Virus record (IMG/VR): IMGVR_UViG_3300032265_001317
Location: 1-64,000 of that record
Reading direction: 5' to 3' (one strand)
Source of the DNA: a virus
DNA: 64,000 nucleotides
Below are positions 1-64,000 of the stretch, one piece after another (the first letter of the stretch is position 1; every line of letters starts with the position of its first letter). The position numbers were made by a program, and so were the translations under genes. The notes beneath the pieces are model-generated. The model saw nothing but the letters and a program-made list of their open reading frames with translations, was not told the DNA's origin and did not search any database.

Positions 1-3000
1 GAAGTAATACTACCTTGGATGGTAGCATTAATAATACCAGCAACGTTAACGTTACCTCCAATATATACATCTTTAGCAATACCAACTCCGCCTGCTACTT
101 GTAATGCTCCATTGGTAGTAGCTGTAGAGTTTGTTGTAGTAGTAATAACCGTAGTTCCACTTACTGTTAACCCAGATAATGTAGTTTGTCCTGATACACC
201 TAATGTTCCACTAACTGTTAACTGAGTAACAGTTGTAATTGTTGCTGTTAAACCGGATAATGTAGTTTGTCCTGATACCCCTAATGTTCCATTAATTGTT
301 TCATTACCAACAACTGTTAACTGAGTAACAGTTGTAATTGTTGCTGTTAAACCTGATAATGTAGTTTGTCCTGATACACCTAATGTTCCACTACTTGTAA
401 TGTTGTTAATACCAACAAAGTTTGTAGCTGTCACAGTACCATTTATATATGCACCACCCACTATGTTAAAAATTGCACCAGAATATTGTGTAGTAGTATT
501 GATGTATACTGTACCAGTAGTGTCAATACGCATACGTTCGCTGGTATTTTGTGTAGAGAATGTAATTGGACTCGATGCATCGCCCGAAGCAAATCCTAAT
601 TGTCCACTCTGTAAGAATAATGCTCTAGGGCCATCGCCGCCGTTGATACGGAATCCACCCAAATAACTATAACCGCTAACGTATAATGCCCAAGGTTGAG
701 CACCACTCCAAGATGTATTTTGTTGAATACGTACTAGGGATCCAGACCCGTTGTTGGTACCACCATCGCCTGCTGTGGCACCAGTGACATATATATTTCC
801 ACCAATGCCTAGGCCGCCAACTATTTGTAGAGCTCCTGTAGTTGTTGAAGTAGATGCTGATGTATTTGTAATTGATACTGCAATATTGGTAGTGGCACCT
901 CTACCAGTTATAGTTTGTAATGTGCTGGTATTCCAGATAGTAATTGCACCGGTAGCTGTGCTGATTGCGGTATCAGTACCTGCAATAATATTAACTGTGC
1001 CAGTAGTGCCGTTTAAAGAAGTTACACCAAACGAACCAATGTTGGCAGATGTTAGAACCTGACTACCATTGATGTTCATGTTATTGGCACTGACTGTTCC
1101 ACCTACCCATAAGTCTCTACCAATACCAACTCCGCCAACCACAATCAATGCACCGGTTGTTGTTGATGTTGCATTGGTGTTGGTAAACATTGTTGTACCT
1201 GTACTACCAACTGAAATTTGTCTTAGTCCGGTACCGGCATTATAGTCGCCGCCTGCAAAGAAGTTAATGGTTGCAGTATTGAATGTGGCAAAATCTAAAC
1301 CAACAGCATTGTCGCCGCCACGAGCAATCCAGCTAGGATTATATCCAGTCGGTGCTCCTGCAAATCTAGAATAGTTAACATTGGCATTATTACCAGTGAC
1401 ATATAGTCCCGGAGCACCGCCTGGGTTAAATTGTATTTGTTGACTAACAGCGGTACTTGGTTGACCAATATAAATTACACCTTGATTCTTTGTAGTAATG
1501 CTTATACCAATGTTAGGATCGCCGCCGGCTGATGCTATACTAGGCGCAGATCCACTAGGTGTTCCAGTGACCTGAACATAGTTTATAGAACCCGATCCCA
1601 GTGTAGCAGAACCACCTACATATAAATTGCCTTGAATTCCTGCGCCACCGCCAACTACTAGTGAACCGGTAAGTGTTGAAGATGCGGCTACGTTGGCCGC
1701 AATGGTTACAACACCAAGGTTAGTAATTCTGATACCTGTTGCAGTTGATGACCAAGGAGCAATGTTTAAAGCACTGGCACTACCTTGAGATGCGCCACGG
1801 AAGTAAATTAAGCTGTCGCCTACTACTGTACTTGGATTATAAGAACCAGAACCTGCATATGAAATAAAATTCATACTGGTACTGCCGTTGACAACGGTTA
1901 AATCAGAACTAACACTTGGAGTATTTGCAGGGTTAACTGCAACCAGTTGGCTTGCATAAACTGAACCACCTGCAGAAATACCACCAGTTACTTGTAAAGC
2001 ACCGGTACTGGTTGATGTGGCATTAGTGGTAGTGCTGATATGTAGTTGGCCGCCGTTATCAAACCAACTACGATAACTTAATGAACCAGAATAAAAATTA
2101 ATGTTGCCGCTTGGGCCACCATAAACGTTAACATCGTTCCAAAATGACGATCCAGAAACACCTAAAGTAAAGTTATTGCTAGCGTCTTTGGACAACACGT
2201 TTCTTATATAGTTGCCATCTGAAGAAATTACACTCCAGTTGTTCATTGGCATGGCCAATATAATATTACTGATAGTGTTGTTTACAGATGTTGCTGTAAA
2301 TGTCTGTAGAGTAGCATTGAGTGTAATGTTACTGCCGTTACCAGTACTGGTATTATATGCAATAGTTCCTAATACAGTATTGCCGCCAACGTTTAAATTT
2401 TTTCCAATACCAACTCCGCCTGTGACAACCACTGCACCTGTGCTGGATGAAAAGCTATTGGCTGTGCTGGTTACTAGCAACTGAGTCTGAATTGTTGATG
2501 TACCAGAAATAGTTTCTGTTACAGCTGACACAGATGTGGCATTAAATGTAGTAGCAGTTGTTCCTTGCAAGAAACTTCCGCCTGTTACCACTAGGTTGGT
2601 AGCTGTTAATGTTGATACTACCGCGCCGCCATTTAAGAATGTTTGACCGGTGACTGTGAACTGTGCTCCAACTGTGGCACCGTTGACTACCGTCAATTGA
2701 GTAAGTGTTGATAATTGTGCTGTCAGTTGAGACAATACTGTTGGACCAACTACAGTTAATACTGTAGTCGTGAAACTGGTAGCAGTGATACCGCCTGGGA
2801 TACTGGCACTGCCTGTTACGTTTAGGTTGTTTACTGTTAGTAACCCATTAACAACACCGTTGCCAACAATGGTAGAATTGCTAGCTGTAAAATTTGTAGC
2901 AGTTAAATTCTGTAATACTGCACTTCCGCCAACGTATAAGTTTCCACCAATGCCCACGCCACCTGATACTTGTAACGCACCGGTGGCAGTCGAAGTTGCT

Positions 3001-5396
3001 TGTGTTGCATTAGAAACAGTAATAGCATTGGTAGTTGTTGCGCCGCGACCTGTAATGGTCTGTAGTGTTGATGTGTTCCAAACTACTACCACACCAGTGG
3101 TGGTTGATACTGCGGTATCTGTTCCGGCGTTAAGTGTACTAACACCATAATTGCCCAGTGTCGCGGCCGTAATCGCTGCCGATCCATTAACAGTTAAATT
3201 TTGTGCTATAGTTGCACTGCCTGTAACTACTAAATCGCTATTAATTGTGGTCAATGTACCGGCAGGGTCTAGTGTTAAGTTACCTGTCAAACTACCAAAA
3301 GTATTTCCTGACAATACCAGATTACCAACTTCGATGTTACCCGGAGTAATAGAAGTAACATTGGTACCATTGGTTACATAGATACTGCTAATGTTGTTTA
3401 GGTTAAGATTACCTGCACCAAAACTGACATTACCTGTGCGTTGATTGACCAAGAAAGCGTTACCTACACGGAAGTCTCCGTTTTGGTCAACTGTTTGATA
3501 ATGTATCACACCACCGTTGGTCTGTATCACTTCATTGGCCTGTGTGACCAAACTACTATCGTCTGATAGATCTTTACCTGCTCCAATAAAACTTAGATTG
3601 AATGCAATTAATTTTAAATCTGTACCAGTGCCGCTAGCGATAACACCTTGATTTCCAAAGCAAGCGGCAGATCCGATACAGCGTAGCTCAGCACCAAACT
3701 GATGATAGTCTGCCAGGATAATACGTGTGGCTGTGGCCGCACTTGTTCCTGTACTGGAAATATTTTGGGTAGCAACAGGATCATCCACTATGCTGGTACT
3801 GTTATTAACACCATCAAAGTGTAACATAAGCACAGTTGCGGCATCAGATGTTAATGCGGCAGTAGGTGCTGTAAAGTTTCCTGTAGATCTTGCCACATTA
3901 CTTAGACGGAAATCATCTATGTAACCTTTCCACGGACTTGCATTGTCACTGATATTGAAAGGGTCTGTATTGTTTACATTTGCGGTAGCAGTTGTACTAG
4001 CATCAAGTGTGCCGTTGATATAAACATTAAGTGTTGTGCCAACGTGTACTACTCGAGCATGATACCAGGTACCAGTACTTAGTATTGTGGTGCCGGTCGT
4101 GATAGCAGTACCGTGAGTGGCTACCAATCTACCGTTGTTCAAATAACTGGTAAAGTTTGTAGCAGTGGTTTGACCTTTTCGATAAAAATATTGTTGTGTT
4201 GAAGTAGTTGTGGTCCTGATCCAACCTTCCGCAGTATAATTGCCTGTACCAAATTGAAAATCATTGTCACTAATTGTTTCAACATAGTCGCCTACATTGG
4301 TAGTCAATAAACTAGAACCACCAAACTTGCTCTGTGCAGTTGATAAAGCGGCGCCGCCTACTACATATGGTAGTTTTGCAGTACGATCAAATACTGTTTC
4401 AAATCCCCAAGAAGGGCCGTTGATATAAACATAGCCGCCAGTACTGCTAGAAATAACTCCAGTGGCTAAAGTAGTACCTGTGGTACTCTTGTAGGTGATA
4501 GTATCACCTTTGGTAAATGTTCCAGAGATACCTGACAATCTTAATTTGACTGTTCCTGTGCTACCAAGTCCTAGCGTTCCCGCCTGTGCATAAATTGCCT
4601 TGTCTGCAAAATACACAAACCCGTTTAATAATTCTGCTCGTGCGCCGTTGGTCATATAGAAACCAGTAGCATTTGGAACAATAAATGTTGCTTCGTTCCA
4701 TAGCATAGCTGGTTCTAAACTGGTAGGGTCTAGTACGCTGGCGTCAAGATAAGCACCGTTACCAGCGTCGCCGGCATCAAATCCATACGGATCTGCGGTG
4801 CTGGTTATACTTCCGCGGGTGATTACAGAGAATCGTTCAACATACGGACTTTTAGTTGTGATTTTTGCACCTGGTGCAAATTTAAAGGCGCTACCCGGTT
4901 TAAAAAATCCGCCAACTGTAAAATCACTAATGGTTGTTTCGCCATTTAGATAAAACGCATCATTATATTTGGTAGCGGTTGTTGGGTTTACTGATACTTC
5001 TCTTAGCCCTGCGCCACGAATTGACACACCTTGCGGTACAGTCATTGGGAATATTTCTGTGTAAGTGCCTGGCTGTATAAAAACAGTATCGCCACTTTGT
5101 GCAACACTCAAGGCTTTTACAATGGTCTTAAAAGCACTGGCTATTCTACGTCCATCAGATGTGTCGTTACCTGCGGCAACGCTGACATACCATGTTTTGG
5201 TATCATAATTGAGTAAGTTGACTCCGCCTATGACAGCAGTACCACCTGCATATATTGATCCACGTAGACCAATACCGCCGGCAACTACCAGGGCGCCTGT
5301 AGTAGAAGATACAGATGTTACTGTACTTTGTACAGTCGCGGTTGAAACGACCACAAGGCCATTTTTGACTTTAAAATCATTACTGAGTGTTGCCAT
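1..5396 (-). CDS. Giant tail-fibre/adhesin protein, C-terminus beyond window
   Basis: Starts at ATG 5394-5396 (MATLSNDFKVKNGLVV) and stays open to the left edge, so about 1798 residues are visible and the stop lies outside. Residues ~65-115 look like the start of a pectate-lyase-type right-handed beta-helix (WYVSVAAGNDTSDGRR, later GDTVFIQPGTYTE). Residues ~350-490 resemble a LamG/concanavalin-like lectin (YTAEGWIRT, GTWYHARVVHVGTTLNVYIN). Around residue 635 is a QNGDFRVG segment also found near the C-terminus of the 3209-residue protein in this window. The rest is beta-rich Thr/Val/Gly repeats of the type TTGALQVxGGVGIGGN, known from fibres of marine T4-like phages. It is probably a virion surface fibre that contacts the host. 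A late-promoter motif lies upstream at 5433-5440. Receptor and trimer state are unknown. Confidence 0.8.
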   Translation of the reverse strand, partial: MATLSNDFKVKNGLVVVSTATVQSTVTSVSSTTGALVVAGGIGLRGSIYAGGTAVIGGVNLLNYDTKTWYVSVAAGNDTSDGRRIASAFKTIVKALSVAQSGDTVFIQPGTYTEIFPMTVPQGVSIRGAGLREVSVNPTTATKYNDAFYLNGETTISDFTVGGFFKPGSAFKFAPGAKITTKSPYVERFSVITRGSITSTADPYGFDAGDAGNGAYLDASVLDPTSLEPAMLWNEATFIVPNATGFYMTNGARAELLNGFVYFADKAIYAQAGTLGLGSTGTVKLRLSGISGTFTKGDTITYKSTTGTTLATGVISSSTGGYVYINGPSWGFETVFDRTAKLPYVVGGAALSTAQSKFGGSSLLTTNVGDYVETISDNDFQFGTGNYTAEGWIRTTTTSTQQYFYRKGQTTATNFTSYLNNGRLVATHGTAITTGTTILSTGTWYHARVVHVGTTLNVYINGTLDASTTATANVNNTDPFNISDNASPWKGYIDDFRLSNVARSTGNFTAPTAALTSDAATVLMLHFDGVNNSTSIVDDPVATQNISSTGTSAATATRIILADYHQFGAELRCIGSAACFGNQGVIASGTGTDLKLIAFNLSFIGAGKDLSDDSSLVTQANEVIQTNGGVIHYQTVDQNGDFRVGNAFLVNQRTGNVSFGAGNLNLNNISSIYVTNGTNVTSITPGNIEVGNLVLSGNTFGSLTGNLTLDPAGTLTTINSDLVVTGSATIAQNLTVNGSAAITAATLGNYGVSTLNAGTDTAVSTTTGVVVVWNTSTLQTITGRGATTTNAITVSNATQATSTATGALQVSGGVGIGGNLYVGGSAVLQNLTATNFTASNSTIVGNGVVNGLLTVNNLNVTGSASIPGGITATSFTTTVLTVVGPTVLSQLTAQLSTLTQLTVVNGATVGAQFTVTGQTFLNGGAVVSTLTATNLVVTGGSFLQGTTATTFNATSVSAVTETISGTSTIQTQLLVTSTANSFSSSTGAVVVTGGVGIGKNLNVGGNTVLGTIAYNTSTGNGSNITLNATLQTFTATSVNNTISNIILAMPMNNWSVISSDGNYIRNVLSKDASNNFTLGVSGSSFWNDVNVYGGPSGNINFYSGSLSYRSWFDNGGQLHISTTTNATSTSTGALQVTGGISAGGSVYASQLVAVNPANTPSVSSDLTVVNGSTSMNFISYAGSGSYNPSTVVGDSLIYFRGASQGSASALNIAPWSSTATGIRITNLGVVTIAANVAASSTLTGSLVVGGGAGIQGNLYVGGSATLGSGSINYVQVTGTPSGSAPSIASAGGDPNIGISITTKNQGVIYIGQPSTAVSQQIQFNPGGAPGLYVTGNNANVNYSRFAGAPTGYNPSWIARGGDNAVGLDFATFNTATINFFAGGDYNAGTGLRQISVGSTGTTMFTNTNATSTTTGALIVVGGVGIGRDLWVGGTVSANNMNINGSQVLTSANIGSFGVTSLNGTTGTVNIIAGTDTAISTATGAITIWNTSTLQTITGRGATTNIAVSITNTSASTSTTTGALQIVGGLGIGGNIYVTGATAGDGGTNNGSGSLVRIQQNTSWSGAQPWALYVSGYSYLGGFRINGGDGPRALFLQSGQLGFASGDASSPITFSTQNTSERMRIDTTGTVYINTTTQYSGAIFNIVGGAYINGTVTATNFVGINNITSSGTLGVSGQTTLSGLTATITTVTQLTVVGNETINGTLGVSGQTTLSGLTATITTVTQLTVSGTLGVSGQTTLSGLTVSGTTVITTTTNSTATTNGALQVAGGVGIAKDVYIGGNVNVAGIINATIQGSIT
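175..391. repeat. Direct repeats inside the fibre gene
   Basis: A ~37-base unit beginning GATAATGTAGTTTGTCCTGA occurs at 175-211, 256-292 and 355-391 with only a few differences. A second unit, GTTAACTGAGTAACAGTTG and its continuation, occurs between them twice. The period is 81 then 99 bases, a multiple of three, so the repeats keep the frame and encode repeated LGVSGQTTLSGL-type strands. This looks like recent in-frame expansion of the fibre shaft. Confidence 0.8.
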
Positions 5397-5432
5397 TAGT
5401 TTCCCTTTCCACGTAACGGCTGTTACATTGGA

Positions 5433-5440
5433 TATTTATC
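5433..5440 (-). promoter_or_regulatory. Candidate late promoter (GATAAATA)
   Basis: The minus strand reads GATAAATA, one base from the T4 late consensus TATAAATA that gp55-containing polymerase recognises. It lies 37 bases upstream of the fibre gene start at 5396, in the only sizeable gap of this fibre block. Transcription is predicted to start about 5427. Assignment is by motif and position only. Confidence 0.5.
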
Positions 5441-5472
5441 AAGTCTAAAGAGAAACGATTTAAGTTATAATT

Positions 5473-8208
5473 TTAGGCAGTTATGCCTAATCTAACCACC
5501 TTAATGGTCATTAAAACGGCATTTGCAGGTGAAAAATTAAGAGTTATTACCCCTACAGATAGAGTAGCATCAAAGCTACCCAGTTCGCCGTTGTTTGTGG
5601 CAATACCATATTCAGTTTTAAACACATTGGTACCATCGTGGAACAGATTGATTTCAGTAATGTGTACACTGGTACCATCAACAATCTGAACAAAGTATTT
5701 GGCAGATCTATAAGTTGTGCTACTGTAGGTATCTAAGTTTACCGGTGCAACGCCAGTGATTGTTGGGCTTGTGTAGCTGGCCAACAACATGTTATTGGTA
5801 TAAACTGCTGGAACAACGGTACCTGTACTGATTGCGCCAATGTTTGCCGCACCACCGATAATAGCATCTTTTGCAACACCAATACCACCAGCAGTTATGA
5901 ATGAAGCAAAGTTAGCCGAAGCCGCATTGGTTGTATCGCTGATAGAAACTTTGCCACCAAATGTGGCAGTTGTGGCAACGGCAATACTGTTAGCAGTTGC
6001 TTGTCCAATAATGGTAGCGGTAGTAGCAGTAAACAAATTGCCAACAGATAGATTATTACCTATTGTGGCATTGGTGTTTACTGTTAAATTATTTAATGTT
6101 AAGTTAGTAGCAGTAACATTTGCTAGTGTAGTTCCGCCAGATACTACAAGATCTTTGGCAATAGATGTGCCACCGGCAATAGTAACTGCCATGGCAGAAC
6201 TAGTCGATAATGTAGAAGTGCTAGTAACTTGTAATGTTACAAAACTAGAAGTAGTACCAGTAACACCTGCTAGGGTTGCTTGTTGTGCTACAGATAGTGT
6301 TCCTGCTACTGATACATTTCCTAAAATGTTTGCGCTGGTTGCAGTGAATACGGTTGCTGTTAATGCGGCAACTATTGATGTTCCGGTAACAGTTAGATTG
6401 GTAAATGTAACGCTGACCGCAGTTAAATTTCCAAGGTTGGTAGTACCGGTAGATGTAATACCGCCGTTGGCATTAAATGTTGATCCACCAATGGTTAATC
6501 CACCAGTTACAGACAAGGTTACAATAGTGGCAGTAGTAATGGTCGCTGTTGATATATTAGCAAGACCGGTTACAATTAAATCTTTTAGTGTAGTAGTGGT
6601 TAGAACATTTAAGTTTCCGTTAACTATTTCATTGCCTAACACAGTTAAGCTAGTTGCTGTTAGTGTTGTAGCAGTTGTAGCACCTAATATAGAATTTCCA
6701 GAAATTGATAAATTGGTTGCAGTTACAGTGCCGCCAAACGTTGCACTACCAACAGCAGTTAGTCCAACACCTGCACTAGATAATGTAATTGCAACAAAAG
6801 AAGCAGTAGTAGAACTTAATACAATCGTTCCAGATGTTCCGCCAAATGATAACTGTCCTACTACATTGATGTTTCCACCAATGTTGACATCTTTCTTAAT
6901 TCCTACGCCGCCACTAACAGTTAATGCACCTGTGTTAGTATCAGTACTGTTAGTTGTTCCAACAACAGAAGCGTTGAGTATAACTAAAGTTTCAGTAAGG
7001 GTTGACCAAGTTAAATTTGGATCAAATGCTGTTTTACCTGCTACACTTTGAAAAGGTATTTGCCCAGCAAGTCCACCTTGAATGTTGGTTGCAGTAGTAG
7101 CAAGTCCGGCACTAATACCGCCTGGAGTTCCCCAGTACGGAGCAGATCCATCAAATAATAAAATTTGACCATTGGTACCATTAGGAATAAATCCTGTTCG
7201 GCCAATGTTAGTTTGATATAGTACGTTGCCCGGCAATCCTGCGGCAATATTACTTGCGGTGTTTGCAGTGGTTATTGTCCCAGATAATAATTGTGTAGCT
7301 GTACTGTAAGTTAGTCCTGCATCGTCAATTAATTTTCCATTAAGAGAAAATACTACTCTGTTTGATGTTAAGTTATTGGCTACAACAGTGGCACCAGTTA
7401 ATGTTGAACCGGCATAGATACTTGATGCGCTGGCAATACCACCAATGGCCTGTATTGCTCCTGTGGTTGTATTAACACTAGACTGTACATCATGTGCTAG
7501 TAGTGTACCAAGATCAATGGTTGAATAGGTTCCGCTGTTGACGTAATCAGCATTAGGTATAGAACCGCTAAAACCAGGATCAATATTTTGTTTGAATACA
7601 AAATTTCCTGTGACGTTGTTACGTCCAAAGAACATGTGATTGTCAGCGGTGTCGTAATAGTGTATTACAATACCTTTGTTGTATCCATCGTTACCTGCTA
7701 GAGGTTGATTATTATATGCAGTACCAAGATCAATTACCGGATCAATGATTGCTGTGCCGGTAGAATTAATAATTGTCTGTGTACCAAGTACTGTAAAGTT
7801 TCCTGATACAACTAAATTTCCACCAAACGTTCCGTCCTTGGCCACGCCAAGTCCGCCCATGGTAAAAATACTATTTGAGTTTGTGTTGTTGGTACTAGAT
7901 GCTGTACCTGCAATATATAAGTTATTGCCAAAGTATGCACCGCCACCAACTACTAAAGAACCTATGCTGTTTGCGGCAGCTGAAGTGTTGTTATTTAAAT
8001 TAGTAATACCGTCAACATTGAGCAATCCGTATAATTTAGAATTACCCCAGACTGTAGCAGTAGACCCTACAATTAAGTTTTGGCCAATAGCGGCACCAGC
8101 ATTAGCCAGTTGCAAACCATTGCTAGCAAGGGTACTAGTCGTAGCAATGCCGCTACCTTCTAATACCAATCCGTTATTAAGTCTAAAGTCTAAAGCAATG
8201 CTTGCCAT
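5473..8208 (-). CDS. Tail-fibre-like repeat protein, 911 aa
   Basis: A 911-residue beta-rich protein with Thr/Ala/Gly/Val repeats, including several GGxGVAKD or GGVGIKKD units, each preceded by a TxTGAL-type segment. This is the shaft pattern shared with the neighbouring fibres. The last ~110 residues (YRSAKYFVQIVDGTS, FKTEYGIATNNGELGSFDA) form a distinct C-terminal domain that is also at the end of the 357-residue neighbour. I infer a trimeric fibre with a conserved tip or chaperone-like end domain. It lies 12 bases downstream of the 357-residue gene stop, consistent with one transcript. No enzymatic motif was seen. Confidence 0.75.
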   Translation of the reverse strand: MASIALDFRLNNGLVLEGSGIATTSTLASNGLQLANAGAAIGQNLIVGSTATVWGNSKLYGLLNVDGITNLNNNTSAAANSIGSLVVGGGAYFGNNLYIAGTASSTNNTNSNSIFTMGGLGVAKDGTFGGNLVVSGNFTVLGTQTIINSTGTAIIDPVIDLGTAYNNQPLAGNDGYNKGIVIHYYDTADNHMFFGRNNVTGNFVFKQNIDPGFSGSIPNADYVNSGTYSTIDLGTLLAHDVQSSVNTTTGAIQAIGGIASASSIYAGSTLTGATVVANNLTSNRVVFSLNGKLIDDAGLTYSTATQLLSGTITTANTASNIAAGLPGNVLYQTNIGRTGFIPNGTNGQILLFDGSAPYWGTPGGISAGLATTATNIQGGLAGQIPFQSVAGKTAFDPNLTWSTLTETLVILNASVVGTTNSTDTNTGALTVSGGVGIKKDVNIGGNINVVGQLSFGGTSGTIVLSSTTASFVAITLSSAGVGLTAVGSATFGGTVTATNLSISGNSILGATTATTLTATSLTVLGNEIVNGNLNVLTTTTLKDLIVTGLANISTATITTATIVTLSVTGGLTIGGSTFNANGGITSTGTTNLGNLTAVSVTFTNLTVTGTSIVAALTATVFTATSANILGNVSVAGTLSVAQQATLAGVTGTTSSFVTLQVTSTSTLSTSSAMAVTIAGGTSIAKDLVVSGGTTLANVTATNLTLNNLTVNTNATIGNNLSVGNLFTATTATIIGQATANSIAVATTATFGGKVSISDTTNAASANFASFITAGGIGVAKDAIIGGAANIGAISTGTVVPAVYTNNMLLASYTSPTITGVAPVNLDTYSSTTYRSAKYFVQIVDGTSVHITEINLFHDGTNVFKTEYGIATNNGELGSFDATLSVGVITLNFSPANAVLMTIKVVRLGITA

Positions 8209-8220
8209 TTAAGTGTCCTT

Positions 8221-9294
8221 TTATACTACTAGTGCGTTTCTAACCAAATTTACCAACTTAGTTGTAGCCGCATAAGGAGTAAAATAGACTCTTACAATGT
8301 TATCAACTTGAATATCGGCACTAAACGTACCTAGCGCACCACCTGCCGTTGTTAAACGACCATATTCAGTCATGTAAACATTTCCTGCGTTGTCCACTAA
8401 TAACAAGAATTCAGTAACCTCAAAACTTGCTAATGCTCCTACACCACTATCAACTTGAACAACATATTTTGCTGATCTAAAGGTACCTAAAGAATAGCTA
8501 TCAATAACTGTTGTTGCAGTAGTATTTACCGCTATTTGGTTAGAAGCAAACATAGCATCTAGTAAGGTTAAGTTACTAGCATATACATTTCCGCCAACGT
8601 GTACATCGCCGCCAATACCAACACCACCTGTTACAGTAATTGCACCAGTGGTTGTACTGATAGATTTAGCAGTGCTTAAAAATAATACTTGATTTGTTGT
8701 GGTATTTCCACGACCTGTAACTGTTTGCAACGTAGAAGTGTTGCTAATACGTAAAACGTTTCCACCAACTTGTGTGATACTGATATCTGGACCGGCACTT
8801 AATGAATCGTTAAAACTGGCTGTGGTTAAAACTAGGCCACCACCTGCATATAAACTGCCGCCAATCCATAAGTTGCCGCCAATACCCACACCACCCTTAA
8901 CTACCAACGCACCGGTAGTTGGACTTCTACTAGTAGTCGATGAAGTAACTGTCAATATACTAAATGTTCCCGAAGTAGCATTGATTGTACCGGCATTAAT
9001 ACTTCCACCGCCTGCGGCTGTACCTGCTGTAGAAACACTTAAATTACCTGCAACGTTTAAGTTGCCGCCAATACCAACACCACCAGTTACTATAACTGCA
9101 CCGGTTGTTGAACTTGTTGACTGTGTACTTGTTGTTACAACTAAACTATTAGTAACTGTTAAAATTGGAATGGTAGTAACTGGATTGTTATATTTTGTCC
9201 ATGCATTTAATGTTGCATTCCATATCCAAGTATTGGTACCAATAGTATACAGTTGTCCGTCTGTTGGGTTTGATGGGAAATTTAATAGCGCCAT
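8221..9294 (-). CDS. Short tail-fibre-like protein, 357 aa
   Basis: The N-terminus (MALLNFPSNPTDGQLYTIG, then WIWNATLNAWTKY) is a small module common at the start of phage fibre proteins, probably a virion-attachment segment. The centre has three or four GGVGIGGNL-type shaft repeats (GAVIVTGGVGIGGNLNVAG, GALVVKGGVGIGGNLWIGG). The C-terminal ~100 residues (FRSAKYVVQVDSGVG, YMTEYGRLTTAGGALGTF) match the end of the 911-residue fibre. It could be an accessory fibre, or a second version of the same fibre that shares a tip domain. Gaps of 12 bases on each side suggest co-transcription. Confidence 0.75.
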   Translation of the reverse strand: MALLNFPSNPTDGQLYTIGTNTWIWNATLNAWTKYNNPVTTIPILTVTNSLVVTTSTQSTSSTTGAVIVTGGVGIGGNLNVAGNLSVSTAGTAAGGGSINAGTINATSGTFSILTVTSSTTSRSPTTGALVVKGGVGIGGNLWIGGSLYAGGGLVLTTASFNDSLSAGPDISITQVGGNVLRISNTSTLQTVTGRGNTTTNQVLFLSTAKSISTTTGAITVTGGVGIGGDVHVGGNVYASNLTLLDAMFASNQIAVNTTATTVIDSYSLGTFRSAKYVVQVDSGVGALASFEVTEFLLLVDNAGNVYMTEYGRLTTAGGALGTFSADIQVDNIVRVYFTPYAATTKLVNLVRNALVV

Positions 9295-9306
9295 ATTCTT
9301 TACTCT

Positions 9307-11844
9307 TTATAGTCCTGCAAATTGTATCCAGACTCTGTTAGAGCCATCTTGTATGTATTGGAATTCAATTCCAGTATTTGGTTCAACCCAGAAATCGCCA
9401 ATACGTGCTGTGAATGGAGTTGAAGTTGAAACAATAACTCGCGGTACATATAACAAGTAATTTTCATACTCGCCACCTTCTCTGCTGTAAACACTTCCTT
9501 GAACTCCAACTCCGCCACCTACTACCAATGCGCCAGTAGTTGTACTGGTTGAGCTAGCAGTACTGCTAATAGTTAAACGTCCTATTGTTCCGTTGTAAGT
9601 TAGCCCCACAGTTGAATCAATGTTTGAATATGTTCCGATAGCTTCGGTTAATCCTAGATAGAATGTACCGGTTGTAGCAGAGTTAACAAATACTTTTGCG
9701 GCAGCGGTAGTAGTATTACTAAAAATAGTTGCCGCATTTGTCCATACAGGTATTGATCCGTTGGATACCAAAATTGTATTGGTTGTACCAATTGCCAACA
9801 TGGTTGTGGTATTAGCTGACAGTTGATAAGGAACACTACCCAGAGCGCCACCTTGTAAATTGGTTGCTGTGGTTATGACACCTGTGATGCCATTACGAAT
9901 AAACATGTTGCCGTTAATGCCAACACTGCCCACTACCTGTAATGCACCTGTATTGGTGCTGGTACTAGTTGCTATGCTTGTTACTTTTACTGTTGTAAAA
10001 ATTCCAGTACCCGGTGTGTTGTTACCAATATTTACATTATCTACACTACCTGCGGCATTTGGATATATAGTTAAGCCACCACCCAGGGTAGGTGTAATAA
10101 TAACATTACCGCCTACAGGACTTAGGTTAACGTTTTTGTTTCCTTTGCTGACATCAAGTCCACCACCAATGAATACACTCTTTCCAATACCCACACCACC
10201 GGCAACTAAAATAGCGCCGTTAGTGGTTGCGGTTGAATCTAGTGTAGATCCAACAATGATATTTTCGCTAACACCAACTCCACCTAATACTGCCAGGGCC
10301 GCATTCTGTGTTGAGGTTGCCGCATATCCAAGGCCAAGGCCAACATCACAATTTAATTGTGTATAGCCAAATCCGTCATAATAAAATGCACTACCAATAT
10401 TGATTTGATTGTCAATACCATCAACTAGATTATCACTACCAATAGCAATAATGTTGTTACCATAGGTCATGTTTTGTGCAACACTAGGACCTATGAAAAA
10501 ATTATAACTTCCAGTTGTAAAATTAGGCGCGGCATTGTCGCCAATAAAAAAGTTTTGTTCTCCAGTTTTTAACCCAGATCCTGCGTTGGTTCCAATAGCA
10601 ATATTCTTTTGTGCATTATTGTTTACATAAACAGGTGCGTCTGTTTCCCAAGGAACATCGTCGTCTAGAAGAGAAGGATATACTAGTAAACTGTCAGCGT
10701 ATAATGCAAGTGTATTAGCATCTATTGTTTTTACATAATATTGTTGGTCAAAACTAGCATTAGTTGGATCATATTCAATTGTAGCAGGTTCTTTAAAATA
10801 TGCAATTGATATCTGTTGACCTGATGATAATCCGTGGTTAGGTACAGTAATAATTCCTGTACCAGTGGTAAAAGCTGGGTACTGAGATGATGTGCTTGCT
10901 GTAACTGTTACAAGATTAAATGATAATCTAGTGGAAATTGTTGCAGTCGACAGGCTAGCATAGTTCATGATATATGTACCAGTTCCGCCAGTTCCAGTAA
11001 CTCGACCAAGAATTATAAAAGCATCAATTATTGTAGGAAAGCCGTCTGTAGTGTAAAATGTTGAACCAACAGTAACAGTTCCAGTTGTAACAGAAGTTAC
11101 ATTAACTATATTGCTTCCAGCAGTGACTTGTACTGTAACAACTGCATAACTTCCGGTGGTTGTATAGGTATATCCATTATACTGTACAGCGGTTACAGTT
11201 CCTACATACTGGAATCCTCGTATGCCTACCTGACGTAGTGCGCTATCGCCAATAGCAATACTGTTAACAATACTTGTACCCGAGCTTAGTGCCAACCGAC
11301 CAATAGCAATACTTTTTACTGCCTGGTTCATGTTTTGCAATGCATCGTAACCAATTACAATATTTTCGTGACCTGTTGGAAAATTATCAGGTACAGGAAG
11401 CGAAAGCCCCTTGATGGCAATGTTGTTTACATTACCAGAATAACCTACACCAATTTGCAGTCCGTTGACCTGTATGTCGTTTTGAGATACTAATTTATTT
11501 TGTGTACTGATTCCTCCAACCACTTGCAGAGCGGCCTTGCTTATAAAAGTTTCGCCTTGATTAACTCCGGTTGCCGCAGTAGATCCAGAAACAACCACAG
11601 TGGCTGTACCAGTTGCCGCAAGCGTAATATTGTTTCCGGGAATTTGATTGGTTATTGTACCAGTGGTGAACAACAGAAATCCCAAGCTGGATCTATAGCT
11701 GGTTACCAGTGTACTATCTGTAACAATAGTAAAACCAGTTTCAGTAGTATCTGTTGCTGGCAACTGAGGTTGGGCATTGGGAAGAGTAATGTAAGTATTA
11801 CTACCTCCTGACCTTGCAATTGATCCGCTTAATAATGATGGCAT
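9307..11844 (-). CDS. Fibre protein with YadA-head-like repeats, 845 aa
   Basis: Residues ~155-215 and ~405-490 carry repeats like those of trimeric autotransporter (YadA) heads: SIAIGRLALSSG, SIAIGDSALR, NIAIGTNAGSGLKTGEQN, NFFIGDNAAPNFTTGSYN. Such repeats form left-handed beta-rolls in trimers. Between and after them are GGVGIGKSVFIGGG-type fibre-shaft units. The C-terminus (GDFWVEPNTGIEFQYIQDG, ending WIQFAGL) resembles small end domains of other phage fibres. It is likely a host-contact fibre of mixed architecture. It sits in a close-packed minus-strand series, 16 bases after the preceding stop. Confidence 0.75.
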   Translation of the reverse strand: MPSLLSGSIARSGGSNTYITLPNAQPQLPATDTTETGFTIVTDSTLVTSYRSSLGFLLFTTGTITNQIPGNNITLAATGTATVVVSGSTAATGVNQGETFISKAALQVVGGISTQNKLVSQNDIQVNGLQIGVGYSGNVNNIAIKGLSLPVPDNFPTGHENIVIGYDALQNMNQAVKSIAIGRLALSSGTSIVNSIAIGDSALRQVGIRGFQYVGTVTAVQYNGYTYTTTGSYAVVTVQVTAGSNIVNVTSVTTGTVTVGSTFYTTDGFPTIIDAFIILGRVTGTGGTGTYIMNYASLSTATISTRLSFNLVTVTASTSSQYPAFTTGTGIITVPNHGLSSGQQISIAYFKEPATIEYDPTNASFDQQYYVKTIDANTLALYADSLLVYPSLLDDDVPWETDAPVYVNNNAQKNIAIGTNAGSGLKTGEQNFFIGDNAAPNFTTGSYNFFIGPSVAQNMTYGNNIIAIGSDNLVDGIDNQINIGSAFYYDGFGYTQLNCDVGLGLGYAATSTQNAALAVLGGVGVSENIIVGSTLDSTATTNGAILVAGGVGIGKSVFIGGGLDVSKGNKNVNLSPVGGNVIITPTLGGGLTIYPNAAGSVDNVNIGNNTPGTGIFTTVKVTSIATSTSTNTGALQVVGSVGINGNMFIRNGITGVITTATNLQGGALGSVPYQLSANTTTMLAIGTTNTILVSNGSIPVWTNAATIFSNTTTAAAKVFVNSATTGTFYLGLTEAIGTYSNIDSTVGLTYNGTIGRLTISSTASSTSTTTGALVVGGGVGVQGSVYSREGGEYENYLLYVPRVIVSTSTPFTARIGDFWVEPNTGIEFQYIQDGSNRVWIQFAGL

Positions 11845-11860
11845 ATTCTATCTCTAAAAA

Positions 11861-12244
11861 TTATTGGTTAGCTGACTCTAGTATACTTAGCGTTAGCACA
11901 AGTGTTCCGGTACTAGACGCAAAGCATCTAATACTATCAAGCTCTTCGACGATCATTTTTCCACCAAGAGGAACTGCGGCATCGTTTGCAGGTACGCCAT
12001 AATTTTTTACCAGGTAGGTATCGTTGTTGCCTGCTTGGTATCCGTTACCTTGTGCATCAGCTAGCACCACTCGATTTCTGTGATGTATGAAATTTACATA
12101 AGCTGTTCCAGTTGAAATATTTGAAATCTGTGCCATTAGCACAATCGCAGTTGTTCCAACAGGAGCAGTGTAAACTGTAGCAGTTGTGCTAGTCGTAAGA
12201 GCGGCTGTTTTTGTTTTAAACGTGTTTAATGGAATTAATGCCAT
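11861..12244 (-). CDS. Small conserved virion-associated protein, 127 aa
   Basis: A 127-residue protein (MALIPLNTFKTKTAALTTST) with a compact beta-sandwich-like pattern: VYTAPVGTTAIVLMAQISNI, YVNFIHHRNR and LGGKMIVEELDSIRCFASS. Short proteins of this look occur beside fibre genes in T4-like environmental phages, but I do not know a defined function. It lies 17 bases after the 3209-residue gene and 16 bases before the YadA-like fibre, so it is probably part of the fibre operon. A role as connector or fibre-associated protein is only a guess. Confidence 0.65.
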   Translation of the reverse strand: MALIPLNTFKTKTAALTTSTTATVYTAPVGTTAIVLMAQISNISTGTAYVNFIHHRNRVVLADAQGNGYQAGNNDTYLVKNYGVPANDAAVPLGGKMIVEELDSIRCFASSTGTLVLTLSILESANQ

Positions 12245-12261
12245 TTTATTTTATCCTTATT

Positions 12262-15200
12262 TTAACCCACACCAATCGCTAATACGAACGGTGTTAAATT
12301 AGCAAACAGTGATTTTGTAAATGTTCTACCACTTAACACACCTGTTGCCTGACTAATTACTAACCCTGGACCAATACGGAAGTCACCGTTTTGGTCTGTA
12401 CTTGTAAAGAATACTTTACCGCTGTCTAACTGTACTGTTTCTTTACTCTGTACAGGATCTGCATAACCCACTTGAGGCAATGCTCCATAGTTTGTTCCAG
12501 CACCAACATATTCAAATACATATCCTGACGCACTAATGTAACTACGCTGATAGAAGTTTACAGTTGCCCCGTCTGGGAACAAATCTGTACGTCTTACGTT
12601 TTCGCCTAGTTGAACAATATGGTGAGTACCATTTCTTGCCCAGTAACTTAAACCAGTCATAACGCTGTTATATCTTCCGCCAGTTTCAATATCATAAATT
12701 AATCTTTGTAATATCAACTTGATATCTCTACGGCATTTTGCATCATCATATGCAAATCCTGCTGTATATGTTGAACTAATAAAATTAATAGTGTTATTGA
12801 TAATAGTTGCTTTGGCATTCTCTAAGTTATTTACTGCTGATTGAATTGCACTAGTTGTCCAACTGATACTAGGTTGAGAAACTGCTGGCAATCCGCTGAT
12901 GCTTCCAGCATTGATCACAGAAGTTGTTATTCCAATCAATGAACTTAGCGAAGCGGCTTCTGTTGCACTGGCGTAACTAGTCGCTGTAGATTGTGTCACA
13001 GTATTTCCACTAGATCTTGTTACTGTTTGTCCTTGTATAACTTGTTGCGCCACTGAGTTTAAACGTCCAAGAGCCGCTACGGTTGCTGTAGTTTCTCCAG
13101 GAATCTGGCTTACCGCACCTACAAAATATGCACGGGCCGCACCAACACTTGCACTATTAGTTCCATATAGAATGTCATAGCATAATGCATCTACAATGTA
13201 TCCAACATCTCTTGCACATGTAGCAGTAGTGTAGTAAGGAATAGGTGCATTAAATGGTGCAATGCTACCAGCCCTCTGTACATCAATCCAACTGGTTACT
13301 TCGGTTTGTAAGAAAGTTCTGTTTGCCTGCAACAAATCTTTGGCAGCGATTCTGTTAGGATTTCCGCCAACTGGATTTGTAAATGTCAACGCAGGAATAT
13401 AATTAGTTCCACTATTAACGATACTGGCAATACTATTAAATGCGGCAAGTCCTCTTATCAATGCAGTTATATCTGATTGCAAGATAACCTGCGAACTAGT
13501 AGAAATATAATTTATAGCCGCAATTTCTTGTATCTTTTGAGCACTCAATACAAGCTGACTTGAAGAGTTAGATCTTAGGTATGCATTGCCACAAGTGATA
13601 GTGTTATAATTAGTTCCTAAAGCAACGTCATATGCCACACCATCAATAATGTATCCGCTATCTCTAGCGCAAGTTGCAGTATTGTAAACAAATCCCACAT
13701 TGGTTGAAGTCACATAGGCACTTACCTCTGCTGAGATAAAATCTAAGTTTTGTTTGATTAGTTCAATTGCACTACCGGCACCACTTGGAACAGTTCCAGA
13801 CGTGGTTCTTAACACTGCTGGATATAGTGCTTCTGCTTCGTCGCTGGTTGTTGGTTCACTAAGGATGCGAATAGTATCATTGATACGCAAATCAATAAAC
13901 GGTACCGCACCTGCTCCGCCTGCCAACAACGGAACTACTACCTGGGAAACAGTATTTTGATATGTGGTAGTTAATACCTTGTTACTGACCACTGCATCTG
14001 TAACTGTGTTGATATATCGCAATGCCGCCACGTGTGCCGCTACTTGTTCAGTTGAAGTATTAGCAGATGATAGTATGTTTGTTCCATTTATTTTAGGATT
14101 GTCAGCAATGGTACTGCTTAATACAGTGTAATAAGCATTTCCACAGAAGAATAAAGTAAAGAAGTTTGCGTTAGCTGGGTCACCACCGCCACTGGTCAAT
14201 GCCTTGTTCAAAGTTACACTTTGATAACCTAGGTCGGTTACGATTGTTCCTGTATCGGCATACAAGGTGTAATCAGTGCCAGTAAAATGTCCAAATTGAT
14301 CTCTAATATAAACTGAGTTACCAACAGCAATACCTGTGTTGTCAATACCTGTAATAGTAATTGTACCTGTTGAGATAGTTGCAAGACTTGGAGTTGCATT
14401 CAAGAAACCTGGCAAGTTTTGTTCATTTAAATGACCAGGATCTGGTTCTACTTCCATTACTAAAGAAATATGTGGACGAGGTGTAACATCAGGTAAAAAT
14501 ACTTCTACCTGTCCGTTGTTTGGCCAGAAGCCACTTGGATAATACTGGTTCAATCCATCGGGACCTGGACTATTTGGATAGGCCTTGTTTGGTGGATTAT
14601 ATAATGTTCCGCTAAATGCTCTCTTACCGTAACCTTTGGCCAACAAACAAACATCACCAAAGTTGGCGTTACTGTTAACAATAGAAGCAATACCGCCATT
14701 GGTAACTTGTACACCCACGCTGGAGAAAACAGTAAACACAGAAACTAACTGTGCATATCCGTTGTTGGTAATTTTAACTCCGTGACCACCTTGGTTAACT
14801 TGAGTAAACGCATCGTAAACAAACGAATTAATTGGACTACGATCACTAATAACTCCGCCGTCAACTAGACTTCCTCCCATAGATCCAATTGGATCTAATT
14901 TACGGCTGTTCCATGTGCTGGTGTTACCTGTGTACTCTAAAGCCAATGCTTCAACTTGAATATCATTTAATGGATATGCACTTATATCACCAAAGTAAAG
15001 AGTAGCATTATCCGCATAACCCACAGTGGCAGTGCTCAATCCAATTAGATAAACTCCAGGTTGTCCAGCATCTTCGACATAAGTTACCTTAGATGCTATC
15101 TTGACATCATCTGCCAATTGTCCTGTTGCTGAAAATAATCCGCTACCTTGCCATACAGGAGGTGCATATAAAGGACCTTGACTGATAATGGTAGTGATAA

Positions 15201-18200
15201 TATTGAAATTTCTTCTAATAGCCTGTTGTGGCATGTAATCGCCACCATACTGGAAGTATGGATTGATCACTTGCAATGCAGTTGTTCCTGTAATTACTGT
15301 TACGGGCTGATTAGCAACAACCTGTAAAGCAATATCTCTGGCATAGTTTAATGCCATAGTGGTTGTAGTTTCTTGACCGGCAATATAATTATAACCTGCA
15401 TTCCAGTAGGATAGTCCTGCTTCGATAGATTTGCTGTTGCCGTTTAACAATATGTCTTGGCTAACTGCATCAACAATTAATCCGGTATCTCGATAACATT
15501 TTGCTTCGTTGTATTCGAACGCACCAGGATTGTATGTCAATTCAAGATAAGCAATGGTTTCAGCTTTGATAAATTCTTTGTTGGCTTCGAGTCTAGCAAA
15601 TCCATACAATTCTGGCGATGTTGAACCGTAGAAAGTCAATGTGTTAATTGCTTTTAGACCAACTGCAACACCGGGACCGTTTTGTATAATATTAGTAATG
15701 GTACTGATTGCTTTGTTGATAATTGCGACACTGCCGGCATAATCTATGCCGCCTGGATCTGAATTGAAGAGTTGCACAACGTCTGTTTGCAACGGAGTCA
15801 CTGGAATATTTTGTATAATTTGTCCAGCTAAGGTTTTTACAAAATTAAATCCATCTACTGTTTGTGTAATTTCAGTTGCGATATTAGATGCACCACCGGT
15901 TACAGACCAGTATGCCAGTCCTGCTGTTACTGCTTGCTTGTTTCCGCCAGCATACATATCTAATGCGATGCTATCAATAATAGAGCCAACATCACGAGCA
16001 CATTTGGCTTCGTCGTAAATAAATCCAGGATTGGTTGCTTTTATAAACGCATTAACTTCTGTACCAAAATAATCTTTGTTGGCTTTCAATATACGAAGAG
16101 TCGCTAGTCTACTAGGCAATTCTTGATTGTTGATTTCGCCGTTTGGCACAATTCTATCTGACCATCCAGAAGTGGTACCACCTAAAATTTCAAGCACAAT
16201 ATCAAATTCAGATTTGATTATAGCAACTTCGTTGGCACTAGCTGTAATTGGAGGAGTCTGTGTATTGGCCGACACTGTATCCGACAATATGATCTGCGTA
16301 GCAGTTGAGTATCTAGGAACTAGATCATCAGTTGGTGTTATATTTTGAATAACTTTAACTGTTAGATCTTTCAAGTAGGTAACTGCATCTATTGTTTGAT
16401 TGATCTCTCCATAGATTGCACCAGTGTATCCTGTTTGATTCCAATATTGCAAGCCAGCAAATGTACTTGCTACATAAGCTCTATTTGAACCACTTGCGGC
16501 GTCGACTGGATATCTTAAATCTGTTGCAATGCTGTCAACAATCAAACCTACATCTCTAGCACACTTTTCTTGACTGTACGGAAATTGTCTATTAGCCAAG
16601 TTCCAGTTAATGTAGTTGATAGTCTGTTGTTGAATAAACTGTCTATTGGCCTGCATTAAAATTTCAGCACTCATGTATGCCGCGTCAGGTCCTGCGCCCA
16701 TATAAATTTCTGGTGCAACAGATGGACCACGTAAAATAATATCAGTGATAGTTTCAAAATTACGGTTTATAGAATTTGACGCAATGTCCCCTCCTACCAG
16801 TACAGTATTTCTAACTTGACGATATGTTGGATTGTCTGCAATATTTGTACAAGTTGTATTTGTAATAACATTTTTACACAATTGATTTAAGTAATCAAGT
16901 GCGCTGATAGTTTGAGTTTCTTGACCGCTAATACGACTAATAACTCCGTCATAGTAAGCAAGACCGCTTTGTACAGATTTTTCATTACCACCAAATACTG
17001 TATCGTATGCCACGTTCTCAACAATAATACCTACATCTCTAAAACATTTTTCTCTTGAGTAATCAAAGAAGAATAATTGATTATTGAGATACGCTAATGT
17101 TTCAGCTTGAATAAATTGTCTATTGGCCGCAAGCAGATAATAAGCATTCCAAATTTCAACATTGGTGCTGGTGTTCATATTCATTGGAATTTGCTTGCCA
17201 GCCACATCGGGGCCATTTCGTATGATATTGGTTATAATATCAATTTTTTGTTTTAGAACAGCAGACTCGTTTGATGTACCAGGTGTCAAATTGGTTACCT
17301 GTGTTACTGTACTTTGATACGTGTTGGTCAGTTTGGTAGCTGTTACAATGCCAGGAATAATTCCTCTGATGAAATTATATGCCGCAGTAGTCTGTGGTAC
17401 TTCGTTTGCTATTGCAGTAGAAGTTGATAGATAACCAAAGTAGTATGTTCCAGATTTAATTGCCTGTTTGTTACTATAACCAGCGGTAGCATCTGGATTT
17501 AATAAGTCAAATGCAACACTCTTAACTATGTATCCAACATCTCTGATACATGTAGCAGTGGTATAATTTGTAAATCCTAATGTATTATTAATATAATCAA
17601 TTGTCTGTGTTTGAATACTAGGAATAGCCGCGATCAATGCTGTATAAGCATTAATCACACTGGTCGATGTTGAAGGAGATCCGTTGGATTTTATTAAACT
17701 GGTAACACCAGCAGTGCCGTTATTGAGAATATTCAATATTACATCAAAGTCTGCGCTGACGATATCACCAATTGTAGAATTAGATGCCGCAGTTGCAATA
17801 TTGGTTGCCAGTACTTTTACATAACTGATTGCAGATGTTGTGGTTGTAATTTCGCTTGCAATAGAACCAGTATAGTCACGTTGATTCCAATATTGCAATC
17901 CGGCAAATTGACTTTCGCTTGTGGATTGATATAGTAAATCAGTAGCAATACTATCAACAATTAAACCAGTATCGCGATAACATTTGGCTTGGTCAAACGC
18001 ACCATATTGTTTGTTAATGTAGGCTACAACTTCGGCTTGAATAAATGCACGGTTAGCATTGATCAATGTAGCGGCATTTACAACCGGTGTGCTTACACTC
18101 TTGGTTAGGCTGATAGGAGTCTTGGATGTTGCGGCACCAGGGCCATTTGAAATAATGTTAATGATGGTATCAACACTAGAAGCCGCCAAGTTTGCCTGAG

Positions 18201-21200
18201 CAGTTGTTCCAGTATTGACTGTAATGACTTGAGTTACACTTGTTTGTGCAGGACTTGGTACTGCCAATCCGATAACAATATCTTTAACCAACTGTCTTAG
18301 ATATGTGTAAGCATTGACTGTTTCAACACGCTCAGTTGGTATGGCACTAGATGTTGCTGAGAAACCATAATAGTATACGCCTGATTGTATTGCTTGTCTA
18401 TTTCCTCCGTACAACAAATCAAAACTTACAGAATCAAGCATATATCCAACGTCTCTATAACATAGAGCTTGATCATATACAAATCCTGCAGTCTTTGTTG
18501 ATTCTACATAGGCAACTGCCTCTGCTTGAATATAACTTCTGTTGGCTTGCAATAATGCATAGGCATTTAATACATTACCGTCTGCGCTGGCCACAATACC
18601 GTTTGGCACAATTTTATCTGTTACTCCATTAGTACCAGTTGAAATAATATCAGTAATTATTTTAAAGTCGGTTGCAATAGCAGTGGCCTGAGTAGCACCA
18701 CTTGCCGGTAATGCAGTATTTTGACCAACTGCACTTTGATATCGTGTACCTGTGGTAATATTTCTAATAACTTTTTGTGCCAGGCTACTTACATAATTAA
18801 TAGTATTAGTTGTAGTAGTTAATTCAGCACTAATTTGTCCTGTGTATCCACTTTGATTCCAATATTGTAAACCAGCAAATGTAGACTGACTGCTGGTTGA
18901 GAATAATAAATCTTGAACAATCGCATCAACTACTAGACCTGTGTCTCTTGCACATTTACCTTGATCGTATGTAAACCCTGAATAGGTAGTATTGATAAAA
19001 TTAATCATGTTATCAATAATTGTAGCCGTTGTAGAATTAATAGTTGAAACAATATTTTGCGTAGAAGTAGTTGTCCAAGTTATGTCTGGGTAAGTTGGCG
19101 ATGGAATACTTGCGGTACTTCCGCCTGTAATTGCATCTGTGACGATTCCTACCAATCCAGCTATGGAGGTGGCTTGTGTAGCAGTTCCTAGCAATCCAGA
19201 AAACGCTTGAGTAACAATATTACCGGATGATCGAGTAACAGTCTGACCTTGTGCAACTTGTTGAGCAACAGTTGACAATCTGCTAAATGCTGCCACAGTT
19301 TGTGCAGTTTCATTTGGAACTTGTGATGCCGCACCAACAAAATATGCTTGTGCCGCTGTTACACTGGCACTGTTACCACCGTATAATACGTCATAGCATA
19401 GTGCATCTACAATGTATCCAACATCTCGATAGCAAGTTGAAGTAGAATACGTAAAGGTTGTCGAGAACGGACTAGTATTGCCTGCTACCTGTACACCTAT
19501 CCATGCAGTAACTTCAGACTGTAAGAATGTTCTATTTGATACTAATAAATTTTTAGCATAGATATTATGTACATCTCGGCCAGACGGACTTGTAAATGAT
19601 AAAGTTGCGCCTGTTCCGGAATTAATAATTGCAATCGTTGTATCGAAAGAATTATTACTTCTTGTTATTGCGGTTGCATTACCTGCGGCTATTCCGGCAA
19701 CTACTGTTTTTAAATATCCTATTGCACCTATTGTCTGTACTAATTCTGTGCTGGTTACAATAGCCGACGATGCATTACCCCTGCGGTATGCATTGCCACT
19801 AGTAATGCCGTTGTAGTTTGTACCAAGTGCAAGATCGTATTCTGCTCCTGTTAAAATAAATCCTGCATCTCTGCGACATTTAACTTTATCGTATCTAAAC
19901 CCTTGAGTAAATGCTTGGTCAACAAAGTTCACAACCTGTTCTTGCATAAACGGCTTGTTGGCCAACATCAAAGTACGAGCATTCCAGAAGCCAGGATTTT
20001 GTTGTCCAGGATTGATATACATACCAACTGTTGGTTGAACTTGTCCTAATGTTCCGGTTGTATAAACTGTTATTACTGTGTCGCCTGCGGCCCAGGTGGA
20101 TGTTCCTACCACTGTCGGAACTTGAATAGTTCCTGATGGAAGAAACATTGTTCCGTCTTTCATCCATGGACCAGATTGGTTGGTACAGTTTTGAATATAT
20201 GGTGAGTGAAACAGATCAATTTTTGCATTTCCGACCAATGGAGGGAACGCAGTAGCATAGGCTCCGCGATTAAATTCATCAAGGTATGCACCTTCTAACA
20301 ATCCACTGCGACCGTTGGTCATCTGCAACTGTGCAATATAGCATCCAGATTGTACATGGAACAAGTCTTGTGTTTTGTTGATTGGTTCGATACTGGTTGT
20401 ACGTAGATCTGATCCTACTACACTGGTATAAGGTTGTAAAAGAACTGGATTGTCTTCTAGGTAATGTCCGGCAGCTACACGGATTTGTGTACCAGGTCCA
20501 AAATATGGAGATCGAGTTGCACCAGTCACTGTGCGGCATGCACGGCTTGGATCTTCTGCACGACCATCATTGGTATCATCGCCATCCATGGTCACCCATA
20601 GCTGGTTAGTAACTACCGGCGCTGTACCAATTGGCTTTTTACCTCTGGCTCTGATGTCACCAAAAATATCAACGTATCCGCCTGCCTGTGGAAGCATGCT
20701 GATGTTTTGTGCAGAGTAGTCTGGATTGTTTGATACAGTATTGATACTCTGAATCAAGGTAGAATATACATTGTCAATAAAACCTTGACTGAATCTTTCG
20801 TTTGGATTACCTAGTGTGCTGGAAGGATAAGAACTTCCATCTGTCGCTGTTGTTATTCCTCGAGGAATAACATTTCCTTTAACACCTAAATCTTTGCCAA
20901 CAGCAACTCCGCCTTGAACAATCAGGGCGCCAGTTAAACTGCTGGTTGAGTTAGCAGTAGAGGCAACAAACATTAGATTGGTTGTCAGCAGACCAGTTCC
21001 GGGATTATATGTTAATCCCACCTGTGGATTGACATAGGTACTAGAACTTCCGTAAAGTTGCGAAGCACTCTTTCCAAAAATATCTTTCGTGAATACAGGA
21101 TAAAAATCTGTACTTGTATTTGTATTGGTAACAATTAATAATGTACTACTGGTAGCCGCGGCTACTCGTCCATAAATGTATCCACCAACGTTTAAATCTT

Positions 21201-21891
21201 TTTCAACACCAAGACCGCCTGGAATATAAACTGATCCAAACACTCGATTGGTGCTGGTATCATATACGCCAGCCGGAGGAGGAAACTGTCCCTCTTTGTT
21301 CATGCTGTCTGGATTACCAACGTTGGCTGTACTTGTACTGTTGATTAATAAAGTGGTAACAACTGTGGTTGTATTGTTTGATGTGGTAACATGAGGACCA
21401 ACAACCAGCTGACCTTCGATAGTGGTAACTGACTTTTTACCAAGCACATTAAAGTTAGTAGCTGTAATATTAACATAGGTATTGATGTACGGTGTCACAG
21501 GAACAAATAAAATAAATGTTCCTGTATTGATTGTTCCTTCAATTGGTTTATCTAATCCAACAGAGAAACTATTGGTAACTGTGGTTACTTTTGATCCAAC
21601 TGCAATGTTGGTACCGGTTACTAGATAGTTTGGATATATACCGTTTGTATTGGCAAAATACAAATAGTACGATCCGACACTTGATGATGTGGTAACTAAT
21701 CCAGCAACTGTTGTTACTGTACTTAATGCGGCTATCTGTACAACACCACCACCTGTAATGTCAAGCTCAGAACCTGCGACGATAGAAGCGGTTGTCCCTG
21801 CTACTACGGAGAATGAACCGTTTGGAACCGATATGGTTTGATTACCGTTGGGTACGCTGTTTACTACACCTGAGACTCTAACAATAGCCAT
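12262..21891 (-). CDS. 3209-aa modular virion protein: beta-helix plus 13 repeat modules
   Basis: Residues 1-390 have fibre-type segments (LIVQGGVAVGKDLGVKGN). Residues ~430-600 resemble a pectate-lyase-type beta-helix (VTMDGDDTNDGRAEDPS, GTQIRVAAGHYLEDNPV). From ~640 comes a run of ~160-residue, probably helical modules, each with an invariant C-x-R-D motif followed by a G-x-I-V-D-type segment. Ten lie at about residues 672 to 2133. A second beta-helix-like part follows at ~2240-2480 (GHGVKITNNGYAQLVSVFT), then three more modules at ~2741, 2892 and 3053. The C-terminus (STDQNGDFRIGPGLVISQ) matches a segment of the giant fibre at 1-5396. Related but shorter proteins are annotated as structural proteins in marine T4-like phages. 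Likely a large tail or fibre component; no catalytic residues could be assigned. A late-promoter motif lies just upstream. Confidence 0.8.
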   Translation of the reverse strand: MAIVRVSGVVNSVPNGNQTISVPNGSFSVVAGTTASIVAGSELDITGGGVVQIAALSTVTTVAGLVTTSSSVGSYYLYFANTNGIYPNYLVTGTNIAVGSKVTTVTNSFSVGLDKPIEGTINTGTFILFVPVTPYINTYVNITATNFNVLGKKSVTTIEGQLVVGPHVTTSNNTTTVVTTLLINSTSTANVGNPDSMNKEGQFPPPAGVYDTSTNRVFGSVYIPGGLGVEKDLNVGGYIYGRVAAATSSTLLIVTNTNTSTDFYPVFTKDIFGKSASQLYGSSSTYVNPQVGLTYNPGTGLLTTNLMFVASTANSTSSLTGALIVQGGVAVGKDLGVKGNVIPRGITTATDGSSYPSSTLGNPNERFSQGFIDNVYSTLIQSINTVSNNPDYSAQNISMLPQAGGYVDIFGDIRARGKKPIGTAPVVTNQLWVTMDGDDTNDGRAEDPSRACRTVTGATRSPYFGPGTQIRVAAGHYLEDNPVLLQPYTSVVGSDLRTTSIEPINKTQDLFHVQSGCYIAQLQMTNGRSGLLEGAYLDEFNRGAYATAFPPLVGNAKIDLFHSPYIQNCTNQSGPWMKDGTMFLPSGTIQVPTVVGTSTWAAGDTVITVYTTGTLGQVQPTVGMYINPGQQNPGFWNARTLMLANKPFMQEQVVNFVDQAFTQGFRYDKVKCRRDAGFILTGAEYDLALGTNYNGITSGNAYRRGNASSAIVTSTELVQTIGAIGYLKTVVAGIAAGNATAITRSNNSFDTTIAIINSGTGATLSFTSPSGRDVHNIYAKNLLVSNRTFLQSEVTAWIGVQVAGNTSPFSTTFTYSTSTCYRDVGYIVDALCYDVLYGGNSASVTAAQAYFVGAASQVPNETAQTVAAFSRLSTVAQQVAQGQTVTRSSGNIVTQAFSGLLGTATQATSIAGLVGIVTDAITGGSTASIPSPTYPDITWTTTSTQNIVSTINSTTATIIDNMINFINTTYSGFTYDQGKCARDTGLVVDAIVQDLLFSTSSQSTFAGLQYWNQSGYTGQISAELTTTTNTINYVSSLAQKVIRNITTGTRYQSAVGQNTALPASGATQATAIATDFKIITDIISTGTNGVTDKIVPNGIVASADGNVLNAYALLQANRSYIQAEAVAYVESTKTAGFVYDQALCYRDVGYMLDSVSFDLLYGGNRQAIQSGVYYYGFSATSSAIPTERVETVNAYTYLRQLVKDIVIGLAVPSPAQTSVTQVITVNTGTTAQANLAASSVDTIINIISNGPGAATSKTPISLTKSVSTPVVNAATLINANRAFIQAEVVAYINKQYGAFDQAKCYRDTGLIVDSIATDLLYQSTSESQFAGLQYWNQRDYTGSIASEITTTTSAISYVKVLATNIATAASNSTIGDIVSADFDVILNILNNGTAGVTSLIKSNGSPSTSTSVINAYTALIAAIPSIQTQTIDYINNTLGFTNYTTATCIRDVGYIVKSVAFDLLNPDATAGYSNKQAIKSGTYYFGYLSTSTAIANEVPQTTAAYNFIRGIIPGIVTATKLTNTYQSTVTQVTNLTPGTSNESAVLKQKIDIITNIIRNGPDVAGKQIPMNMNTSTNVEIWNAYYLLAANRQFIQAETLAYLNNQLFFFDYSREKCFRDVGIIVENVAYDTVFGGNEKSVQSGLAYYDGVISRISGQETQTISALDYLNQLCKNVITNTTCTNIADNPTYRQVRNTVLVGGDIASNSINRNFETITDIILRGPSVAPEIYMGAGPDAAYMSAEILMQANRQFIQQQTINYINWNLANRQFPYSQEKCARDVGLIVDSIATDLRYPVDAASGSNRAYVASTFAGLQYWNQTGYTGAIYGEINQTIDAVTYLKDLTVKVIQNITPTDDLVPRYSTATQIILSDTVSANTQTPPITASANEVAIIKSEFDIVLEILGGTTSGWSDRIVPNGEINNQELPSRLATLRILKANKDYFGTEVNAFIKATNPGFIYDEAKCARDVGSIIDSIALDMYAGGNKQAVTAGLAYWSVTGGASNIATEITQTVDGFNFVKTLAGQIIQNIPVTPLQTDVVQLFNSDPGGIDYAGSVAIINKAISTITNIIQNGPGVAVGLKAINTLTFYGSTSPELYGFARLEANKEFIKAETIAYLELTYNPGAFEYNEAKCYRDTGLIVDAVSQDILLNGNSKSIEAGLSYWNAGYNYIAGQETTTTMALNYARDIALQVVANQPVTVITGTTALQVINPYFQYGGDYMPQQAIRRNFNIITTIISQGPLYAPPVWQGSGLFSATGQLADDVKIASKVTYVEDAGQPGVYLIGLSTATVGYADNATLYFGDISAYPLNDIQVEALALEYTGNTSTWNSRKLDPIGSMGGSLVDGGVISDRSPINSFVYDAFTQVNQGGHGVKITNNGYAQLVSVFTVFSSVGVQVTNGGIASIVNSNANFGDVCLLAKGYGKRAFSGTLYNPPNKAYPNSPGPDGLNQYYPSGFWPNNGQVEVFLPDVTPRPHISLVMEVEPDPGHLNEQNLPGFLNATPSLATISTGTITITGIDNTGIAVGNSVYIRDQFGHFTGTDYTLYADTGTIVTDLGYQSVTLNKALTSGGGDPANANFFTLFFCGNAYYTVLSSTIADNPKINGTNILSSANTSTEQVAAHVAALRYINTVTDAVVSNKVLTTTYQNTVSQVVVPLLAGGAGAVPFIDLRINDTIRILSEPTTSDEAEALYPAVLRTTSGTVPSGAGSAIELIKQNLDFISAEVSAYVTSTNVGFVYNTATCARDSGYIIDGVAYDVALGTNYNTITCGNAYLRSNSSSQLVLSAQKIQEIAAINYISTSSQVILQSDITALIRGLAAFNSIASIVNSGTNYIPALTFTNPVGGNPNRIAAKDLLQANRTFLQTEVTSWIDVQRAGSIAPFNAPIPYYTTATCARDVGYIVDALCYDILYGTNSASVGAARAYFVGAVSQIPGETTATVAALGRLNSVAQQVIQGQTVTRSSGNTVTQSTATSYASATEAASLSSLIGITTSVINAGSISGLPAVSQPSISWTTSAIQSAVNNLENAKATIINNTINFISSTYTAGFAYDDAKCRRDIKLILQRLIYDIETGGRYNSVMTGLSYWARNGTHHIVQLGENVRRTDLFPDGATVNFYQRSYISASGYVFEYVGAGTNYGALPQVGYADPVQSKETVQLDSGKVFFTSTDQNGDFRIGPGLVISQATGVLSGRTFTKSLFANLTPFVLAIGVG
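12640..19990 (-). repeat. Thirteen diverged ~480-bp coding repeats (C-x-R-D modules)
   Basis: Conserved cysteine codons fall near 19876, 19432, 18951, 18461, 17979, 17550, 17042, 16561, 15997, 15494, 13668, 13215 and 12732. Spacing is about 145-190 residues except for one gap of ~609 residues that holds the second beta-helix part. Modules 3, 5 and 8 share an FAGLQYWNQ variant, while modules 4, 7, 9 and 10 share a GGN/NGN variant. Modules 11-12 most resemble modules 1-2. The DNA is well diverged, so the expansion is not recent. Confidence 0.8.
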
Positions 21892-21911
21892 GTTGTTTTA
21901 TTCCTTTAGAG

Positions 21912-21919
21912 TATTTATT
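21912..21919 (-). promoter_or_regulatory. Candidate late promoter (AATAAATA)
   Basis: The minus strand reads AATAAATA, seven of eight matches to the T4 late consensus, 21 bases upstream of the 3209-residue gene start at 21891. It sits in the short gap after the 172-residue gene. It would drive the fibre block down to the gene at 5473. Confidence 0.5.
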
Positions 21920-21922
21920 GTT

Positions 21923-22441
21923 TTAATAGATCTGCAACTCAACTGAGTGTATGTTAACACCGTCTCTGTGAGGCCACTGTGGATGCGACCTAAATCTAAT
22001 TAAAACTCCAAATTCTGCATTTATATTATCTGCCAATAAACCACCCAATCCCCACAAATTTGTAGGCCCACCGTATGTCTTGATAGGGTCTACATTTAAT
22101 GTTGCTTGATTGTCACCTACTGGTTGATTATTCACCAATAACTGAACCGTTTCGTCTGTAATACGTCCTCTACGGTCAGCATTTAATCTTAATTCTATTC
22201 CTGATATTGTGCTGGGTAAGTTGTTAAAGTTAAACCCTTTGGCAACAAGGTAATAGGTTTTGTTTGTGTAATCTACTTTTGGGCTTCTGGCCAAATGCAC
22301 CAATGGTCCGTTACTAGATAACGACTGCTGACTTGGAAATGCTAGAGCATTAAATTGTTTTTCATTCCAGTTTATATGTACCAACTCTGCGCCAGGTTCG
22401 GCATATTGAGATACTGCGGTAGGATAATTCCAATTGGTCAT
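21923..22441 (-). CDS. Hypothetical structural protein, 172 aa
   Basis: A 172-residue protein (MTNWNYPTAVSQYAEPGAEL) without a motif I can tie to a known function. It is beta-rich and ends FRSHPQWPHRDGVNIHSVEL. The middle (GIELRLNADRRGRITDETVQ) reads like a carbohydrate-binding or jelly-roll-type sheet domain, but this is only an impression. It stands alone between a terminator at 22481-22506 and the late-promoter motif at 21912, next to fibre genes. Probably virion-associated by context. Confidence 0.6.
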   Translation of the reverse strand: MTNWNYPTAVSQYAEPGAELVHINWNEKQFNALAFPSQQSLSSNGPLVHLARSPKVDYTNKTYYLVAKGFNFNNLPSTISGIELRLNADRRGRITDETVQLLVNNQPVGDNQATLNVDPIKTYGGPTNLWGLGGLLADNINAEFGVLIRFRSHPQWPHRDGVNIHSVELQIY

Positions 22442-22480
22442 ACCAGTATTTACCTGACCTTATTCTATGCGTACTCAAAG

Positions 22481-22506
22481 AAAAAGAGGCCGAAGCCTCT
22501 TTTTTC
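22481..22506 (-). terminator. Intrinsic terminator with UUCG tetraloop
   Basis: On the minus strand AAGAGGC-TTCG-GCCTCTT forms a 7-bp stem closed by the very stable UUCG tetraloop and runs into a T tract. It follows the stop of the 237-residue gene at 22522 by 15 bases, so it should end the head-block transcript. The A/T flanks are symmetrical, so it may work in both directions. Confidence 0.85.
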
Positions 22507-22521
22507 TTGACTAATTTTATA

Positions 22522-23235
22522 TTAGTTGGTACTGCTTAATTTTATATATGTACCTGTCGTAGAACCCAATGTCCATGGAGCCATTTTACCTGCACTATAG
22601 ATAGCAGTACTTGTGCTGAATCTGTTCATGACACGTGCCTTACGTGCAGTTAGTTTGGTAACAAAATAAGATGCGCCTGTCCAGTCAGTTGCAATAATCT
22701 GCATAGTACCGGCTGTCAACGTAGCTGTTGTTAATTTAACTGTGCCAACGCCTTGTGTGTTACGCACAGTGTAACGACGGCTTCCACGTTGTTCAATAAT
22801 ATCGCCACCAGCTACAGCAGAACTGCCGGTAGTAAGATAGGAAGTAAATTGAATTGCGTTTTGTCTGTTGCTGGATGTGGTTGCAACAAAAGTTGCCGCT
22901 GTACCTGCAGAAGCAGGTGTAAATGTCAATGTCAAACTGGCTGTGGTGTTATAACCGCTACCAGGTTGAGTAACTGTCAAAGTTTGTATACGACCTGTAC
23001 CGCTGTCATATCGAACTTGTGCTGTACCTGTGGATACAATACCACCTGCGATATCTGGTGCGCTTGCTACCCATGTTGTGTTAGTAGTTGTGCTGTATCC
23101 ACTGTTAGTTGCTGTGTTAACAATAACAATGGAAGTGATACCTTCGGCACCGACACCTGTGTTACCACCACGGGGAAAGTTTTGACCCGGGCTAATTGTA
23201 CCACCAAAGAATTTCTTTTTAATTGGACGTCCCAT
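22522..23235 (-). CDS. Conserved small structural protein next to gp23, 237 aa
   Basis: Begins MGRPIKKKFFGGTISPGQN, a start seen in uncharacterised virion proteins of marine T4-like phages. Residues ~35-120 hold two copies of a GSGY-type beta repeat (TNSGYSTTTNTTW, VTQPGSGYNTTASLTLTF), also seen in gp6 and the 4374-residue protein here. The C-terminal half (DIIEQRGSRRYTVRNTQG, LTARKARVMNRFSTS) looks like a separate domain. Strong ribosome site (AAGGAG) before the start. It lies between two UUCG terminators, directly downstream of the capsid gene, and has its own promoter motif at 23321. A head-decoration or neck role is possible but unproven. Confidence 0.7.
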   Translation of the reverse strand: MGRPIKKKFFGGTISPGQNFPRGGNTGVGAEGITSIVIVNTATNSGYSTTTNTTWVASAPDIAGGIVSTGTAQVRYDSGTGRIQTLTVTQPGSGYNTTASLTLTFTPASAGTAATFVATTSSNRQNAIQFTSYLTTGSSAVAGGDIIEQRGSRRYTVRNTQGVGTVKLTTATLTAGTMQIIATDWTGASYFVTKLTARKARVMNRFSTSTAIYSAGKMAPWTLGSTTGTYIKLSSTN

Positions 23236-23320
23236 TTTATTTTCTCCTTAAGAAATAACGGCGTTCTAGGCCGTACGCGGTTGAGTTCCGCATAAAATTC
23301 ACCCCATGTGAATTATACCT

Positions 23321-23328
23321 TATATTTA
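23321..23328 (-). promoter_or_regulatory. Candidate late promoter (TAAATATA)
   Basis: The minus strand reads TAAATATA. It shares the TAAATA core of the T4 late element, and the same eight bases occur upstream of the head operon at 27376-27383. It sits just after the gp23 terminator and ~86 bases before the 237-residue gene, which would otherwise lack a promoter. Confidence 0.35.
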
Positions 23329-23341
23329 GCACCCGAACAAC

Positions 23342-23366
23342 AAAAAACCCGCCGAAGCGGGTTTTT
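23342..23366 (-). terminator. Intrinsic terminator after gp23, UUCG tetraloop
   Basis: On the minus strand AAAAACCCGC-TTCG-GCGGGTTTTT gives a long stem with a UUCG loop and a T tract. It starts 30 bases after the gp23 stop at 23396 and should end the head operon or reduce read-through after the highly expressed capsid gene. Confidence 0.88.
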
Positions 23367-23395
23367 GTTTTTGCTTGTGAAAGCTCGGTAACGAA

Positions 23396-24580
23396 TTACT
23401 TGAAGCTTACGTTTGCGCTAGTGATAGCAACTTTACCTAAGTAGTCAGCCGCATTACCTAGAGAAGAAGCAGTGTTGCTCAACTCTACATAACCGTAACG
23501 TGTTAGGAAGCCAACTACTGGCTCAAATGTTGCTGGGTCAAGAACAACACCAGAACTCATTAGAGGAATATATGGGCAATAGAACGCGGCAGCATCTGCC
23601 TCGCTAGCACCCTTATAACCAATAAGAACTTGGCTGTTGTCTGCGCCGCTGTCAGTTAAGTAACTGTCAACGTAGATACGCATTGCACCATTCAATGTAC
23701 CAACAAACTTGGTGTTTGTAGGAGCTTCGAATGTACCTTCAGTTGTACGTGCAAAAGCACTTGTTGTAGCAGACTGAAGAATTGTTAGAGCTTGGTTAGA
23801 AACTACAGCCCAGTTACCAGCACCACGACGTGTACGTTGAGCAATCAAGTTGCTTACACGGTTGATCTGGATAGCTAGAGCGGCATGCTCGTCGCCTACG
23901 AATGTAGCTGTACCAGAAACTAATGACTGGTCATATGTTTCTTCTACTGTTGCTAAAGCACGTAGAGAAGCTAGGATTTCTTGGTCAATTTCAGCAGTAA
24001 TTTCTTGTGCTAAAGCGGCCATGATTTCTGCTTCGATATCAATACCTTGTTGTGCTTGTGCATCTTGTGCGGCCTCGAATGTCCAACGAGCTGATAGCTT
24101 GCGGCTCTTAGCTTCGACTGGGCTCTTCAAGATCTGGATGCTCATACGCTTACCAGGTGTGCCTTCTAATGCGGCTGTTGTGTTAGCACGTGGAGTTGCA
24201 TCAACGTTGTTACCACTGTAAGCGGCAGCAATTTTGAATGGGCTCAATGCCTCATCACCAGCAACGATACCATCACCACTTGATGTATCAGCATAGCGAA
24301 CACGTAGAGTATGGATCTGACCAACTGGACCGGTCATTGGTTGTACACCAACGATTTCGTTGGCAATAACTGTAGGCATAACACGACGGATAACAGGTAG
24401 AATAACACGGTTAAGTGTTGCTACGTTACCAGCGGATGTTGCACCAGCAGTTGCGCTTTCAGCCAAGTACTTACGTGTGTTTTCTAAGCAAACTTGCATA
24501 GAAGCACGACGGTTACCTTGTAGGCCTTCAAGCAGAGCTTCTTTGGTCTCTGACCATCTTTCATTTAATAGTTGTGACAT
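23396..24580 (-). CDS. 23: Major capsid protein (gp23-like)
   Basis: 394 residues, shorter than the 521 of T4 gp23, as in distant T4 relatives. The conserved core is clear: VILPVIRRVMPTVIANEIVG then VQPMTGPVGQIHTLRVRYAD, which matches the T4 segment ending GVQPMNSPTGQVF. It forms the hexamers of the head shell. T4 gp23 is cut by the gp21 protease just before this core; here the best site is L39-A-E41|S42, giving a ~353-residue mature form. LLE|G at 16-19 is an alternative. AAGGAG ribosome site; gp22 lies upstream and a strong terminator downstream, which is the T4 order 21-22-23. Confidence 0.96.
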   Translation of the reverse strand: MSQLLNERWSETKEALLEGLQGNRRASMQVCLENTRKYLAESATAGATSAGNVATLNRVILPVIRRVMPTVIANEIVGVQPMTGPVGQIHTLRVRYADTSSGDGIVAGDEALSPFKIAAAYSGNNVDATPRANTTAALEGTPGKRMSIQILKSPVEAKSRKLSARWTFEAAQDAQAQQGIDIEAEIMAALAQEITAEIDQEILASLRALATVEETYDQSLVSGTATFVGDEHAALAIQINRVSNLIAQRTRRGAGNWAVVSNQALTILQSATTSAFARTTEGTFEAPTNTKFVGTLNGAMRIYVDSYLTDSGADNSQVLIGYKGASEADAAAFYCPYIPLMSSGVVLDPATFEPVVGFLTRYGYVELSNTASSLGNAADYLGKVAITSANVSFK

Positions 24581-24595
24581 TTATGTCTCCTTGAA

Positions 24596-25684
24596 TTATT
24601 TTGTAAGTCCCGCTAGTTTGCGGATATCTACAATATTGTCTAAGCCTACCAAGGGCTTTGCTTCACGATTACCAGTTACTTCTGCACTTTCTGCAAGTAC
24701 AGTTTTCTTACTAATCTTCTTCTCGCCTTCCATTACTGCGGGTAGGTATTTGTCAAATGCTTGACTTAATTTGGATGTTTGCACACCTTCCATTAGTTCA
24801 CTCATTATCTCTCTTTTGTTAGCATCCAACGGCGCTAACATTTCTGCCATAACAGATTTACGTTCCATTAAATCTTTAGTTACGCGAAGTTCGCGGCTAA
24901 CGGATTCTGCAATGTGCTGTTTTTCTGCTACAACTTGTTTCGCTTCAGCTAGTTCCTGTTCTTTCTTCTTGATAATCTTTAACAATTTACTTGTTTCAGA
25001 TTTTTCATTTAGATACGAACCACTGAACTCCTGGGCAAAAGCTTCATAAATTTTACGACCAAAATCGTTGTTGCGGGCACTGTCAATATCTTCTTTCAAT
25101 TGCTTGATTTCAGTTGTCAACTTTTTAGTGACTGCGTTTTCAACAACTTTAGCTGAACGCTTGATGAAACTTGTTTTGATTTCTTCAAACTTGCTCTTGG
25201 CTTCACGAACTAACTTGACTTTCGTCTCAGCTAGATCCTTCTTGTCAACTGCAAATTCGTTGATTTCTTTAGCTAGAGCATGTACTACAAAGTTCTCTAG
25301 CTTACCAAAATTCTCAGAAACTTTCTTACGATCGTTCTGGAATTCTACTAATTCTCTACCTAATTGCTGAATTACAAATCCTTCTAATTTCTTAGAATCA
25401 CTTGTAATACGTTGTTGATATTGTGCCTTAGCTTCCGCTAGTGCTTGTTTATCAGCATGCAACTCGGCCATTTCTGCGGCCAATCTGTCGCTTAACATCC
25501 TGTCGATTGCTTCTACCATGACTTGTTTGTCATGTGTATACTTTTGTGCAAACTCTTCACGAAGTTCAGCTGAGACTTGGTCGCGATTCTCTTGAATTTT
25601 TGTGTTGAAGGCAGTTTCAATCTCAGACTTTACGTCTTCAGACATTACTCCTGACTCAACTAATTGTTTGAATGCGTCCAACAT
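24596..25684 (-). CDS. 22: Prohead core scaffold protein (gp22-like)
   Basis: A 362-residue, highly charged coiled-coil protein. The C-terminal third has the family signature SELMEGVQTSKLSQAFDKYL, comparable to the conserved end of T4 gp22. It forms the internal scaffold around which gp23 assembles and is later degraded by gp21. Several gp21-type sites are visible: L8-V-E10|S11 at the N-terminus, LAE|S near residue 332 and LME|G in the signature. It is flanked by gp21 and gp23 with gaps of 17 and 15 bases. GAGGAG ribosome site before the start. Confidence 0.93.
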   Translation of the reverse strand: MLDAFKQLVESGVMSEDVKSEIETAFNTKIQENRDQVSAELREEFAQKYTHDKQVMVEAIDRMLSDRLAAEMAELHADKQALAEAKAQYQQRITSDSKKLEGFVIQQLGRELVEFQNDRKKVSENFGKLENFVVHALAKEINEFAVDKKDLAETKVKLVREAKSKFEEIKTSFIKRSAKVVENAVTKKLTTEIKQLKEDIDSARNNDFGRKIYEAFAQEFSGSYLNEKSETSKLLKIIKKKEQELAEAKQVVAEKQHIAESVSRELRVTKDLMERKSVMAEMLAPLDANKREIMSELMEGVQTSKLSQAFDKYLPAVMEGEKKISKKTVLAESAEVTGNREAKPLVGLDNIVDIRKLAGLTK

Positions 25685-25701
25685 CTATTTCTCCTCGGGC
25701 T

Positions 25702-26337
25702 TTATTTTAGACCTTTAATAATATGAAGGAGACTTTCCTTCAAATATTTCTGGGCCTTTGGATCTTCTTTTACTTCTTGTGCAACTTGAAACGCTCTATA
25801 CCCGCCACGTGCATTCATTAGGTGCTCGTAAACTGGTGTAGGGTAGGCTCCAGGTGCGCTCGGCTGTGCAACCACGTCCACAGTAATAATCTCAAAATCT
25901 GATACTTGACCACCCGCTTCGCTAACGTTTCCGCTACCTCGTGAGCTTACGCCAAGTTTTACACCGCTTTCAAGCATAGTACGAACTAAGTTACCCATTG
26001 GTGTTGGAAGGACTTTCATCTTTCCATAACCGTTTGGACCTTCCATCCACATTTGAGTTATCATATGGGACACACGGTCTAAATTTACTTTTAAATCTTC
26101 TGGATGATCAACTTCACCTAACACACTATAACCATTTTGAATTTGATCATTCAGTGTCTTGACAGCTTTTTCAATTTCGTCCACAGGATACACTCTGCCG
26201 TTGGCATTGCGTATACCGCCTTGGATGGCAATTCCCTTCAGGTGAAGAGTCTTACCGTCCTTGTCATCAGATTCTAAAACCATCTGAGCTTGGTCGAAAC
26301 TTAAATGCTCTCGTAGATATGAAATTTTATTTTTCAT
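25702..26337 (-). CDS. 21: Prohead core protease (gp21-like)
   Basis: 211 residues, about the length of T4 gp21. It is the serine protease that matures the prohead by cutting scaffold and capsid proteins. The likely catalytic His is H78 in GEVDHPE and the likely Ser is S131 in GVSSRGSG. Motif order and spacing match the gp21/herpesvirus-protease-like clan. The N-terminal region (KGIAIQGGIRNANGRVYP) is also typical. A VLE|S sequence at 20-23 may be a self-processing site. Ribosome site weak (GAGAAA). Confidence 0.95.
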   Translation of the reverse strand: MKNKISYLREHLSFDQAQMVLESDDKDGKTLHLKGIAIQGGIRNANGRVYPVDEIEKAVKTLNDQIQNGYSVLGEVDHPEDLKVNLDRVSHMITQMWMEGPNGYGKMKVLPTPMGNLVRTMLESGVKLGVSSRGSGNVSEAGGQVSDFEIITVDVVAQPSAPGAYPTPVYEHLMNARGGYRAFQVAQEVKEDPKAQKYLKESLLHIIKGLK

Positions 26338-26350
26338 CCAGTTTCTCTAA

Positions 26351-27337
26351 TTATTTGATATGCTTAACTAATGATGTATCGTTACGTACAGAAGTTTGTC
26401 CAGCTTTGTCGCCTGTACCAGAACCAACTGGACCTGCAGACTTGTTGTTACCTGGGTAACCACTGCCTTGCTTGTTTAGTGCGGCACCATCCTTCATGCT
26501 TGACTTGGAACTACTAGCAATGTTCTTTTCAACACCTTTAGTAAACTCGCCTTGTGTTTTACCAACTAGACCACGTGAGCCTTTGTCAGCGTTAGGGCTT
26601 GTACCGTCCATTGCGCCTTCGCCTTGACTGGCTTGTGCAATGTTCTTAGCGTTTGCGCCACTTGTTGGCTTTTCGCTGTCAGCTTTTTGGTTGTATGAAC
26701 TTTTTGCGTTTACACCAGATGGCATTTTTTCACCGGTGTTTGCACCAGCAATTTCACCTTCTGCGCGGCCTTTACGCTCTGCACCGTGCCCGTCTTTAAC
26801 AGTTTCACGATACTCACGTAGACCCATCATTTCGTCTTGTGGCTCTTCTCCGCCTTCTTCGTCACCAAAGTCGCTGTCCATACCCATGTCAGCTTCTTCG
26901 CCGCCTTGAGCACGTTCTAGTTCAGCGAAAGCCGCTTCTAGTTCTTCAATTGCGTTCTTGATATCAAAAATTGCGTCGTCTTCGGACTTTTCATGACCTT
27001 CTTCATCATCATGGTCTGCACCAACTTCTTGACCTAGGTCATCAGTGGCATCACCTTCTTCGCCACCACCAAAGCCATCATCGGCTTCTAGGTTGTAAGA
27101 ATCTTCTAGTTCTTCACTAGATTCATCCATGGCTTCATCTTCTTCTTGGTCTTCGTCCATTTCTGTTTCTTCATCGCTCATAGAATCATCCATGTCCTCT
27201 TCGGCTTCTTCTTCAGCGATAAGGTTTTCATAAATTGTGCGTGACTTCTCTACAACGATCTCATGAAAAAGTTCGTTAGCTTTTTCGTGTTCTTCGTTAA
27301 CTAGATAGTCTAATAATTGTTCAAATTTTGTAGACAT
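26351..27337 (-). CDS. Acidic prohead core protein (gp68-like position)
   Basis: 328 residues. The first ~45 (FEQLLDYLVNEEHEKANELF, then VVEKSRTIYENLIAEEE) resemble the N-terminus of gp68-like prohead proteins in marine T4 relatives. Residues ~45-125 are almost entirely Asp/Glu, and ~130-150 look helical. The last half is low-complexity Gly/Ser/Lys/Asn with AxSGxNAK-type repeats. It lies between the gp67-like gene and gp21, where T4 has gene 68. I infer an internal scaffold component; the acidic tract may keep the core soluble or mimic DNA charge. First gene after the promoter region at 27338-27519, with an AAGGAG ribosome site. Confidence 0.75.
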   Translation of the reverse strand: MSTKFEQLLDYLVNEEHEKANELFHEIVVEKSRTIYENLIAEEEAEEDMDDSMSDEETEMDEDQEEDEAMDESSEELEDSYNLEADDGFGGGEEGDATDDLGQEVGADHDDEEGHEKSEDDAIFDIKNAIEELEAAFAELERAQGGEEADMGMDSDFGDEEGGEEPQDEMMGLREYRETVKDGHGAERKGRAEGEIAGANTGEKMPSGVNAKSSYNQKADSEKPTSGANAKNIAQASQGEGAMDGTSPNADKGSRGLVGKTQGEFTKGVEKNIASSSKSSMKDGAALNKQGSGYPGNNKSAGPVGSGTGDKAGQTSVRNDTSLVKHIK

Positions 27338-27375
27338 TGCGTATTTCTCCTTAGGTTACGGGCAAGGTTGTGTAT

Positions 27376-27383
27376 TATATTTA
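27376..27383 (-). promoter_or_regulatory. Candidate late promoter for the prohead/capsid operon (TAAATATA)
   Basis: The minus strand reads TAAATATA, containing the TAAATA core and identical to the element at 23321-23328. It is 39 bases upstream of the gp68-like start and would give an mRNA for the gp68-like gene, gp21, gp22 and gp23. Placement is good; the sequence is only a partial consensus match. Confidence 0.4.
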
Positions 27384-27426
27384 AGGAGAATGTATATTAC
27401 CTGTAGGAAACAGGCCTAAAACGAGC

Positions 27427-27506
27427 CGTTTGAGGCGAAACGAATCAGATATTGCATCTGATTTTGAACTTTTCTGACAAAAATATTTAGTTTAATGTTA
27501 GAAAAG
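27427..27506. other. Cluster of three hairpins in the gap between the gp67-like and gp68-like genes
   Basis: In a 182-base gap (27338-27519) three inverted repeats follow each other: CGTTT/AAACG (27427-27442), ATCAGAT/ATCTGAT (27444-27462) and a 10-bp stem CTTTTCTGAC/GTTAGAAAAG (27469-27506) with an 18-base AT-rich loop. On the minus strand they directly follow the gp67-like stop. None has a clean minus-strand T tract, so they may act as an attenuator or mRNA-processing region between portal and scaffold genes rather than a simple terminator. Confidence 0.45.
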
Positions 27507-27519
27507 TTCTCTGACTATA

Positions 27520-27765
27520 TTACTGTGCGGCTTGCTCAGGAGGAGGTGCGGCGTACATTTTGCGTATCAAACCCATTTCTTCCTGTCTTTCTTTGTCGTG
27601 AGTTTCGCCAGCTTTACGTATTTCGCTTAACATTTTCAAAGTTAAGCGAGTTTTGCGCAGATCTTTTTTGCGTAAAACTGACGTATCGTTTTGGCTTAGA
27701 TACCTGTTGTCGTCAACAGGTTCAGCATGCTCACGATCAAAATAAACAAATTCTCTTAGTAACAT
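27520..27765 (-). CDS. Small prohead core protein (gp67-like position)
   Basis: 81 residues, strongly charged and probably helical (LRKKDLRKTRLTLKMLSEIR, ending KMYAAPPPEQAAQ). It sits between portal gp20 and the gp68-like gene, exactly where T4 has gene 67, and resembles small proteins annotated at this position in marine T4-like phages. T4 gp67 is a similar-sized, abundant core protein cut by gp21; I see no clear (I/L)xE site here. Eight bases separate it from the portal stop. Function assigned mainly by position. Confidence 0.65.
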   Translation of the reverse strand: MLLREFVYFDREHAEPVDDNRYLSQNDTSVLRKKDLRKTRLTLKMLSEIRKAGETHDKERQEEMGLIRKMYAAPPPEQAAQ

Positions 27766-27773
27766 AGAACTAT

Positions 27774-29510
27774 TTATGCGGCTGGCGGAGGAGTTGGACT
27801 TCCAGATCCAGGTGCTCCACCTGTGGCATCTGCACCCATTTCGCCTCCCATTTCTTCTGGAGGTGGCGAACTTGTGTCACTTAACCCACCAATATCACCT
27901 GACATGTTGTTAGCAGTGATGCCAGATCCACGTAGTTCTGCACTAGCGGACAGTTTAGCGCCTTCATCGACGTTTTCTTCTTTCCACATGCTTTCGTTTT
28001 CTGCAACTTCTTCAGCTGTCATGCCCAAGAAACGTTTCATAGCAAAGCGTTTTGATACAAATGGTACAGCAACCATGGTACTGAATGTAGTTACACGGGC
28101 CGTGTCCATTTCTGCTTGACGATAACTTGCAAAGTTTTGTGGAGGATTGAACTGAATATCAAAGATATTAGGGTCAATGTTAATACCTTTCTTGTTTAGA
28201 TACAGCTTGAACTCAAGATCAAACTGTTCGTTCATTAGGGTTTGTAGTCGTTCGCAGTATTTGTTAAATCTAAGCTCTTGAATGTACGCGGTTCCAACTC
28301 GACCATCATTGAAGTTAGATCCTCCATCGTCAGAGCCGGTAGGTAGATAAGAACTAGGTATGCGTAAAGCACGGAACAACTTATTAGTAAAATACTTAAG
28401 ATCATCAATTTCCCCTAAATTTTGTCCACCTTGCAGGATTTCAACTTTGCTTCCGCGACCTTCTGCTGTTTGTGGAAAGAAATAGTCTTCGTTTATGCTT
28501 AATGGATTGTATCCACTGTCAATAACACTTTGACTACCACCTGTGCTACTGGGAATTCTACGTTGATTCACTTCGTTTTTAACACGTTCAACAAATCCCA
28601 TTGCCAAATGACTTGGCATATTACCTACGTCAATGTAAAATACTCTACGTTCAGGAGCACGTTGTACACGATAGATAATGATACTGTCTTCCAACAGTTC
28701 TTTCTGTTTGAATACTTTGAAAATACTTTCTAAAAGGCTGTTACCAAACGGAAAGTTGTTGTCAATACCTTCGCTCATGCTAATATGAATCACATGTTTA
28801 GCATCAATTGCGTATTGATTTTGATTTTGACTAAAACGACCACCAGTGGTGCTGGTAGGAAATGCTCCAACCATGCCACGACTTCCACCTGCTCCGCCTT
28901 GACCTGTGCCGTAACTTCCACCAAATGTGCTTCCACCACCTTGCACATTGCTAGGTTGTATAGCTGTTGTAGCAAGTGTTTCTAAGTTAGGATTAAAATC
29001 ACGTATCATGTATTGTTCTGGCTTCTTGCCATCGCTTTCGTTTACAATGATTTTATCTACCTTGGCAGGATCTATATACATCCATGCCAGTGTTTCTGGA
29101 TCACGTACAAAAAAACTGTCACCGTATTTGAACGCATTACGTACAATTTTAAAAATACGCTTGTCAAACTTGTTGAGCTTGGTCCATTGTTGCAGGGCCT
29201 TCTTGATAATCTTGATTTCTGTGCCGGTTGCCTTCTCTTTGAAGAAAGTTTGAAACGGTGTACGATTTTCATCGTTTGTTTGTGAACAGAACTCAGCCAA
29301 AATATCCAATGCCGCATTAACTTCTGAGTCTGCATCCATTGTATCATACTGTCCATAACGTTCTAAACGATTTGGATGGCCAGCATAGATATCTGGCAGA
29401 TAACTGCTGTAATTCATTCTAGCTGGATTTGCTGATCCACCCATTGATCCACTTATTGGACTTAGATTACCTTTGGTAGCTACGGGTGTAAAATACTTTT
29501 TCCAAGACAT
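27774..29510 (-). CDS. 20: Portal vertex protein (gp20-like)
   Basis: 578 residues (T4 gp20 has 524). The N-terminus has SYLPDIYAGHPNRLERYGQY, then MDADSEVNAALDILAEF, typical of T4-family portals. The middle contains a Gly-rich insertion (~residues 185-220: GGGSTFGGSYGTGQGG) not typical of T4. The later core has FRALRIPSSYLPTGSDDG and YIQELRFNKYCERLQTLMNE. It forms the dodecameric ring through which DNA is packaged and the tail attached, and nucleates prohead assembly. The C-terminus is Gly/Pro-rich. AGGA ribosome site; head genes continue downstream. Confidence 0.95.
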   Translation of the reverse strand: MSWKKYFTPVATKGNLSPISGSMGGSANPARMNYSSYLPDIYAGHPNRLERYGQYDTMDADSEVNAALDILAEFCSQTNDENRTPFQTFFKEKATGTEIKIIKKALQQWTKLNKFDKRIFKIVRNAFKYGDSFFVRDPETLAWMYIDPAKVDKIIVNESDGKKPEQYMIRDFNPNLETLATTAIQPSNVQGGGSTFGGSYGTGQGGAGGSRGMVGAFPTSTTGGRFSQNQNQYAIDAKHVIHISMSEGIDNNFPFGNSLLESIFKVFKQKELLEDSIIIYRVQRAPERRVFYIDVGNMPSHLAMGFVERVKNEVNQRRIPSSTGGSQSVIDSGYNPLSINEDYFFPQTAEGRGSKVEILQGGQNLGEIDDLKYFTNKLFRALRIPSSYLPTGSDDGGSNFNDGRVGTAYIQELRFNKYCERLQTLMNEQFDLEFKLYLNKKGINIDPNIFDIQFNPPQNFASYRQAEMDTARVTTFSTMVAVPFVSKRFAMKRFLGMTAEEVAENESMWKEENVDEGAKLSASAELRGSGITANNMSGDIGGLSDTSSPPPEEMGGEMGADATGGAPGSGSPTPPPAA

Positions 29511-29523
29511 GTAATTTTCCTAA

Positions 29524-31833
29524 TTATGCAAATGCATCGCCGGACATGCCTTTTAAAGCATCATTATTACGTTTTGTGTAATCCGTCATTTCGGCTATGT
29601 ATGATAGCATTTGTTTGTTTTGTGTATTTAACATGTTCATTAGGCTAGTGATAGCTTTATCGGATTCCCCTGTACGGGCTAGTAGAGCCGCAATGCTGTC
29701 ATTGGATACCACGTTGCCGCTGGCTCCTACGTTTAATAACTCTGGGCCTTTTTCACCAACTAGATAGCTACCTGCATTGATTGGACCGCCACTGGCTTTG
29801 GGCTGTGGCATAACCGGTTTTACAATATCGTTGAAATCTTTATCTTTTACTAGTCCTTCTTTTTTGATGTCGTCAATTTGCCTTGTATAGGCTTTGACAT
29901 CATTTTCGGCTATCTTTCTTTCAAACCAAGTTGAATTCTTATTTTCTAGTACTTTTTGATTTTCAGCTAGCTTTGCAACTGCTTCTTTTAATTCTCTCTC
30001 AGCTTGTTCTTCTTTGCTACCTGAACCAAACAGCATCCTACCAAATGTGGTATTTCTTGATTCTTTGACAATAAAGTCAAGTACATCTTTGAATACTGCT
30101 CCCATACCTTTTTTAATATCATCCCAAAATCCCATTATCGCTGGCTTGATATCTTTGGCCCAAAAATCCTTGATTGCTGTACCTACTGGTCCATCCATGA
30201 ATTCCTTATAGGTCTTTTTAATATTATTCCATGCTTCGGTTGCTTTAGATGATAACGTATCAAAAAATTCTTTTGAAGTTTTTGCATTGCCAAGATCTTT
30301 GAACGCACTTCCAAGCCAGCCAGTAACATCGCCGAATGATTTTATTAATCCGTCTAACATTCCCGATAGTGGACCACCGTCCTTTGTTAAACCTTCGGCC
30401 ATTTTCATAAATGTTTCGCTATAGCCCACCAGTTGTGTTGTTACCGGACCAAGCACTTTGTTCATCATAGCAGTTAAACCATTACCAAAATTCTGTATCG
30501 ATTGATTAGCTTGTCCTAGTGCCGCGGCATTACCAGCACCTTGTTCGTCTTGACGTTTTTTTGCATTTTCATAAGCTTCGGCTATGGTAATATTGCCTTT
30601 TCTTAATTGTTGACCCATATTGATCATAGGTGCGCCAACATTGGTAAACATTTCGGCGTTCACTGCACGTTGTTGATCTGTCATACTGTTACTCCAATCA
30701 ACAATATTACCGCTGGCCTTTCCTAATTTGTCTAACATTATTTTTTTTGCTTCTTCGGGAGAGTATCCTTTAATAACTAACTCTCTAGAAAGCTGTGCAA
30801 TTTCTGTATACATGCCTCTGCTGGCTGTGTTTAAATCCTGTCCGGCTTTAGTGGTTGGTCCAATAATACCTTGACTTCCTAACTTGATAGCATCGGCTAC
30901 CCCAGGTCCAAATGTGGCGCTAACAGTTTCTAACGAATCTAATACTGCCTTACCACCTTTGTCAAGACTACCTTTAAATAGCTGGAAGCCTTGGTCATTC
31001 ATATTCTTTTTAAGTATGGCTTCAACATCAGCTTTTTGTATACCTGTTAATTTTGTCAATCCATCAAGCTCAACCAAATAATCTTTTGTTTTTTCTGCTA
31101 GCTGGTCAGATGTCAACGCATTTTTAGTACCCATGATACCTTGCCTAGCAATAACCATAGCTAGTCCAGCACCGGCCTCATCTGCTGTGTATCCTAGACC
31201 AAAAAGTTGTTTAGAAAATTTACTGCCAGGCCCTAACAATGCTCCGCTAGCTTGAGTAAATTTATCTATTCCGCTTTGCACATCAAACCCCATGGTTGAA
31301 AATATTTCACCGTTTTGACTTACGATTGCAGAAAATCCTTGCAATGATAATCCCGACTTGGCGGCCGCTGTACTCATGGCAAATAGATCTCCGCCAAAGC
31401 TGGCACCAGCTTTGGTCATGTTTCTATAAAATCCAGCAAGTTTATCCGCATAGTCAAAAACTTCTGCAATAATAGGAGCCAATCTACCCAGTAAAGGAAT
31501 ATCCTTAAACACCAACGCCAGTTGTCCCAGGGAAGCAGTACCATTCATTGCGGCTTTGGAAAAATCATAGAAATTGCCAGCTAAATCTGTTGCAGTGCCA
31601 ACAATGCCGCCAATTACAGTACCTAGTAGATTAAACGGAACAGCTATTGCTTTGGCCGCAAGTCCTGCAACACTAAAACTGCTAGCGGCCGAGGAGGCTG
31701 CTGACGCCAATCCACCAGTTGGACTATTAGTAGCGGTGCCACCAGACGCTTTGATAAAATTTGATAAGTTTACGTTCATGGCCTTAGCCACTAATAGTAG
31801 TTCTTGTAGTGTAGCTTCTGATGCACCGTTCAT
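29524..31833 (-). CDS. Tail tape-measure protein (gp29 functional counterpart)
   Basis: 769 residues with a hydrophobic Ala/Gly-rich stretch at ~45-110 (AAKAIAVPFNLLGTVIGGIV), long helical regions and a C-terminal motif ASGGPINAGSYLVGEKGPEL typical of tail tape-measure proteins of many tailed phages. Such proteins fix tail length and enter the host envelope. It is longer than T4 gp29 (590), so a different tail length is possible. It is 13 bases upstream of gp20 on the same strand and divergent from the gp26-like gene. The start at 31833 has no clear ribosome site; an internal Met at residue 20 is an alternative. Late-promoter motif at 31890-31897. Confidence 0.8.
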   Translation of the reverse strand: MNGASEATLQELLLVAKAMNVNLSNFIKASGGTATNSPTGGLASAASSAASSFSVAGLAAKAIAVPFNLLGTVIGGIVGTATDLAGNFYDFSKAAMNGTASLGQLALVFKDIPLLGRLAPIIAEVFDYADKLAGFYRNMTKAGASFGGDLFAMSTAAAKSGLSLQGFSAIVSQNGEIFSTMGFDVQSGIDKFTQASGALLGPGSKFSKQLFGLGYTADEAGAGLAMVIARQGIMGTKNALTSDQLAEKTKDYLVELDGLTKLTGIQKADVEAILKKNMNDQGFQLFKGSLDKGGKAVLDSLETVSATFGPGVADAIKLGSQGIIGPTTKAGQDLNTASRGMYTEIAQLSRELVIKGYSPEEAKKIMLDKLGKASGNIVDWSNSMTDQQRAVNAEMFTNVGAPMINMGQQLRKGNITIAEAYENAKKRQDEQGAGNAAALGQANQSIQNFGNGLTAMMNKVLGPVTTQLVGYSETFMKMAEGLTKDGGPLSGMLDGLIKSFGDVTGWLGSAFKDLGNAKTSKEFFDTLSSKATEAWNNIKKTYKEFMDGPVGTAIKDFWAKDIKPAIMGFWDDIKKGMGAVFKDVLDFIVKESRNTTFGRMLFGSGSKEEQAERELKEAVAKLAENQKVLENKNSTWFERKIAENDVKAYTRQIDDIKKEGLVKDKDFNDIVKPVMPQPKASGGPINAGSYLVGEKGPELLNVGASGNVVSNDSIAALLARTGESDKAITSLMNMLNTQNKQMLSYIAEMTDYTKRNNDALKGMSGDAFA

Positions 31834-31860
31834 ATATTAAATTTGGCCATTAAATAGGTA

Positions 31861-31868
31861 GATAAATA
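31861..31868 (+). promoter_or_regulatory. Candidate late promoter for the gp26-like gene (GATAAATA)
   Basis: GATAAATA matches seven of eight bases of the late consensus. Predicted start near 31874, 36 bases before the ATG at 31910, which has a good ribosome site (GGAG). It faces the opposite-strand motif at 31890-31897. Confidence 0.6.
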
Positions 31869-31889
31869 GAATAACATAATCCTATTGAT

Positions 31890-31897
31890 TATTTATC
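31890..31897 (-). promoter_or_regulatory. Candidate late promoter for tape-measure and portal genes (GATAAATA)
   Basis: The minus strand reads GATAAATA, identical to the opposed plus-strand motif. Predicted start near 31884, ~51 bases upstream of the tape-measure ATG. Because it lies to the right of the plus promoter, the two transcripts would overlap at their 5' ends. Confidence 0.6.
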
Positions 31898-31909
31898 GGA
31901 GAAAAAACC

Positions 31910-32788
31910 ATGCAACCAACAACCTTTCCAACGCCAGGAGCAAGACAAAATCCGTTGACTAGCTACATGCGTCAACCAAAGATTTATATCAAATTGCCCA
32001 GCCAAGGAAACTATTGGCCTGCAAAAAGTATCAACATGCCCGAAAATGGTGAAATCCCAGTCTACTCAATGACAGCAAGAGATGAATTGGTATTCAAAAC
32101 TCCCGATGCATTGCTGAATGGACAAGCTGTAGTAGATGTTATTCAAAGTTGTATGCCAAATATCAAAGATGCATGGCAACTACCCAGCATCGATCTTGAC
32201 ATGATTTTAATTGCTATACGTTTGGCTACATATGGCGAAAAAATGACTATTAAACATACCATTCCTGTTATCAAAGAAGAAGTGGAATACGAAATTGATC
32301 TTAGAATGTTATTAGATCAACAGAGCCAAAATATCTGGGCTGAACAAGTAGCGATCGACGACAACATGATTGTGTACGTAAGACCTTTAACCTATAGACA
32401 CATAACCCAGGCCAGCATCAAGAGTTTTGAAACCAGCAGGATCATGAACATGGTCAACGATGAATCTATACCAGATGATAAAAAAATTGAAATGTTCCAA
32501 CAGAGCTTTGCCATATTGACCAAAGTCACAGTTGATATGCTCAGTGAAGGAATTTACAAAATAGTGACTCCGGACGCAGAAGTAACTGATAGGAAGTTTA
32601 TACAAGAGTTTGTTAATAACAGTGACAAGGTGGTGTTTGAAAAAATCAATCAACACTTATCTGAGATGAAAAAATTAAACGATCTTAAGCCTTTGCAGTT
32701 CTCTACCACTGACGAACAAAGAGCACAAGGTGCTCCAGAAAGCTACGAAGTACCTATTAACTTCAATCAATCAGATTTTTTCGCATAA
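31910..32788 (+). CDS. 26: Baseplate hub assembly protein (gp26/T4_baseplate family)
   Basis: 292 residues. The segment KIYIKLPSQGNYWP, then MPENGEIPVYSMTARDEL and DALLNGQAVVDVIQSC is characteristic of the T4_baseplate family annotated as gp26-like hub proteins in T4 relatives. T4 gp26 (208 residues) acts in hub assembly. The gene lies divergent from the tape-measure gene, the usual place for tail-assembly chaperones in other tailed phages. Its last codons read TTT TTC GCA TAA on a TTTTTTC slippery heptamer, and the -1 frame is open into the next ORF, so a 367-residue extended product may also be made. GGAG ribosome site. Confidence 0.82.
   Translation: MQPTTFPTPGARQNPLTSYMRQPKIYIKLPSQGNYWPAKSINMPENGEIPVYSMTARDELVFKTPDALLNGQAVVDVIQSCMPNIKDAWQLPSIDLDMILIAIRLATYGEKMTIKHTIPVIKEEVEYEIDLRMLLDQQSQNIWAEQVAIDDNMIVYVRPLTYRHITQASIKSFETSRIMNMVNDESIPDDKKIEMFQQSFAILTKVTVDMLSEGIYKIVTPDAEVTDRKFIQEFVNNSDKVVFEKINQHLSEMKKLNDLKPLQFSTTDEQRAQGAPESYEVPINFNQSDFFA
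32776..32782 (+). promoter_or_regulatory. Candidate -1 ribosomal frameshift site (TTTTTTC)
   Basis: The heptamer T-TTT-TTC is in register with the gp26-like frame (codons 290-291), an ideal X-XXY-YYZ slippery sequence. The zero-frame stop TAA follows at 32786. After a -1 slip the reading continues CGC ATA AGG CTT TTG ACT through the downstream ORF to 33012 without a stop, adding 76 residues. No strong downstream hairpin was seen. Confidence 0.6.
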
Positions 32789-32793
32789 GGCTT

Positions 32794-33012
32794 TTGACTT
32801 TAACACTTGACGAAATCCAGGAAGTAGTTACAGAGTTAGAAAAAGAGTCAAAAGCCATTAAAGAAGAAATTTACAAACTAGCCTGGTACATGCGCGGTGC
32901 TATTAGCATCACAGAAGCATACACACTTGACACTCAAGACAGAGAAATCTTGAACAAGATTATCGTGGATAATTTACAGACTGCTAAAGAAACAGGGTTG
33001 CCGTTTTTTTAA
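32794..33012 (+). CDS. Small tail-assembly ORF, probably the frameshift extension of the gp26-like gene
   Basis: 72 residues from a TTG start (TLDEIQEVVTELEKESKAI, then AWYMRGAISITEAYTLDTQD). Short ORFs with the WYMRG...DREI pattern follow gp26-like genes in marine T4 relatives; the function is not known to me. There is no ATG or GTG. The TTG has only AAGG three bases away as a possible ribosome site, which is too close. The frame is open upstream to 32761 and meets the TTTTTTC heptamer at 32776, so it may be translated mainly as a 76-residue extension of the gp26-like protein. It overlaps the end of the opposite gene by four bases. Confidence 0.7.
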   Translation: MTLTLDEIQEVVTELEKESKAIKEEIYKLAWYMRGAISITEAYTLDTQDREILNKIIVDNLQTAKETGLPFF

Positions 33013-34133
33013 ATTTCAATACCCAAGAATCTACTTTGGTATCCGACACGACTTTCACTTAACCCACCTTGGTGTAATTTTAAGTTAGGTTTTCCATCTG
33101 TACCAGTTGCCTGTGTTTGATCTGCTGGTTCGGCTTGCGATTGTGCTGGTTGTTCCTGTTCTGGGTGAATAGTATTAAAGTACCCTAATACTTTTTTAGC
33201 GTCATCAGATGAAAATGCCGCAACTACTTGATGTAAATCTAGCATAGACATCAATGCACCACGTGCCATTTGATAATCTTGTTTCATGTGTGTCGGTATT
33301 GCCGCTACTTTTCCGGCGGCTGTTGCTAATGCACCCGGAGTGGCTTTAGCTATATCTGCGGCTTTGCTAGCACCTGTCTTTATACCTTGTACTGCTTGCG
33401 TACCTAGCTTACCGGCAATACGACCAGCTTTGGTCATTGTACCTGTATTAGGATTTTTAGAAAGATTGGTTGCTCTAGTTGGATCGTTGTACCCAAACTT
33501 GGCACCTTTTACAAAGTTACCAATACCTTTTTTAGCATTGCTGGCCATACCTTTGAGATCAAATTCGTCAAGTTCTAGACTTTCTCCCATGGCCACTCGT
33601 TTCTGCAACATTGTTCTAACTCGTTCAACATCGTCGCCTTTTAGGTGTTGTAACGATGTTAATAAACTTTTATCGCTTAGTGGATTCGCTACTTCAGCTG
33701 ATTTTGGTGCAGATACATCACCAGCATTGCCCATAGCGTTTGAACCCGATACAGCAGTGGAAGCACCTGTGTTATTATTTACAGCTGGAGTACCTGATAC
33801 CGCCGGAGATGATCCTGTGTTATTTGGCACAGCAGTATTACCAGTTGCCGCTGTGTTATTTGAATTATTATATGATTGTGACGAACTTCCGCCATCAAGC
33901 TGATCAGCTTGTGCTCTAAGTTTTTGTGCTTTGGCTTGATTAATAGCCTGTTTGCTGTCACCACTTACTGCACTTCTACCTGCGGTATATCCTTTACCAA
34001 ATGCATCACCAGCGCCACGGATTCCACCTACTACAGCACCAGCACCTTTGGCTAGTCCTCCAGCAATAGAACCTATAGCACTTCCAATACCTTCTTCAGT
34101 ATTGCTTTCTAAAATAATATCATTGATACGCAT
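33009..34133 (-). CDS. Possible internal head protein, 374 aa
   Basis: Not recognised by family. It begins MRINDIILES, where I7-L-E9|S10 looks like a gp21 protease site after a ~10-residue leader, as in the capsid-targeting peptides of T4 internal proteins. A second LSE|S lies at 358-361. Residues ~15-50 form glycine-zipper-like repeats (GIGSAIGSIAGGLAKGAGAV), ~80-145 are Asn/Thr/Ser low complexity, and ~200-300 are basic with many Gly/Ala/Lys helices. Packaging inside the head and ejection with DNA would fit but is inferred. It ends tail-to-tail with the small ORF and has a CATAAATA promoter motif upstream. Confidence 0.65.
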   Translation of the reverse strand: MRINDIILESNTEEGIGSAIGSIAGGLAKGAGAVVGGIRGAGDAFGKGYTAGRSAVSGDSKQAINQAKAQKLRAQADQLDGGSSSQSYNNSNNTAATGNTAVPNNTGSSPAVSGTPAVNNNTGASTAVSGSNAMGNAGDVSAPKSAEVANPLSDKSLLTSLQHLKGDDVERVRTMLQKRVAMGESLELDEFDLKGMASNAKKGIGNFVKGAKFGYNDPTRATNLSKNPNTGTMTKAGRIAGKLGTQAVQGIKTGASKAADIAKATPGALATAAGKVAAIPTHMKQDYQMARGALMSMLDLHQVVAAFSSDDAKKVLGYFNTIHPEQEQPAQSQAEPADQTQATGTDGKPNLKLHQGGLSESRVGYQSRFLGIEI

Positions 34134-34161
34134 AAAAGGAATTCCTTGTCTTATTAAATTT

Positions 34162-34169
34162 TATTTATG
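34162..34169 (-). promoter_or_regulatory. Candidate late promoter (CATAAATA)
   Basis: The minus strand reads CATAAATA, seven of eight to the late consensus, 29 bases before the 374-residue gene at 34133 and at the left end of the noncoding stretch. Its presence supports late, structural-phase expression of that gene. Confidence 0.5.
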
Positions 34170-34185
34170 TTATGAAATGAGCTAA

Positions 34186-34610
34186 CGCTCATTTGCTATA
34201 TCGCTTACGCTCATAGCATTTTATCTTCTTTAGAAGATTTAAGTATTATCCAGATTCCTTGGTCACACTTCGCCCTGCACCGGGCGAAAAAATGACATTA
34301 TCCGAGTTCGAATAGTTCACACAGCGTTAGAGCATTACAGAGGCGGTCATCCGGTACCTCGAGCTCAGTCTTCATTGACGGCAGTTCATGTATATACGCT
34401 ATCATACACATAAACCCAGGGTTTTTCTCCCTTCTTTTGGCCTTTTATTACATTTTCAAACAATCAAACCGCGGCAATTTTGCGATCCTCGTCCTGTAAA
34501 GGATAGTGATTGAGTACTCTTAACGGCGAGAGATTTCCGTCCCTGCGATCCGAGATCCAGGTTTAGAGCGCATGAAGTTGGCCTGCGCAAGCTGTTACCG
34601 TCTAGTGAGC
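34186..34610. other. Structured noncoding stretch, ~425 bases
   Basis: No plausible gene on either strand in a genome that is otherwise tightly packed, and base composition is more GC-rich than the flanks. Visible structure: ATCTTC/GAAGAT hairpin (34223-34238), TTCGCCC/GGGCGAA hairpin (34269-34288), TCCT/AGGA (34492-34503), GCGCA/TGCGC (34568-34588), and a direct repeat TGCGATCC at 34481-34488 and 34544-34551. No tRNA cloverleaf could be drawn. It could hold a small RNA, a processing region at the end of the gp55-gp46 transcript, or an origin or recombination site. I cannot choose between these. Confidence 0.5.
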
Positions 34611-35039
34611 CTAAGTTTTTTTGATTATGTGTGAGCCATGTACACGGACTTGTATGTGTCCATTGTAGTATTCGTCGGATTCTAATACCTTGCGGTCGAA
34701 TTGTTCTCGGGCCTCAATGTAAGATGTTTCTGATTTGCTAGTACAATAATATAATATTTCGCGGGTAAATTTATCTATGCCTAGTTGTGTGATGTCTGCT
34801 GTTAAGTTAGGACTGGACCCGTAATATTCCTGCCAGTCACTGTCGATTTTGCTTCGAATTTTCTTTTTCTTCTTGGTGCCGTTCTTTAACTTTACAGTCT
34901 TGTAGGTCGTTTTACTAAACTTTGCTAATTTTTTGCCAATATATTTCCGCCCCGTAACTGTGTTAGTAATAAGATAAACAAAACCAACACATGTTTCAGG
35001 TAACTCTGTAACTATAGCACCTTGATACAGCCAAGTCAA
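34611..35039 (-). CDS. Putative GIY-YIG (Seg-like) endonuclease, 142 aa
   Basis: Residues 19-36 (GFVYLITNTVTGRKYIGKK) fit the GIY-YIG core with VY at 21-22 and YIG at 33-35. A conserved Glu is expected in YIEAREQFDRKVL near residue 107. The C-terminus (YYNGHIQVRVHGSHI) matches single-domain Seg-like nucleases common in T4-like phages. These either are free-standing homing nucleases or have been recruited for phage DNA processing. It has no separate DNA-binding domain. It lies immediately after the Hc1-like gene (adjacent, no gap) and before a long noncoding stretch, a typical position for such an element. Confidence 0.75.
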   Translation of the reverse strand: MTWLYQGAIVTELPETCVGFVYLITNTVTGRKYIGKKLAKFSKTTYKTVKLKNGTKKKKKIRSKIDSDWQEYYGSSPNLTADITQLGIDKFTREILYYCTSKSETSYIEAREQFDRKVLESDEYYNGHIQVRVHGSHIIKKT

Positions 35040-35237
35040 TTACTTTGCTGCCTTGGCTTCCTTGCGGGCATTCTTTTCAGCTGTGATTTCGTTGCGACGA
35101 GCTTTGACTAGTTTGCCTAGTTCTGCTAATGCCTTGCGACTGCGTGTGCCAGCGGCACTGTTACCACCGGTAAACTTAGCATCTTCTGCTAGGAATTCTG
35201 CAAAAGCGGCTTGTAGTTGTGTATTGGTATCATTCAT
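35040..35237 (-). CDS. Histone H1-like (Hc1-type) DNA-binding protein, 65 aa
   Basis: 65 residues with the core FTGGNSAAGTRSRKALAELG then KLVKARRNEI, which closely follows the pattern GNxAAGTRARKALxxLKKL of bacterial/chlamydial Hc1-type histone H1-like proteins. The C-terminus is Lys/Ala-rich (EKNARKEAKAAK), as in DNA-compacting tails. It would bind DNA non-specifically, perhaps packing or protecting phage DNA. It overlaps the preceding small helical gene by eight bases and is followed directly by the nuclease gene, so it is translated from the gp47-gp46 transcript. The assignment rests on motif reading only. Confidence 0.7.
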   Translation of the reverse strand: MNDTNTQLQAAFAEFLAEDAKFTGGNSAAGTRSRKALAELGKLVKARRNEITAEKNARKEAKAAK

Positions 35238-35538
35238 GTTTATTCTCTTTTTTATTATGAACCCTGGGCGGTGAGTTTAATTTTCGAAGTGCAACAGTTT
35301 CTTTTTTTAAACGTCTGGCTTCGGCCCTTCCTTTTTTCTCAATTAGAAATAAATCCCAAACTAATGAGAGCATCTCTTTCTCTGTCTTTCTAAGTTCTCT
35401 CAACATCCTTCTAAGATCTTGAGCTCCTAGTTCTGTAGTTTTTTTTAAGAAATCTTGATTCCTGTTATGATAGTTGGCAATGGTGGTAACCATGCTGTTG
35501 TATAATTCTTTATATCTTTCAAGTTCAGGATTCGACAT
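35230..35538 (-). CDS. Small helical protein downstream of gp46, 102 aa
   Basis: Not recognised. 102 residues, predominantly charged helix (LGAQDLRRMLRELRKTEKEM, then EARRLKKETVALRKL) with a basic tail (PPRVHNKKENKHE). It overlaps the end of gp46 by 14 bases and the Hc1-like gene by eight bases, so it is translationally coupled to both. The basic tail and neighbours suggest a DNA- or nuclease-associated role, but nothing in the sequence proves it. Confidence 0.6.
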   Translation of the reverse strand: MSNPELERYKELYNSMVTTIANYHNRNQDFLKKTTELGAQDLRRMLRELRKTEKEMLSLVWDLFLIEKKGRAEARRLKKETVALRKLNSPPRVHNKKENKHE

Positions 35539-37309
35539 AATCTACATCATTACTATAGCTGGTAAACCCGTTTTCTTTTATTACTCTTAATACATTGTTT
35601 ACTCTACCTACCAATTCGTCTTTGTGACTAATCAAGTATATATTCTTATTCCTCTCCCTGGCCATCTTTTTTAGGACCGCTAGGGCACTTTCAACACCGG
35701 CACTATCCATTCCAGCATCTACAAGTTCGTCGATAAACAATAGATTAATACTTTGGTAAAGTCCTTCCCATACATCTCGGAAAGCAAAACTCAAACTTAG
35801 AATCAATCTGTTACGTTCACCGCGTGATAAATTATCAAAATCTAAATCTTGTCCTAATTGTGTAATCTCTACTGTTAAATCATTTTGGAAAACTACACGA
35901 TGTGGTAAACCGAGTTTATCGATATAGTATCCGAGACGTTTATTCAAGTAGGTAAGATTCTGATCGATAATTTTCTTGCGTATAAAACTGTCTTTGTTAG
36001 TCAGTAATTTATATAAGAATTCTTGATGATCTCTTAATTTTGAAAGCTCGTTGATCAGGTCCCAAGTTATTTCTTGTATAGCTGTTTTCTTTAATTCTTC
36101 GATTTGTTCTTCGAACGGATTGGACTTATTAATTTCGTTTGTAAGTTGCTTTTCCAAACTATCTACATTATTTTTATGTCCCAGTGCTTCTGCTTCTGTA
36201 TCGTAAAAGGTTGCAGGTCTCTTTGGTAATTCACCTATTTCTGCGATACTTTGATTAATACCTGCTAGGTCGCTGGTTACTTTATCAAAGTATGTGACAG
36301 CATCAACAAGACTTTTTTCAGCCATAGCACTCATTTCTTCGTGCTTGTGATCGTGTAAAGATTGTTCACATGCTGGACAAGTTTTATCTTCTAGCTTTTC
36401 TAATTCTTTGGTATACTTGTTTACAGTTTTATCGGCTTGGCTTAATGCGGCTTCTAGTGTTGCTTTTTGCTTGCCTAGATTTTTTATTGCTGTATTATTA
36501 TCTTCCCATTGCTTTAGAGACTGGTGAGATTCTAACTCTGCTGTAATATCGACTCCTTCAAGTTTCATTATAGCACGACCGAGATTTTCTATATCTTGAT
36601 CTTTTTTACTTTCCCAAGCACTACTTTTAATGGTTAGACTATCAATACTTTTCTGTACATTCTCGTTAGCAGTTTTAACACTTTCAATTCTAAATTGTTC
36701 TTTTTGTATAGAGTCTTTGGTTTCTTTAACAAGTGCTTTAAGATTTTCTGCTTTTTCACTAAGCATGGTAATACCTAGCAACTGCTCGATGATTTCGCGT
36801 TGTTCGGCCGCCTTCATTGACAGAAACGGCTCTGTATAGGTGTTTAACGCAACCAAGTGTTTAAACATGGTATGTGACATTTCTAGCATTTGCTCAATGG
36901 CTTTCTGCGTTTCTCTGCTGTCACCTTGACTATCATCTTCCTCTTTAGCGTCTTTTAACTGCTCATCGTTAACAAATAATCTAAGTATATTGGGCTTACG
37001 ACCACGTTCAATTCTGTATAGAATTCCGCCTTTTTCAAACTCTACTGTTACCAACATGGCCTTGCCGTTGGTTTTATTAATAAGGTTTTCCTTGCGGATA
37101 TTGGTTAATGCTTGCCCGTATAGTGCATAGCTTAACGCATTGATAATTGTGGTTTTACCTGTGCCATTACGAGACCCTGTGTCATCTCCTCCTAGATCTA
37201 GGTTAGCACCTAGCACAAGTGTTAGGTGCTCTTTATCAAAGTCTACTGCTTGGGTTTGATTACCTACACTTAGAAAGTTTTTTACTGTTATATTTTTTAA
37301 TTTAAACAT
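35525..37309 (-). CDS. 46: Recombination endonuclease subunit (gp46-like, SbcC/Rad50 family)
   Basis: 594 residues (T4 gp46 has 560). Walker A is at 45-54 (GSRNGTGKTT), a coiled coil spans ~180-450, a zinc-hook CPAC is at ~310 (CPACEQSLHDHKHEE), the ABC signature is NLSRGERNRL, and Walker B is LLFIDELVDAG near 525. With gp47 it forms a Mre11/Rad50-type complex that resects DNA ends for recombination-dependent replication and helps degrade host DNA. Its start overlaps the last base of gp47, so the two are translationally coupled as in T4. Confidence 0.96.
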   Translation of the reverse strand: MFKLKNITVKNFLSVGNQTQAVDFDKEHLTLVLGANLDLGGDDTGSRNGTGKTTIINALSYALYGQALTNIRKENLINKTNGKAMLVTVEFEKGGILYRIERGRKPNILRLFVNDEQLKDAKEEDDSQGDSRETQKAIEQMLEMSHTMFKHLVALNTYTEPFLSMKAAEQREIIEQLLGITMLSEKAENLKALVKETKDSIQKEQFRIESVKTANENVQKSIDSLTIKSSAWESKKDQDIENLGRAIMKLEGVDITAELESHQSLKQWEDNNTAIKNLGKQKATLEAALSQADKTVNKYTKELEKLEDKTCPACEQSLHDHKHEEMSAMAEKSLVDAVTYFDKVTSDLAGINQSIAEIGELPKRPATFYDTEAEALGHKNNVDSLEKQLTNEINKSNPFEEQIEELKKTAIQEITWDLINELSKLRDHQEFLYKLLTNKDSFIRKKIIDQNLTYLNKRLGYYIDKLGLPHRVVFQNDLTVEITQLGQDLDFDNLSRGERNRLILSLSFAFRDVWEGLYQSINLLFIDELVDAGMDSAGVESALAVLKKMARERNKNIYLISHKDELVGRVNNVLRVIKENGFTSYSNDVDYVES

Positions 37310-38322
37310 TAGATATTTCTATAAATTTCAAGTAGCATTGCTTTGTCAAACTGTTCCGACTCAATATTAACCAATTGTTCTGAAACAATTTGATCAACAC
37401 TTTCGAACTGCTGATCTGGATTATCGTCTACTGTGCCTTCAAGGTTAGTTTTATCTTGTATAAGACTGATCTCTCTGATGTCGTATTCGTTGACGAATGT
37501 TTCTTTGATAAAATTTGCCTCTTCATAACTGATGTCAATGTCAAGATGCACTTTTAAATGCATCTTGCTTTTCATGATTGAGTCTTTTTTGTCAATAAGG
37601 TCGCTAAGTTTAACAGTACGATACTTGGGAGCATCTGGCCAGTTAATAAATTCCGGCTCACCTCCCCATTCTAATGTCATCATACCTCTATCATCATCCC
37701 ATGCATCAGAGAAGTTGTGAGGAAACGCATTTCCTATATAGATTACCTTTTGATTGGATTGGCGTTTGTGAAAGTGCCCGCTGAACACATAGTCAGGAAC
37801 CGTAAAGTCCTCAGCATGCAATTCTCCATGATCTGGCATCTGCACCATTGCGTTCATAAAGAATTTAGGCAATTCAAAATGCCCAAACACATACTTGCTT
37901 TTGATCCCACTCATGACCTTCCATTCATCACCTACTAACCAAGGTACAAGGGTAACATCACCCCGGGTCATAATACTGTCTACAACAGTGACGCCTGGAA
38001 CGTGCCTACCAAAAGTACTCGAGTGAATGTCACGCTTGTCTTTATAAAATAAATCGTGGTTACCAGGAAACCAATAAAAGTTTTCAAATGCCGCGCCCAG
38101 TTTTTCAAGGCATCGCAAGCTGGAATCTAATGTTATAAGATTTAGACTGTTACGGTTGTGGCTCCAGTCACCTAAAAATATACCAGTTTCGCAACCTGCG
38201 GCCTTGGCTTCGGCAATGTACCAATCTACAAATTCTTCGCAGTCTTTAAGATGTGCAGTTGAGTTGCCTTTTAGGCCAAAATGTATATCAGTAAAACATG
38301 CTACCTTTTTAAACAAGGTCAT
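37309..38322 (-). CDS. 47: Recombination nuclease subunit (gp47-like, SbcD/Mre11 family)
   Basis: 337 residues, T4 gp47-sized. Metallophosphatase motifs are present in order: DIHFG (D12, H14), GDWSHNR (D52), GNHD (N88-D90), GHFE (H149) and GHFHKR (H183, H185). It is the nuclease partner of gp46 in end resection. The C-terminal ~90 residues would carry the gp46-binding segment. Stop overlaps the start of gp46; gp55 lies 45 bases upstream, so the three probably share a transcript. Confidence 0.95.
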   Translation of the reverse strand: MTLFKKVACFTDIHFGLKGNSTAHLKDCEEFVDWYIAEAKAAGCETGIFLGDWSHNRNSLNLITLDSSLRCLEKLGAAFENFYWFPGNHDLFYKDKRDIHSSTFGRHVPGVTVVDSIMTRGDVTLVPWLVGDEWKVMSGIKSKYVFGHFELPKFFMNAMVQMPDHGELHAEDFTVPDYVFSGHFHKRQSNQKVIYIGNAFPHNFSDAWDDDRGMMTLEWGGEPEFINWPDAPKYRTVKLSDLIDKKDSIMKSKMHLKVHLDIDISYEEANFIKETFVNEYDIREISLIQDKTNLEGTVDDNPDQQFESVDQIVSEQLVNIESEQFDKAMLLEIYRNI

Positions 38323-38367
38323 AAAGTATTCTCCTAACTAAAAGTTTAACAGGCTGATTGGGCAATG

Positions 38368-39282
38368 TCAAGCGGTAGGAGTAGATTCTTCGTCCTCTTC
38401 TTCAGGTACATCTTCGCTTTTTGGCATACGCATATTTTTGTATAGCTCTGCTTGCCGTGCAATTTCTTCTGCGTATTCTTGGCTGTTCTGTCTAGTCATA
38501 CTCGGTGCTAGTCCTGCTTCTTCTAACAAATCATCTCGGATGTTTTGACTTTTCTTTTCAATGTTTAGAATTCTGGTAAAGCTGTTTGTTACTGCGGCAG
38601 TATAGTAAGCAAACGGATTATCGGACTTTGATTCATCAAACTGTAGACCAATCTGACTTAGCTGTAGGATAGCCTGCCCCTTCATTTCGTCAACATAGGT
38701 GTATCCTCTCCAGTTGCTACGCTGTGCGTAACGCTCTGATAATTTGATATACATTTTGCCTAAGTTTTCTGTAATGCGTCCGTGATCCTTGCTGAAGTGT
38801 CCGGTATCTAGCGGACCTTTCCAGTGACTTTTGCCAACGCATATTAGTTCGTCTTGGTCATCAAATTTCCAATGTTGATACGGAGGAAAGTTCACTTTAT
38901 CGTGTGCATCTGCTGTAGTTTTAGTGGTCTTTTTACGACCCGGTGCTAGCGGAATATGTTCGAAAGTCATTATTCTAATTACAATATCAGTTTTGGCAAT
39001 TGTTTTGTAATCTGGAGTGACTTCGAGTAATTTGGTTTTTTTATCTCCGGCAAGTCTTAGTTTATTAAATGCTTCGATGCCTAGTCTTTTTGCCCGAGCA
39101 CGTTTAGCCTCTGCAATGGTGCGTATGTTGATTTTGTCTAAATTTGGAAGAATTAAATCGTGTTGACTGTATTCTGGTTTTTCATAGACTGAAAATGAAC
39201 ATTTGCTACGGTGTATTTCTGCTAATAAATCTTTGTTGTTTAAGTACTTAACTTTTCTTGTGGTTACAATGGGTGTGGACAT
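38368..39282 (-). CDS. 55: Late-transcription sigma factor (gp55-like) with long N-terminal extension
   Basis: 304 residues against 185 in T4 gp55. The sigma-like core lies at ~185-265 (NWRGYTYVDEMKGQAILQLS, NPFAYYTAAVTNSFTRILNI). It directs host RNA polymerase to late promoters. Residues 1-~130 are extra, with basic helices (EAKRARAKRLGIEAFNKLRL). The C-terminus is acidic (EDVPEEEDEESTPTA) and I do not see the hydrophobic tail by which T4 gp55 contacts the sliding clamp. Two late-type motifs lie in the upstream gap, one on its own strand. First gene of the 39-34 kb minus-strand cluster. Confidence 0.88.
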   Translation of the reverse strand: MSTPIVTTRKVKYLNNKDLLAEIHRSKCSFSVYEKPEYSQHDLILPNLDKINIRTIAEAKRARAKRLGIEAFNKLRLAGDKKTKLLEVTPDYKTIAKTDIVIRIMTFEHIPLAPGRKKTTKTTADAHDKVNFPPYQHWKFDDQDELICVGKSHWKGPLDTGHFSKDHGRITENLGKMYIKLSERYAQRSNWRGYTYVDEMKGQAILQLSQIGLQFDESKSDNPFAYYTAAVTNSFTRILNIEKKSQNIRDDLLEEAGLAPSMTRQNSQEYAEEIARQAELYKNMRMPKSEDVPEEEDEESTPTA

Positions 39283-39361
39283 GTTGTTATTATTTTCCCT
39301 TTAGTTGTTAGTATACAACAGATTAAACATCTGTCAACCGAATATAATTAAATTAGCCTTT

Positions 39362-39369
39362 TATTTATT
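39362..39369 (-). promoter_or_regulatory. Candidate late promoter toward gp55 (AATAAATA)
   Basis: The minus strand reads AATAAATA, 80 bases before the gp55 start. If real, gp55 would promote its own transcription. The A/T-rich gap makes chance matches likely, so support is modest. Confidence 0.35.
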
Positions 39370-39370
39370 G

Positions 39371-39378
39371 GTTAAATA
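39371..39378 (+). promoter_or_regulatory. Candidate late promoter for the baseplate block (GTTAAATA)
   Basis: GTTAAATA holds the TAAATA core. A start near 39384 would give a short leader with a good GAGGA ribosome site before the ATG at 39398. It is back-to-back with the minus-strand motif at 39362-39369. Confidence 0.4.
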
Positions 39379-39397
39379 AGCTATAGAGGAATAAAAT

Positions 39398-40594
39398 ATG
39401 CCTACAACCTACACTCAAGCCACCTACACTCAAACGATTGATTCGTTAAATTCGGCACTGGCTAAAACACAGCCCGGAACACCGGCATATACATCGATCC
39501 TAAATCAAATAAACACAGTTAAAAACGACTATACAACACAAGTTAAGGTGTCTATTGACAATGTACAAGCGGCGCAACAGCAAACAGCCAGTGCATCTCA
39601 AACCGGTAATATAGCCGCTATCTTAGCCGGCCAGGCGGCAATAGTTGCCGCTACATCATTAGTTAAATCGCAAAAAAGCACAATTGATCTATCGACTAAA
39701 TCCACCGATGCAGTAGAAAATACAATCAAACCTACTAACGATAATGCCGCTACTACTGCATCAGCAGACAAAGTGGCAAACGCAGGTGTAGTTGGAAACC
39801 CTAACGGAGATCCTAATCCTAATGCTGTAATTACTCCCGGCACTGGTAGTAACCCTGTTGCCAATGTTGATATTACTGGTCAGATGCAAGGCAAACTTGA
39901 TACATCGATGCCAAAAATACCTGCTCCGGTAACACCGACAGTTATTTCTAAAAACTCATCAGGTCCTCCGGATCACCGTGTAAAAATAATTGTGCCAGAC
40001 TCATATATTCAAATGGCAACTCGTGGAAATATCATGGATGGTAGTGGCGGCCATATTTTTACTAATCATGGAATTGTATTTCCTTATACACCTACTATTA
40101 GTTACGAGCATAAGGCAGATTACACAGATCAAAAAATTATGCATAGTAACTATAATCAATACTTTTATCAAAGAAGTTATGTAAGTCCTTTCACTATCAC
40201 TGGCAAATTTACAGTACAAAACGATGGTGATGCCATGGCCTATCTTGCCACAGTACACCTACTAAGATCGTTAACAAAAATGCTATACGGTGGAGATACT
40301 GGTGACGAAATGAGTGGGTCACCACCACCTGTTTGTAGATTAAAGGCCTACGGAGATTACATGCTTGACGGAGTTCCTATTAGCATAACTGGTGTAAAGT
40401 TTGAATTGCCAGATGCAGTTGATTACTATACGCTAGGCAACGTGTCACCTAATAGAGTATTTGGACGTACTACGGTTCCAACATTATCAAGTATTACCGT
40501 ATCATGTATTCCTATGTACAGCCGTGCTGAACAACAAAAGTTTTCTGTTAAGAGTTGGCTTGCTGGCGACCTAAGAAAGAAAGGATATCTATAA
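39398..40594 (+). CDS. Baseplate tail-tube junction protein (gp48/gp54-like)
   Basis: 398 residues. Residues 1-170 are low-complexity Ala/Thr/Gln/Asn, unlike T4. The folded part starts near 195 (HRVKIIVPDSYIQM) and contains FPYTPTISYEHKADYTDQ, MAYLATVHLLRSLTKMLYGG and PPPVCRLKAYGDYMLDGVPI, features of the gp48/gp54 tail-tube initiators of T4 relatives. These cap the baseplate hub and start tube polymerisation. It is the first gene of the plus-strand baseplate block and its stop touches the gp53-like ATG. I cannot separate gp48 from gp54 by eye. Confidence 0.65.
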   Translation: MPTTYTQATYTQTIDSLNSALAKTQPGTPAYTSILNQINTVKNDYTTQVKVSIDNVQAAQQQTASASQTGNIAAILAGQAAIVAATSLVKSQKSTIDLSTKSTDAVENTIKPTNDNAATTASADKVANAGVVGNPNGDPNPNAVITPGTGSNPVANVDITGQMQGKLDTSMPKIPAPVTPTVISKNSSGPPDHRVKIIVPDSYIQMATRGNIMDGSGGHIFTNHGIVFPYTPTISYEHKADYTDQKIMHSNYNQYFYQRSYVSPFTITGKFTVQNDGDAMAYLATVHLLRSLTKMLYGGDTGDEMSGSPPPVCRLKAYGDYMLDGVPISITGVKFELPDAVDYYTLGNVSPNRVFGRTTVPTLSSITVSCIPMYSRAEQQKFSVKSWLAGDLRKKGYL

Positions 40595-40897
40595 ATGACT
40601 ATCTACAGTAAAACAAGTCCTTACTATACCACTGGATATGCTAGCGGATATTTAGATGTAATTAATTTTAGAAATATTCCAGCACAAACTGATGACATTT
40701 ATTTTGAAATAACAAAAAATTATGAAAATCGTCCTGACCTATTGGCTTATGATTTATATAAAGATGTAGGCCTTTGGTGGGTGTTTGCTGTGAGAAATAG
40801 ATCAACAATTAAAGATCCAGTGTTTGATTTTGTTGCAGGTACAAAAATTTATATACCAAAGATTACCACAATCAGAACAGCATTGGCAGGTGCCTAA
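40595..40897 (+). CDS. 53: Baseplate wedge protein (gp53-like)
   Basis: 100 residues, about half of T4 gp53 (196). The conserved motif is ENRPDLLAYDLYKDVGLWW, then VFDFVAGTKIYIP, the LysM-like end typical of this family in T4 relatives. It joins neighbouring baseplate wedges to the hub. AAGGA ribosome site within the end of the previous gene; two bases to the next ATG. Confidence 0.85.
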   Translation: MTIYSKTSPYYTTGYASGYLDVINFRNIPAQTDDIYFEITKNYENRPDLLAYDLYKDVGLWWVFAVRNRSTIKDPVFDFVAGTKIYIPKITTIRTALAGA

Positions 40898-40899
40898 TT

Positions 40900-43896
40900 A
40901 TGCCTATTGATTTATCCGCTACTACTAGTACAGCCTTTACTACAGGATTAAAATTTATAGATCCAAAAGTAGGCAACGTACTAAACAATTACAGATCATA
41001 TACTTATAATTTTACTCTAGATGCATTACCTACGGAATTTGCAAATGACCCTAAAAAATGGGAATTGTCTGGTGCAGAAGCGGCATCGGCACCTTATAGA
41101 ATTTTAAAATCAGGCGGCAAAGGCACCACAGGTCTAAAAACTCCAAGCGGTCCAACGTCGGCGCAAGTTGAGGCAAATACTAATTTGCAAACTGATCGAG
41201 CAGCCACAGTAGAATCTATTGCGGCGTCTCAAAAAAATATAGATACTTTGCAATTTAATGCAGATCTAGTTCCTGGTTTTAATAAAAATAGTCCAGGCAG
41301 ATTTGATTTTTTTATTGACAAGTGGGAAATGACCACTTCGTACTCCCCGAGCGATTTATACGGATTTATTCCAAATGCCAACTTTAATTTCACAGTTGTA
41401 GAACCTTATAGCATAAATGGATTTCTAGAAGTATTACATGCGGCTTCAGTTGCCGCTGGCTATACTAGTTATATGGCCGCAACATTTTTAATGACTCTTA
41501 AATTCCTTGGTTATCCAGATAATGACTCTGCAGATTCCCCTGCAGAGCCAGAGGAAGTGCCGCATTCTACTAGATCGTGGCTTATTAATATCACTAATGC
41601 TTCCTTAGAAGTTACAGAAAAAGGTTCAGTATATGTTTGCCAAGCTACTGTAACTAGTGGATTTGCAGTGGCAGATAGTAATAATAAACTTAAAAAAAGT
41701 ATCACATTTGAAGGCAGGACCGTGCAAGATTGTCTTGCAGGTCCGTTAGATTCAGAAAGACCTGCTAACTATGCAGGAAACGATTTTGTCACAAAAGTTA
41801 ATCTTTTACAAAAAGAAAGTACCAAAGACCGAACAGGCAGTGATATCTATGATGAATATCGAGTATATTTTCCTGAGGTAACCGATACCGGAGACCTGGA
41901 TTATACCAAAGTTAACAAGATAGGTCGAACAAAACTGGCAGATAGCGCACAACTGTTAAAAAGTAGTGGAATGGAAGATCCACAAACTACTGAGAAAAAA
42001 ACAAATTATAAAAACAAGCCAGAGGATACTAGCACAGAAATTACCAAACTAGATCCTGCAACAGGCAAGTACCAGCTTCAATTTCCTGAAAGTTTTAATA
42101 TAAGTGATCTTATCACAAACATTATACGAGACAGTGAATTTTATGCCGACTTGCTAAAGTCTCTAAAAGAAAATTCGGGTAGTGTAATTGATCAGCACGG
42201 ATATATTGATTACTTTAGGTTGCGTACCGAAGTAGAATTATCTAAAGCAATTAACCCTGAAACAAAAAAACCAAAATCAATTTTTAAATTTATTGTTACT
42301 CCATTCAAGGTTCATATTAGTAACTTGTCAAAAGGCATACCTACTCCGTTATGGGATGCTACTAAGTATCCTCCATTTGTGGTAAGAACCTACAACTACA
42401 TGTACACAGGAAAAAATGTTGATGTGATCAATTTTAAATTGTCTTTAAATGGATTATATCATGCCGTGACTCCTGTGGAACTAAACAATGATGTAATACA
42501 ATCTACCTACGGAGCTGGTCCTTCAAATTCAACTGATATTACTTTTAAAAATCTAACATCTAGTAACGATGTAGCCCAGCTTCAAAACGGTGTGGCAACA
42601 TCAAGGGCCGGCAGTGTACCGTATGTTCCTAAAGAAGGCCCGGGACTGCCTAAATCGGATAGTCCTTACAGAAATATTGCAAGGAGTATACATACACAAT
42701 TTTTAAACTTTCACGAAGCGGCAATGTCGCTCACAGTAGATATCATTGGCGATCCTTTATATATTGCTACTAATGGTATGAATGGTCTAATCCAAAACAA
42801 GGACGGAGCCGGATTCACAAGCAACGGAGAGGCCGATTTTATAACTTATCAAGTGCCAGTTAGTATAACATTTAGAAACCCAGTAGATATAGGCAAATCC
42901 GGTTTTATGGATTTTTCTGAAGATCAGATACCCTACAGTGGCATATATCAAGTGACCAGTATCAATAATTATTTCAATGAAGGAATTTTTAAGCAACGTC
43001 TTAACATGACAAGATTAAGTGGTCAACTGGAAGGCAAACCAATTAAGGTAAAAGATTATTCAGATCTATTTGAAGAATCTGCAAATCCACTTGATCAAAT
43101 TACAACAGACACAACCGAAGGTGCGCCAAACGTTGCCGGTAAAGTATCTGATGCTACAATAAAAAGACTAGGTGGTACAGTATTATCAAATTTAGGAAAA
43201 GCTGCCGCACTAGTCGGAGCTGCCGGATTATTAAAGAATGTATCAGGACAAGCGGCAACGGTATTAGCCGCATCATTAGCAGTACCGGCAGTTATCGGTG
43301 TAGCAAAAAGTGCAATTGATACAGTCAATAGTTTGGCATCAAAAGCCACAGGTTTAATAGGGGATGCAAATAAAAAAGTTGCATCTGCACCGAACGTGTC
43401 TGCAAGTACAGATCCTACTAACAATATTACCGCCGCAGCCAAAGCCAACATACCTGTAGATATATTAACCCAGGATCAGTTGGCAAATATTCCAAAATCT
43501 GCTCCTCCTGCTACTGCTCCAGGACCGCAAGTTGATGTATCGACATTGCAAAGTTTATATAAATCTGGTGGAGTAGCGGCCATTGCTAAAGCATATGGCG
43601 TAAAAGATATTACTAATATTTCTCCTACAGAATTGCCACTAGGTACGGTAAAAATGATAGAAGAAACAATAACGCCGTCAAATCCTTTGACAACATTAAA
43701 AGGAGTAGTAGCTAATGCATCTAGTGTAGTTGATGCTTCGATAGTAACTGACAAACTAGCGTCGGCACAAACATTGCTAAATGGCGCACAATCAGTGGTA
43801 ACAATTATACCACGAGATGCTAGTCAAGCTACATCTATTTTGACCCAAGCGGGTAGTAACGTGACCAGCCCGCTAACTAAAATATTACAAGGATAA
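40900..43896 (+). CDS. Large baseplate hub-associated structural protein, 998 aa
   Basis: Residues ~135-210 (GRFDFFIDKWEMTTSYSPSD, then YSINGFLEVLHAASVAAG) and ~610-710 (YQVPVSITFRNPVDIGKSG, YSGIYQVTSINNYFNEGIF) resemble the large structural proteins found between gp53 and gp5 in marine T4 relatives; the second region reads like hub/LysM-linked domains. Residues ~735-998 are Ala/Val/Thr-rich and helical. No T4 gp27 signature is visible to me, yet the position beside gp5 makes a hub role plausible. Co-transcribed: gaps of 2 and 6 bases. Confidence 0.7.
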   Translation: MPIDLSATTSTAFTTGLKFIDPKVGNVLNNYRSYTYNFTLDALPTEFANDPKKWELSGAEAASAPYRILKSGGKGTTGLKTPSGPTSAQVEANTNLQTDRAATVESIAASQKNIDTLQFNADLVPGFNKNSPGRFDFFIDKWEMTTSYSPSDLYGFIPNANFNFTVVEPYSINGFLEVLHAASVAAGYTSYMAATFLMTLKFLGYPDNDSADSPAEPEEVPHSTRSWLINITNASLEVTEKGSVYVCQATVTSGFAVADSNNKLKKSITFEGRTVQDCLAGPLDSERPANYAGNDFVTKVNLLQKESTKDRTGSDIYDEYRVYFPEVTDTGDLDYTKVNKIGRTKLADSAQLLKSSGMEDPQTTEKKTNYKNKPEDTSTEITKLDPATGKYQLQFPESFNISDLITNIIRDSEFYADLLKSLKENSGSVIDQHGYIDYFRLRTEVELSKAINPETKKPKSIFKFIVTPFKVHISNLSKGIPTPLWDATKYPPFVVRTYNYMYTGKNVDVINFKLSLNGLYHAVTPVELNNDVIQSTYGAGPSNSTDITFKNLTSSNDVAQLQNGVATSRAGSVPYVPKEGPGLPKSDSPYRNIARSIHTQFLNFHEAAMSLTVDIIGDPLYIATNGMNGLIQNKDGAGFTSNGEADFITYQVPVSITFRNPVDIGKSGFMDFSEDQIPYSGIYQVTSINNYFNEGIFKQRLNMTRLSGQLEGKPIKVKDYSDLFEESANPLDQITTDTTEGAPNVAGKVSDATIKRLGGTVLSNLGKAAALVGAAGLLKNVSGQAATVLAASLAVPAVIGVAKSAIDTVNSLASKATGLIGDANKKVASAPNVSASTDPTNNITAAAKANIPVDILTQDQLANIPKSAPPATAPGPQVDVSTLQSLYKSGGVAAIAKAYGVKDITNISPTELPLGTVKMIEETITPSNPLTTLKGVVANASSVVDASIVTDKLASAQTLLNGAQSVVTIIPRDASQATSILTQAGSNVTSPLTKILQG

Positions 43897-43902
43897 TCAA
43901 AC

Positions 43903-45984
43903 ATGGGATTTGACGGAAGACGAAAAGGCAAATTACCGCATCCGGGTCCGTACCTGGCAGAGATAACAAACCATCTAGATTCTACTTATATGGGTAGATT
44001 AGAAGTTGCGTTAAAAAAAGGTACTCCTAGTAGCGCAGGTTCTCAAGGCGAAACATACATTGTAAAGTATCTAAGTCCATTTTATGGAATAGCACAAACA
44101 CGATATCAAGGTAACAACTCCGGGTCATTTGACGATGTACAAAAAAGCTACGGCATGTGGATGATTCCGCCCGATGTAGGTTCAACAGTAATGGTTATAT
44201 TCATTGAGGGTGATCCTAACGAAGGCTATTGGATTGGTTGTGCAATGAATGATACCTTCCAGAATCACATGGTTCCCGGAATAGCCGCCAGCGACAAAGT
44301 TATTATGACTCCGGAGCAACGCAAGAGATACGGTAGTGATTATTTGCCTGTTGCAGAGTTCTTGAAAAAGACACAAACAGGACAAAATCCAAACCCCGAA
44401 TCCTATGCAAGACCAGTGCATCCTTTTGCCGATAGACTGCTAGCGCAAGGTTTATTATTAGATAAAGTTCGTGGTGTAACATCCAGCAGTGCTCGACGTG
44501 ACGTACCTAGTAGCGTTTTTGGAATAAGCACACCCGGCCCATTAGATCCTAATGGAAAAAAAGGAAAAGTAGGATACGATGGAAATAAACAAACTCCTGT
44601 AAGCAGACTTGGCGGTGCAACTTTTGTCATGGACGATGGAGATGTTAATGGCGAAAATGAACTAGTTAGAATTAGAACAAGAACAGGACATCAAATTCTA
44701 ATGCACAATAGTCACGATCTTATCTACATTGCCAACGCCGCAGGTACAGCCTGGATAGAAATGACCGCTCAAGGCAAAATAGATATCTATGCAGGGGATT
44801 CGGTCAGTATTCATAGCGAGGCTGATTTCAACTTCCGCGCCGATAGAGATATAAATTTGGAGGCTGGCAGAAATTTTAATGTCAACATAGGCAATGACCA
44901 TAGTGTTAATCTTGTTGGTGATTATAGTTTTATTGCAAATGACGGAAAATTAAAATTTACAGGTTCTTATGATAAAACAATAGGAACTGATATGAAAATG
45001 ACTGTAGGATCTGCCCTACACATTGGATCGTCAAAGTTATATATGTCATCTGCAGGTACACTTGATCTTAAAGGTTCTACTAATAATTTTACAGCCAGCG
45101 GCGACACAAATATTGCCAGCGGCGGCAATCATTTAGAAACTGCCGGAAAAATACATATGAATGGTCCTGCAGCCGGGCAGGCCGCCGCCGCGACTGCGGC
45201 AAATGCTCCTAGCCCGTTGGGATTGTTTAACTTACCTAACAGAAGTGCCAGTGCTGGATGGGGAGATGGCAACTATTATAATGCTGGCTCTATTGCTAGT
45301 ATCATGCAACGTGTGCCAACTCACGAGCCCTGGGATCAACACGAAAACATCGATCCTGTTAGATTTACAAAAACTTTTACAGACACTGTAATTGGACAGT
45401 CACCGGGCGATGTTGCTAATTCATCTGCTAACCAGTCTTTCCCTCAGCCTAACAAAGATGTTCCTGCAGACTGGAGTAAAGATTTAGATTTTATTAATAA
45501 AGTAAAGGATGTTTGTAAAGGACTTGGATGCAATTACATTGATTTATTATGTTGCATGCAATTTGAATCTGGCATGAATCCAGCACAACCTAACCTACAG
45601 GGCGGAAGTGCAACTGGATTGATTCAGTTCATTGAAAGTACTGCAAAAAATCTTGGAACAACTACTGCATATCTAAGAACTCTGACTCGTGTACAACAGA
45701 TGGATTGGGTAGAAAAATATTTCAAAGCTACTCCTATATCCAAGGTACCTAATCCAACATTGTCCGATGTTTACATGTGTATCCTAGGACCGGCCTATTG
45801 CGGCAAGCCAGACAACACGCCTGTGTATTCTAAACCGTCGCCCAACTACTACGGAAACGCCGGACTTGATATAAACGGCGACGGAACCATTACCAAAGAA
45901 GAAGCAACAGCCAAAGGCCCTGCAACAAAACGTGCCTACGTAATGCAACAATTGGTCAACGCTGGTGTTGAAAAACCCGGCTAA
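43903..45984 (+). CDS. 5: Baseplate spike/hub lysin (gp5-like) with C-terminal transglycosylase domain
   Basis: 693 residues. The N-terminal OB-fold region (YLAEITNHLDSTYMGRLEVA, GMWMIPPDVGSTVMVIFIEG, DPNEGYWIGC) and a beta-helix spike at ~250-410 (GHQILMHNSHDLIYIANAAG, INLEAGRNFNVNIGNDHSVN) are as in gp5/VgrG. Residues ~520-640 form a lytic-transglycosylase-like domain with likely catalytic E555 in MQFESGMNP and ATGLIQFIEST. Near residue 655 is an EF-hand-type loop DINGDGTITKEE. In T4 the lysozyme domain precedes the spike; here the lytic domain follows it and is of another fold. AAGGA ribosome site. Confidence 0.88.
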   Translation: MGFDGRRKGKLPHPGPYLAEITNHLDSTYMGRLEVALKKGTPSSAGSQGETYIVKYLSPFYGIAQTRYQGNNSGSFDDVQKSYGMWMIPPDVGSTVMVIFIEGDPNEGYWIGCAMNDTFQNHMVPGIAASDKVIMTPEQRKRYGSDYLPVAEFLKKTQTGQNPNPESYARPVHPFADRLLAQGLLLDKVRGVTSSSARRDVPSSVFGISTPGPLDPNGKKGKVGYDGNKQTPVSRLGGATFVMDDGDVNGENELVRIRTRTGHQILMHNSHDLIYIANAAGTAWIEMTAQGKIDIYAGDSVSIHSEADFNFRADRDINLEAGRNFNVNIGNDHSVNLVGDYSFIANDGKLKFTGSYDKTIGTDMKMTVGSALHIGSSKLYMSSAGTLDLKGSTNNFTASGDTNIASGGNHLETAGKIHMNGPAAGQAAAATAANAPSPLGLFNLPNRSASAGWGDGNYYNAGSIASIMQRVPTHEPWDQHENIDPVRFTKTFTDTVIGQSPGDVANSSANQSFPQPNKDVPADWSKDLDFINKVKDVCKGLGCNYIDLLCCMQFESGMNPAQPNLQGGSATGLIQFIESTAKNLGTTTAYLRTLTRVQQMDWVEKYFKATPISKVPNPTLSDVYMCILGPAYCGKPDNTPVYSKPSPNYYGNAGLDINGDGTITKEEATAKGPATKRAYVMQQLVNAGVEKPG

Positions 45985-46004
45985 TTTAGGACAATAAATA
46001 CAGT

Positions 46005-46439
46005 ATGCCATACAAGTCTAAAGAAATCACTAATGCTAGATCAATAAATCAAGCGACCACACAAGAAAGCCACTTTTATAAAGGGTTTAGTTCTGTAGGG
46101 GATACCTCTTTTGGTACACGTCTTTATGATTTTGAATTAGTAAAACAAGACATCATCAATAATTTTAACACTCGTAAAGGTGAAAGATTAATGGATCCCG
46201 AGTTTGGCTGTGTTATTTGGGATCTGCTAATGGAACCGTTAACTGATAGCGTAAGAGAACAGCTGACTACGGATATTGCGGCAATTTGTAATAAAGATCC
46301 TAGAGTATATCCAACACAAATTAAACTTACCGAGCTTGATTCTGGGTTCCTATTAGAGCTCACACTGGTGCTAAGACAAACTAACCAATCTTCAAATTTA
46401 AGATTAACTTTTGATCAAAGTATTGGACTACAACAATAA
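46005..46439 (+). CDS. 25: Baseplate wedge protein (gp25-like)
   Basis: 144 residues (T4 gp25 has 132). The core is FNTRKGERLMDPEFGCVIWD, then LLMEPLTDSVREQL, the conserved gp25/GpW pattern shared with type VI secretion TssE. It links wedges to the hub and initiates sheath assembly. It lies 20 bases after gp5 and 48 before gp6, the common order in T4 relatives. Confidence 0.95.
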   Translation: MPYKSKEITNARSINQATTQESHFYKGFSSVGDTSFGTRLYDFELVKQDIINNFNTRKGERLMDPEFGCVIWDLLMEPLTDSVREQLTTDIAAICNKDPRVYPTQIKLTELDSGFLLELTLVLRQTNQSSNLRLTFDQSIGLQQ

Positions 46440-46459
46440 TGTACCTACTTTATCTAACA

Positions 46460-46467
46460 AATAAATA
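46460..46467 (+). promoter_or_regulatory. Candidate late promoter before gp6 (AATAAATA)
   Basis: AATAAATA, seven of eight to the late consensus, 20 bases upstream of the gp6 ATG in the largest gap of the block. A start near 46473 leaves a short leader without an evident ribosome site. It may top up expression of gp6 and the giant downstream gene. Confidence 0.4.
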
Positions 46468-46487
46468 TGGTATAACCGAAAAAAACT

Positions 46488-49400
46488 ATGATTCCATCAA
46501 CCAACAGTAAACTTTTAGTCGCAGAAGATTGGAAAAAGATATATCAATCTTTTAGAAATGCTGACTTTAAAAGCTATGATTTTGAAACATTAAGAAGAAC
46601 AATGATAACCTATCTTCAGGAAAATTATCCTGAAGATTTCAACGACTTTATTGATTCAAGCGAATACATTGCTCTTATTGATCTAATTGCCTATTTGGGT
46701 CAAAACCTAAGTTTCCGCATTGACCTAAACGCCCGTGAAAACTTCTTGGAAACTGCACAGCGCCGGGATAGCATACTGCGTTTGGCACAGTTAGTTAGCT
46801 ATGTACCTAAGCGTAATACTCCTGCCAGCGGCTTTTTGAAATTAACGGCAGTATCTACTACAGATAATGTTATTGACAACAACGGAATTAATCTAGCAAA
46901 TACAACTGTAGGATGGAATGACAGCACAAATATCAGCTGGTATCAACAGTTTATAACCATAATGAATAGCGCAATGCCTAGCAGTTATACATTTGGAAAT
47001 CCTTATGGCAGAAGCACAATCAATGGAGTGTTGACAGAACGATATAAAATTAACAGTTCGAATACTGACGTGCCGTTGTACAGTTTCCAAAAAAATATCA
47101 ACGGTTCCAGCATGAGTTTTGAAGTAGTCAGTTGTTCTTTTGAAGGATCAACCACTGTATACGAAGAAGCACCTAAGCCTGCTAATATGTTTGGATTTTT
47201 GTATCAAAACGACAATAAAGGTTCGTCAAGTCCAAATACTGGATTCTTTGCACATTTCCGCCAAGGCGCATTAAGCCTATCAAATTTTAGTCTTGACAAT
47301 CCTGTACCTAATGAAATTGTTGGAGTTAACACTTCAAACATTAACGATACTGATGTATGGTTATGGCAGTTAGATGCCAACAACAATTATACAACACTAT
47401 GGACTAAAGTCAATGCCCTGGTAGGTAGTAACATTATCTATAACAGTTTGAATAATGATATTAGAAATATCTATAGTGTAACAACTAGAGATCAAGATCA
47501 GATTGATTTAAACTTTGCCGACGGCAGTTTTGGTAACTTGCCTAAAGGTCAATTCAGTTTATTTTACCGTCAAAGTAATGGATCAACATATACAATTAAA
47601 CCAGAGCAGATGTCTGGTATTGTTGTGCAAATTCCTTATAAAAATAAATCTGGACAACAGCATACGCTTACCTTAACTCTTTCTTTACAGTACACAGTTA
47701 ACAATAGCACAGGTCCAGAATCTAATACAAACATTAGAACCAAAGCACCGCAAACTTACTATACACAAAATCGTATGGTAACTGGTGAGGATTATAATAT
47801 TGTTCCATTGACACTGGGAAGTAACATATTAAAAGTAAAAAGTATTGCCCGTGTAACAGGCGGACTTAGCAAATATTTTGATCTTTCAGATGTCACAGGA
47901 AAATACAGTCAGACAAATATTTTTGCATCTGACGGAATGGTATATCAACAAAATCAAGAACAAAAATTTGAGTTTACTTTTACTACACGAAATGATGTGT
48001 TCTCTGTGGTTAAGAAGAAACTTGAACCTATTGTGTCTTCGCCGTCATTGAGATCATTTTATTTAGATAGATATGATAGACCCAATCTTGGCAGTTTGAA
48101 TTTAACATGGGTAAATGTTAATACTGTATCAAATCAATCTAAGGGATATCTGCAATCGGCATCGTCTCCGGTGGCTGTTGGAGAGTTTAACGATAGTAAT
48201 TTAAGATATCTTACTGTGGGAGCATTAATTAAATTTGCACCACCTACCGGGCAATATTTTTCTTCGAGTGGAAAATTAACCACTGTACGTTCTTCTGATA
48301 CTACCGACTATAGATGGGCTACTGTAATTTCTGTTACCGGCGATGGTAGCAATTCTGGATTAGGCACATTAAGTGATGGCACCGGTCCTATCGCGTTAAG
48401 TGATGTTATTGATTCCGATGCAGTACCTATTGAAATTATTCCAAAATTTGTCAGCACCTATGCTTATAGCTTTGAATCAGAAATTGTTAACCTATGTTTG
48501 GCAAAAAGTAATTTTGGTTTGAGTTTTGATGCTCTTGCTAGAAAATGGAACATTATTGCAGATACAAACTTAGACTTGATTAACGGATTTAATTTAGAAT
48601 ATCAAAACGATGTTACTAATAATAATCTAGATGCCAGCTGGATGATTGCATTCGTATGGCAAGGTGCTAGCTACCAGGTAACATACAGAGTTACAGATTA
48701 CATATTTGAAAGCGAAAGAGAAACAGCATTTTTTGTCGATTCAACAAACATCAATTATGACTTTGTAAACGATACTGTAATCAAAGATAAAATTTCTGTA
48801 TTAGGTATTAATACAAGTCCAATGAATTACGGCAACGCAGAAGTAACTATTGCATCTGTAGGGGCTTACGGCAGTATAAAATCTTTCAACATAGTTAATA
48901 GTGGAACTGGATTTGTATCAACTCCTTCTCTTAGCTTTGCTAACGGTCGTAATGGATATTTTATTCCTATACTTAAAAATGGTTCTATAAGCAGTGTTTA
49001 CATTGTAAATTCAGGAACAGCATATACTGTAGGCGATTCGGCAATTATTCAAGCATCAGACTCTGCTTACTCAACATTGCCGTTAGGTGCAGATTTTAAT
49101 TGGCAAGTTGATTCTGCTATTGTTGAATCTGACGGATATGTTGAACCAAAAAAAGTTAAGGTAAGTTTTTATGATTATAATAATTCAGGACAAATATCCG
49201 ACCCTGATACGTTTAAATCTATTGTTGCACCCTCTTCGTTAAATCCAACAACAGGATACCAAGACAAGTTTGTTTATTTCCAAACACTTTCAAATGGAAA
49301 TAGATATCAACTTTCTACAGAAACATTTATTGCTTACCCTACTCCGGCTGATGCTGATGATGCAATAACAGCAGGAACGATCACTCCTGCTACCGGAGAT

Positions 49401-50153
49401 TTATTCTATTTTTATAATAGTGCATACGATGTTGTTAATACCTATTCGTTATCAACTGTAACCAATTTACATTCTTGGATATATCAACCGTCGTATTTTG
49501 CTCGCCCAGGCAGAACAGGATTGAAATTCCATTATGTGCATAACAGTGGTGAAAATAGAAGAATAGATCCTAGCAAGAGTAATATAATTGATATCTATAT
49601 GCTAACTGCTGATTATGATTCGGCTTTTAGAACATGGTTAACCACAGGCACCGGAACTAAACCTTTGCCTCCTACAACCCAGAGCCTAGAAAGCAATTAC
49701 GGAACATCTTTGGAATTGCAAAAAACCATTAGCGATGAAATTATTTTTCAGCCAGTAAATTATGTAGTATTGTTTGGAACAGAAGCTGATATAAATCTGC
49801 AAGCAACATTTAAGGCAGTTCAAAGTCCATCTAGTACAATGAGTTCTAACTCGTTGATAACAGGAATACTTGATGCAATAAACAGTTTCTTTGCACTAGA
49901 AAATTGGGAGTTTGGTCAAAGTTTTCACTTCAGTGAATTATCAACCTATGTTATGAATTTAATGACTCCTGATATTACTAACTTTATAATTGTGCCAAAA
50001 ATAAATTCGTTTGGTGGCCTATACGAAATATCATGTCAGACAAATCAAATTTTTATCAGCGGAACCTCTGCATCAGACATACAAATAATTAGTGCAATTA
50101 CAGCATCACAGTTATTATCTACTGCAACCATTGTAACAAGTATCGGATCATAA
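46488..50153 (+). CDS. 6: Baseplate wedge protein (gp6-like), enlarged
   Basis: 1221 residues, nearly twice T4 gp6 (660). Residues ~30-110 carry the family start: YPEDFNDFIDSSEYIALIDL, RIDLNARENFLETAQRRDSI, LAQLVSYVPKRNTPASGF. Residues ~265-430 include FADGSFGNLPKGQFSLFYRQ, as in gp6/J-type baseplate proteins. Residues ~790-880 hold two GxGF/GxAY beta repeats (IVNSGTGFVSTPSLSF), apparently an insertion. gp6 forms the ring of the wedge that holds the baseplate together. No clear ribosome site before the ATG; stop is three bases before the next gene. Confidence 0.9.
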   Translation: MIPSTNSKLLVAEDWKKIYQSFRNADFKSYDFETLRRTMITYLQENYPEDFNDFIDSSEYIALIDLIAYLGQNLSFRIDLNARENFLETAQRRDSILRLAQLVSYVPKRNTPASGFLKLTAVSTTDNVIDNNGINLANTTVGWNDSTNISWYQQFITIMNSAMPSSYTFGNPYGRSTINGVLTERYKINSSNTDVPLYSFQKNINGSSMSFEVVSCSFEGSTTVYEEAPKPANMFGFLYQNDNKGSSSPNTGFFAHFRQGALSLSNFSLDNPVPNEIVGVNTSNINDTDVWLWQLDANNNYTTLWTKVNALVGSNIIYNSLNNDIRNIYSVTTRDQDQIDLNFADGSFGNLPKGQFSLFYRQSNGSTYTIKPEQMSGIVVQIPYKNKSGQQHTLTLTLSLQYTVNNSTGPESNTNIRTKAPQTYYTQNRMVTGEDYNIVPLTLGSNILKVKSIARVTGGLSKYFDLSDVTGKYSQTNIFASDGMVYQQNQEQKFEFTFTTRNDVFSVVKKKLEPIVSSPSLRSFYLDRYDRPNLGSLNLTWVNVNTVSNQSKGYLQSASSPVAVGEFNDSNLRYLTVGALIKFAPPTGQYFSSSGKLTTVRSSDTTDYRWATVISVTGDGSNSGLGTLSDGTGPIALSDVIDSDAVPIEIIPKFVSTYAYSFESEIVNLCLAKSNFGLSFDALARKWNIIADTNLDLINGFNLEYQNDVTNNNLDASWMIAFVWQGASYQVTYRVTDYIFESERETAFFVDSTNINYDFVNDTVIKDKISVLGINTSPMNYGNAEVTIASVGAYGSIKSFNIVNSGTGFVSTPSLSFANGRNGYFIPILKNGSISSVYIVNSGTAYTVGDSAIIQASDSAYSTLPLGADFNWQVDSAIVESDGYVEPKKVKVSFYDYNNSGQISDPDTFKSIVAPSSLNPTTGYQDKFVYFQTLSNGNRYQLSTETFIAYPTPADADDAITAGTITPATGDLFYFYNSAYDVVNTYSLSTVTNLHSWIYQPSYFARPGRTGLKFHYVHNSGENRRIDPSKSNIIDIYMLTADYDSAFRTWLTTGTGTKPLPPTTQSLESNYGTSLELQKTISDEIIFQPVNYVVLFGTEADINLQATFKAVQSPSSTMSSNSLITGILDAINSFFALENWEFGQSFHFSELSTYVMNLMTPDITNFIIVPKINSFGGLYEISCQTNQIFISGTSASDIQIISAITASQLLSTATIVTSIGS

Positions 50154-50156
50154 AGA

Positions 50157-53100
50157 ATGGCTAATTCAATCAAAACAATTAATTTGTTGCCCGAGTTTTT
50201 AAGAACAGATAAAAATAGCAAATTTTTATCTAGCACTGTTGACCAATGGATTAAAAAACCAGAACTAGAACGTATTGATGGATACGTGGGATCTACATTG
50301 ACTCCTACTTACAATTCTACTGCCGATGTTTATATTTCAGAATCGTTGCCTTTAAGAAAACAATATCAACTTGAACCTGCGGTTGTAATAAAAGATAATC
50401 AAAGTATTGTAACTGGTGCAGTAGCCATTGACGACCTTGTTAACGAAATTTCTATCAAAGGTGGACAAACAGGAAATTTTGACAAACTATTTAGAAGTGA
50501 ATTTTATTCGTACGATCCGCATATTGATTTGGATAAGCTAGTTAACTATACTGAATATTATTGGTTAACAACTGGTCCAAATACTGTTGTTATAAGTGGA
50601 CAACCTACAAATACAACAAGTACGTTTACCGTGGTTGATAATGAAGTTAAATCTGCATTTATTTTTACACCTAACGGACTAACACCAAACCCGATTGTTA
50701 CCTTGTATAGAGGAAATACATATAATTTTGAAATAAGTTCAGTATATAAATTTTATGTAAAAACTGATTCATCATCTGGTCCTTTTGGTTTGTTAACTAG
50801 AAATATAACAAATAACGGAATTACAACTGGCACTATTACATTAACGGTTGATCAATACACTCCTGAAACTTTATATTATATTTCTGAAACAGATGACAAG
50901 GTACAAGGACAATTTGTTATTAAAGATTCTACACAAAATTCGATAATTGATGTAGAAAAAGAAGTTATTGGGAAAAAGAGTTATAGATCAGGAACCGGAA
51001 TTGAATTATCAAACGGAATGAAAGTTCGTTTTGGTGGAACGGTTATCCCTGAATCATATCAAAATAAAGAATACTGGGTAGAAGGTGTTGGTGAATCTAT
51101 TAGCTTGATAGATTATGAATTATTATCATCCCCTGAGGCAATGGCCAGTGTATTTGACGAAAACTTTGATGCTACTGGATTTGACGATTATCCGTTTGAT
51201 AATTTTAAAACACTGCCGATTACCCCCGAGTATATTACTATTAATCGTGCCAGTAAAGATTTAAATCCATGGTCTAGATACAATCGATGGGTTCATTCGG
51301 ATGTAATTAGAATTAGTGCAGAAGCATCTGGGCAAGATCCGGTATATTCAGTTAACCTTAGGGCAAAACGTCCTATTATTGAATTTAAAGCAGATTTAAA
51401 ATTATATAATTTTGGAACAACTGGTGCAACAAACGTTGACCTAATTGACAATGTGACGCACGATGCATTTTCAGCTGTCGAAGGATCTGCTGGATATTAT
51501 GTTGACGGACTTTTATTACAACAAGGGCAACGAATTATATTCAATGCAGATACTGATTCAACTGTAAGAGAAAAAATCTACGAAGTAAATTATGTTACTG
51601 TTAACGGATATAAATCAAGATTACAATTAGTTCCTGTAACCACAAGCATTTCCGGATGTTCTGTTTCTGTAAATTACGGAAATGATTTTGCAGGTACTGC
51701 ATGGTGGTACAACGGATCTAATTGGGTATATGCTCAACAACATAACAAACTTAATCAAGCTCCTTTATTTGATTTATTTGACAAAAATGGTTATAGTTAC
51801 AGCGATACCACTGCTTATCAAAGTAATTTTAGTGGAACTAAAATATTTGGTTACGAAGTAGGTACCAACGGTGCTAATGATGCTGTATTAGGGTTTCCTT
51901 TAAAATATAAAAATAGTGTAGGCGTTGGTAGCTATCTTTTTAAAAATTATTTTACTACAGATCAAATTTCTGTTTCAGTTAATAACGTTGAAACTATTAG
52001 TGTATCAGCAGGGCAAACATTTTTAAAATTTGCTCACGCCGCAGGCGATGTATATTCAAATGTATGGACAGCCACTGAGCCATATCCTATTCCGTTGAAC
52101 GCAAATGGATATTATGATACACCTTTAGGACTTACAAATAATCCACTAAACGGACCTATTTCTAATTTTACTCTAAGTGAAATCAGCGATCATCTTGGAA
52201 CTGCTGTTGCTAGATTGCCTAACTTTGTAGGAGCATTCCCAGGAGTTAGTAATTTACGTGACAGGCCAGATGTTGCTAGATATGCCAGCAGATTAATTTC
52301 AAATGCAAATCCTATGGCATTTGCACATTTGTTTATTGGTAAAAAAGAACACAGCATCGTTGATGCAGTTACAAAAGTAGGCGACCAATACAATCAATTT
52401 AAAATGTCATTTTTGAATAAAATGATATCAGTTGGAAATCTTAACAATCCAATTGCATCAGTTGATACAATTTTAGCAGAATTAAATTTAGGAAAAAATT
52501 TACAATCTCCTTATTTCTTATCTGATATGATTGCCTATGGCAATGACAAAGTAACCAGACAATGGACTGTAAAAAATATTAGAAATACAGTCTACCCTAT
52601 TTCTGCTGACTTTGATCCTGTTGCTTTAGGTTTAAGATCGGTACTAGTTTATTTGAATGGATCTCAACTGGTATTAGGGCAAGATTATAATTTTATTACC
52701 AACGATTCATCAATAGAAATTTTAACCACATTAATGCTGGGCGATGTAATTACAGTTAATGATTATGCTACAACCGAAGGGTGCTTTGTACCGCCTACTC
52801 CGACCAAACTTGGATTATATCCTAAATTTAAACCAGCAAAATACATTGACGATACCTATGCTACACCGACACCTGTAATCCAGTGCCACGATGGTAGCAT
52901 AATGGTTGCCTATAACGATTTTAGAGATGACATTGTTCTTGAATTAGAAAAACGAATTTACAATAATATTAAGGCAGTATATCAAACAGAACTATTTGAT
53001 ATTAATTCTGTAATACCCGGCGCATTCAGAAATAGTGAGTATACATTAGCCGACTGTAATTCTATATTAATTAACGATTTTATTAAATGGTCTGGTTTTT

Positions 53101-56100
53101 ATGGAATTGAGTACACAGAAAATTCTACCTTCGATCCAGACAATTCTTTCACATGGAATTATTCTGGTAGTACCAACAAGTTATTATCTATACAAGTTGA
53201 TGGAAACTGGAGAGCAGTTTATAAATTCTTCTACGATACTGATCGCCCTCACACCGCACCGTGGGAAATGCTAGGATTAACTGCTATGCCTGATTGGTGG
53301 GAGTCGTTGTATGGTCCTGCCCCGTATACCAACGGTAACTTATTATTATGGGAAGATTTAGAAAAAGGATTAATAAAATATCCTAGCGGTTGGGTACGTG
53401 ATCCTATATATGCTAGACCCGATTTGAGAAATATTATACCGGTAGACGAAGGCGGCAATTTACTTGATCCTACGGTATTATTAAGTGAGTACACACCATA
53501 CAGTGTTAGACAAAATTGGAAATTTGGTGACCTAGGACCTGCAGAAACAGCATGGCGCCGTAGTAGCCATTGGCCTTTTGCGTTACAAAAATTATTAGCA
53601 TTATTAAAACCTGCTAGCTATGCATCATTAATGTATGATCCTAGTAGGATGACACAAAATAAAGCAGGACAGTGGTCGTACGATATTGCCGGGTCTTTCT
53701 TAAATCCTAAAAATGTAAAAATATTTGATACACTTACTACTTTAACAAGCGGTTATAGCGTATTACTTGTTGAATCAGGTAAACAGAGATCTGTTAATTA
53801 CGTCAACGAGTTAACACAAGATTTAAATTTTTTCGATATTAATTTATTTCACAAAGTAGGCGGATTTGTCAACAAGGGAAATTTACAAATTGTTATCGAT
53901 GCATACGAGCCAACCAGCACTGGCCCGGGTGCATTGCTTCCTCAAGAAAATTATCAATTATATCTTAATACCAGTAACCCAGTTAATACAACAAGTATTT
54001 CTGGTTTAATTATACAAAAAGTCGACGGCAAATTTGTTATAAAAGGGTATGACAAGTATCGTCCTTACTTCACAGTATATACTCCTGTAAGAAATAGTTC
54101 AACTCCAACATTAAGTGTTGGAGGAATCAGTTCACCATATATAAATTGGTCTGCTGGTACAGCCGATGCAGGAGCATCTAATCTTAATTCGATAGATCTT
54201 ACAACAGCCAATAGCTCTCCTGTTGGCAAGTTTTATAAAACAGGACAGATTGTTAACTACGGTAATAGATATTATATAGTAATTAAAGATCACTATGCTG
54301 AGAGTGTGTTCAATGTAGCTTATTATCAGTCACTTCCATCGTTGCCTATCTCGGGAGGCGCAACAGTTCAAACATATTATAAGTTTGACAAGGTAGGAGT
54401 AAGAATTCCTTATGGAACACAGTTTGATAACATACAACAAGTGTATGATTTTATTGTTGGCTACGGCGACTGGTTGTCAGATCAGGGATTTATTTTTAAT
54501 CAATATAATTCAACTTTAAATTCTGTATTAGATTGGAATTTCACTGCTAAAGAATTTTTATATTGGACTACACAAAATTGGGCCAATAATAGTATTATTG
54601 CTCTTAGCCCGTTTGCGGATCAACTTCAATTTAAATTTAGCAATAGTGTTGTAGATAATATTTTTGATAGTTTTTATGATTACGGAATTTTAAAAGAAAA
54701 TGGTCTCGAATTTCCTAAAAATAATTTAAATATCGGCAGGGACGAAGGTGTTTGTACTATTAGATCTATAAACACCACAGAAGGAATTTATTTTGCACAA
54801 TTAAATTCTGTACAAAAAGAACACGCCATGGTGTTTGATAACACCACAGTTTTCAACGATACTATCTATGACATTGAAACTGGATATCGTCAACGCCGCG
54901 TAAAATTAATTGGGTTTAGAACTGCCAACTGGAATGGAGATTATTTCACTCCTGGATTTGTGTACGACACAGCTCAAATATCTACCTGGGCCCAATTTAC
55001 TGATTACAAATACGGCGAAGTTGTAAGATTTAACAGCAAATATTATTCAGCAATACAAGATGTTATTGGATCCAGTAAATTTGATTTTACTAAATGGGTG
55101 TTACTCGGAAGCAAGCCTGTAGCAGAATTAATTCCTAACTTTGATTACAAAATTAATCAGTTTGAAGATTTTTATAGTCTTGACATTGACAACTTTGACA
55201 GTAACCAACAAGAGCTTGCACAGCACTTGGTTGGATATACACCACGAGTATATCTAAATAATATCTTTATTAATCCTATTGCACAATATAAATTCTATCA
55301 AGGATTTATTAAAGAAAAAGGATCAAAAAATTCTATTATCAAATTAAGTAAAGCCAGTATACAAAATCAGCAAGGATCAATTTCTTTTAATGAAGAATGG
55401 GCATTTAGAGTTGGTAGTTATGGTTCTTACGAAACGTACAACGAAATAGAAACTACTCTACATGAAGGAAGTTTCAAATCAAATCCTCAGGCAATTAACT
55501 TTGTAGATACTGTGCCAGTAGTTCCTGATGATTTATTATTGTATAAAACTCCTGGCAATTTAGCTATAGTTCCTGATGATTATGTTCCTTCTAGCACGTT
55601 TGTAACAACATCAACTTCTAATTTTGAATTAATGACAGCGGGCTATGTAAATCTAAACGATGTTACATCTACTGCTTATAATGAAGATAGTTTTATTGCC
55701 ATTGCCAATACTCGTGCATTAAACGATGGTGAAGTTATATGGCTAGGAAATACCAATAATGGTGATTGGGATGTTCGTAGATATCAAAGATCTACAGCCG
55801 GTATTATTTCCGTACAGATATATAATCCTGCAGAAAGTATTTCTTTCTCAACTGATGTTCCACACGAATTGAGCATAGGAGAAATTATTTCTGTATCTCA
55901 ATATGACGACCAAGTCAATGGGGTATATCGAGTAATTGACATATTGTCAAGAACAGAGTTTGTTGTATCTTCTACACTTTCTTTTATTACTACATTTACT
56001 ACAGATTCTCCAGGTCTGTTATTCAGCTTCAAAAGTGTTAGATATAGTAATTTTGATTCTATACCTTTGGATCAAGAATTACAAGAATTGCCATATGGAG

Positions 56101-59100
56101 CTAAATTCTGGATTGACAATGACATTTCTAGCAGTTGGAAAGTTTATGAAAAAATTGACAATTATTCAATAACACATATTACAACCAATACCAGTGGATC
56201 ATACTACGGTGCAACAATATACAAAAACAAAGGCGAGAACATAGTAATTGAAGCATCTCCGTATTATTCTTCTCCAAGTAGATTTGACATAGGTACAATA
56301 TTTGTCAAGTATATTGATCTTGATGGATATATTTTTAATTATAATATTAATCAAGCATCTTATAATCAATACTATACAGGTACAGTACATACTGAGTTTG
56401 GAGCATCTGTTGTATATGACAGTCAAGAATATAACAATACAGGCTTTGGGTTGTTCTATGCAGGAGCTCCTGGCACTAGCGGAATTAAATCTTCAAGTAG
56501 CCCAACAGGTCTTAGATATGCATCGGCGGCCGGAACTGCATCTTCACGTGTTCATGAAGGTTTAGTAAAAATCAGTAGCGTTGACCCATTGTTGTTTACA
56601 GAATTTACAGAACATGTGTTGTTAAGTCCTGCACCGGCCAGTTATGATCGTTTTGGACAATCAATATTTGTACAAACTAGTAACACATCTACTAAATCTC
56701 TGTTGGTAGGTGCCCCAGGTAACAACGGAGTGCTTGCCGGCGCAGTACATTTATATAATATTTCGTTGAATACTACTACTAATATTACTTTCAACAGAAG
56801 TATCAGTCCTCTGGTTTACTGGCTTGGCGGCGAATGGGGCTACAGCATATCTGGTTTATCAAACGCTAGCACAGTTGCGATTAGTGCTCCTAGTTACCAA
56901 CAAGGTGTAGGTTATGTTGCAATATTAACTGGTACAAATTATACCAATCTTTCTCAAATAATTTTTGGTAACACAGCCGGCCTTGATAAAAAAAGTAGAT
57001 TTGGCGACAAGGTAATATTGTCCAATGATGGTACATATCTATTTGCTACAGCGCCAGGATTTATTAATTTTGATAATTCAAAAGGAGCTGTCGCAGTATT
57101 TAAATCTGTAAATGGTGCATTTGAATTTAAACAATTAATTACTAATCCAGTAGCAGGGCCTGGAATGACTTTTGGACAAGACATTGATATCGGTACCATG
57201 TCTGACAAGTTAATTGTATCTGCACTAGGAACTGATAGAATTGATAGATCTTTTGATAACAAGCTAGCAGACAATACAACGTTTGATAGTAAGACTACAA
57301 TATTTGAAGATAGCATGACAAAATCTGGATGCGTTTTTGTATATGATAGATACAATGAACGTTTTGTTTTTGCACAAGAAATTAATCCTGGAAATTTAAC
57401 AACAGCTACCAACTTTGGTCAAAGTATAGTGTTAGATGACACTGATGTTTTAATTGGTGCTCCTAATATTAACATCACAGCTGATGGACAAACTGATTAT
57501 AGTGCAACATACAGATACAGTAAAATTGATCCGTTAGCAGACAGTTGGAAAATATTAAGACAATTTGATAATCTAGTGGACGTCAATACTTTACAAAAAG
57601 TTAGATTGATCGATACTTCTAATGATACTGTTGTTACATACCTTGATGTTATTGATCCATTAAAAGGAAAAATTTCAGGAATTGCCGACGAAGAAATACG
57701 CTATAAAACATCAGTTGATCCTGCCATCTATTCTATTGGTACTACATCTACCACTGTATTGCAAGATACAAATTGGACCGATATCCAGGTTGGTGAACTA
57801 TGGTGGGATTTATCAACTGTTAAGTATGTCTGGTACGAACAAGGCGACTTGAATTATAGAAAAAATAATTGGGGAATGTTATTTCCTGGATCAAGCATTG
57901 ATATTTACGAATGGGTAGAATCAACATATCTACCAAGCGAGTGGGCCGCGTTAGCAGATACTGCTAACGGCATTGCTAAGGGAATTAGTGGACAACCAAA
58001 GTTTCCTGATAACACTGTATTATCTGTAAAACAAGGTTACGATTCAGTTTCAAATTCTTTTACTAACATTTACTATTTCTGGGTAAAAAATAAAGTATTG
58101 GTTCCTGAGACTAAAAACAGAAGAATGTCTTCATACGATGTTGCATCTCTAATAAATGATCCTTCGTATAACGGATCAATGTATGCCGCTATTATTTCTG
58201 GCAATGGTGTAATGTTATCGGATGTTGCATCTGAATTAGTTGGCGACCGTATTAATTTAAATATTGCATTTGACAATATAAAAAATCAAATACCGAGACA
58301 TACTGAATGGTTGTTAATTGAAGAAAATTCTGTAACATCAGCTCCTAATACGTTGTTAGAGAAAAAATTAATTGACAGTTTACTTGGACATGATTCTCTT
58401 GGTAATGCTGTACCCGATCCTGCATTATCAAGCAGAGTTCGTTATGGAATAGGTATTAGACCACAGCAAACCTTGTTTAAAGATAGACTAGGTGCCTTGA
58501 GAAATCTAGTTGAATTTTCAAATTCTGTCTTGAAAGAAAATATCATTACAGGTCGCTATAATTTTTCTAATTTAAATGCTCAGGAAAGTATTCCTGATCA
58601 ATATTCACACGAGTATGATCGTATTGTTGAAGACAACTATACCTTAGAAACAATTGATACTAGAAAGCTATCTCAGGCAAAATTAACAGCACAAATATAT
58701 GACGGTAGAGTAATTGGGGTTACAATTGATAATCCAGGATTTGGTTATATCATAAGTCCTACAGTAACAGTTACCGGTAACTGCATTTCAAGTGCAGTAA
58801 TTACTACTGCTATTGATTCCAGTGGACGAGTAATATCAGTTGACATTGTTGATGCCGGAAACGGATATTCTGCAACACCTACATTAGAAGTAAGACCTTT
58901 TACTGTTATAGTTTTAGCAGATAGCATTTACAATGGCAAATGGTCAAAATTTGTATGGAAAAGCGAACTTGCACTATTTGTTAGATCTCATACACAAAAA
59001 TATAATACATCTCTGTACTGGAACAAGGTTGACTGGACAAGTGCCGATTACAATCAATATCAAGATTATTTGTTTACAGTTGATGCGGTATACGGAATTT

Positions 59101-62100
59101 ACACATTGTCAAATGTTGCAGTGGGCGAATATGTCAAAGTTAAAAACAGCGGCGACGGCAATTATATCATACTAGAAAAAATGCCTACTGGCTCAGTGGG
59201 TACGTTTGGCAATGATTACAATATTGTTTATAAACAAAATGGAACAATACAAATATCTGATGCAGTATGGAATACAGCTAATAGTACCTATGGTTTTGAT
59301 CAGATATCGAGCTTTGACCAAACATTGTATGATCAGACTCCTGATTTAGAATTGCAATATTTGTTATCTGCATTAAAGAATGATATTTTTATAAATGAGC
59401 TAAAAGTTAATTGGAATAAATTCTTTTTCAAAGCAGTAAAATATGCAATGTCCGAACAAAAATTACTAGACTGGGCATTTAAAACTTCATTTATTAATGT
59501 TATTAATAATGCAGGTGCGTTGGATCAACGTCCTGTTTATAAACTTCAAAACACACAATATTTTGAAGATTACATTAGCGAAGTAAAACCTTACCATAGT
59601 CAAATACGTTCGTTCACAACGCAATACGATAATCTAGATCAATCACACAGTTATACAACTGACTTTGATTTGCCTACACATTATAATGGCGACACAGGAA
59701 TTTTTACTTCTATAACCGCAGACAGTACATTAACCAATGTATACCCATGGAAGTCATGGAGCGATAACAGAACATTTACTGTAGGAAGTATTGTGGTTGG
59801 TAATCCGGGCGCAGGATACACCATATCGCCCACTGTTGAAATTACTGCACAACCGGGCGATCTTGGAACAGGTGCGACCGCTGTTGCATACATACGTTCT
59901 GGAGAGATAATTTCTATAGAAGTTACTAATCCTGGTAGCGGATATTTGGTTCCGCCAATAGTTAGTATCAAGGGCGGAGGCAGCACAACCTTAACACCTG
60001 CTAGAGCCTATGCACAACTCTATAATGGTAAAGTACGTTCAAATACTATTGAAATGAAATTCGATCGTATTAATCGTTCTAATCAGATTGGAGATATACG
60101 AGTTTCTGATTCCTTTATCTGTAACGGAATACAAAACGAATGGACACTCGGTTGGTTAGCTGATGCAAACAAATTGGATATCACAGTTACCCTTGATAAA
60201 ATACGTGTGCTAAGTGCAGATTACACCATAACTTATTACACAGAAAAATACAATGGTTATAATAAAAAATATTGCAAAATTGTTTTCTTAAATTATATTC
60301 CAAAAAATAATCAAATACTTTCAGTATCTTACAGAAAATCTAAAAATCTGTTCACGGCATTAGAAAGAATTGAAAATTATTATGAACCAACAAGCGGAAT
60401 GCCTGGAAAAGTTCCAGCTCAGTTAATGAGCGGGTTAGAATATCCTAGAACACAAATTCAAGGGTTAGGCTTAACTGCAACTACACATTGGGACGTATTG
60501 TTTGGAACAAATGTATATTCTGGCTTTGGTGATGCATCTTATGCAGATGATATTTCTTATTATACCACAGTTTCTTTAACTGGCACAGCACCTGCTGGTA
60601 CCAGTACTGTATCGGTTAGCACAACTACAGGATTAATGGTTGGACAGTTTGCAAATATTATCAGTAATACTGTAAATCAGTTCAGTACCTCAACTGTGAA
60701 AATAAAGTCAATTGATACAGCCGGCTCTAGTGTAACATTTAATTCAACTATTATTAACACATTGACTAACGCCACAATTGAATTATGGACATATGATCAA
60801 AATTCAACAACATTAGATACAGCTATTGATGGCGGCAATTTAATATACAATACTGCCTTGGGAATCAATCCAGACGAAATTGTTATTGATGGCGACAAAT
60901 TTTATACTCCTAGTACTGGATTTGCTCCTGAAGAGTTATTAGACGGACAGGTAACTGAAAGTCTTGGTATCAATGTATATACAAAAAATGCCAACGGTGC
61001 TCCTTTAATTTTTTCTAGCTCTTTTGATATAGATGCAAATGTTCAAGTTGTAGAATCTTTAACTATGATTCCGACTACAGTTAATAGCATTACTGTGAGT
61101 TTTAATAATAGGGTATTTGCTTATAACTCTACCACAAACTTTATGTCAACTTCGGAGTTTAATATAGATTGGGGAACTGGTTCTATTATTCTTCCTCCTC
61201 AATCGATTGGTGGAAAAGTATCTTATAGAATCATTGGTATCGGTGGAGGCAACCCAGATGCATTTGCCGGTGTTATCGATTATCAAATACTTTCTGAGCA
61301 CGATGAAGCCGTTGGTACTGTGGTAAGTTTATCGGGTATTAATACTGTAAAGAGTGCGTTTGTTACCGTGGATGGTATCGCTATCAGTACAGGAACTACT
61401 GGTTTATATTATACATTAGGACCAGATAGTCTTTTAAACGAAAGAGCCGCAGTAACAGTATATAATTTGCCAAGCGGTGCAAATACAATACAAGCATGGT
61501 TCTTTGGAACTGATGTCAATTATTATAATGAATTAGAAGAGCAAATATTTACTGTTGGTGTTGGGTTGCCTGTAACTTCTTTTGTTCTTACAAACCCGCC
61601 AAATGTAATACATCCTGCTGATGCAGAAGTTCTTGTAGAAATCAAAGACGGCGCTGGCCGCCGTCAATTGCTACCACCTTATATCAGTTATTATCAAGTT
61701 ACCAATACCAACGATAGAACATTTACTATTGATAATCATGTATTACGTCCACCTTCGACTTACAACTTGAATACAGTTAGAGTATATCGTAATGGAGAAG
61801 TGTTGTTACCTGGCTTTGATTTTAATGTCAATGTTAACGACAATACTGTTACTGTATATCCAAATATTTTAGCAGTGGGTGATGCTATTGCTGTATTAGG
61901 ATTGGTACCGGGTGATTATGATTATGACATTGTTGGAAATATTTTAAATGTTCCACTACAGTCTGGTCAAGGCGTGTTGAATGCCGAAATAAAAATTATT
62001 ACCTATAACGATCAAGATGGAATGCTGATTCAGGCAGAAAGATTTCCTGGAAATGCCAACAAGAGATTTAAACTTAGTAGATCCGTTCTACATTTAGATT

Positions 62101-63281
62101 ATGTTTGGGTCAGTTTAAATGGTGTTCCTCTAAAGAGCGGAATTGATTATGATGTACTTGACGATGCAGTAACGCTACAATTATCTGATGCATTTATCAT
62201 AACATCTGCGGATGACATTTTAGTTACCAGTATTAGTAGTAATAAATTATCTTCTACTGTGCTCGGCTATAGAATTTTTATTGATATGCTTGGCAGAACT
62301 CATTATAAGCGTCTAAGCAAGCAGGCAACCACACGACTAACACAGCCGTTGTCTTATACAGATACAGAAATTTATGTGGAAGATTCAACAGTTTTAACTC
62401 CTCCGTTGTTATCACAAAAAATACCAGGAGTTGTGCTGATTGATGGAGAACGTATTGAGTATCTACAAATTGATGGAAATGTTTTAAGAAAATTACGCAG
62501 AGGAACATTGGGTACATCACCATCTTTCTATGCAGATATCAATACAAAAGTAATTGATCAGAGCCCTAGTCAGACAGTTCCTTACACTGAAATACCTAAA
62601 AAACAGATACAATTTACACGTTCATCTACTAACATTTATAACATTAGTACTGGAACATTTAGTACAGCAACAACATTTAATACAGGTACAGTTATTAAAT
62701 CTGATGGTATTTTATTGTCGCAGGCATTTACTGCTGAAAATCAAATAGCGGTATATTACGGCGGCAGAGAGCTAAGAAAAACAGGATCATTTATTCACGA
62801 TACGACTTTTGCTTATGATAGTCCTCCTGGATCTGTTCTAGGAACTACCGCAACTGTAGCAGGGTTGCCATTGACCACAACAATAGGAGATTCATATATT
62901 GTAACCTCTACAAATCAAGTATGGGTTTATACCGGTGATACCAAAATTGACGCAGTTAAAGGATATGTTTACCAAGGATTGACTTATCTTGCCCCGGAGT
63001 TTACTGTTAATACTTCTACTGGCGTTTTAATGTTAAATATGTCTAAAGAGGTCCAAGATGATATTGAACTTGTTATTGTACAAAAACAATACAGTCAAAC
63101 AGCAGAATGGAACAACTATGGAATTTCGTTAATGAATAGTACTACCGACCCTGCTAAATTCTTACAACAACAGCCTGCGGAGCTACCAGATATTTGGTAC
63201 TACGGCGGCGACGTTACACTAAGAACTAGTGGAGGAACTCCATTAACTGATGGAAATCAGGAACCAATACAAGGATTTTAA
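50157..63281 (+). CDS. 4374-aa giant baseplate/tail protein (gp7 position)
   Basis: A single open frame of 4374 residues. The N-terminus (INLLPEFLRTDKNSKFLSST, WIKKPELERIDGYVGS) is known from very large structural proteins following gp6 in marine T4 relatives, where T4 has gp7 (1032). Residues ~2085-2450 resemble an FG-GAP/integrin-like propeller: repeated LLVGAPGN, VAISAPSY, LFATAPGF, LIVSALGT and VLIGAPNI, each preceded by FGxS/FGDK-type turns. Residues ~2850-2920 and ~3215-3285 carry GxGY...P repeats (VDAGNGYSATPTLEVRP). The C-terminal part has IDGERIEYLQIDGNVL. Likely a baseplate-periphery protein carrying adhesin domains. No frame break was found. Confidence 0.82.
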   Translation: MANSIKTINLLPEFLRTDKNSKFLSSTVDQWIKKPELERIDGYVGSTLTPTYNSTADVYISESLPLRKQYQLEPAVVIKDNQSIVTGAVAIDDLVNEISIKGGQTGNFDKLFRSEFYSYDPHIDLDKLVNYTEYYWLTTGPNTVVISGQPTNTTSTFTVVDNEVKSAFIFTPNGLTPNPIVTLYRGNTYNFEISSVYKFYVKTDSSSGPFGLLTRNITNNGITTGTITLTVDQYTPETLYYISETDDKVQGQFVIKDSTQNSIIDVEKEVIGKKSYRSGTGIELSNGMKVRFGGTVIPESYQNKEYWVEGVGESISLIDYELLSSPEAMASVFDENFDATGFDDYPFDNFKTLPITPEYITINRASKDLNPWSRYNRWVHSDVIRISAEASGQDPVYSVNLRAKRPIIEFKADLKLYNFGTTGATNVDLIDNVTHDAFSAVEGSAGYYVDGLLLQQGQRIIFNADTDSTVREKIYEVNYVTVNGYKSRLQLVPVTTSISGCSVSVNYGNDFAGTAWWYNGSNWVYAQQHNKLNQAPLFDLFDKNGYSYSDTTAYQSNFSGTKIFGYEVGTNGANDAVLGFPLKYKNSVGVGSYLFKNYFTTDQISVSVNNVETISVSAGQTFLKFAHAAGDVYSNVWTATEPYPIPLNANGYYDTPLGLTNNPLNGPISNFTLSEISDHLGTAVARLPNFVGAFPGVSNLRDRPDVARYASRLISNANPMAFAHLFIGKKEHSIVDAVTKVGDQYNQFKMSFLNKMISVGNLNNPIASVDTILAELNLGKNLQSPYFLSDMIAYGNDKVTRQWTVKNIRNTVYPISADFDPVALGLRSVLVYLNGSQLVLGQDYNFITNDSSIEILTTLMLGDVITVNDYATTEGCFVPPTPTKLGLYPKFKPAKYIDDTYATPTPVIQCHDGSIMVAYNDFRDDIVLELEKRIYNNIKAVYQTELFDINSVIPGAFRNSEYTLADCNSILINDFIKWSGFYGIEYTENSTFDPDNSFTWNYSGSTNKLLSIQVDGNWRAVYKFFYDTDRPHTAPWEMLGLTAMPDWWESLYGPAPYTNGNLLLWEDLEKGLIKYPSGWVRDPIYARPDLRNIIPVDEGGNLLDPTVLLSEYTPYSVRQNWKFGDLGPAETAWRRSSHWPFALQKLLALLKPASYASLMYDPSRMTQNKAGQWSYDIAGSFLNPKNVKIFDTLTTLTSGYSVLLVESGKQRSVNYVNELTQDLNFFDINLFHKVGGFVNKGNLQIVIDAYEPTSTGPGALLPQENYQLYLNTSNPVNTTSISGLIIQKVDGKFVIKGYDKYRPYFTVYTPVRNSSTPTLSVGGISSPYINWSAGTADAGASNLNSIDLTTANSSPVGKFYKTGQIVNYGNRYYIVIKDHYAESVFNVAYYQSLPSLPISGGATVQTYYKFDKVGVRIPYGTQFDNIQQVYDFIVGYGDWLSDQGFIFNQYNSTLNSVLDWNFTAKEFLYWTTQNWANNSIIALSPFADQLQFKFSNSVVDNIFDSFYDYGILKENGLEFPKNNLNIGRDEGVCTIRSINTTEGIYFAQLNSVQKEHAMVFDNTTVFNDTIYDIETGYRQRRVKLIGFRTANWNGDYFTPGFVYDTAQISTWAQFTDYKYGEVVRFNSKYYSAIQDVIGSSKFDFTKWVLLGSKPVAELIPNFDYKINQFEDFYSLDIDNFDSNQQELAQHLVGYTPRVYLNNIFINPIAQYKFYQGFIKEKGSKNSIIKLSKASIQNQQGSISFNEEWAFRVGSYGSYETYNEIETTLHEGSFKSNPQAINFVDTVPVVPDDLLLYKTPGNLAIVPDDYVPSSTFVTTSTSNFELMTAGYVNLNDVTSTAYNEDSFIAIANTRALNDGEVIWLGNTNNGDWDVRRYQRSTAGIISVQIYNPAESISFSTDVPHELSIGEIISVSQYDDQVNGVYRVIDILSRTEFVVSSTLSFITTFTTDSPGLLFSFKSVRYSNFDSIPLDQELQELPYGAKFWIDNDISSSWKVYEKIDNYSITHITTNTSGSYYGATIYKNKGENIVIEASPYYSSPSRFDIGTIFVKYIDLDGYIFNYNINQASYNQYYTGTVHTEFGASVVYDSQEYNNTGFGLFYAGAPGTSGIKSSSSPTGLRYASAAGTASSRVHEGLVKISSVDPLLFTEFTEHVLLSPAPASYDRFGQSIFVQTSNTSTKSLLVGAPGNNGVLAGAVHLYNISLNTTTNITFNRSISPLVYWLGGEWGYSISGLSNASTVAISAPSYQQGVGYVAILTGTNYTNLSQIIFGNTAGLDKKSRFGDKVILSNDGTYLFATAPGFINFDNSKGAVAVFKSVNGAFEFKQLITNPVAGPGMTFGQDIDIGTMSDKLIVSALGTDRIDRSFDNKLADNTTFDSKTTIFEDSMTKSGCVFVYDRYNERFVFAQEINPGNLTTATNFGQSIVLDDTDVLIGAPNINITADGQTDYSATYRYSKIDPLADSWKILRQFDNLVDVNTLQKVRLIDTSNDTVVTYLDVIDPLKGKISGIADEEIRYKTSVDPAIYSIGTTSTTVLQDTNWTDIQVGELWWDLSTVKYVWYEQGDLNYRKNNWGMLFPGSSIDIYEWVESTYLPSEWAALADTANGIAKGISGQPKFPDNTVLSVKQGYDSVSNSFTNIYYFWVKNKVLVPETKNRRMSSYDVASLINDPSYNGSMYAAIISGNGVMLSDVASELVGDRINLNIAFDNIKNQIPRHTEWLLIEENSVTSAPNTLLEKKLIDSLLGHDSLGNAVPDPALSSRVRYGIGIRPQQTLFKDRLGALRNLVEFSNSVLKENIITGRYNFSNLNAQESIPDQYSHEYDRIVEDNYTLETIDTRKLSQAKLTAQIYDGRVIGVTIDNPGFGYIISPTVTVTGNCISSAVITTAIDSSGRVISVDIVDAGNGYSATPTLEVRPFTVIVLADSIYNGKWSKFVWKSELALFVRSHTQKYNTSLYWNKVDWTSADYNQYQDYLFTVDAVYGIYTLSNVAVGEYVKVKNSGDGNYIILEKMPTGSVGTFGNDYNIVYKQNGTIQISDAVWNTANSTYGFDQISSFDQTLYDQTPDLELQYLLSALKNDIFINELKVNWNKFFFKAVKYAMSEQKLLDWAFKTSFINVINNAGALDQRPVYKLQNTQYFEDYISEVKPYHSQIRSFTTQYDNLDQSHSYTTDFDLPTHYNGDTGIFTSITADSTLTNVYPWKSWSDNRTFTVGSIVVGNPGAGYTISPTVEITAQPGDLGTGATAVAYIRSGEIISIEVTNPGSGYLVPPIVSIKGGGSTTLTPARAYAQLYNGKVRSNTIEMKFDRINRSNQIGDIRVSDSFICNGIQNEWTLGWLADANKLDITVTLDKIRVLSADYTITYYTEKYNGYNKKYCKIVFLNYIPKNNQILSVSYRKSKNLFTALERIENYYEPTSGMPGKVPAQLMSGLEYPRTQIQGLGLTATTHWDVLFGTNVYSGFGDASYADDISYYTTVSLTGTAPAGTSTVSVSTTTGLMVGQFANIISNTVNQFSTSTVKIKSIDTAGSSVTFNSTIINTLTNATIELWTYDQNSTTLDTAIDGGNLIYNTALGINPDEIVIDGDKFYTPSTGFAPEELLDGQVTESLGINVYTKNANGAPLIFSSSFDIDANVQVVESLTMIPTTVNSITVSFNNRVFAYNSTTNFMSTSEFNIDWGTGSIILPPQSIGGKVSYRIIGIGGGNPDAFAGVIDYQILSEHDEAVGTVVSLSGINTVKSAFVTVDGIAISTGTTGLYYTLGPDSLLNERAAVTVYNLPSGANTIQAWFFGTDVNYYNELEEQIFTVGVGLPVTSFVLTNPPNVIHPADAEVLVEIKDGAGRRQLLPPYISYYQVTNTNDRTFTIDNHVLRPPSTYNLNTVRVYRNGEVLLPGFDFNVNVNDNTVTVYPNILAVGDAIAVLGLVPGDYDYDIVGNILNVPLQSGQGVLNAEIKIITYNDQDGMLIQAERFPGNANKRFKLSRSVLHLDYVWVSLNGVPLKSGIDYDVLDDAVTLQLSDAFIITSADDILVTSISSNKLSSTVLGYRIFIDMLGRTHYKRLSKQATTRLTQPLSYTDTEIYVEDSTVLTPPLLSQKIPGVVLIDGERIEYLQIDGNVLRKLRRGTLGTSPSFYADINTKVIDQSPSQTVPYTEIPKKQIQFTRSSTNIYNISTGTFSTATTFNTGTVIKSDGILLSQAFTAENQIAVYYGGRELRKTGSFIHDTTFAYDSPPGSVLGTTATVAGLPLTTTIGDSYIVTSTNQVWVYTGDTKIDAVKGYVYQGLTYLAPEFTVNTSTGVLMLNMSKEVQDDIELVIVQKQYSQTAEWNNYGISLMNSTTDPAKFLQQQPAELPDIWYYGGDVTLRTSGGTPLTDGNQEPIQGF

Positions 63282-63283
63282 AA

Positions 63284-64000
63284 ATGCCACAAGTTAATAC
63301 GCTACCGTTATTAAGCACAACTACTAACCAAACATACTTTGTTGTGGTTGATAATAATCTGACCAAAAGATTAAACTTTTCAACACTCTTTAGTAATTTT
63401 GCCGGCCCTACTGGTAGTCAAGGACCCATTGGACCATTTGGTAGTACAGGCCCTAAAGGTTTTACAGGCAGTATAGGATACATTGGTAGTCAGGGTATAC
63501 AGGGGTATATCGGTAGTCAAAGTATTGTTCCTGGATTTGTTGGTAGCCCTGGATTTGTAGGAAGTCAAGGATCTGGTTTTACTGGATCAAAAGGAGATCC
63601 TGCTGGCTATACAGGTAGCCAAGGATATTATGGATCAAAAGGCGATCCGGGCGGTTACACAGGTAGTCAAGGATTTGTAGGCAGCGCCGGCGTTGGATTC
63701 ACTGGTAGTCGTAGCACATTGGTAGGATATTTTGGTAGCCAAGGATATAACGGTAGTCCTGGATTTACTGGTAGTGCCAGTACCGCAAGTGGATACACCG
63801 GTAGTGCCGGATACGACGGAAGTGTAGGATTTACTGGTAGCTTTGGTGCTACTGGATTCAACGGCAGTGCTGGTCGAGATGGATACACCGGTAGTCAAGG
63901 TTATGCAGGAAGTCGAGGATATACAGGTAGTGTAGGCTATATTGGTAGCTTTGGATTTACTGGAAGTTTAGGATTCACTGGAAGTTTAGGATTCACTGGA
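63284..64000 (+). CDS. Collagen-like fibre protein, C-terminus beyond window
   Basis: Starts at ATG 63284, two bases after the previous stop, with AAGGA as ribosome site, and runs to the window edge (239 codons visible). Residues 1-38 (MPQVNTLPLLSTTTNQTYFV) form a small N-terminal module seen in phage fibre proteins, probably for virion attachment. From residue ~40 every third residue is Gly, mostly as G-F/Y-T-G-S-x units (GFTGSLGFTGSLGFTG). This gives a collagen-type triple helix. The Pro content is low for collagen and Ser is high. It probably forms a trimeric fibre at the baseplate. The stop and tip domain are outside the window. Confidence 0.85.
   Translation, partial: MPQVNTLPLLSTTTNQTYFVVVDNNLTKRLNFSTLFSNFAGPTGSQGPIGPFGSTGPKGFTGSIGYIGSQGIQGYIGSQSIVPGFVGSPGFVGSQGSGFTGSKGDPAGYTGSQGYYGSKGDPGGYTGSQGFVGSAGVGFTGSRSTLVGYFGSQGYNGSPGFTGSASTASGYTGSAGYDGSVGFTGSFGATGFNGSAGRDGYTGSQGYAGSRGYTGSVGYIGSFGFTGSLGFTGSLGFTG
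63403..64000 (+). repeat. Collagen-type G-x-y coding repeats
   Basis: An 18-base unit encoding G-[FY]-T-G-S-x is repeated in tandem with variation to the window edge; units near 63955-64000 are almost identical (GGATTCACTGGAAGTTTA). The near-identity at the right end points to recent expansion by slippage or recombination. Confidence 0.85.

Follow-up and report, generated by a model that had tools for sequence, protein, structure and literature searches.

What kind of domain is strung thirteen times along the giant tail protein of this virus, and what might it carry? The window (the whole 64,000-nucleotide stretch of DNA analysed here, taken from a 92,158-base virus record) encodes an open reading frame (ORF) of 3209 amino acids at positions 12262-21891 on the minus strand. 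Thirteen C-x-R-D motifs run along the protein in groups of ten and three, with the motif cysteine at residues 672, 820, 980, 1144, 1304, 1448, 1616, 1777, 1964 and 2132, and then at 2741, 2892 and 3053. Motifs are spaced 144-187 residues apart, bar a single 609-residue gap between motifs 10 and 11. Each of 2000 shuffled versions of the protein holds at most three such motifs, which rules out a repeat arising by chance. The first-pass annotation, made from the sequence alone, had read the protein as ten plus three modules that each keep one cysteine in C-x-R-D, and the count bears this out; the motif cysteines make up 13 of the 23 in the protein, and a few modules carry an extra one. The parts of the protein and its downstream neighbour are given below, with module cores taken as C-40 to C+62 around the motif cysteine.

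12262-21891, minus: tail fibre-like virion protein with modules, 3209 aa (phrog_5342, phrog_4527)
20632-21891, minus: N-terminal part, aa 1-420, module-free, no Pfam match
19972-20634, minus: first half of the split domain, aa 420-640, beta-helix-like by eye
19690-19998, minus: module 1, Cys 672
19246-19554, minus: module 2, Cys 820
18766-19074, minus: module 3, Cys 980
18274-18582, minus: module 4, Cys 1144; modelled singly as aa 1099-1251 (18139-18597), with a phycobiliprotein match
17794-18102, minus: module 5, Cys 1304; part of a tandem model with module 4
17362-17670, minus: module 6, Cys 1448
16858-17166, minus: module 7, Cys 1616
16375-16683, minus: module 8, Cys 1777, with an insertion following helix E
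15814-16122, minus: module 9, Cys 1964
15310-15618, minus: module 10, Cys 2132
14452-15204, minus: second half of the split domain, aa 2230-2480
13483-13791, minus: module 11, Cys 2741
13030-13338, minus: module 12, Cys 2892
12547-12855, minus: module 13, Cys 3053, shortened by the end domain
12274-12570, minus: C-terminal end domain, aa 3108-3206, common to most module proteins
11861-12244, minus: small downstream ORF, phrog_1276 (unknown), putative partner

The ORF matches the PHROGs families phrog_5342 (tail fiber, E 3e-104) and phrog_4527 (short tail fiber), and T4-like phage capsid and portal genes lie upstream of it. Module-bearing ORFs in general are located among tail and baseplate genes and resemble tail fibre families, which identifies them as tail fibre proteins, and database records label them virion structural or tail fibre proteins. 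Adjoining the fibre, an ORF at 9307-11844 (minus strand) encodes a weakly tail spike-like protein (phrog_4636); this ORF and the phrog_1276 ORF are possible chaperones or receptor-binding partners of the fibre. Elsewhere in the window, positions 50157-63281 (plus strand) encode a giant virion structural protein of 4374 aa (phrog_10938), whose residues 3124-3277 resemble the head closure protein Hc2, and an ORF at 34611-35039 (minus strand) that matches phrog_447 and homing endonuclease families adjoins SbcC/SbcD-like genes.

The ten-module array is bracketed by flanking parts at residues ~420-640 and ~2230-2480, for which Pfam holds no family. In five related loci (L017, L019, L023, L026 and L027), segments matching window residues ~430-575 and ~2330-2425 directly adjoin one another, free of modules, so the modules interrupt a domain that is continuous in these relatives. 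The earlier proposal that the array splits a domain thus holds, and the modules may form the stalk that it envisaged.

To identify the modules, we compared them with known families at the level of sequence. In Pfam, the window protein matches a single family, PF00502 (Phycobilisome; E 3.9e-9; score 37 bits, cut-off 22), with a score that is the sum of weak single-module matches, of which the best has an E of 0.002 and most fall below the cut-off. A profile of 39 diverse modules, searched against 177,635 PDB sequences at E up to 10, returned 31 matches. Thirty of these are phycobiliproteins (best E 0.0017), and their alignments superpose the module C-x-R-D on phycocyanin Cys84-x-Arg86-Asp87. 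Being mutually related, the 30 matches count as one independent hit, though one of very high specificity. A second profile built from 102 modules gave 14 matches in the PDB, all of them phycobiliproteins. When 146 cyanobacterial genomes were searched with the module profile, 21 weak matches and no module arrays were found; all 20 loci retrieved are phycobiliprotein ORFs, and all 107 module-profile matches within the retrieved ORFs lie in phycobiliprotein ORFs. Profile-profile alignment of the modules to 43 phycobiliproteins with hhalign gave 95.4% probability (E 1.7e-8 for this single comparison), versus at most 1.6% for 30 column-permuted controls and 0.2% for a reversed one, which rules out a convergent C-x-R-D motif.

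The predicted structure of the module leads to the same family. An AlphaFold2 model of one module (window residues 1099-1251, 102 sequences) is helical throughout and confident (pLDDT 92.9, pTM 0.87). Searched with Foldseek against 350,542 PDB chains, its best 50 matches are all phycobiliprotein chains (probability 1.00, query TM-score 0.54-0.74), consistent with a phycobiliprotein-type globin fold. A two-module model also shows helical modules (pLDDT 84.8) and gave weak matches only, among which phycobiliproteins are the commonest family; the poor result is probably due to alignments that span two modules. An unrelated helical repeat that came by its C-x-R-D motif through chance or convergence is very improbable. 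The low scores of individual sequences, in Pfam and in the PDB alike, would leave room for it, but searches by sequence, profile and structure, with their negative controls, name one family and almost nothing else, and the Foldseek result for the single module contradicts it. By computation, then, the modules are homologous to phycobiliproteins, with the fold and the attachment triad of that family. The helical character and common fold expected of the modules at first pass are borne out by the models; what that reading of the repeat missed is its identity. The modules are phycobiliprotein-like, bilin-binding globin-type domains.

The attachment site itself is highly conserved. Among 191 non-redundant modules detected by profile, the cysteine is present in 95%, the arginine in 95% and the aspartate in 97%, figures that carry some bias because the profile was seeded with C-x-R-D modules. 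These three are the only columns more than 90% identical in both modules and phycobiliproteins. The modules also have invariants of their own, an aspartate at +14 (100%) and a tyrosine at +30 (98%). CXRD, which the modules have at the helix-E position, serves as bilin-attachment motif both in phycobiliproteins and in two bilin biosynthesis-associated globins, BBAG-1/3 (PMC10151467).

Compared with phycobiliproteins (PF00502), the modules share the fold, with helices A/B-E-F-G aligned and the bilin-attachment Cys-x-Arg-Asp in the same position. They differ in sequence (~20% identity), in the lack of the N-terminal X/Y hairpin in the modelled unit, and in being strung 1-25 per chain in a virion protein. 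The phycobiliprotein-specific Arg93 and Tyr97 are replaced in the modules when residue columns are compared; because of this, and because the carriers are phage tail proteins, we do not assign the modules to the light-harvesting phycobiliproteins proper. BBAGs, as described, are bilin-binding globins outside light harvesting, their genes are associated with haem oxygenase (HO) and bilin reductase (FDBR), and they take up bilin without a lyase (PMC10151467). Unlike the modules, they are cellular proteins of one domain, found in clusters with V4R or B12-binding proteins and not borne by virions (PMC10151467).

How widely do such modules occur? By tblastn, they are found in 244 of 50,697 phage records, of which every one is a cyanophage apart from a single entry named only as a marine virus, and their carriers in cyanophage records are fibre or baseplate proteins. 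A first IMG/VR search added 29 module loci. Proteins carry from 1 to 25 modules, with a unit length near 108 or 163 residues; loci L016-L026 form a second array class, in which the unit is 108 residues long and has no counterpart to the additional helix and the linker found in the 163-residue unit. In our panel of complete genomes, modules are present in S-PM2, Syn1, Syn9, Syn19, Syn33, S-RSM4, S-H9-1, DSL-LC03, S-SM1, S-ShM2, S-SSM5, P-SSM4, P-SSM7, P-RSM4, P-HM1, P-HM2, S-CREM1 and S-SZBM1, and absent from P-SSM2, S-SSM7, S-SM2, S-CRM01, Ma-LMM01, T4, HTVC008M and P-SSP7. The window itself is probably, from its sequence, a piece of a jumbo phage. Its major capsid protein (23396-24580, minus strand) is nearest to those of jumbo phages of Sinorhizobium, Vibrio, Erwinia, Serratia and Cronobacter (67-70% identity), so the window phage may infect a host other than a cyanobacterium, and we dropped confinement of the modules to cyanophages as a claim about hosts.

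Of the 18 panel phages with modules, 17 encode CpeT, of the T-type bilin lyase family, and it was detected in no panel phage that lacks modules; in P-SSM7 and S-ShM2 the CpeT matches are weak and exceed the cut-off only when summed over the frame. In a set of 17 T4-like cyanophages (the 16 phages of PMC3037559 plus S-RSM4), 14 have both modules and CpeT, three have neither and none is mixed (Fisher p 0.0015, ancestry ignored), a pattern of which part could come from shared ancestry. The exception in the panel is DSL-LC03, which has modules and in which CpeT, CpeS, FDBR and HO were not found. The S-type lyase CpeS was not found in the phage panel and was set aside as a partner of the modules.

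An alternative is that phage cpeT, ho and fdbr are directed at the phycobiliproteins or the physiology of the host, the association with modules being a by-product of ancestry. We think this rather unlikely. It agrees with the published view that phage cpeT raises host phycoerythrin (PMC2984593) and with the Syn33-type phages, where CpeT lies away from the module fibre. In 11 other phages (S-PM2, Syn1, S-RSM4, S-H9-1, S-H9-2, S-CAM4, S-RIM32 and ACG-2014e, h, i and j), however, a full-length CpeT gene precedes the module fibre, or the first match to a module, by ~0.7-5 kb on the same strand, within a run of tail genes that extends from the baseplate hub to the short tail fibre. CpeT is, moreover, the one accessory gene in Table 3 of PMC3037559 whose distribution matches that of the modules, given a correction for Syn1: the table marks CpeT as lacking there and the Syn1 record annotates cpeT. 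HO and FDBR also occur in phages of proposed phycobilisome-less hosts, where their purpose is called enigmatic (PMC11480375), which likewise speaks against a host target.

Other bilin genes follow the modules less closely. P-SSM2 and S-SSM7 carry pebS and ho1 but no modules, and the Pelagibacter phage Mosig has an FDBR and no module match, all of which contradicts FDBR alone as a marker of modules. A bilin reductase gene is found in all five module-bearing panel phages isolated on Prochlorococcus and in none of the ten isolated on marine Synechococcus, the pattern that would result if phages whose hosts are poor in bilin carried their own means of making it; the contrast is confounded by host and ancestry. 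S-CREM2 encodes the S-type bilin lyase cpcV (L375, 26817-27269), with no module in the 48-kb stretch from 40 to 88 kb, and its long tail fibre, gp85, was set aside as proteomic proof since it lacks a module. The gene immediately upstream of the module fibre in S-PM2, Syn1 and S-H9-1 encodes a 2OG-Fe(II) oxygenase, which might hydroxylate the fibre; its positions are:

L181, 7308-7889: 2OG-Fe(II) oxygenase
L182, 6573-7145: 2OG-Fe(II) oxygenase
L036, 9155-9766: 2OG-Fe(II) oxygenase

Large phages carry a different set of bilin genes. In the first search, all three module-bearing contigs above 150 kb (328, 322 and 252 kb) have adjacent haem oxygenase and bilin reductase genes, and a haem oxygenase neighbours 74 of 87 bilin reductase loci. 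Modules are found in 8 of 13 FDBR-bearing contigs of at least 80 kb, and in 6 of 8 contigs related by capsid, which may or may not encode a bilin reductase; the modules therefore belong to the group as such, and the cassette is no sharp predictor within it. The 92-kb record from which the window comes, a fragment, holds no CpeT, CpeS, FDBR or haem oxygenase gene. One contig (L193, 4279-9090) has overlapping haem oxygenase and bilin reductase ORFs, and their surroundings include, by eye, ORFs like ClpS, Hsp20, CsgG and curli subunits. In another (L195, 4170-8801), the pair lies between thymidylate synthase-like and GroES/GroEL-like ORFs, also by eye.

Thirteen modules with an intact attachment site suggest pigmented, possibly light-responsive tail fibres. 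We infer from sequence a virion fibre that would be pigmented, and we consider it probable that these tail fibre and baseplate proteins carry tandem phycobiliprotein-like modules whose cysteines are loaded with bilin, the fibre responding to light being the speculative part of this reading. Bilin would be bound covalently to the module cysteine and loaded in the infected cell. In cyanophages, it would come mostly from the host, with a CpeT-type lyase from the phage. In the large phages, which probably infect other hosts, it would be made by the phage haem oxygenase and bilin reductase cassette, and their modules, like BBAGs, may need no lyase for loading. A light response might, speculatively, alter fibre stiffness or deployment and so tune adsorption to daylight; bilin could instead serve as a rigidifying cofactor or in virion photoprotection.

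The modules could also be bilin-free, an anciently captured bilin-binding globin that was multiplied as a helical spacer and keeps its triad for folding or contacts between modules. Such structural reuse is viable if unlikely. Variable copy number and the two unit lengths are what spacer stalks show, the cysteine is lost in ~5% of modules, and bilin genes were not detected in some module-bearing phages. Yet a free cysteine and the bilin-contacting arginine and aspartate are ~95% retained while the remainder falls to 25-30% identity, and presence of the bilin lyase gene tracks the modules. Both observations favour bilin-loaded modules. A wider reading, which we put forward tentatively, is that many aquatic myoviruses have pigmented fibres, arrays of biliprotein loaded by phage enzymes, through which the free virion could sense or use light.

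The families that share these modules and belong to the same protein class as the window protein (phrog_5342, phrog_4527, phrog_701 and T4-GC 734/830/1017) are known as tail fibre, short tail fiber or virion structural proteins, with no mention of their phycobiliprotein nature in the records and literature found. Our literature search found no publication that links phycobiliprotein domains to phage tails. The use of pcyA and pebS in phages has been called a mystery and that of cpeT unresolved (PMC3037559), and HO-FDBR pairs in phages of heterotrophs are termed enigmatic (PMC11480375). The HO-PcyX/PcyA cassettes described there are the same HO and FDBR pair in aquatic phages that occurs here in module-bearing contigs, whereas no phage-encoded partner biliprotein was proposed for them. 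A biliprotein borne by the virion is a direct candidate substrate for phage bilin genes, and it makes the question of their purpose testable on cultured phages such as S-PM2. If bilin is bound, this would be, to our knowledge, the first pigmented virion fibre. Were the fibres pigmented, phage cpeT, pebS/pcyX and ho would have a target in the virion, which might underlie the light-dependent adsorption of several marine cyanomyoviruses (PMC2984593).
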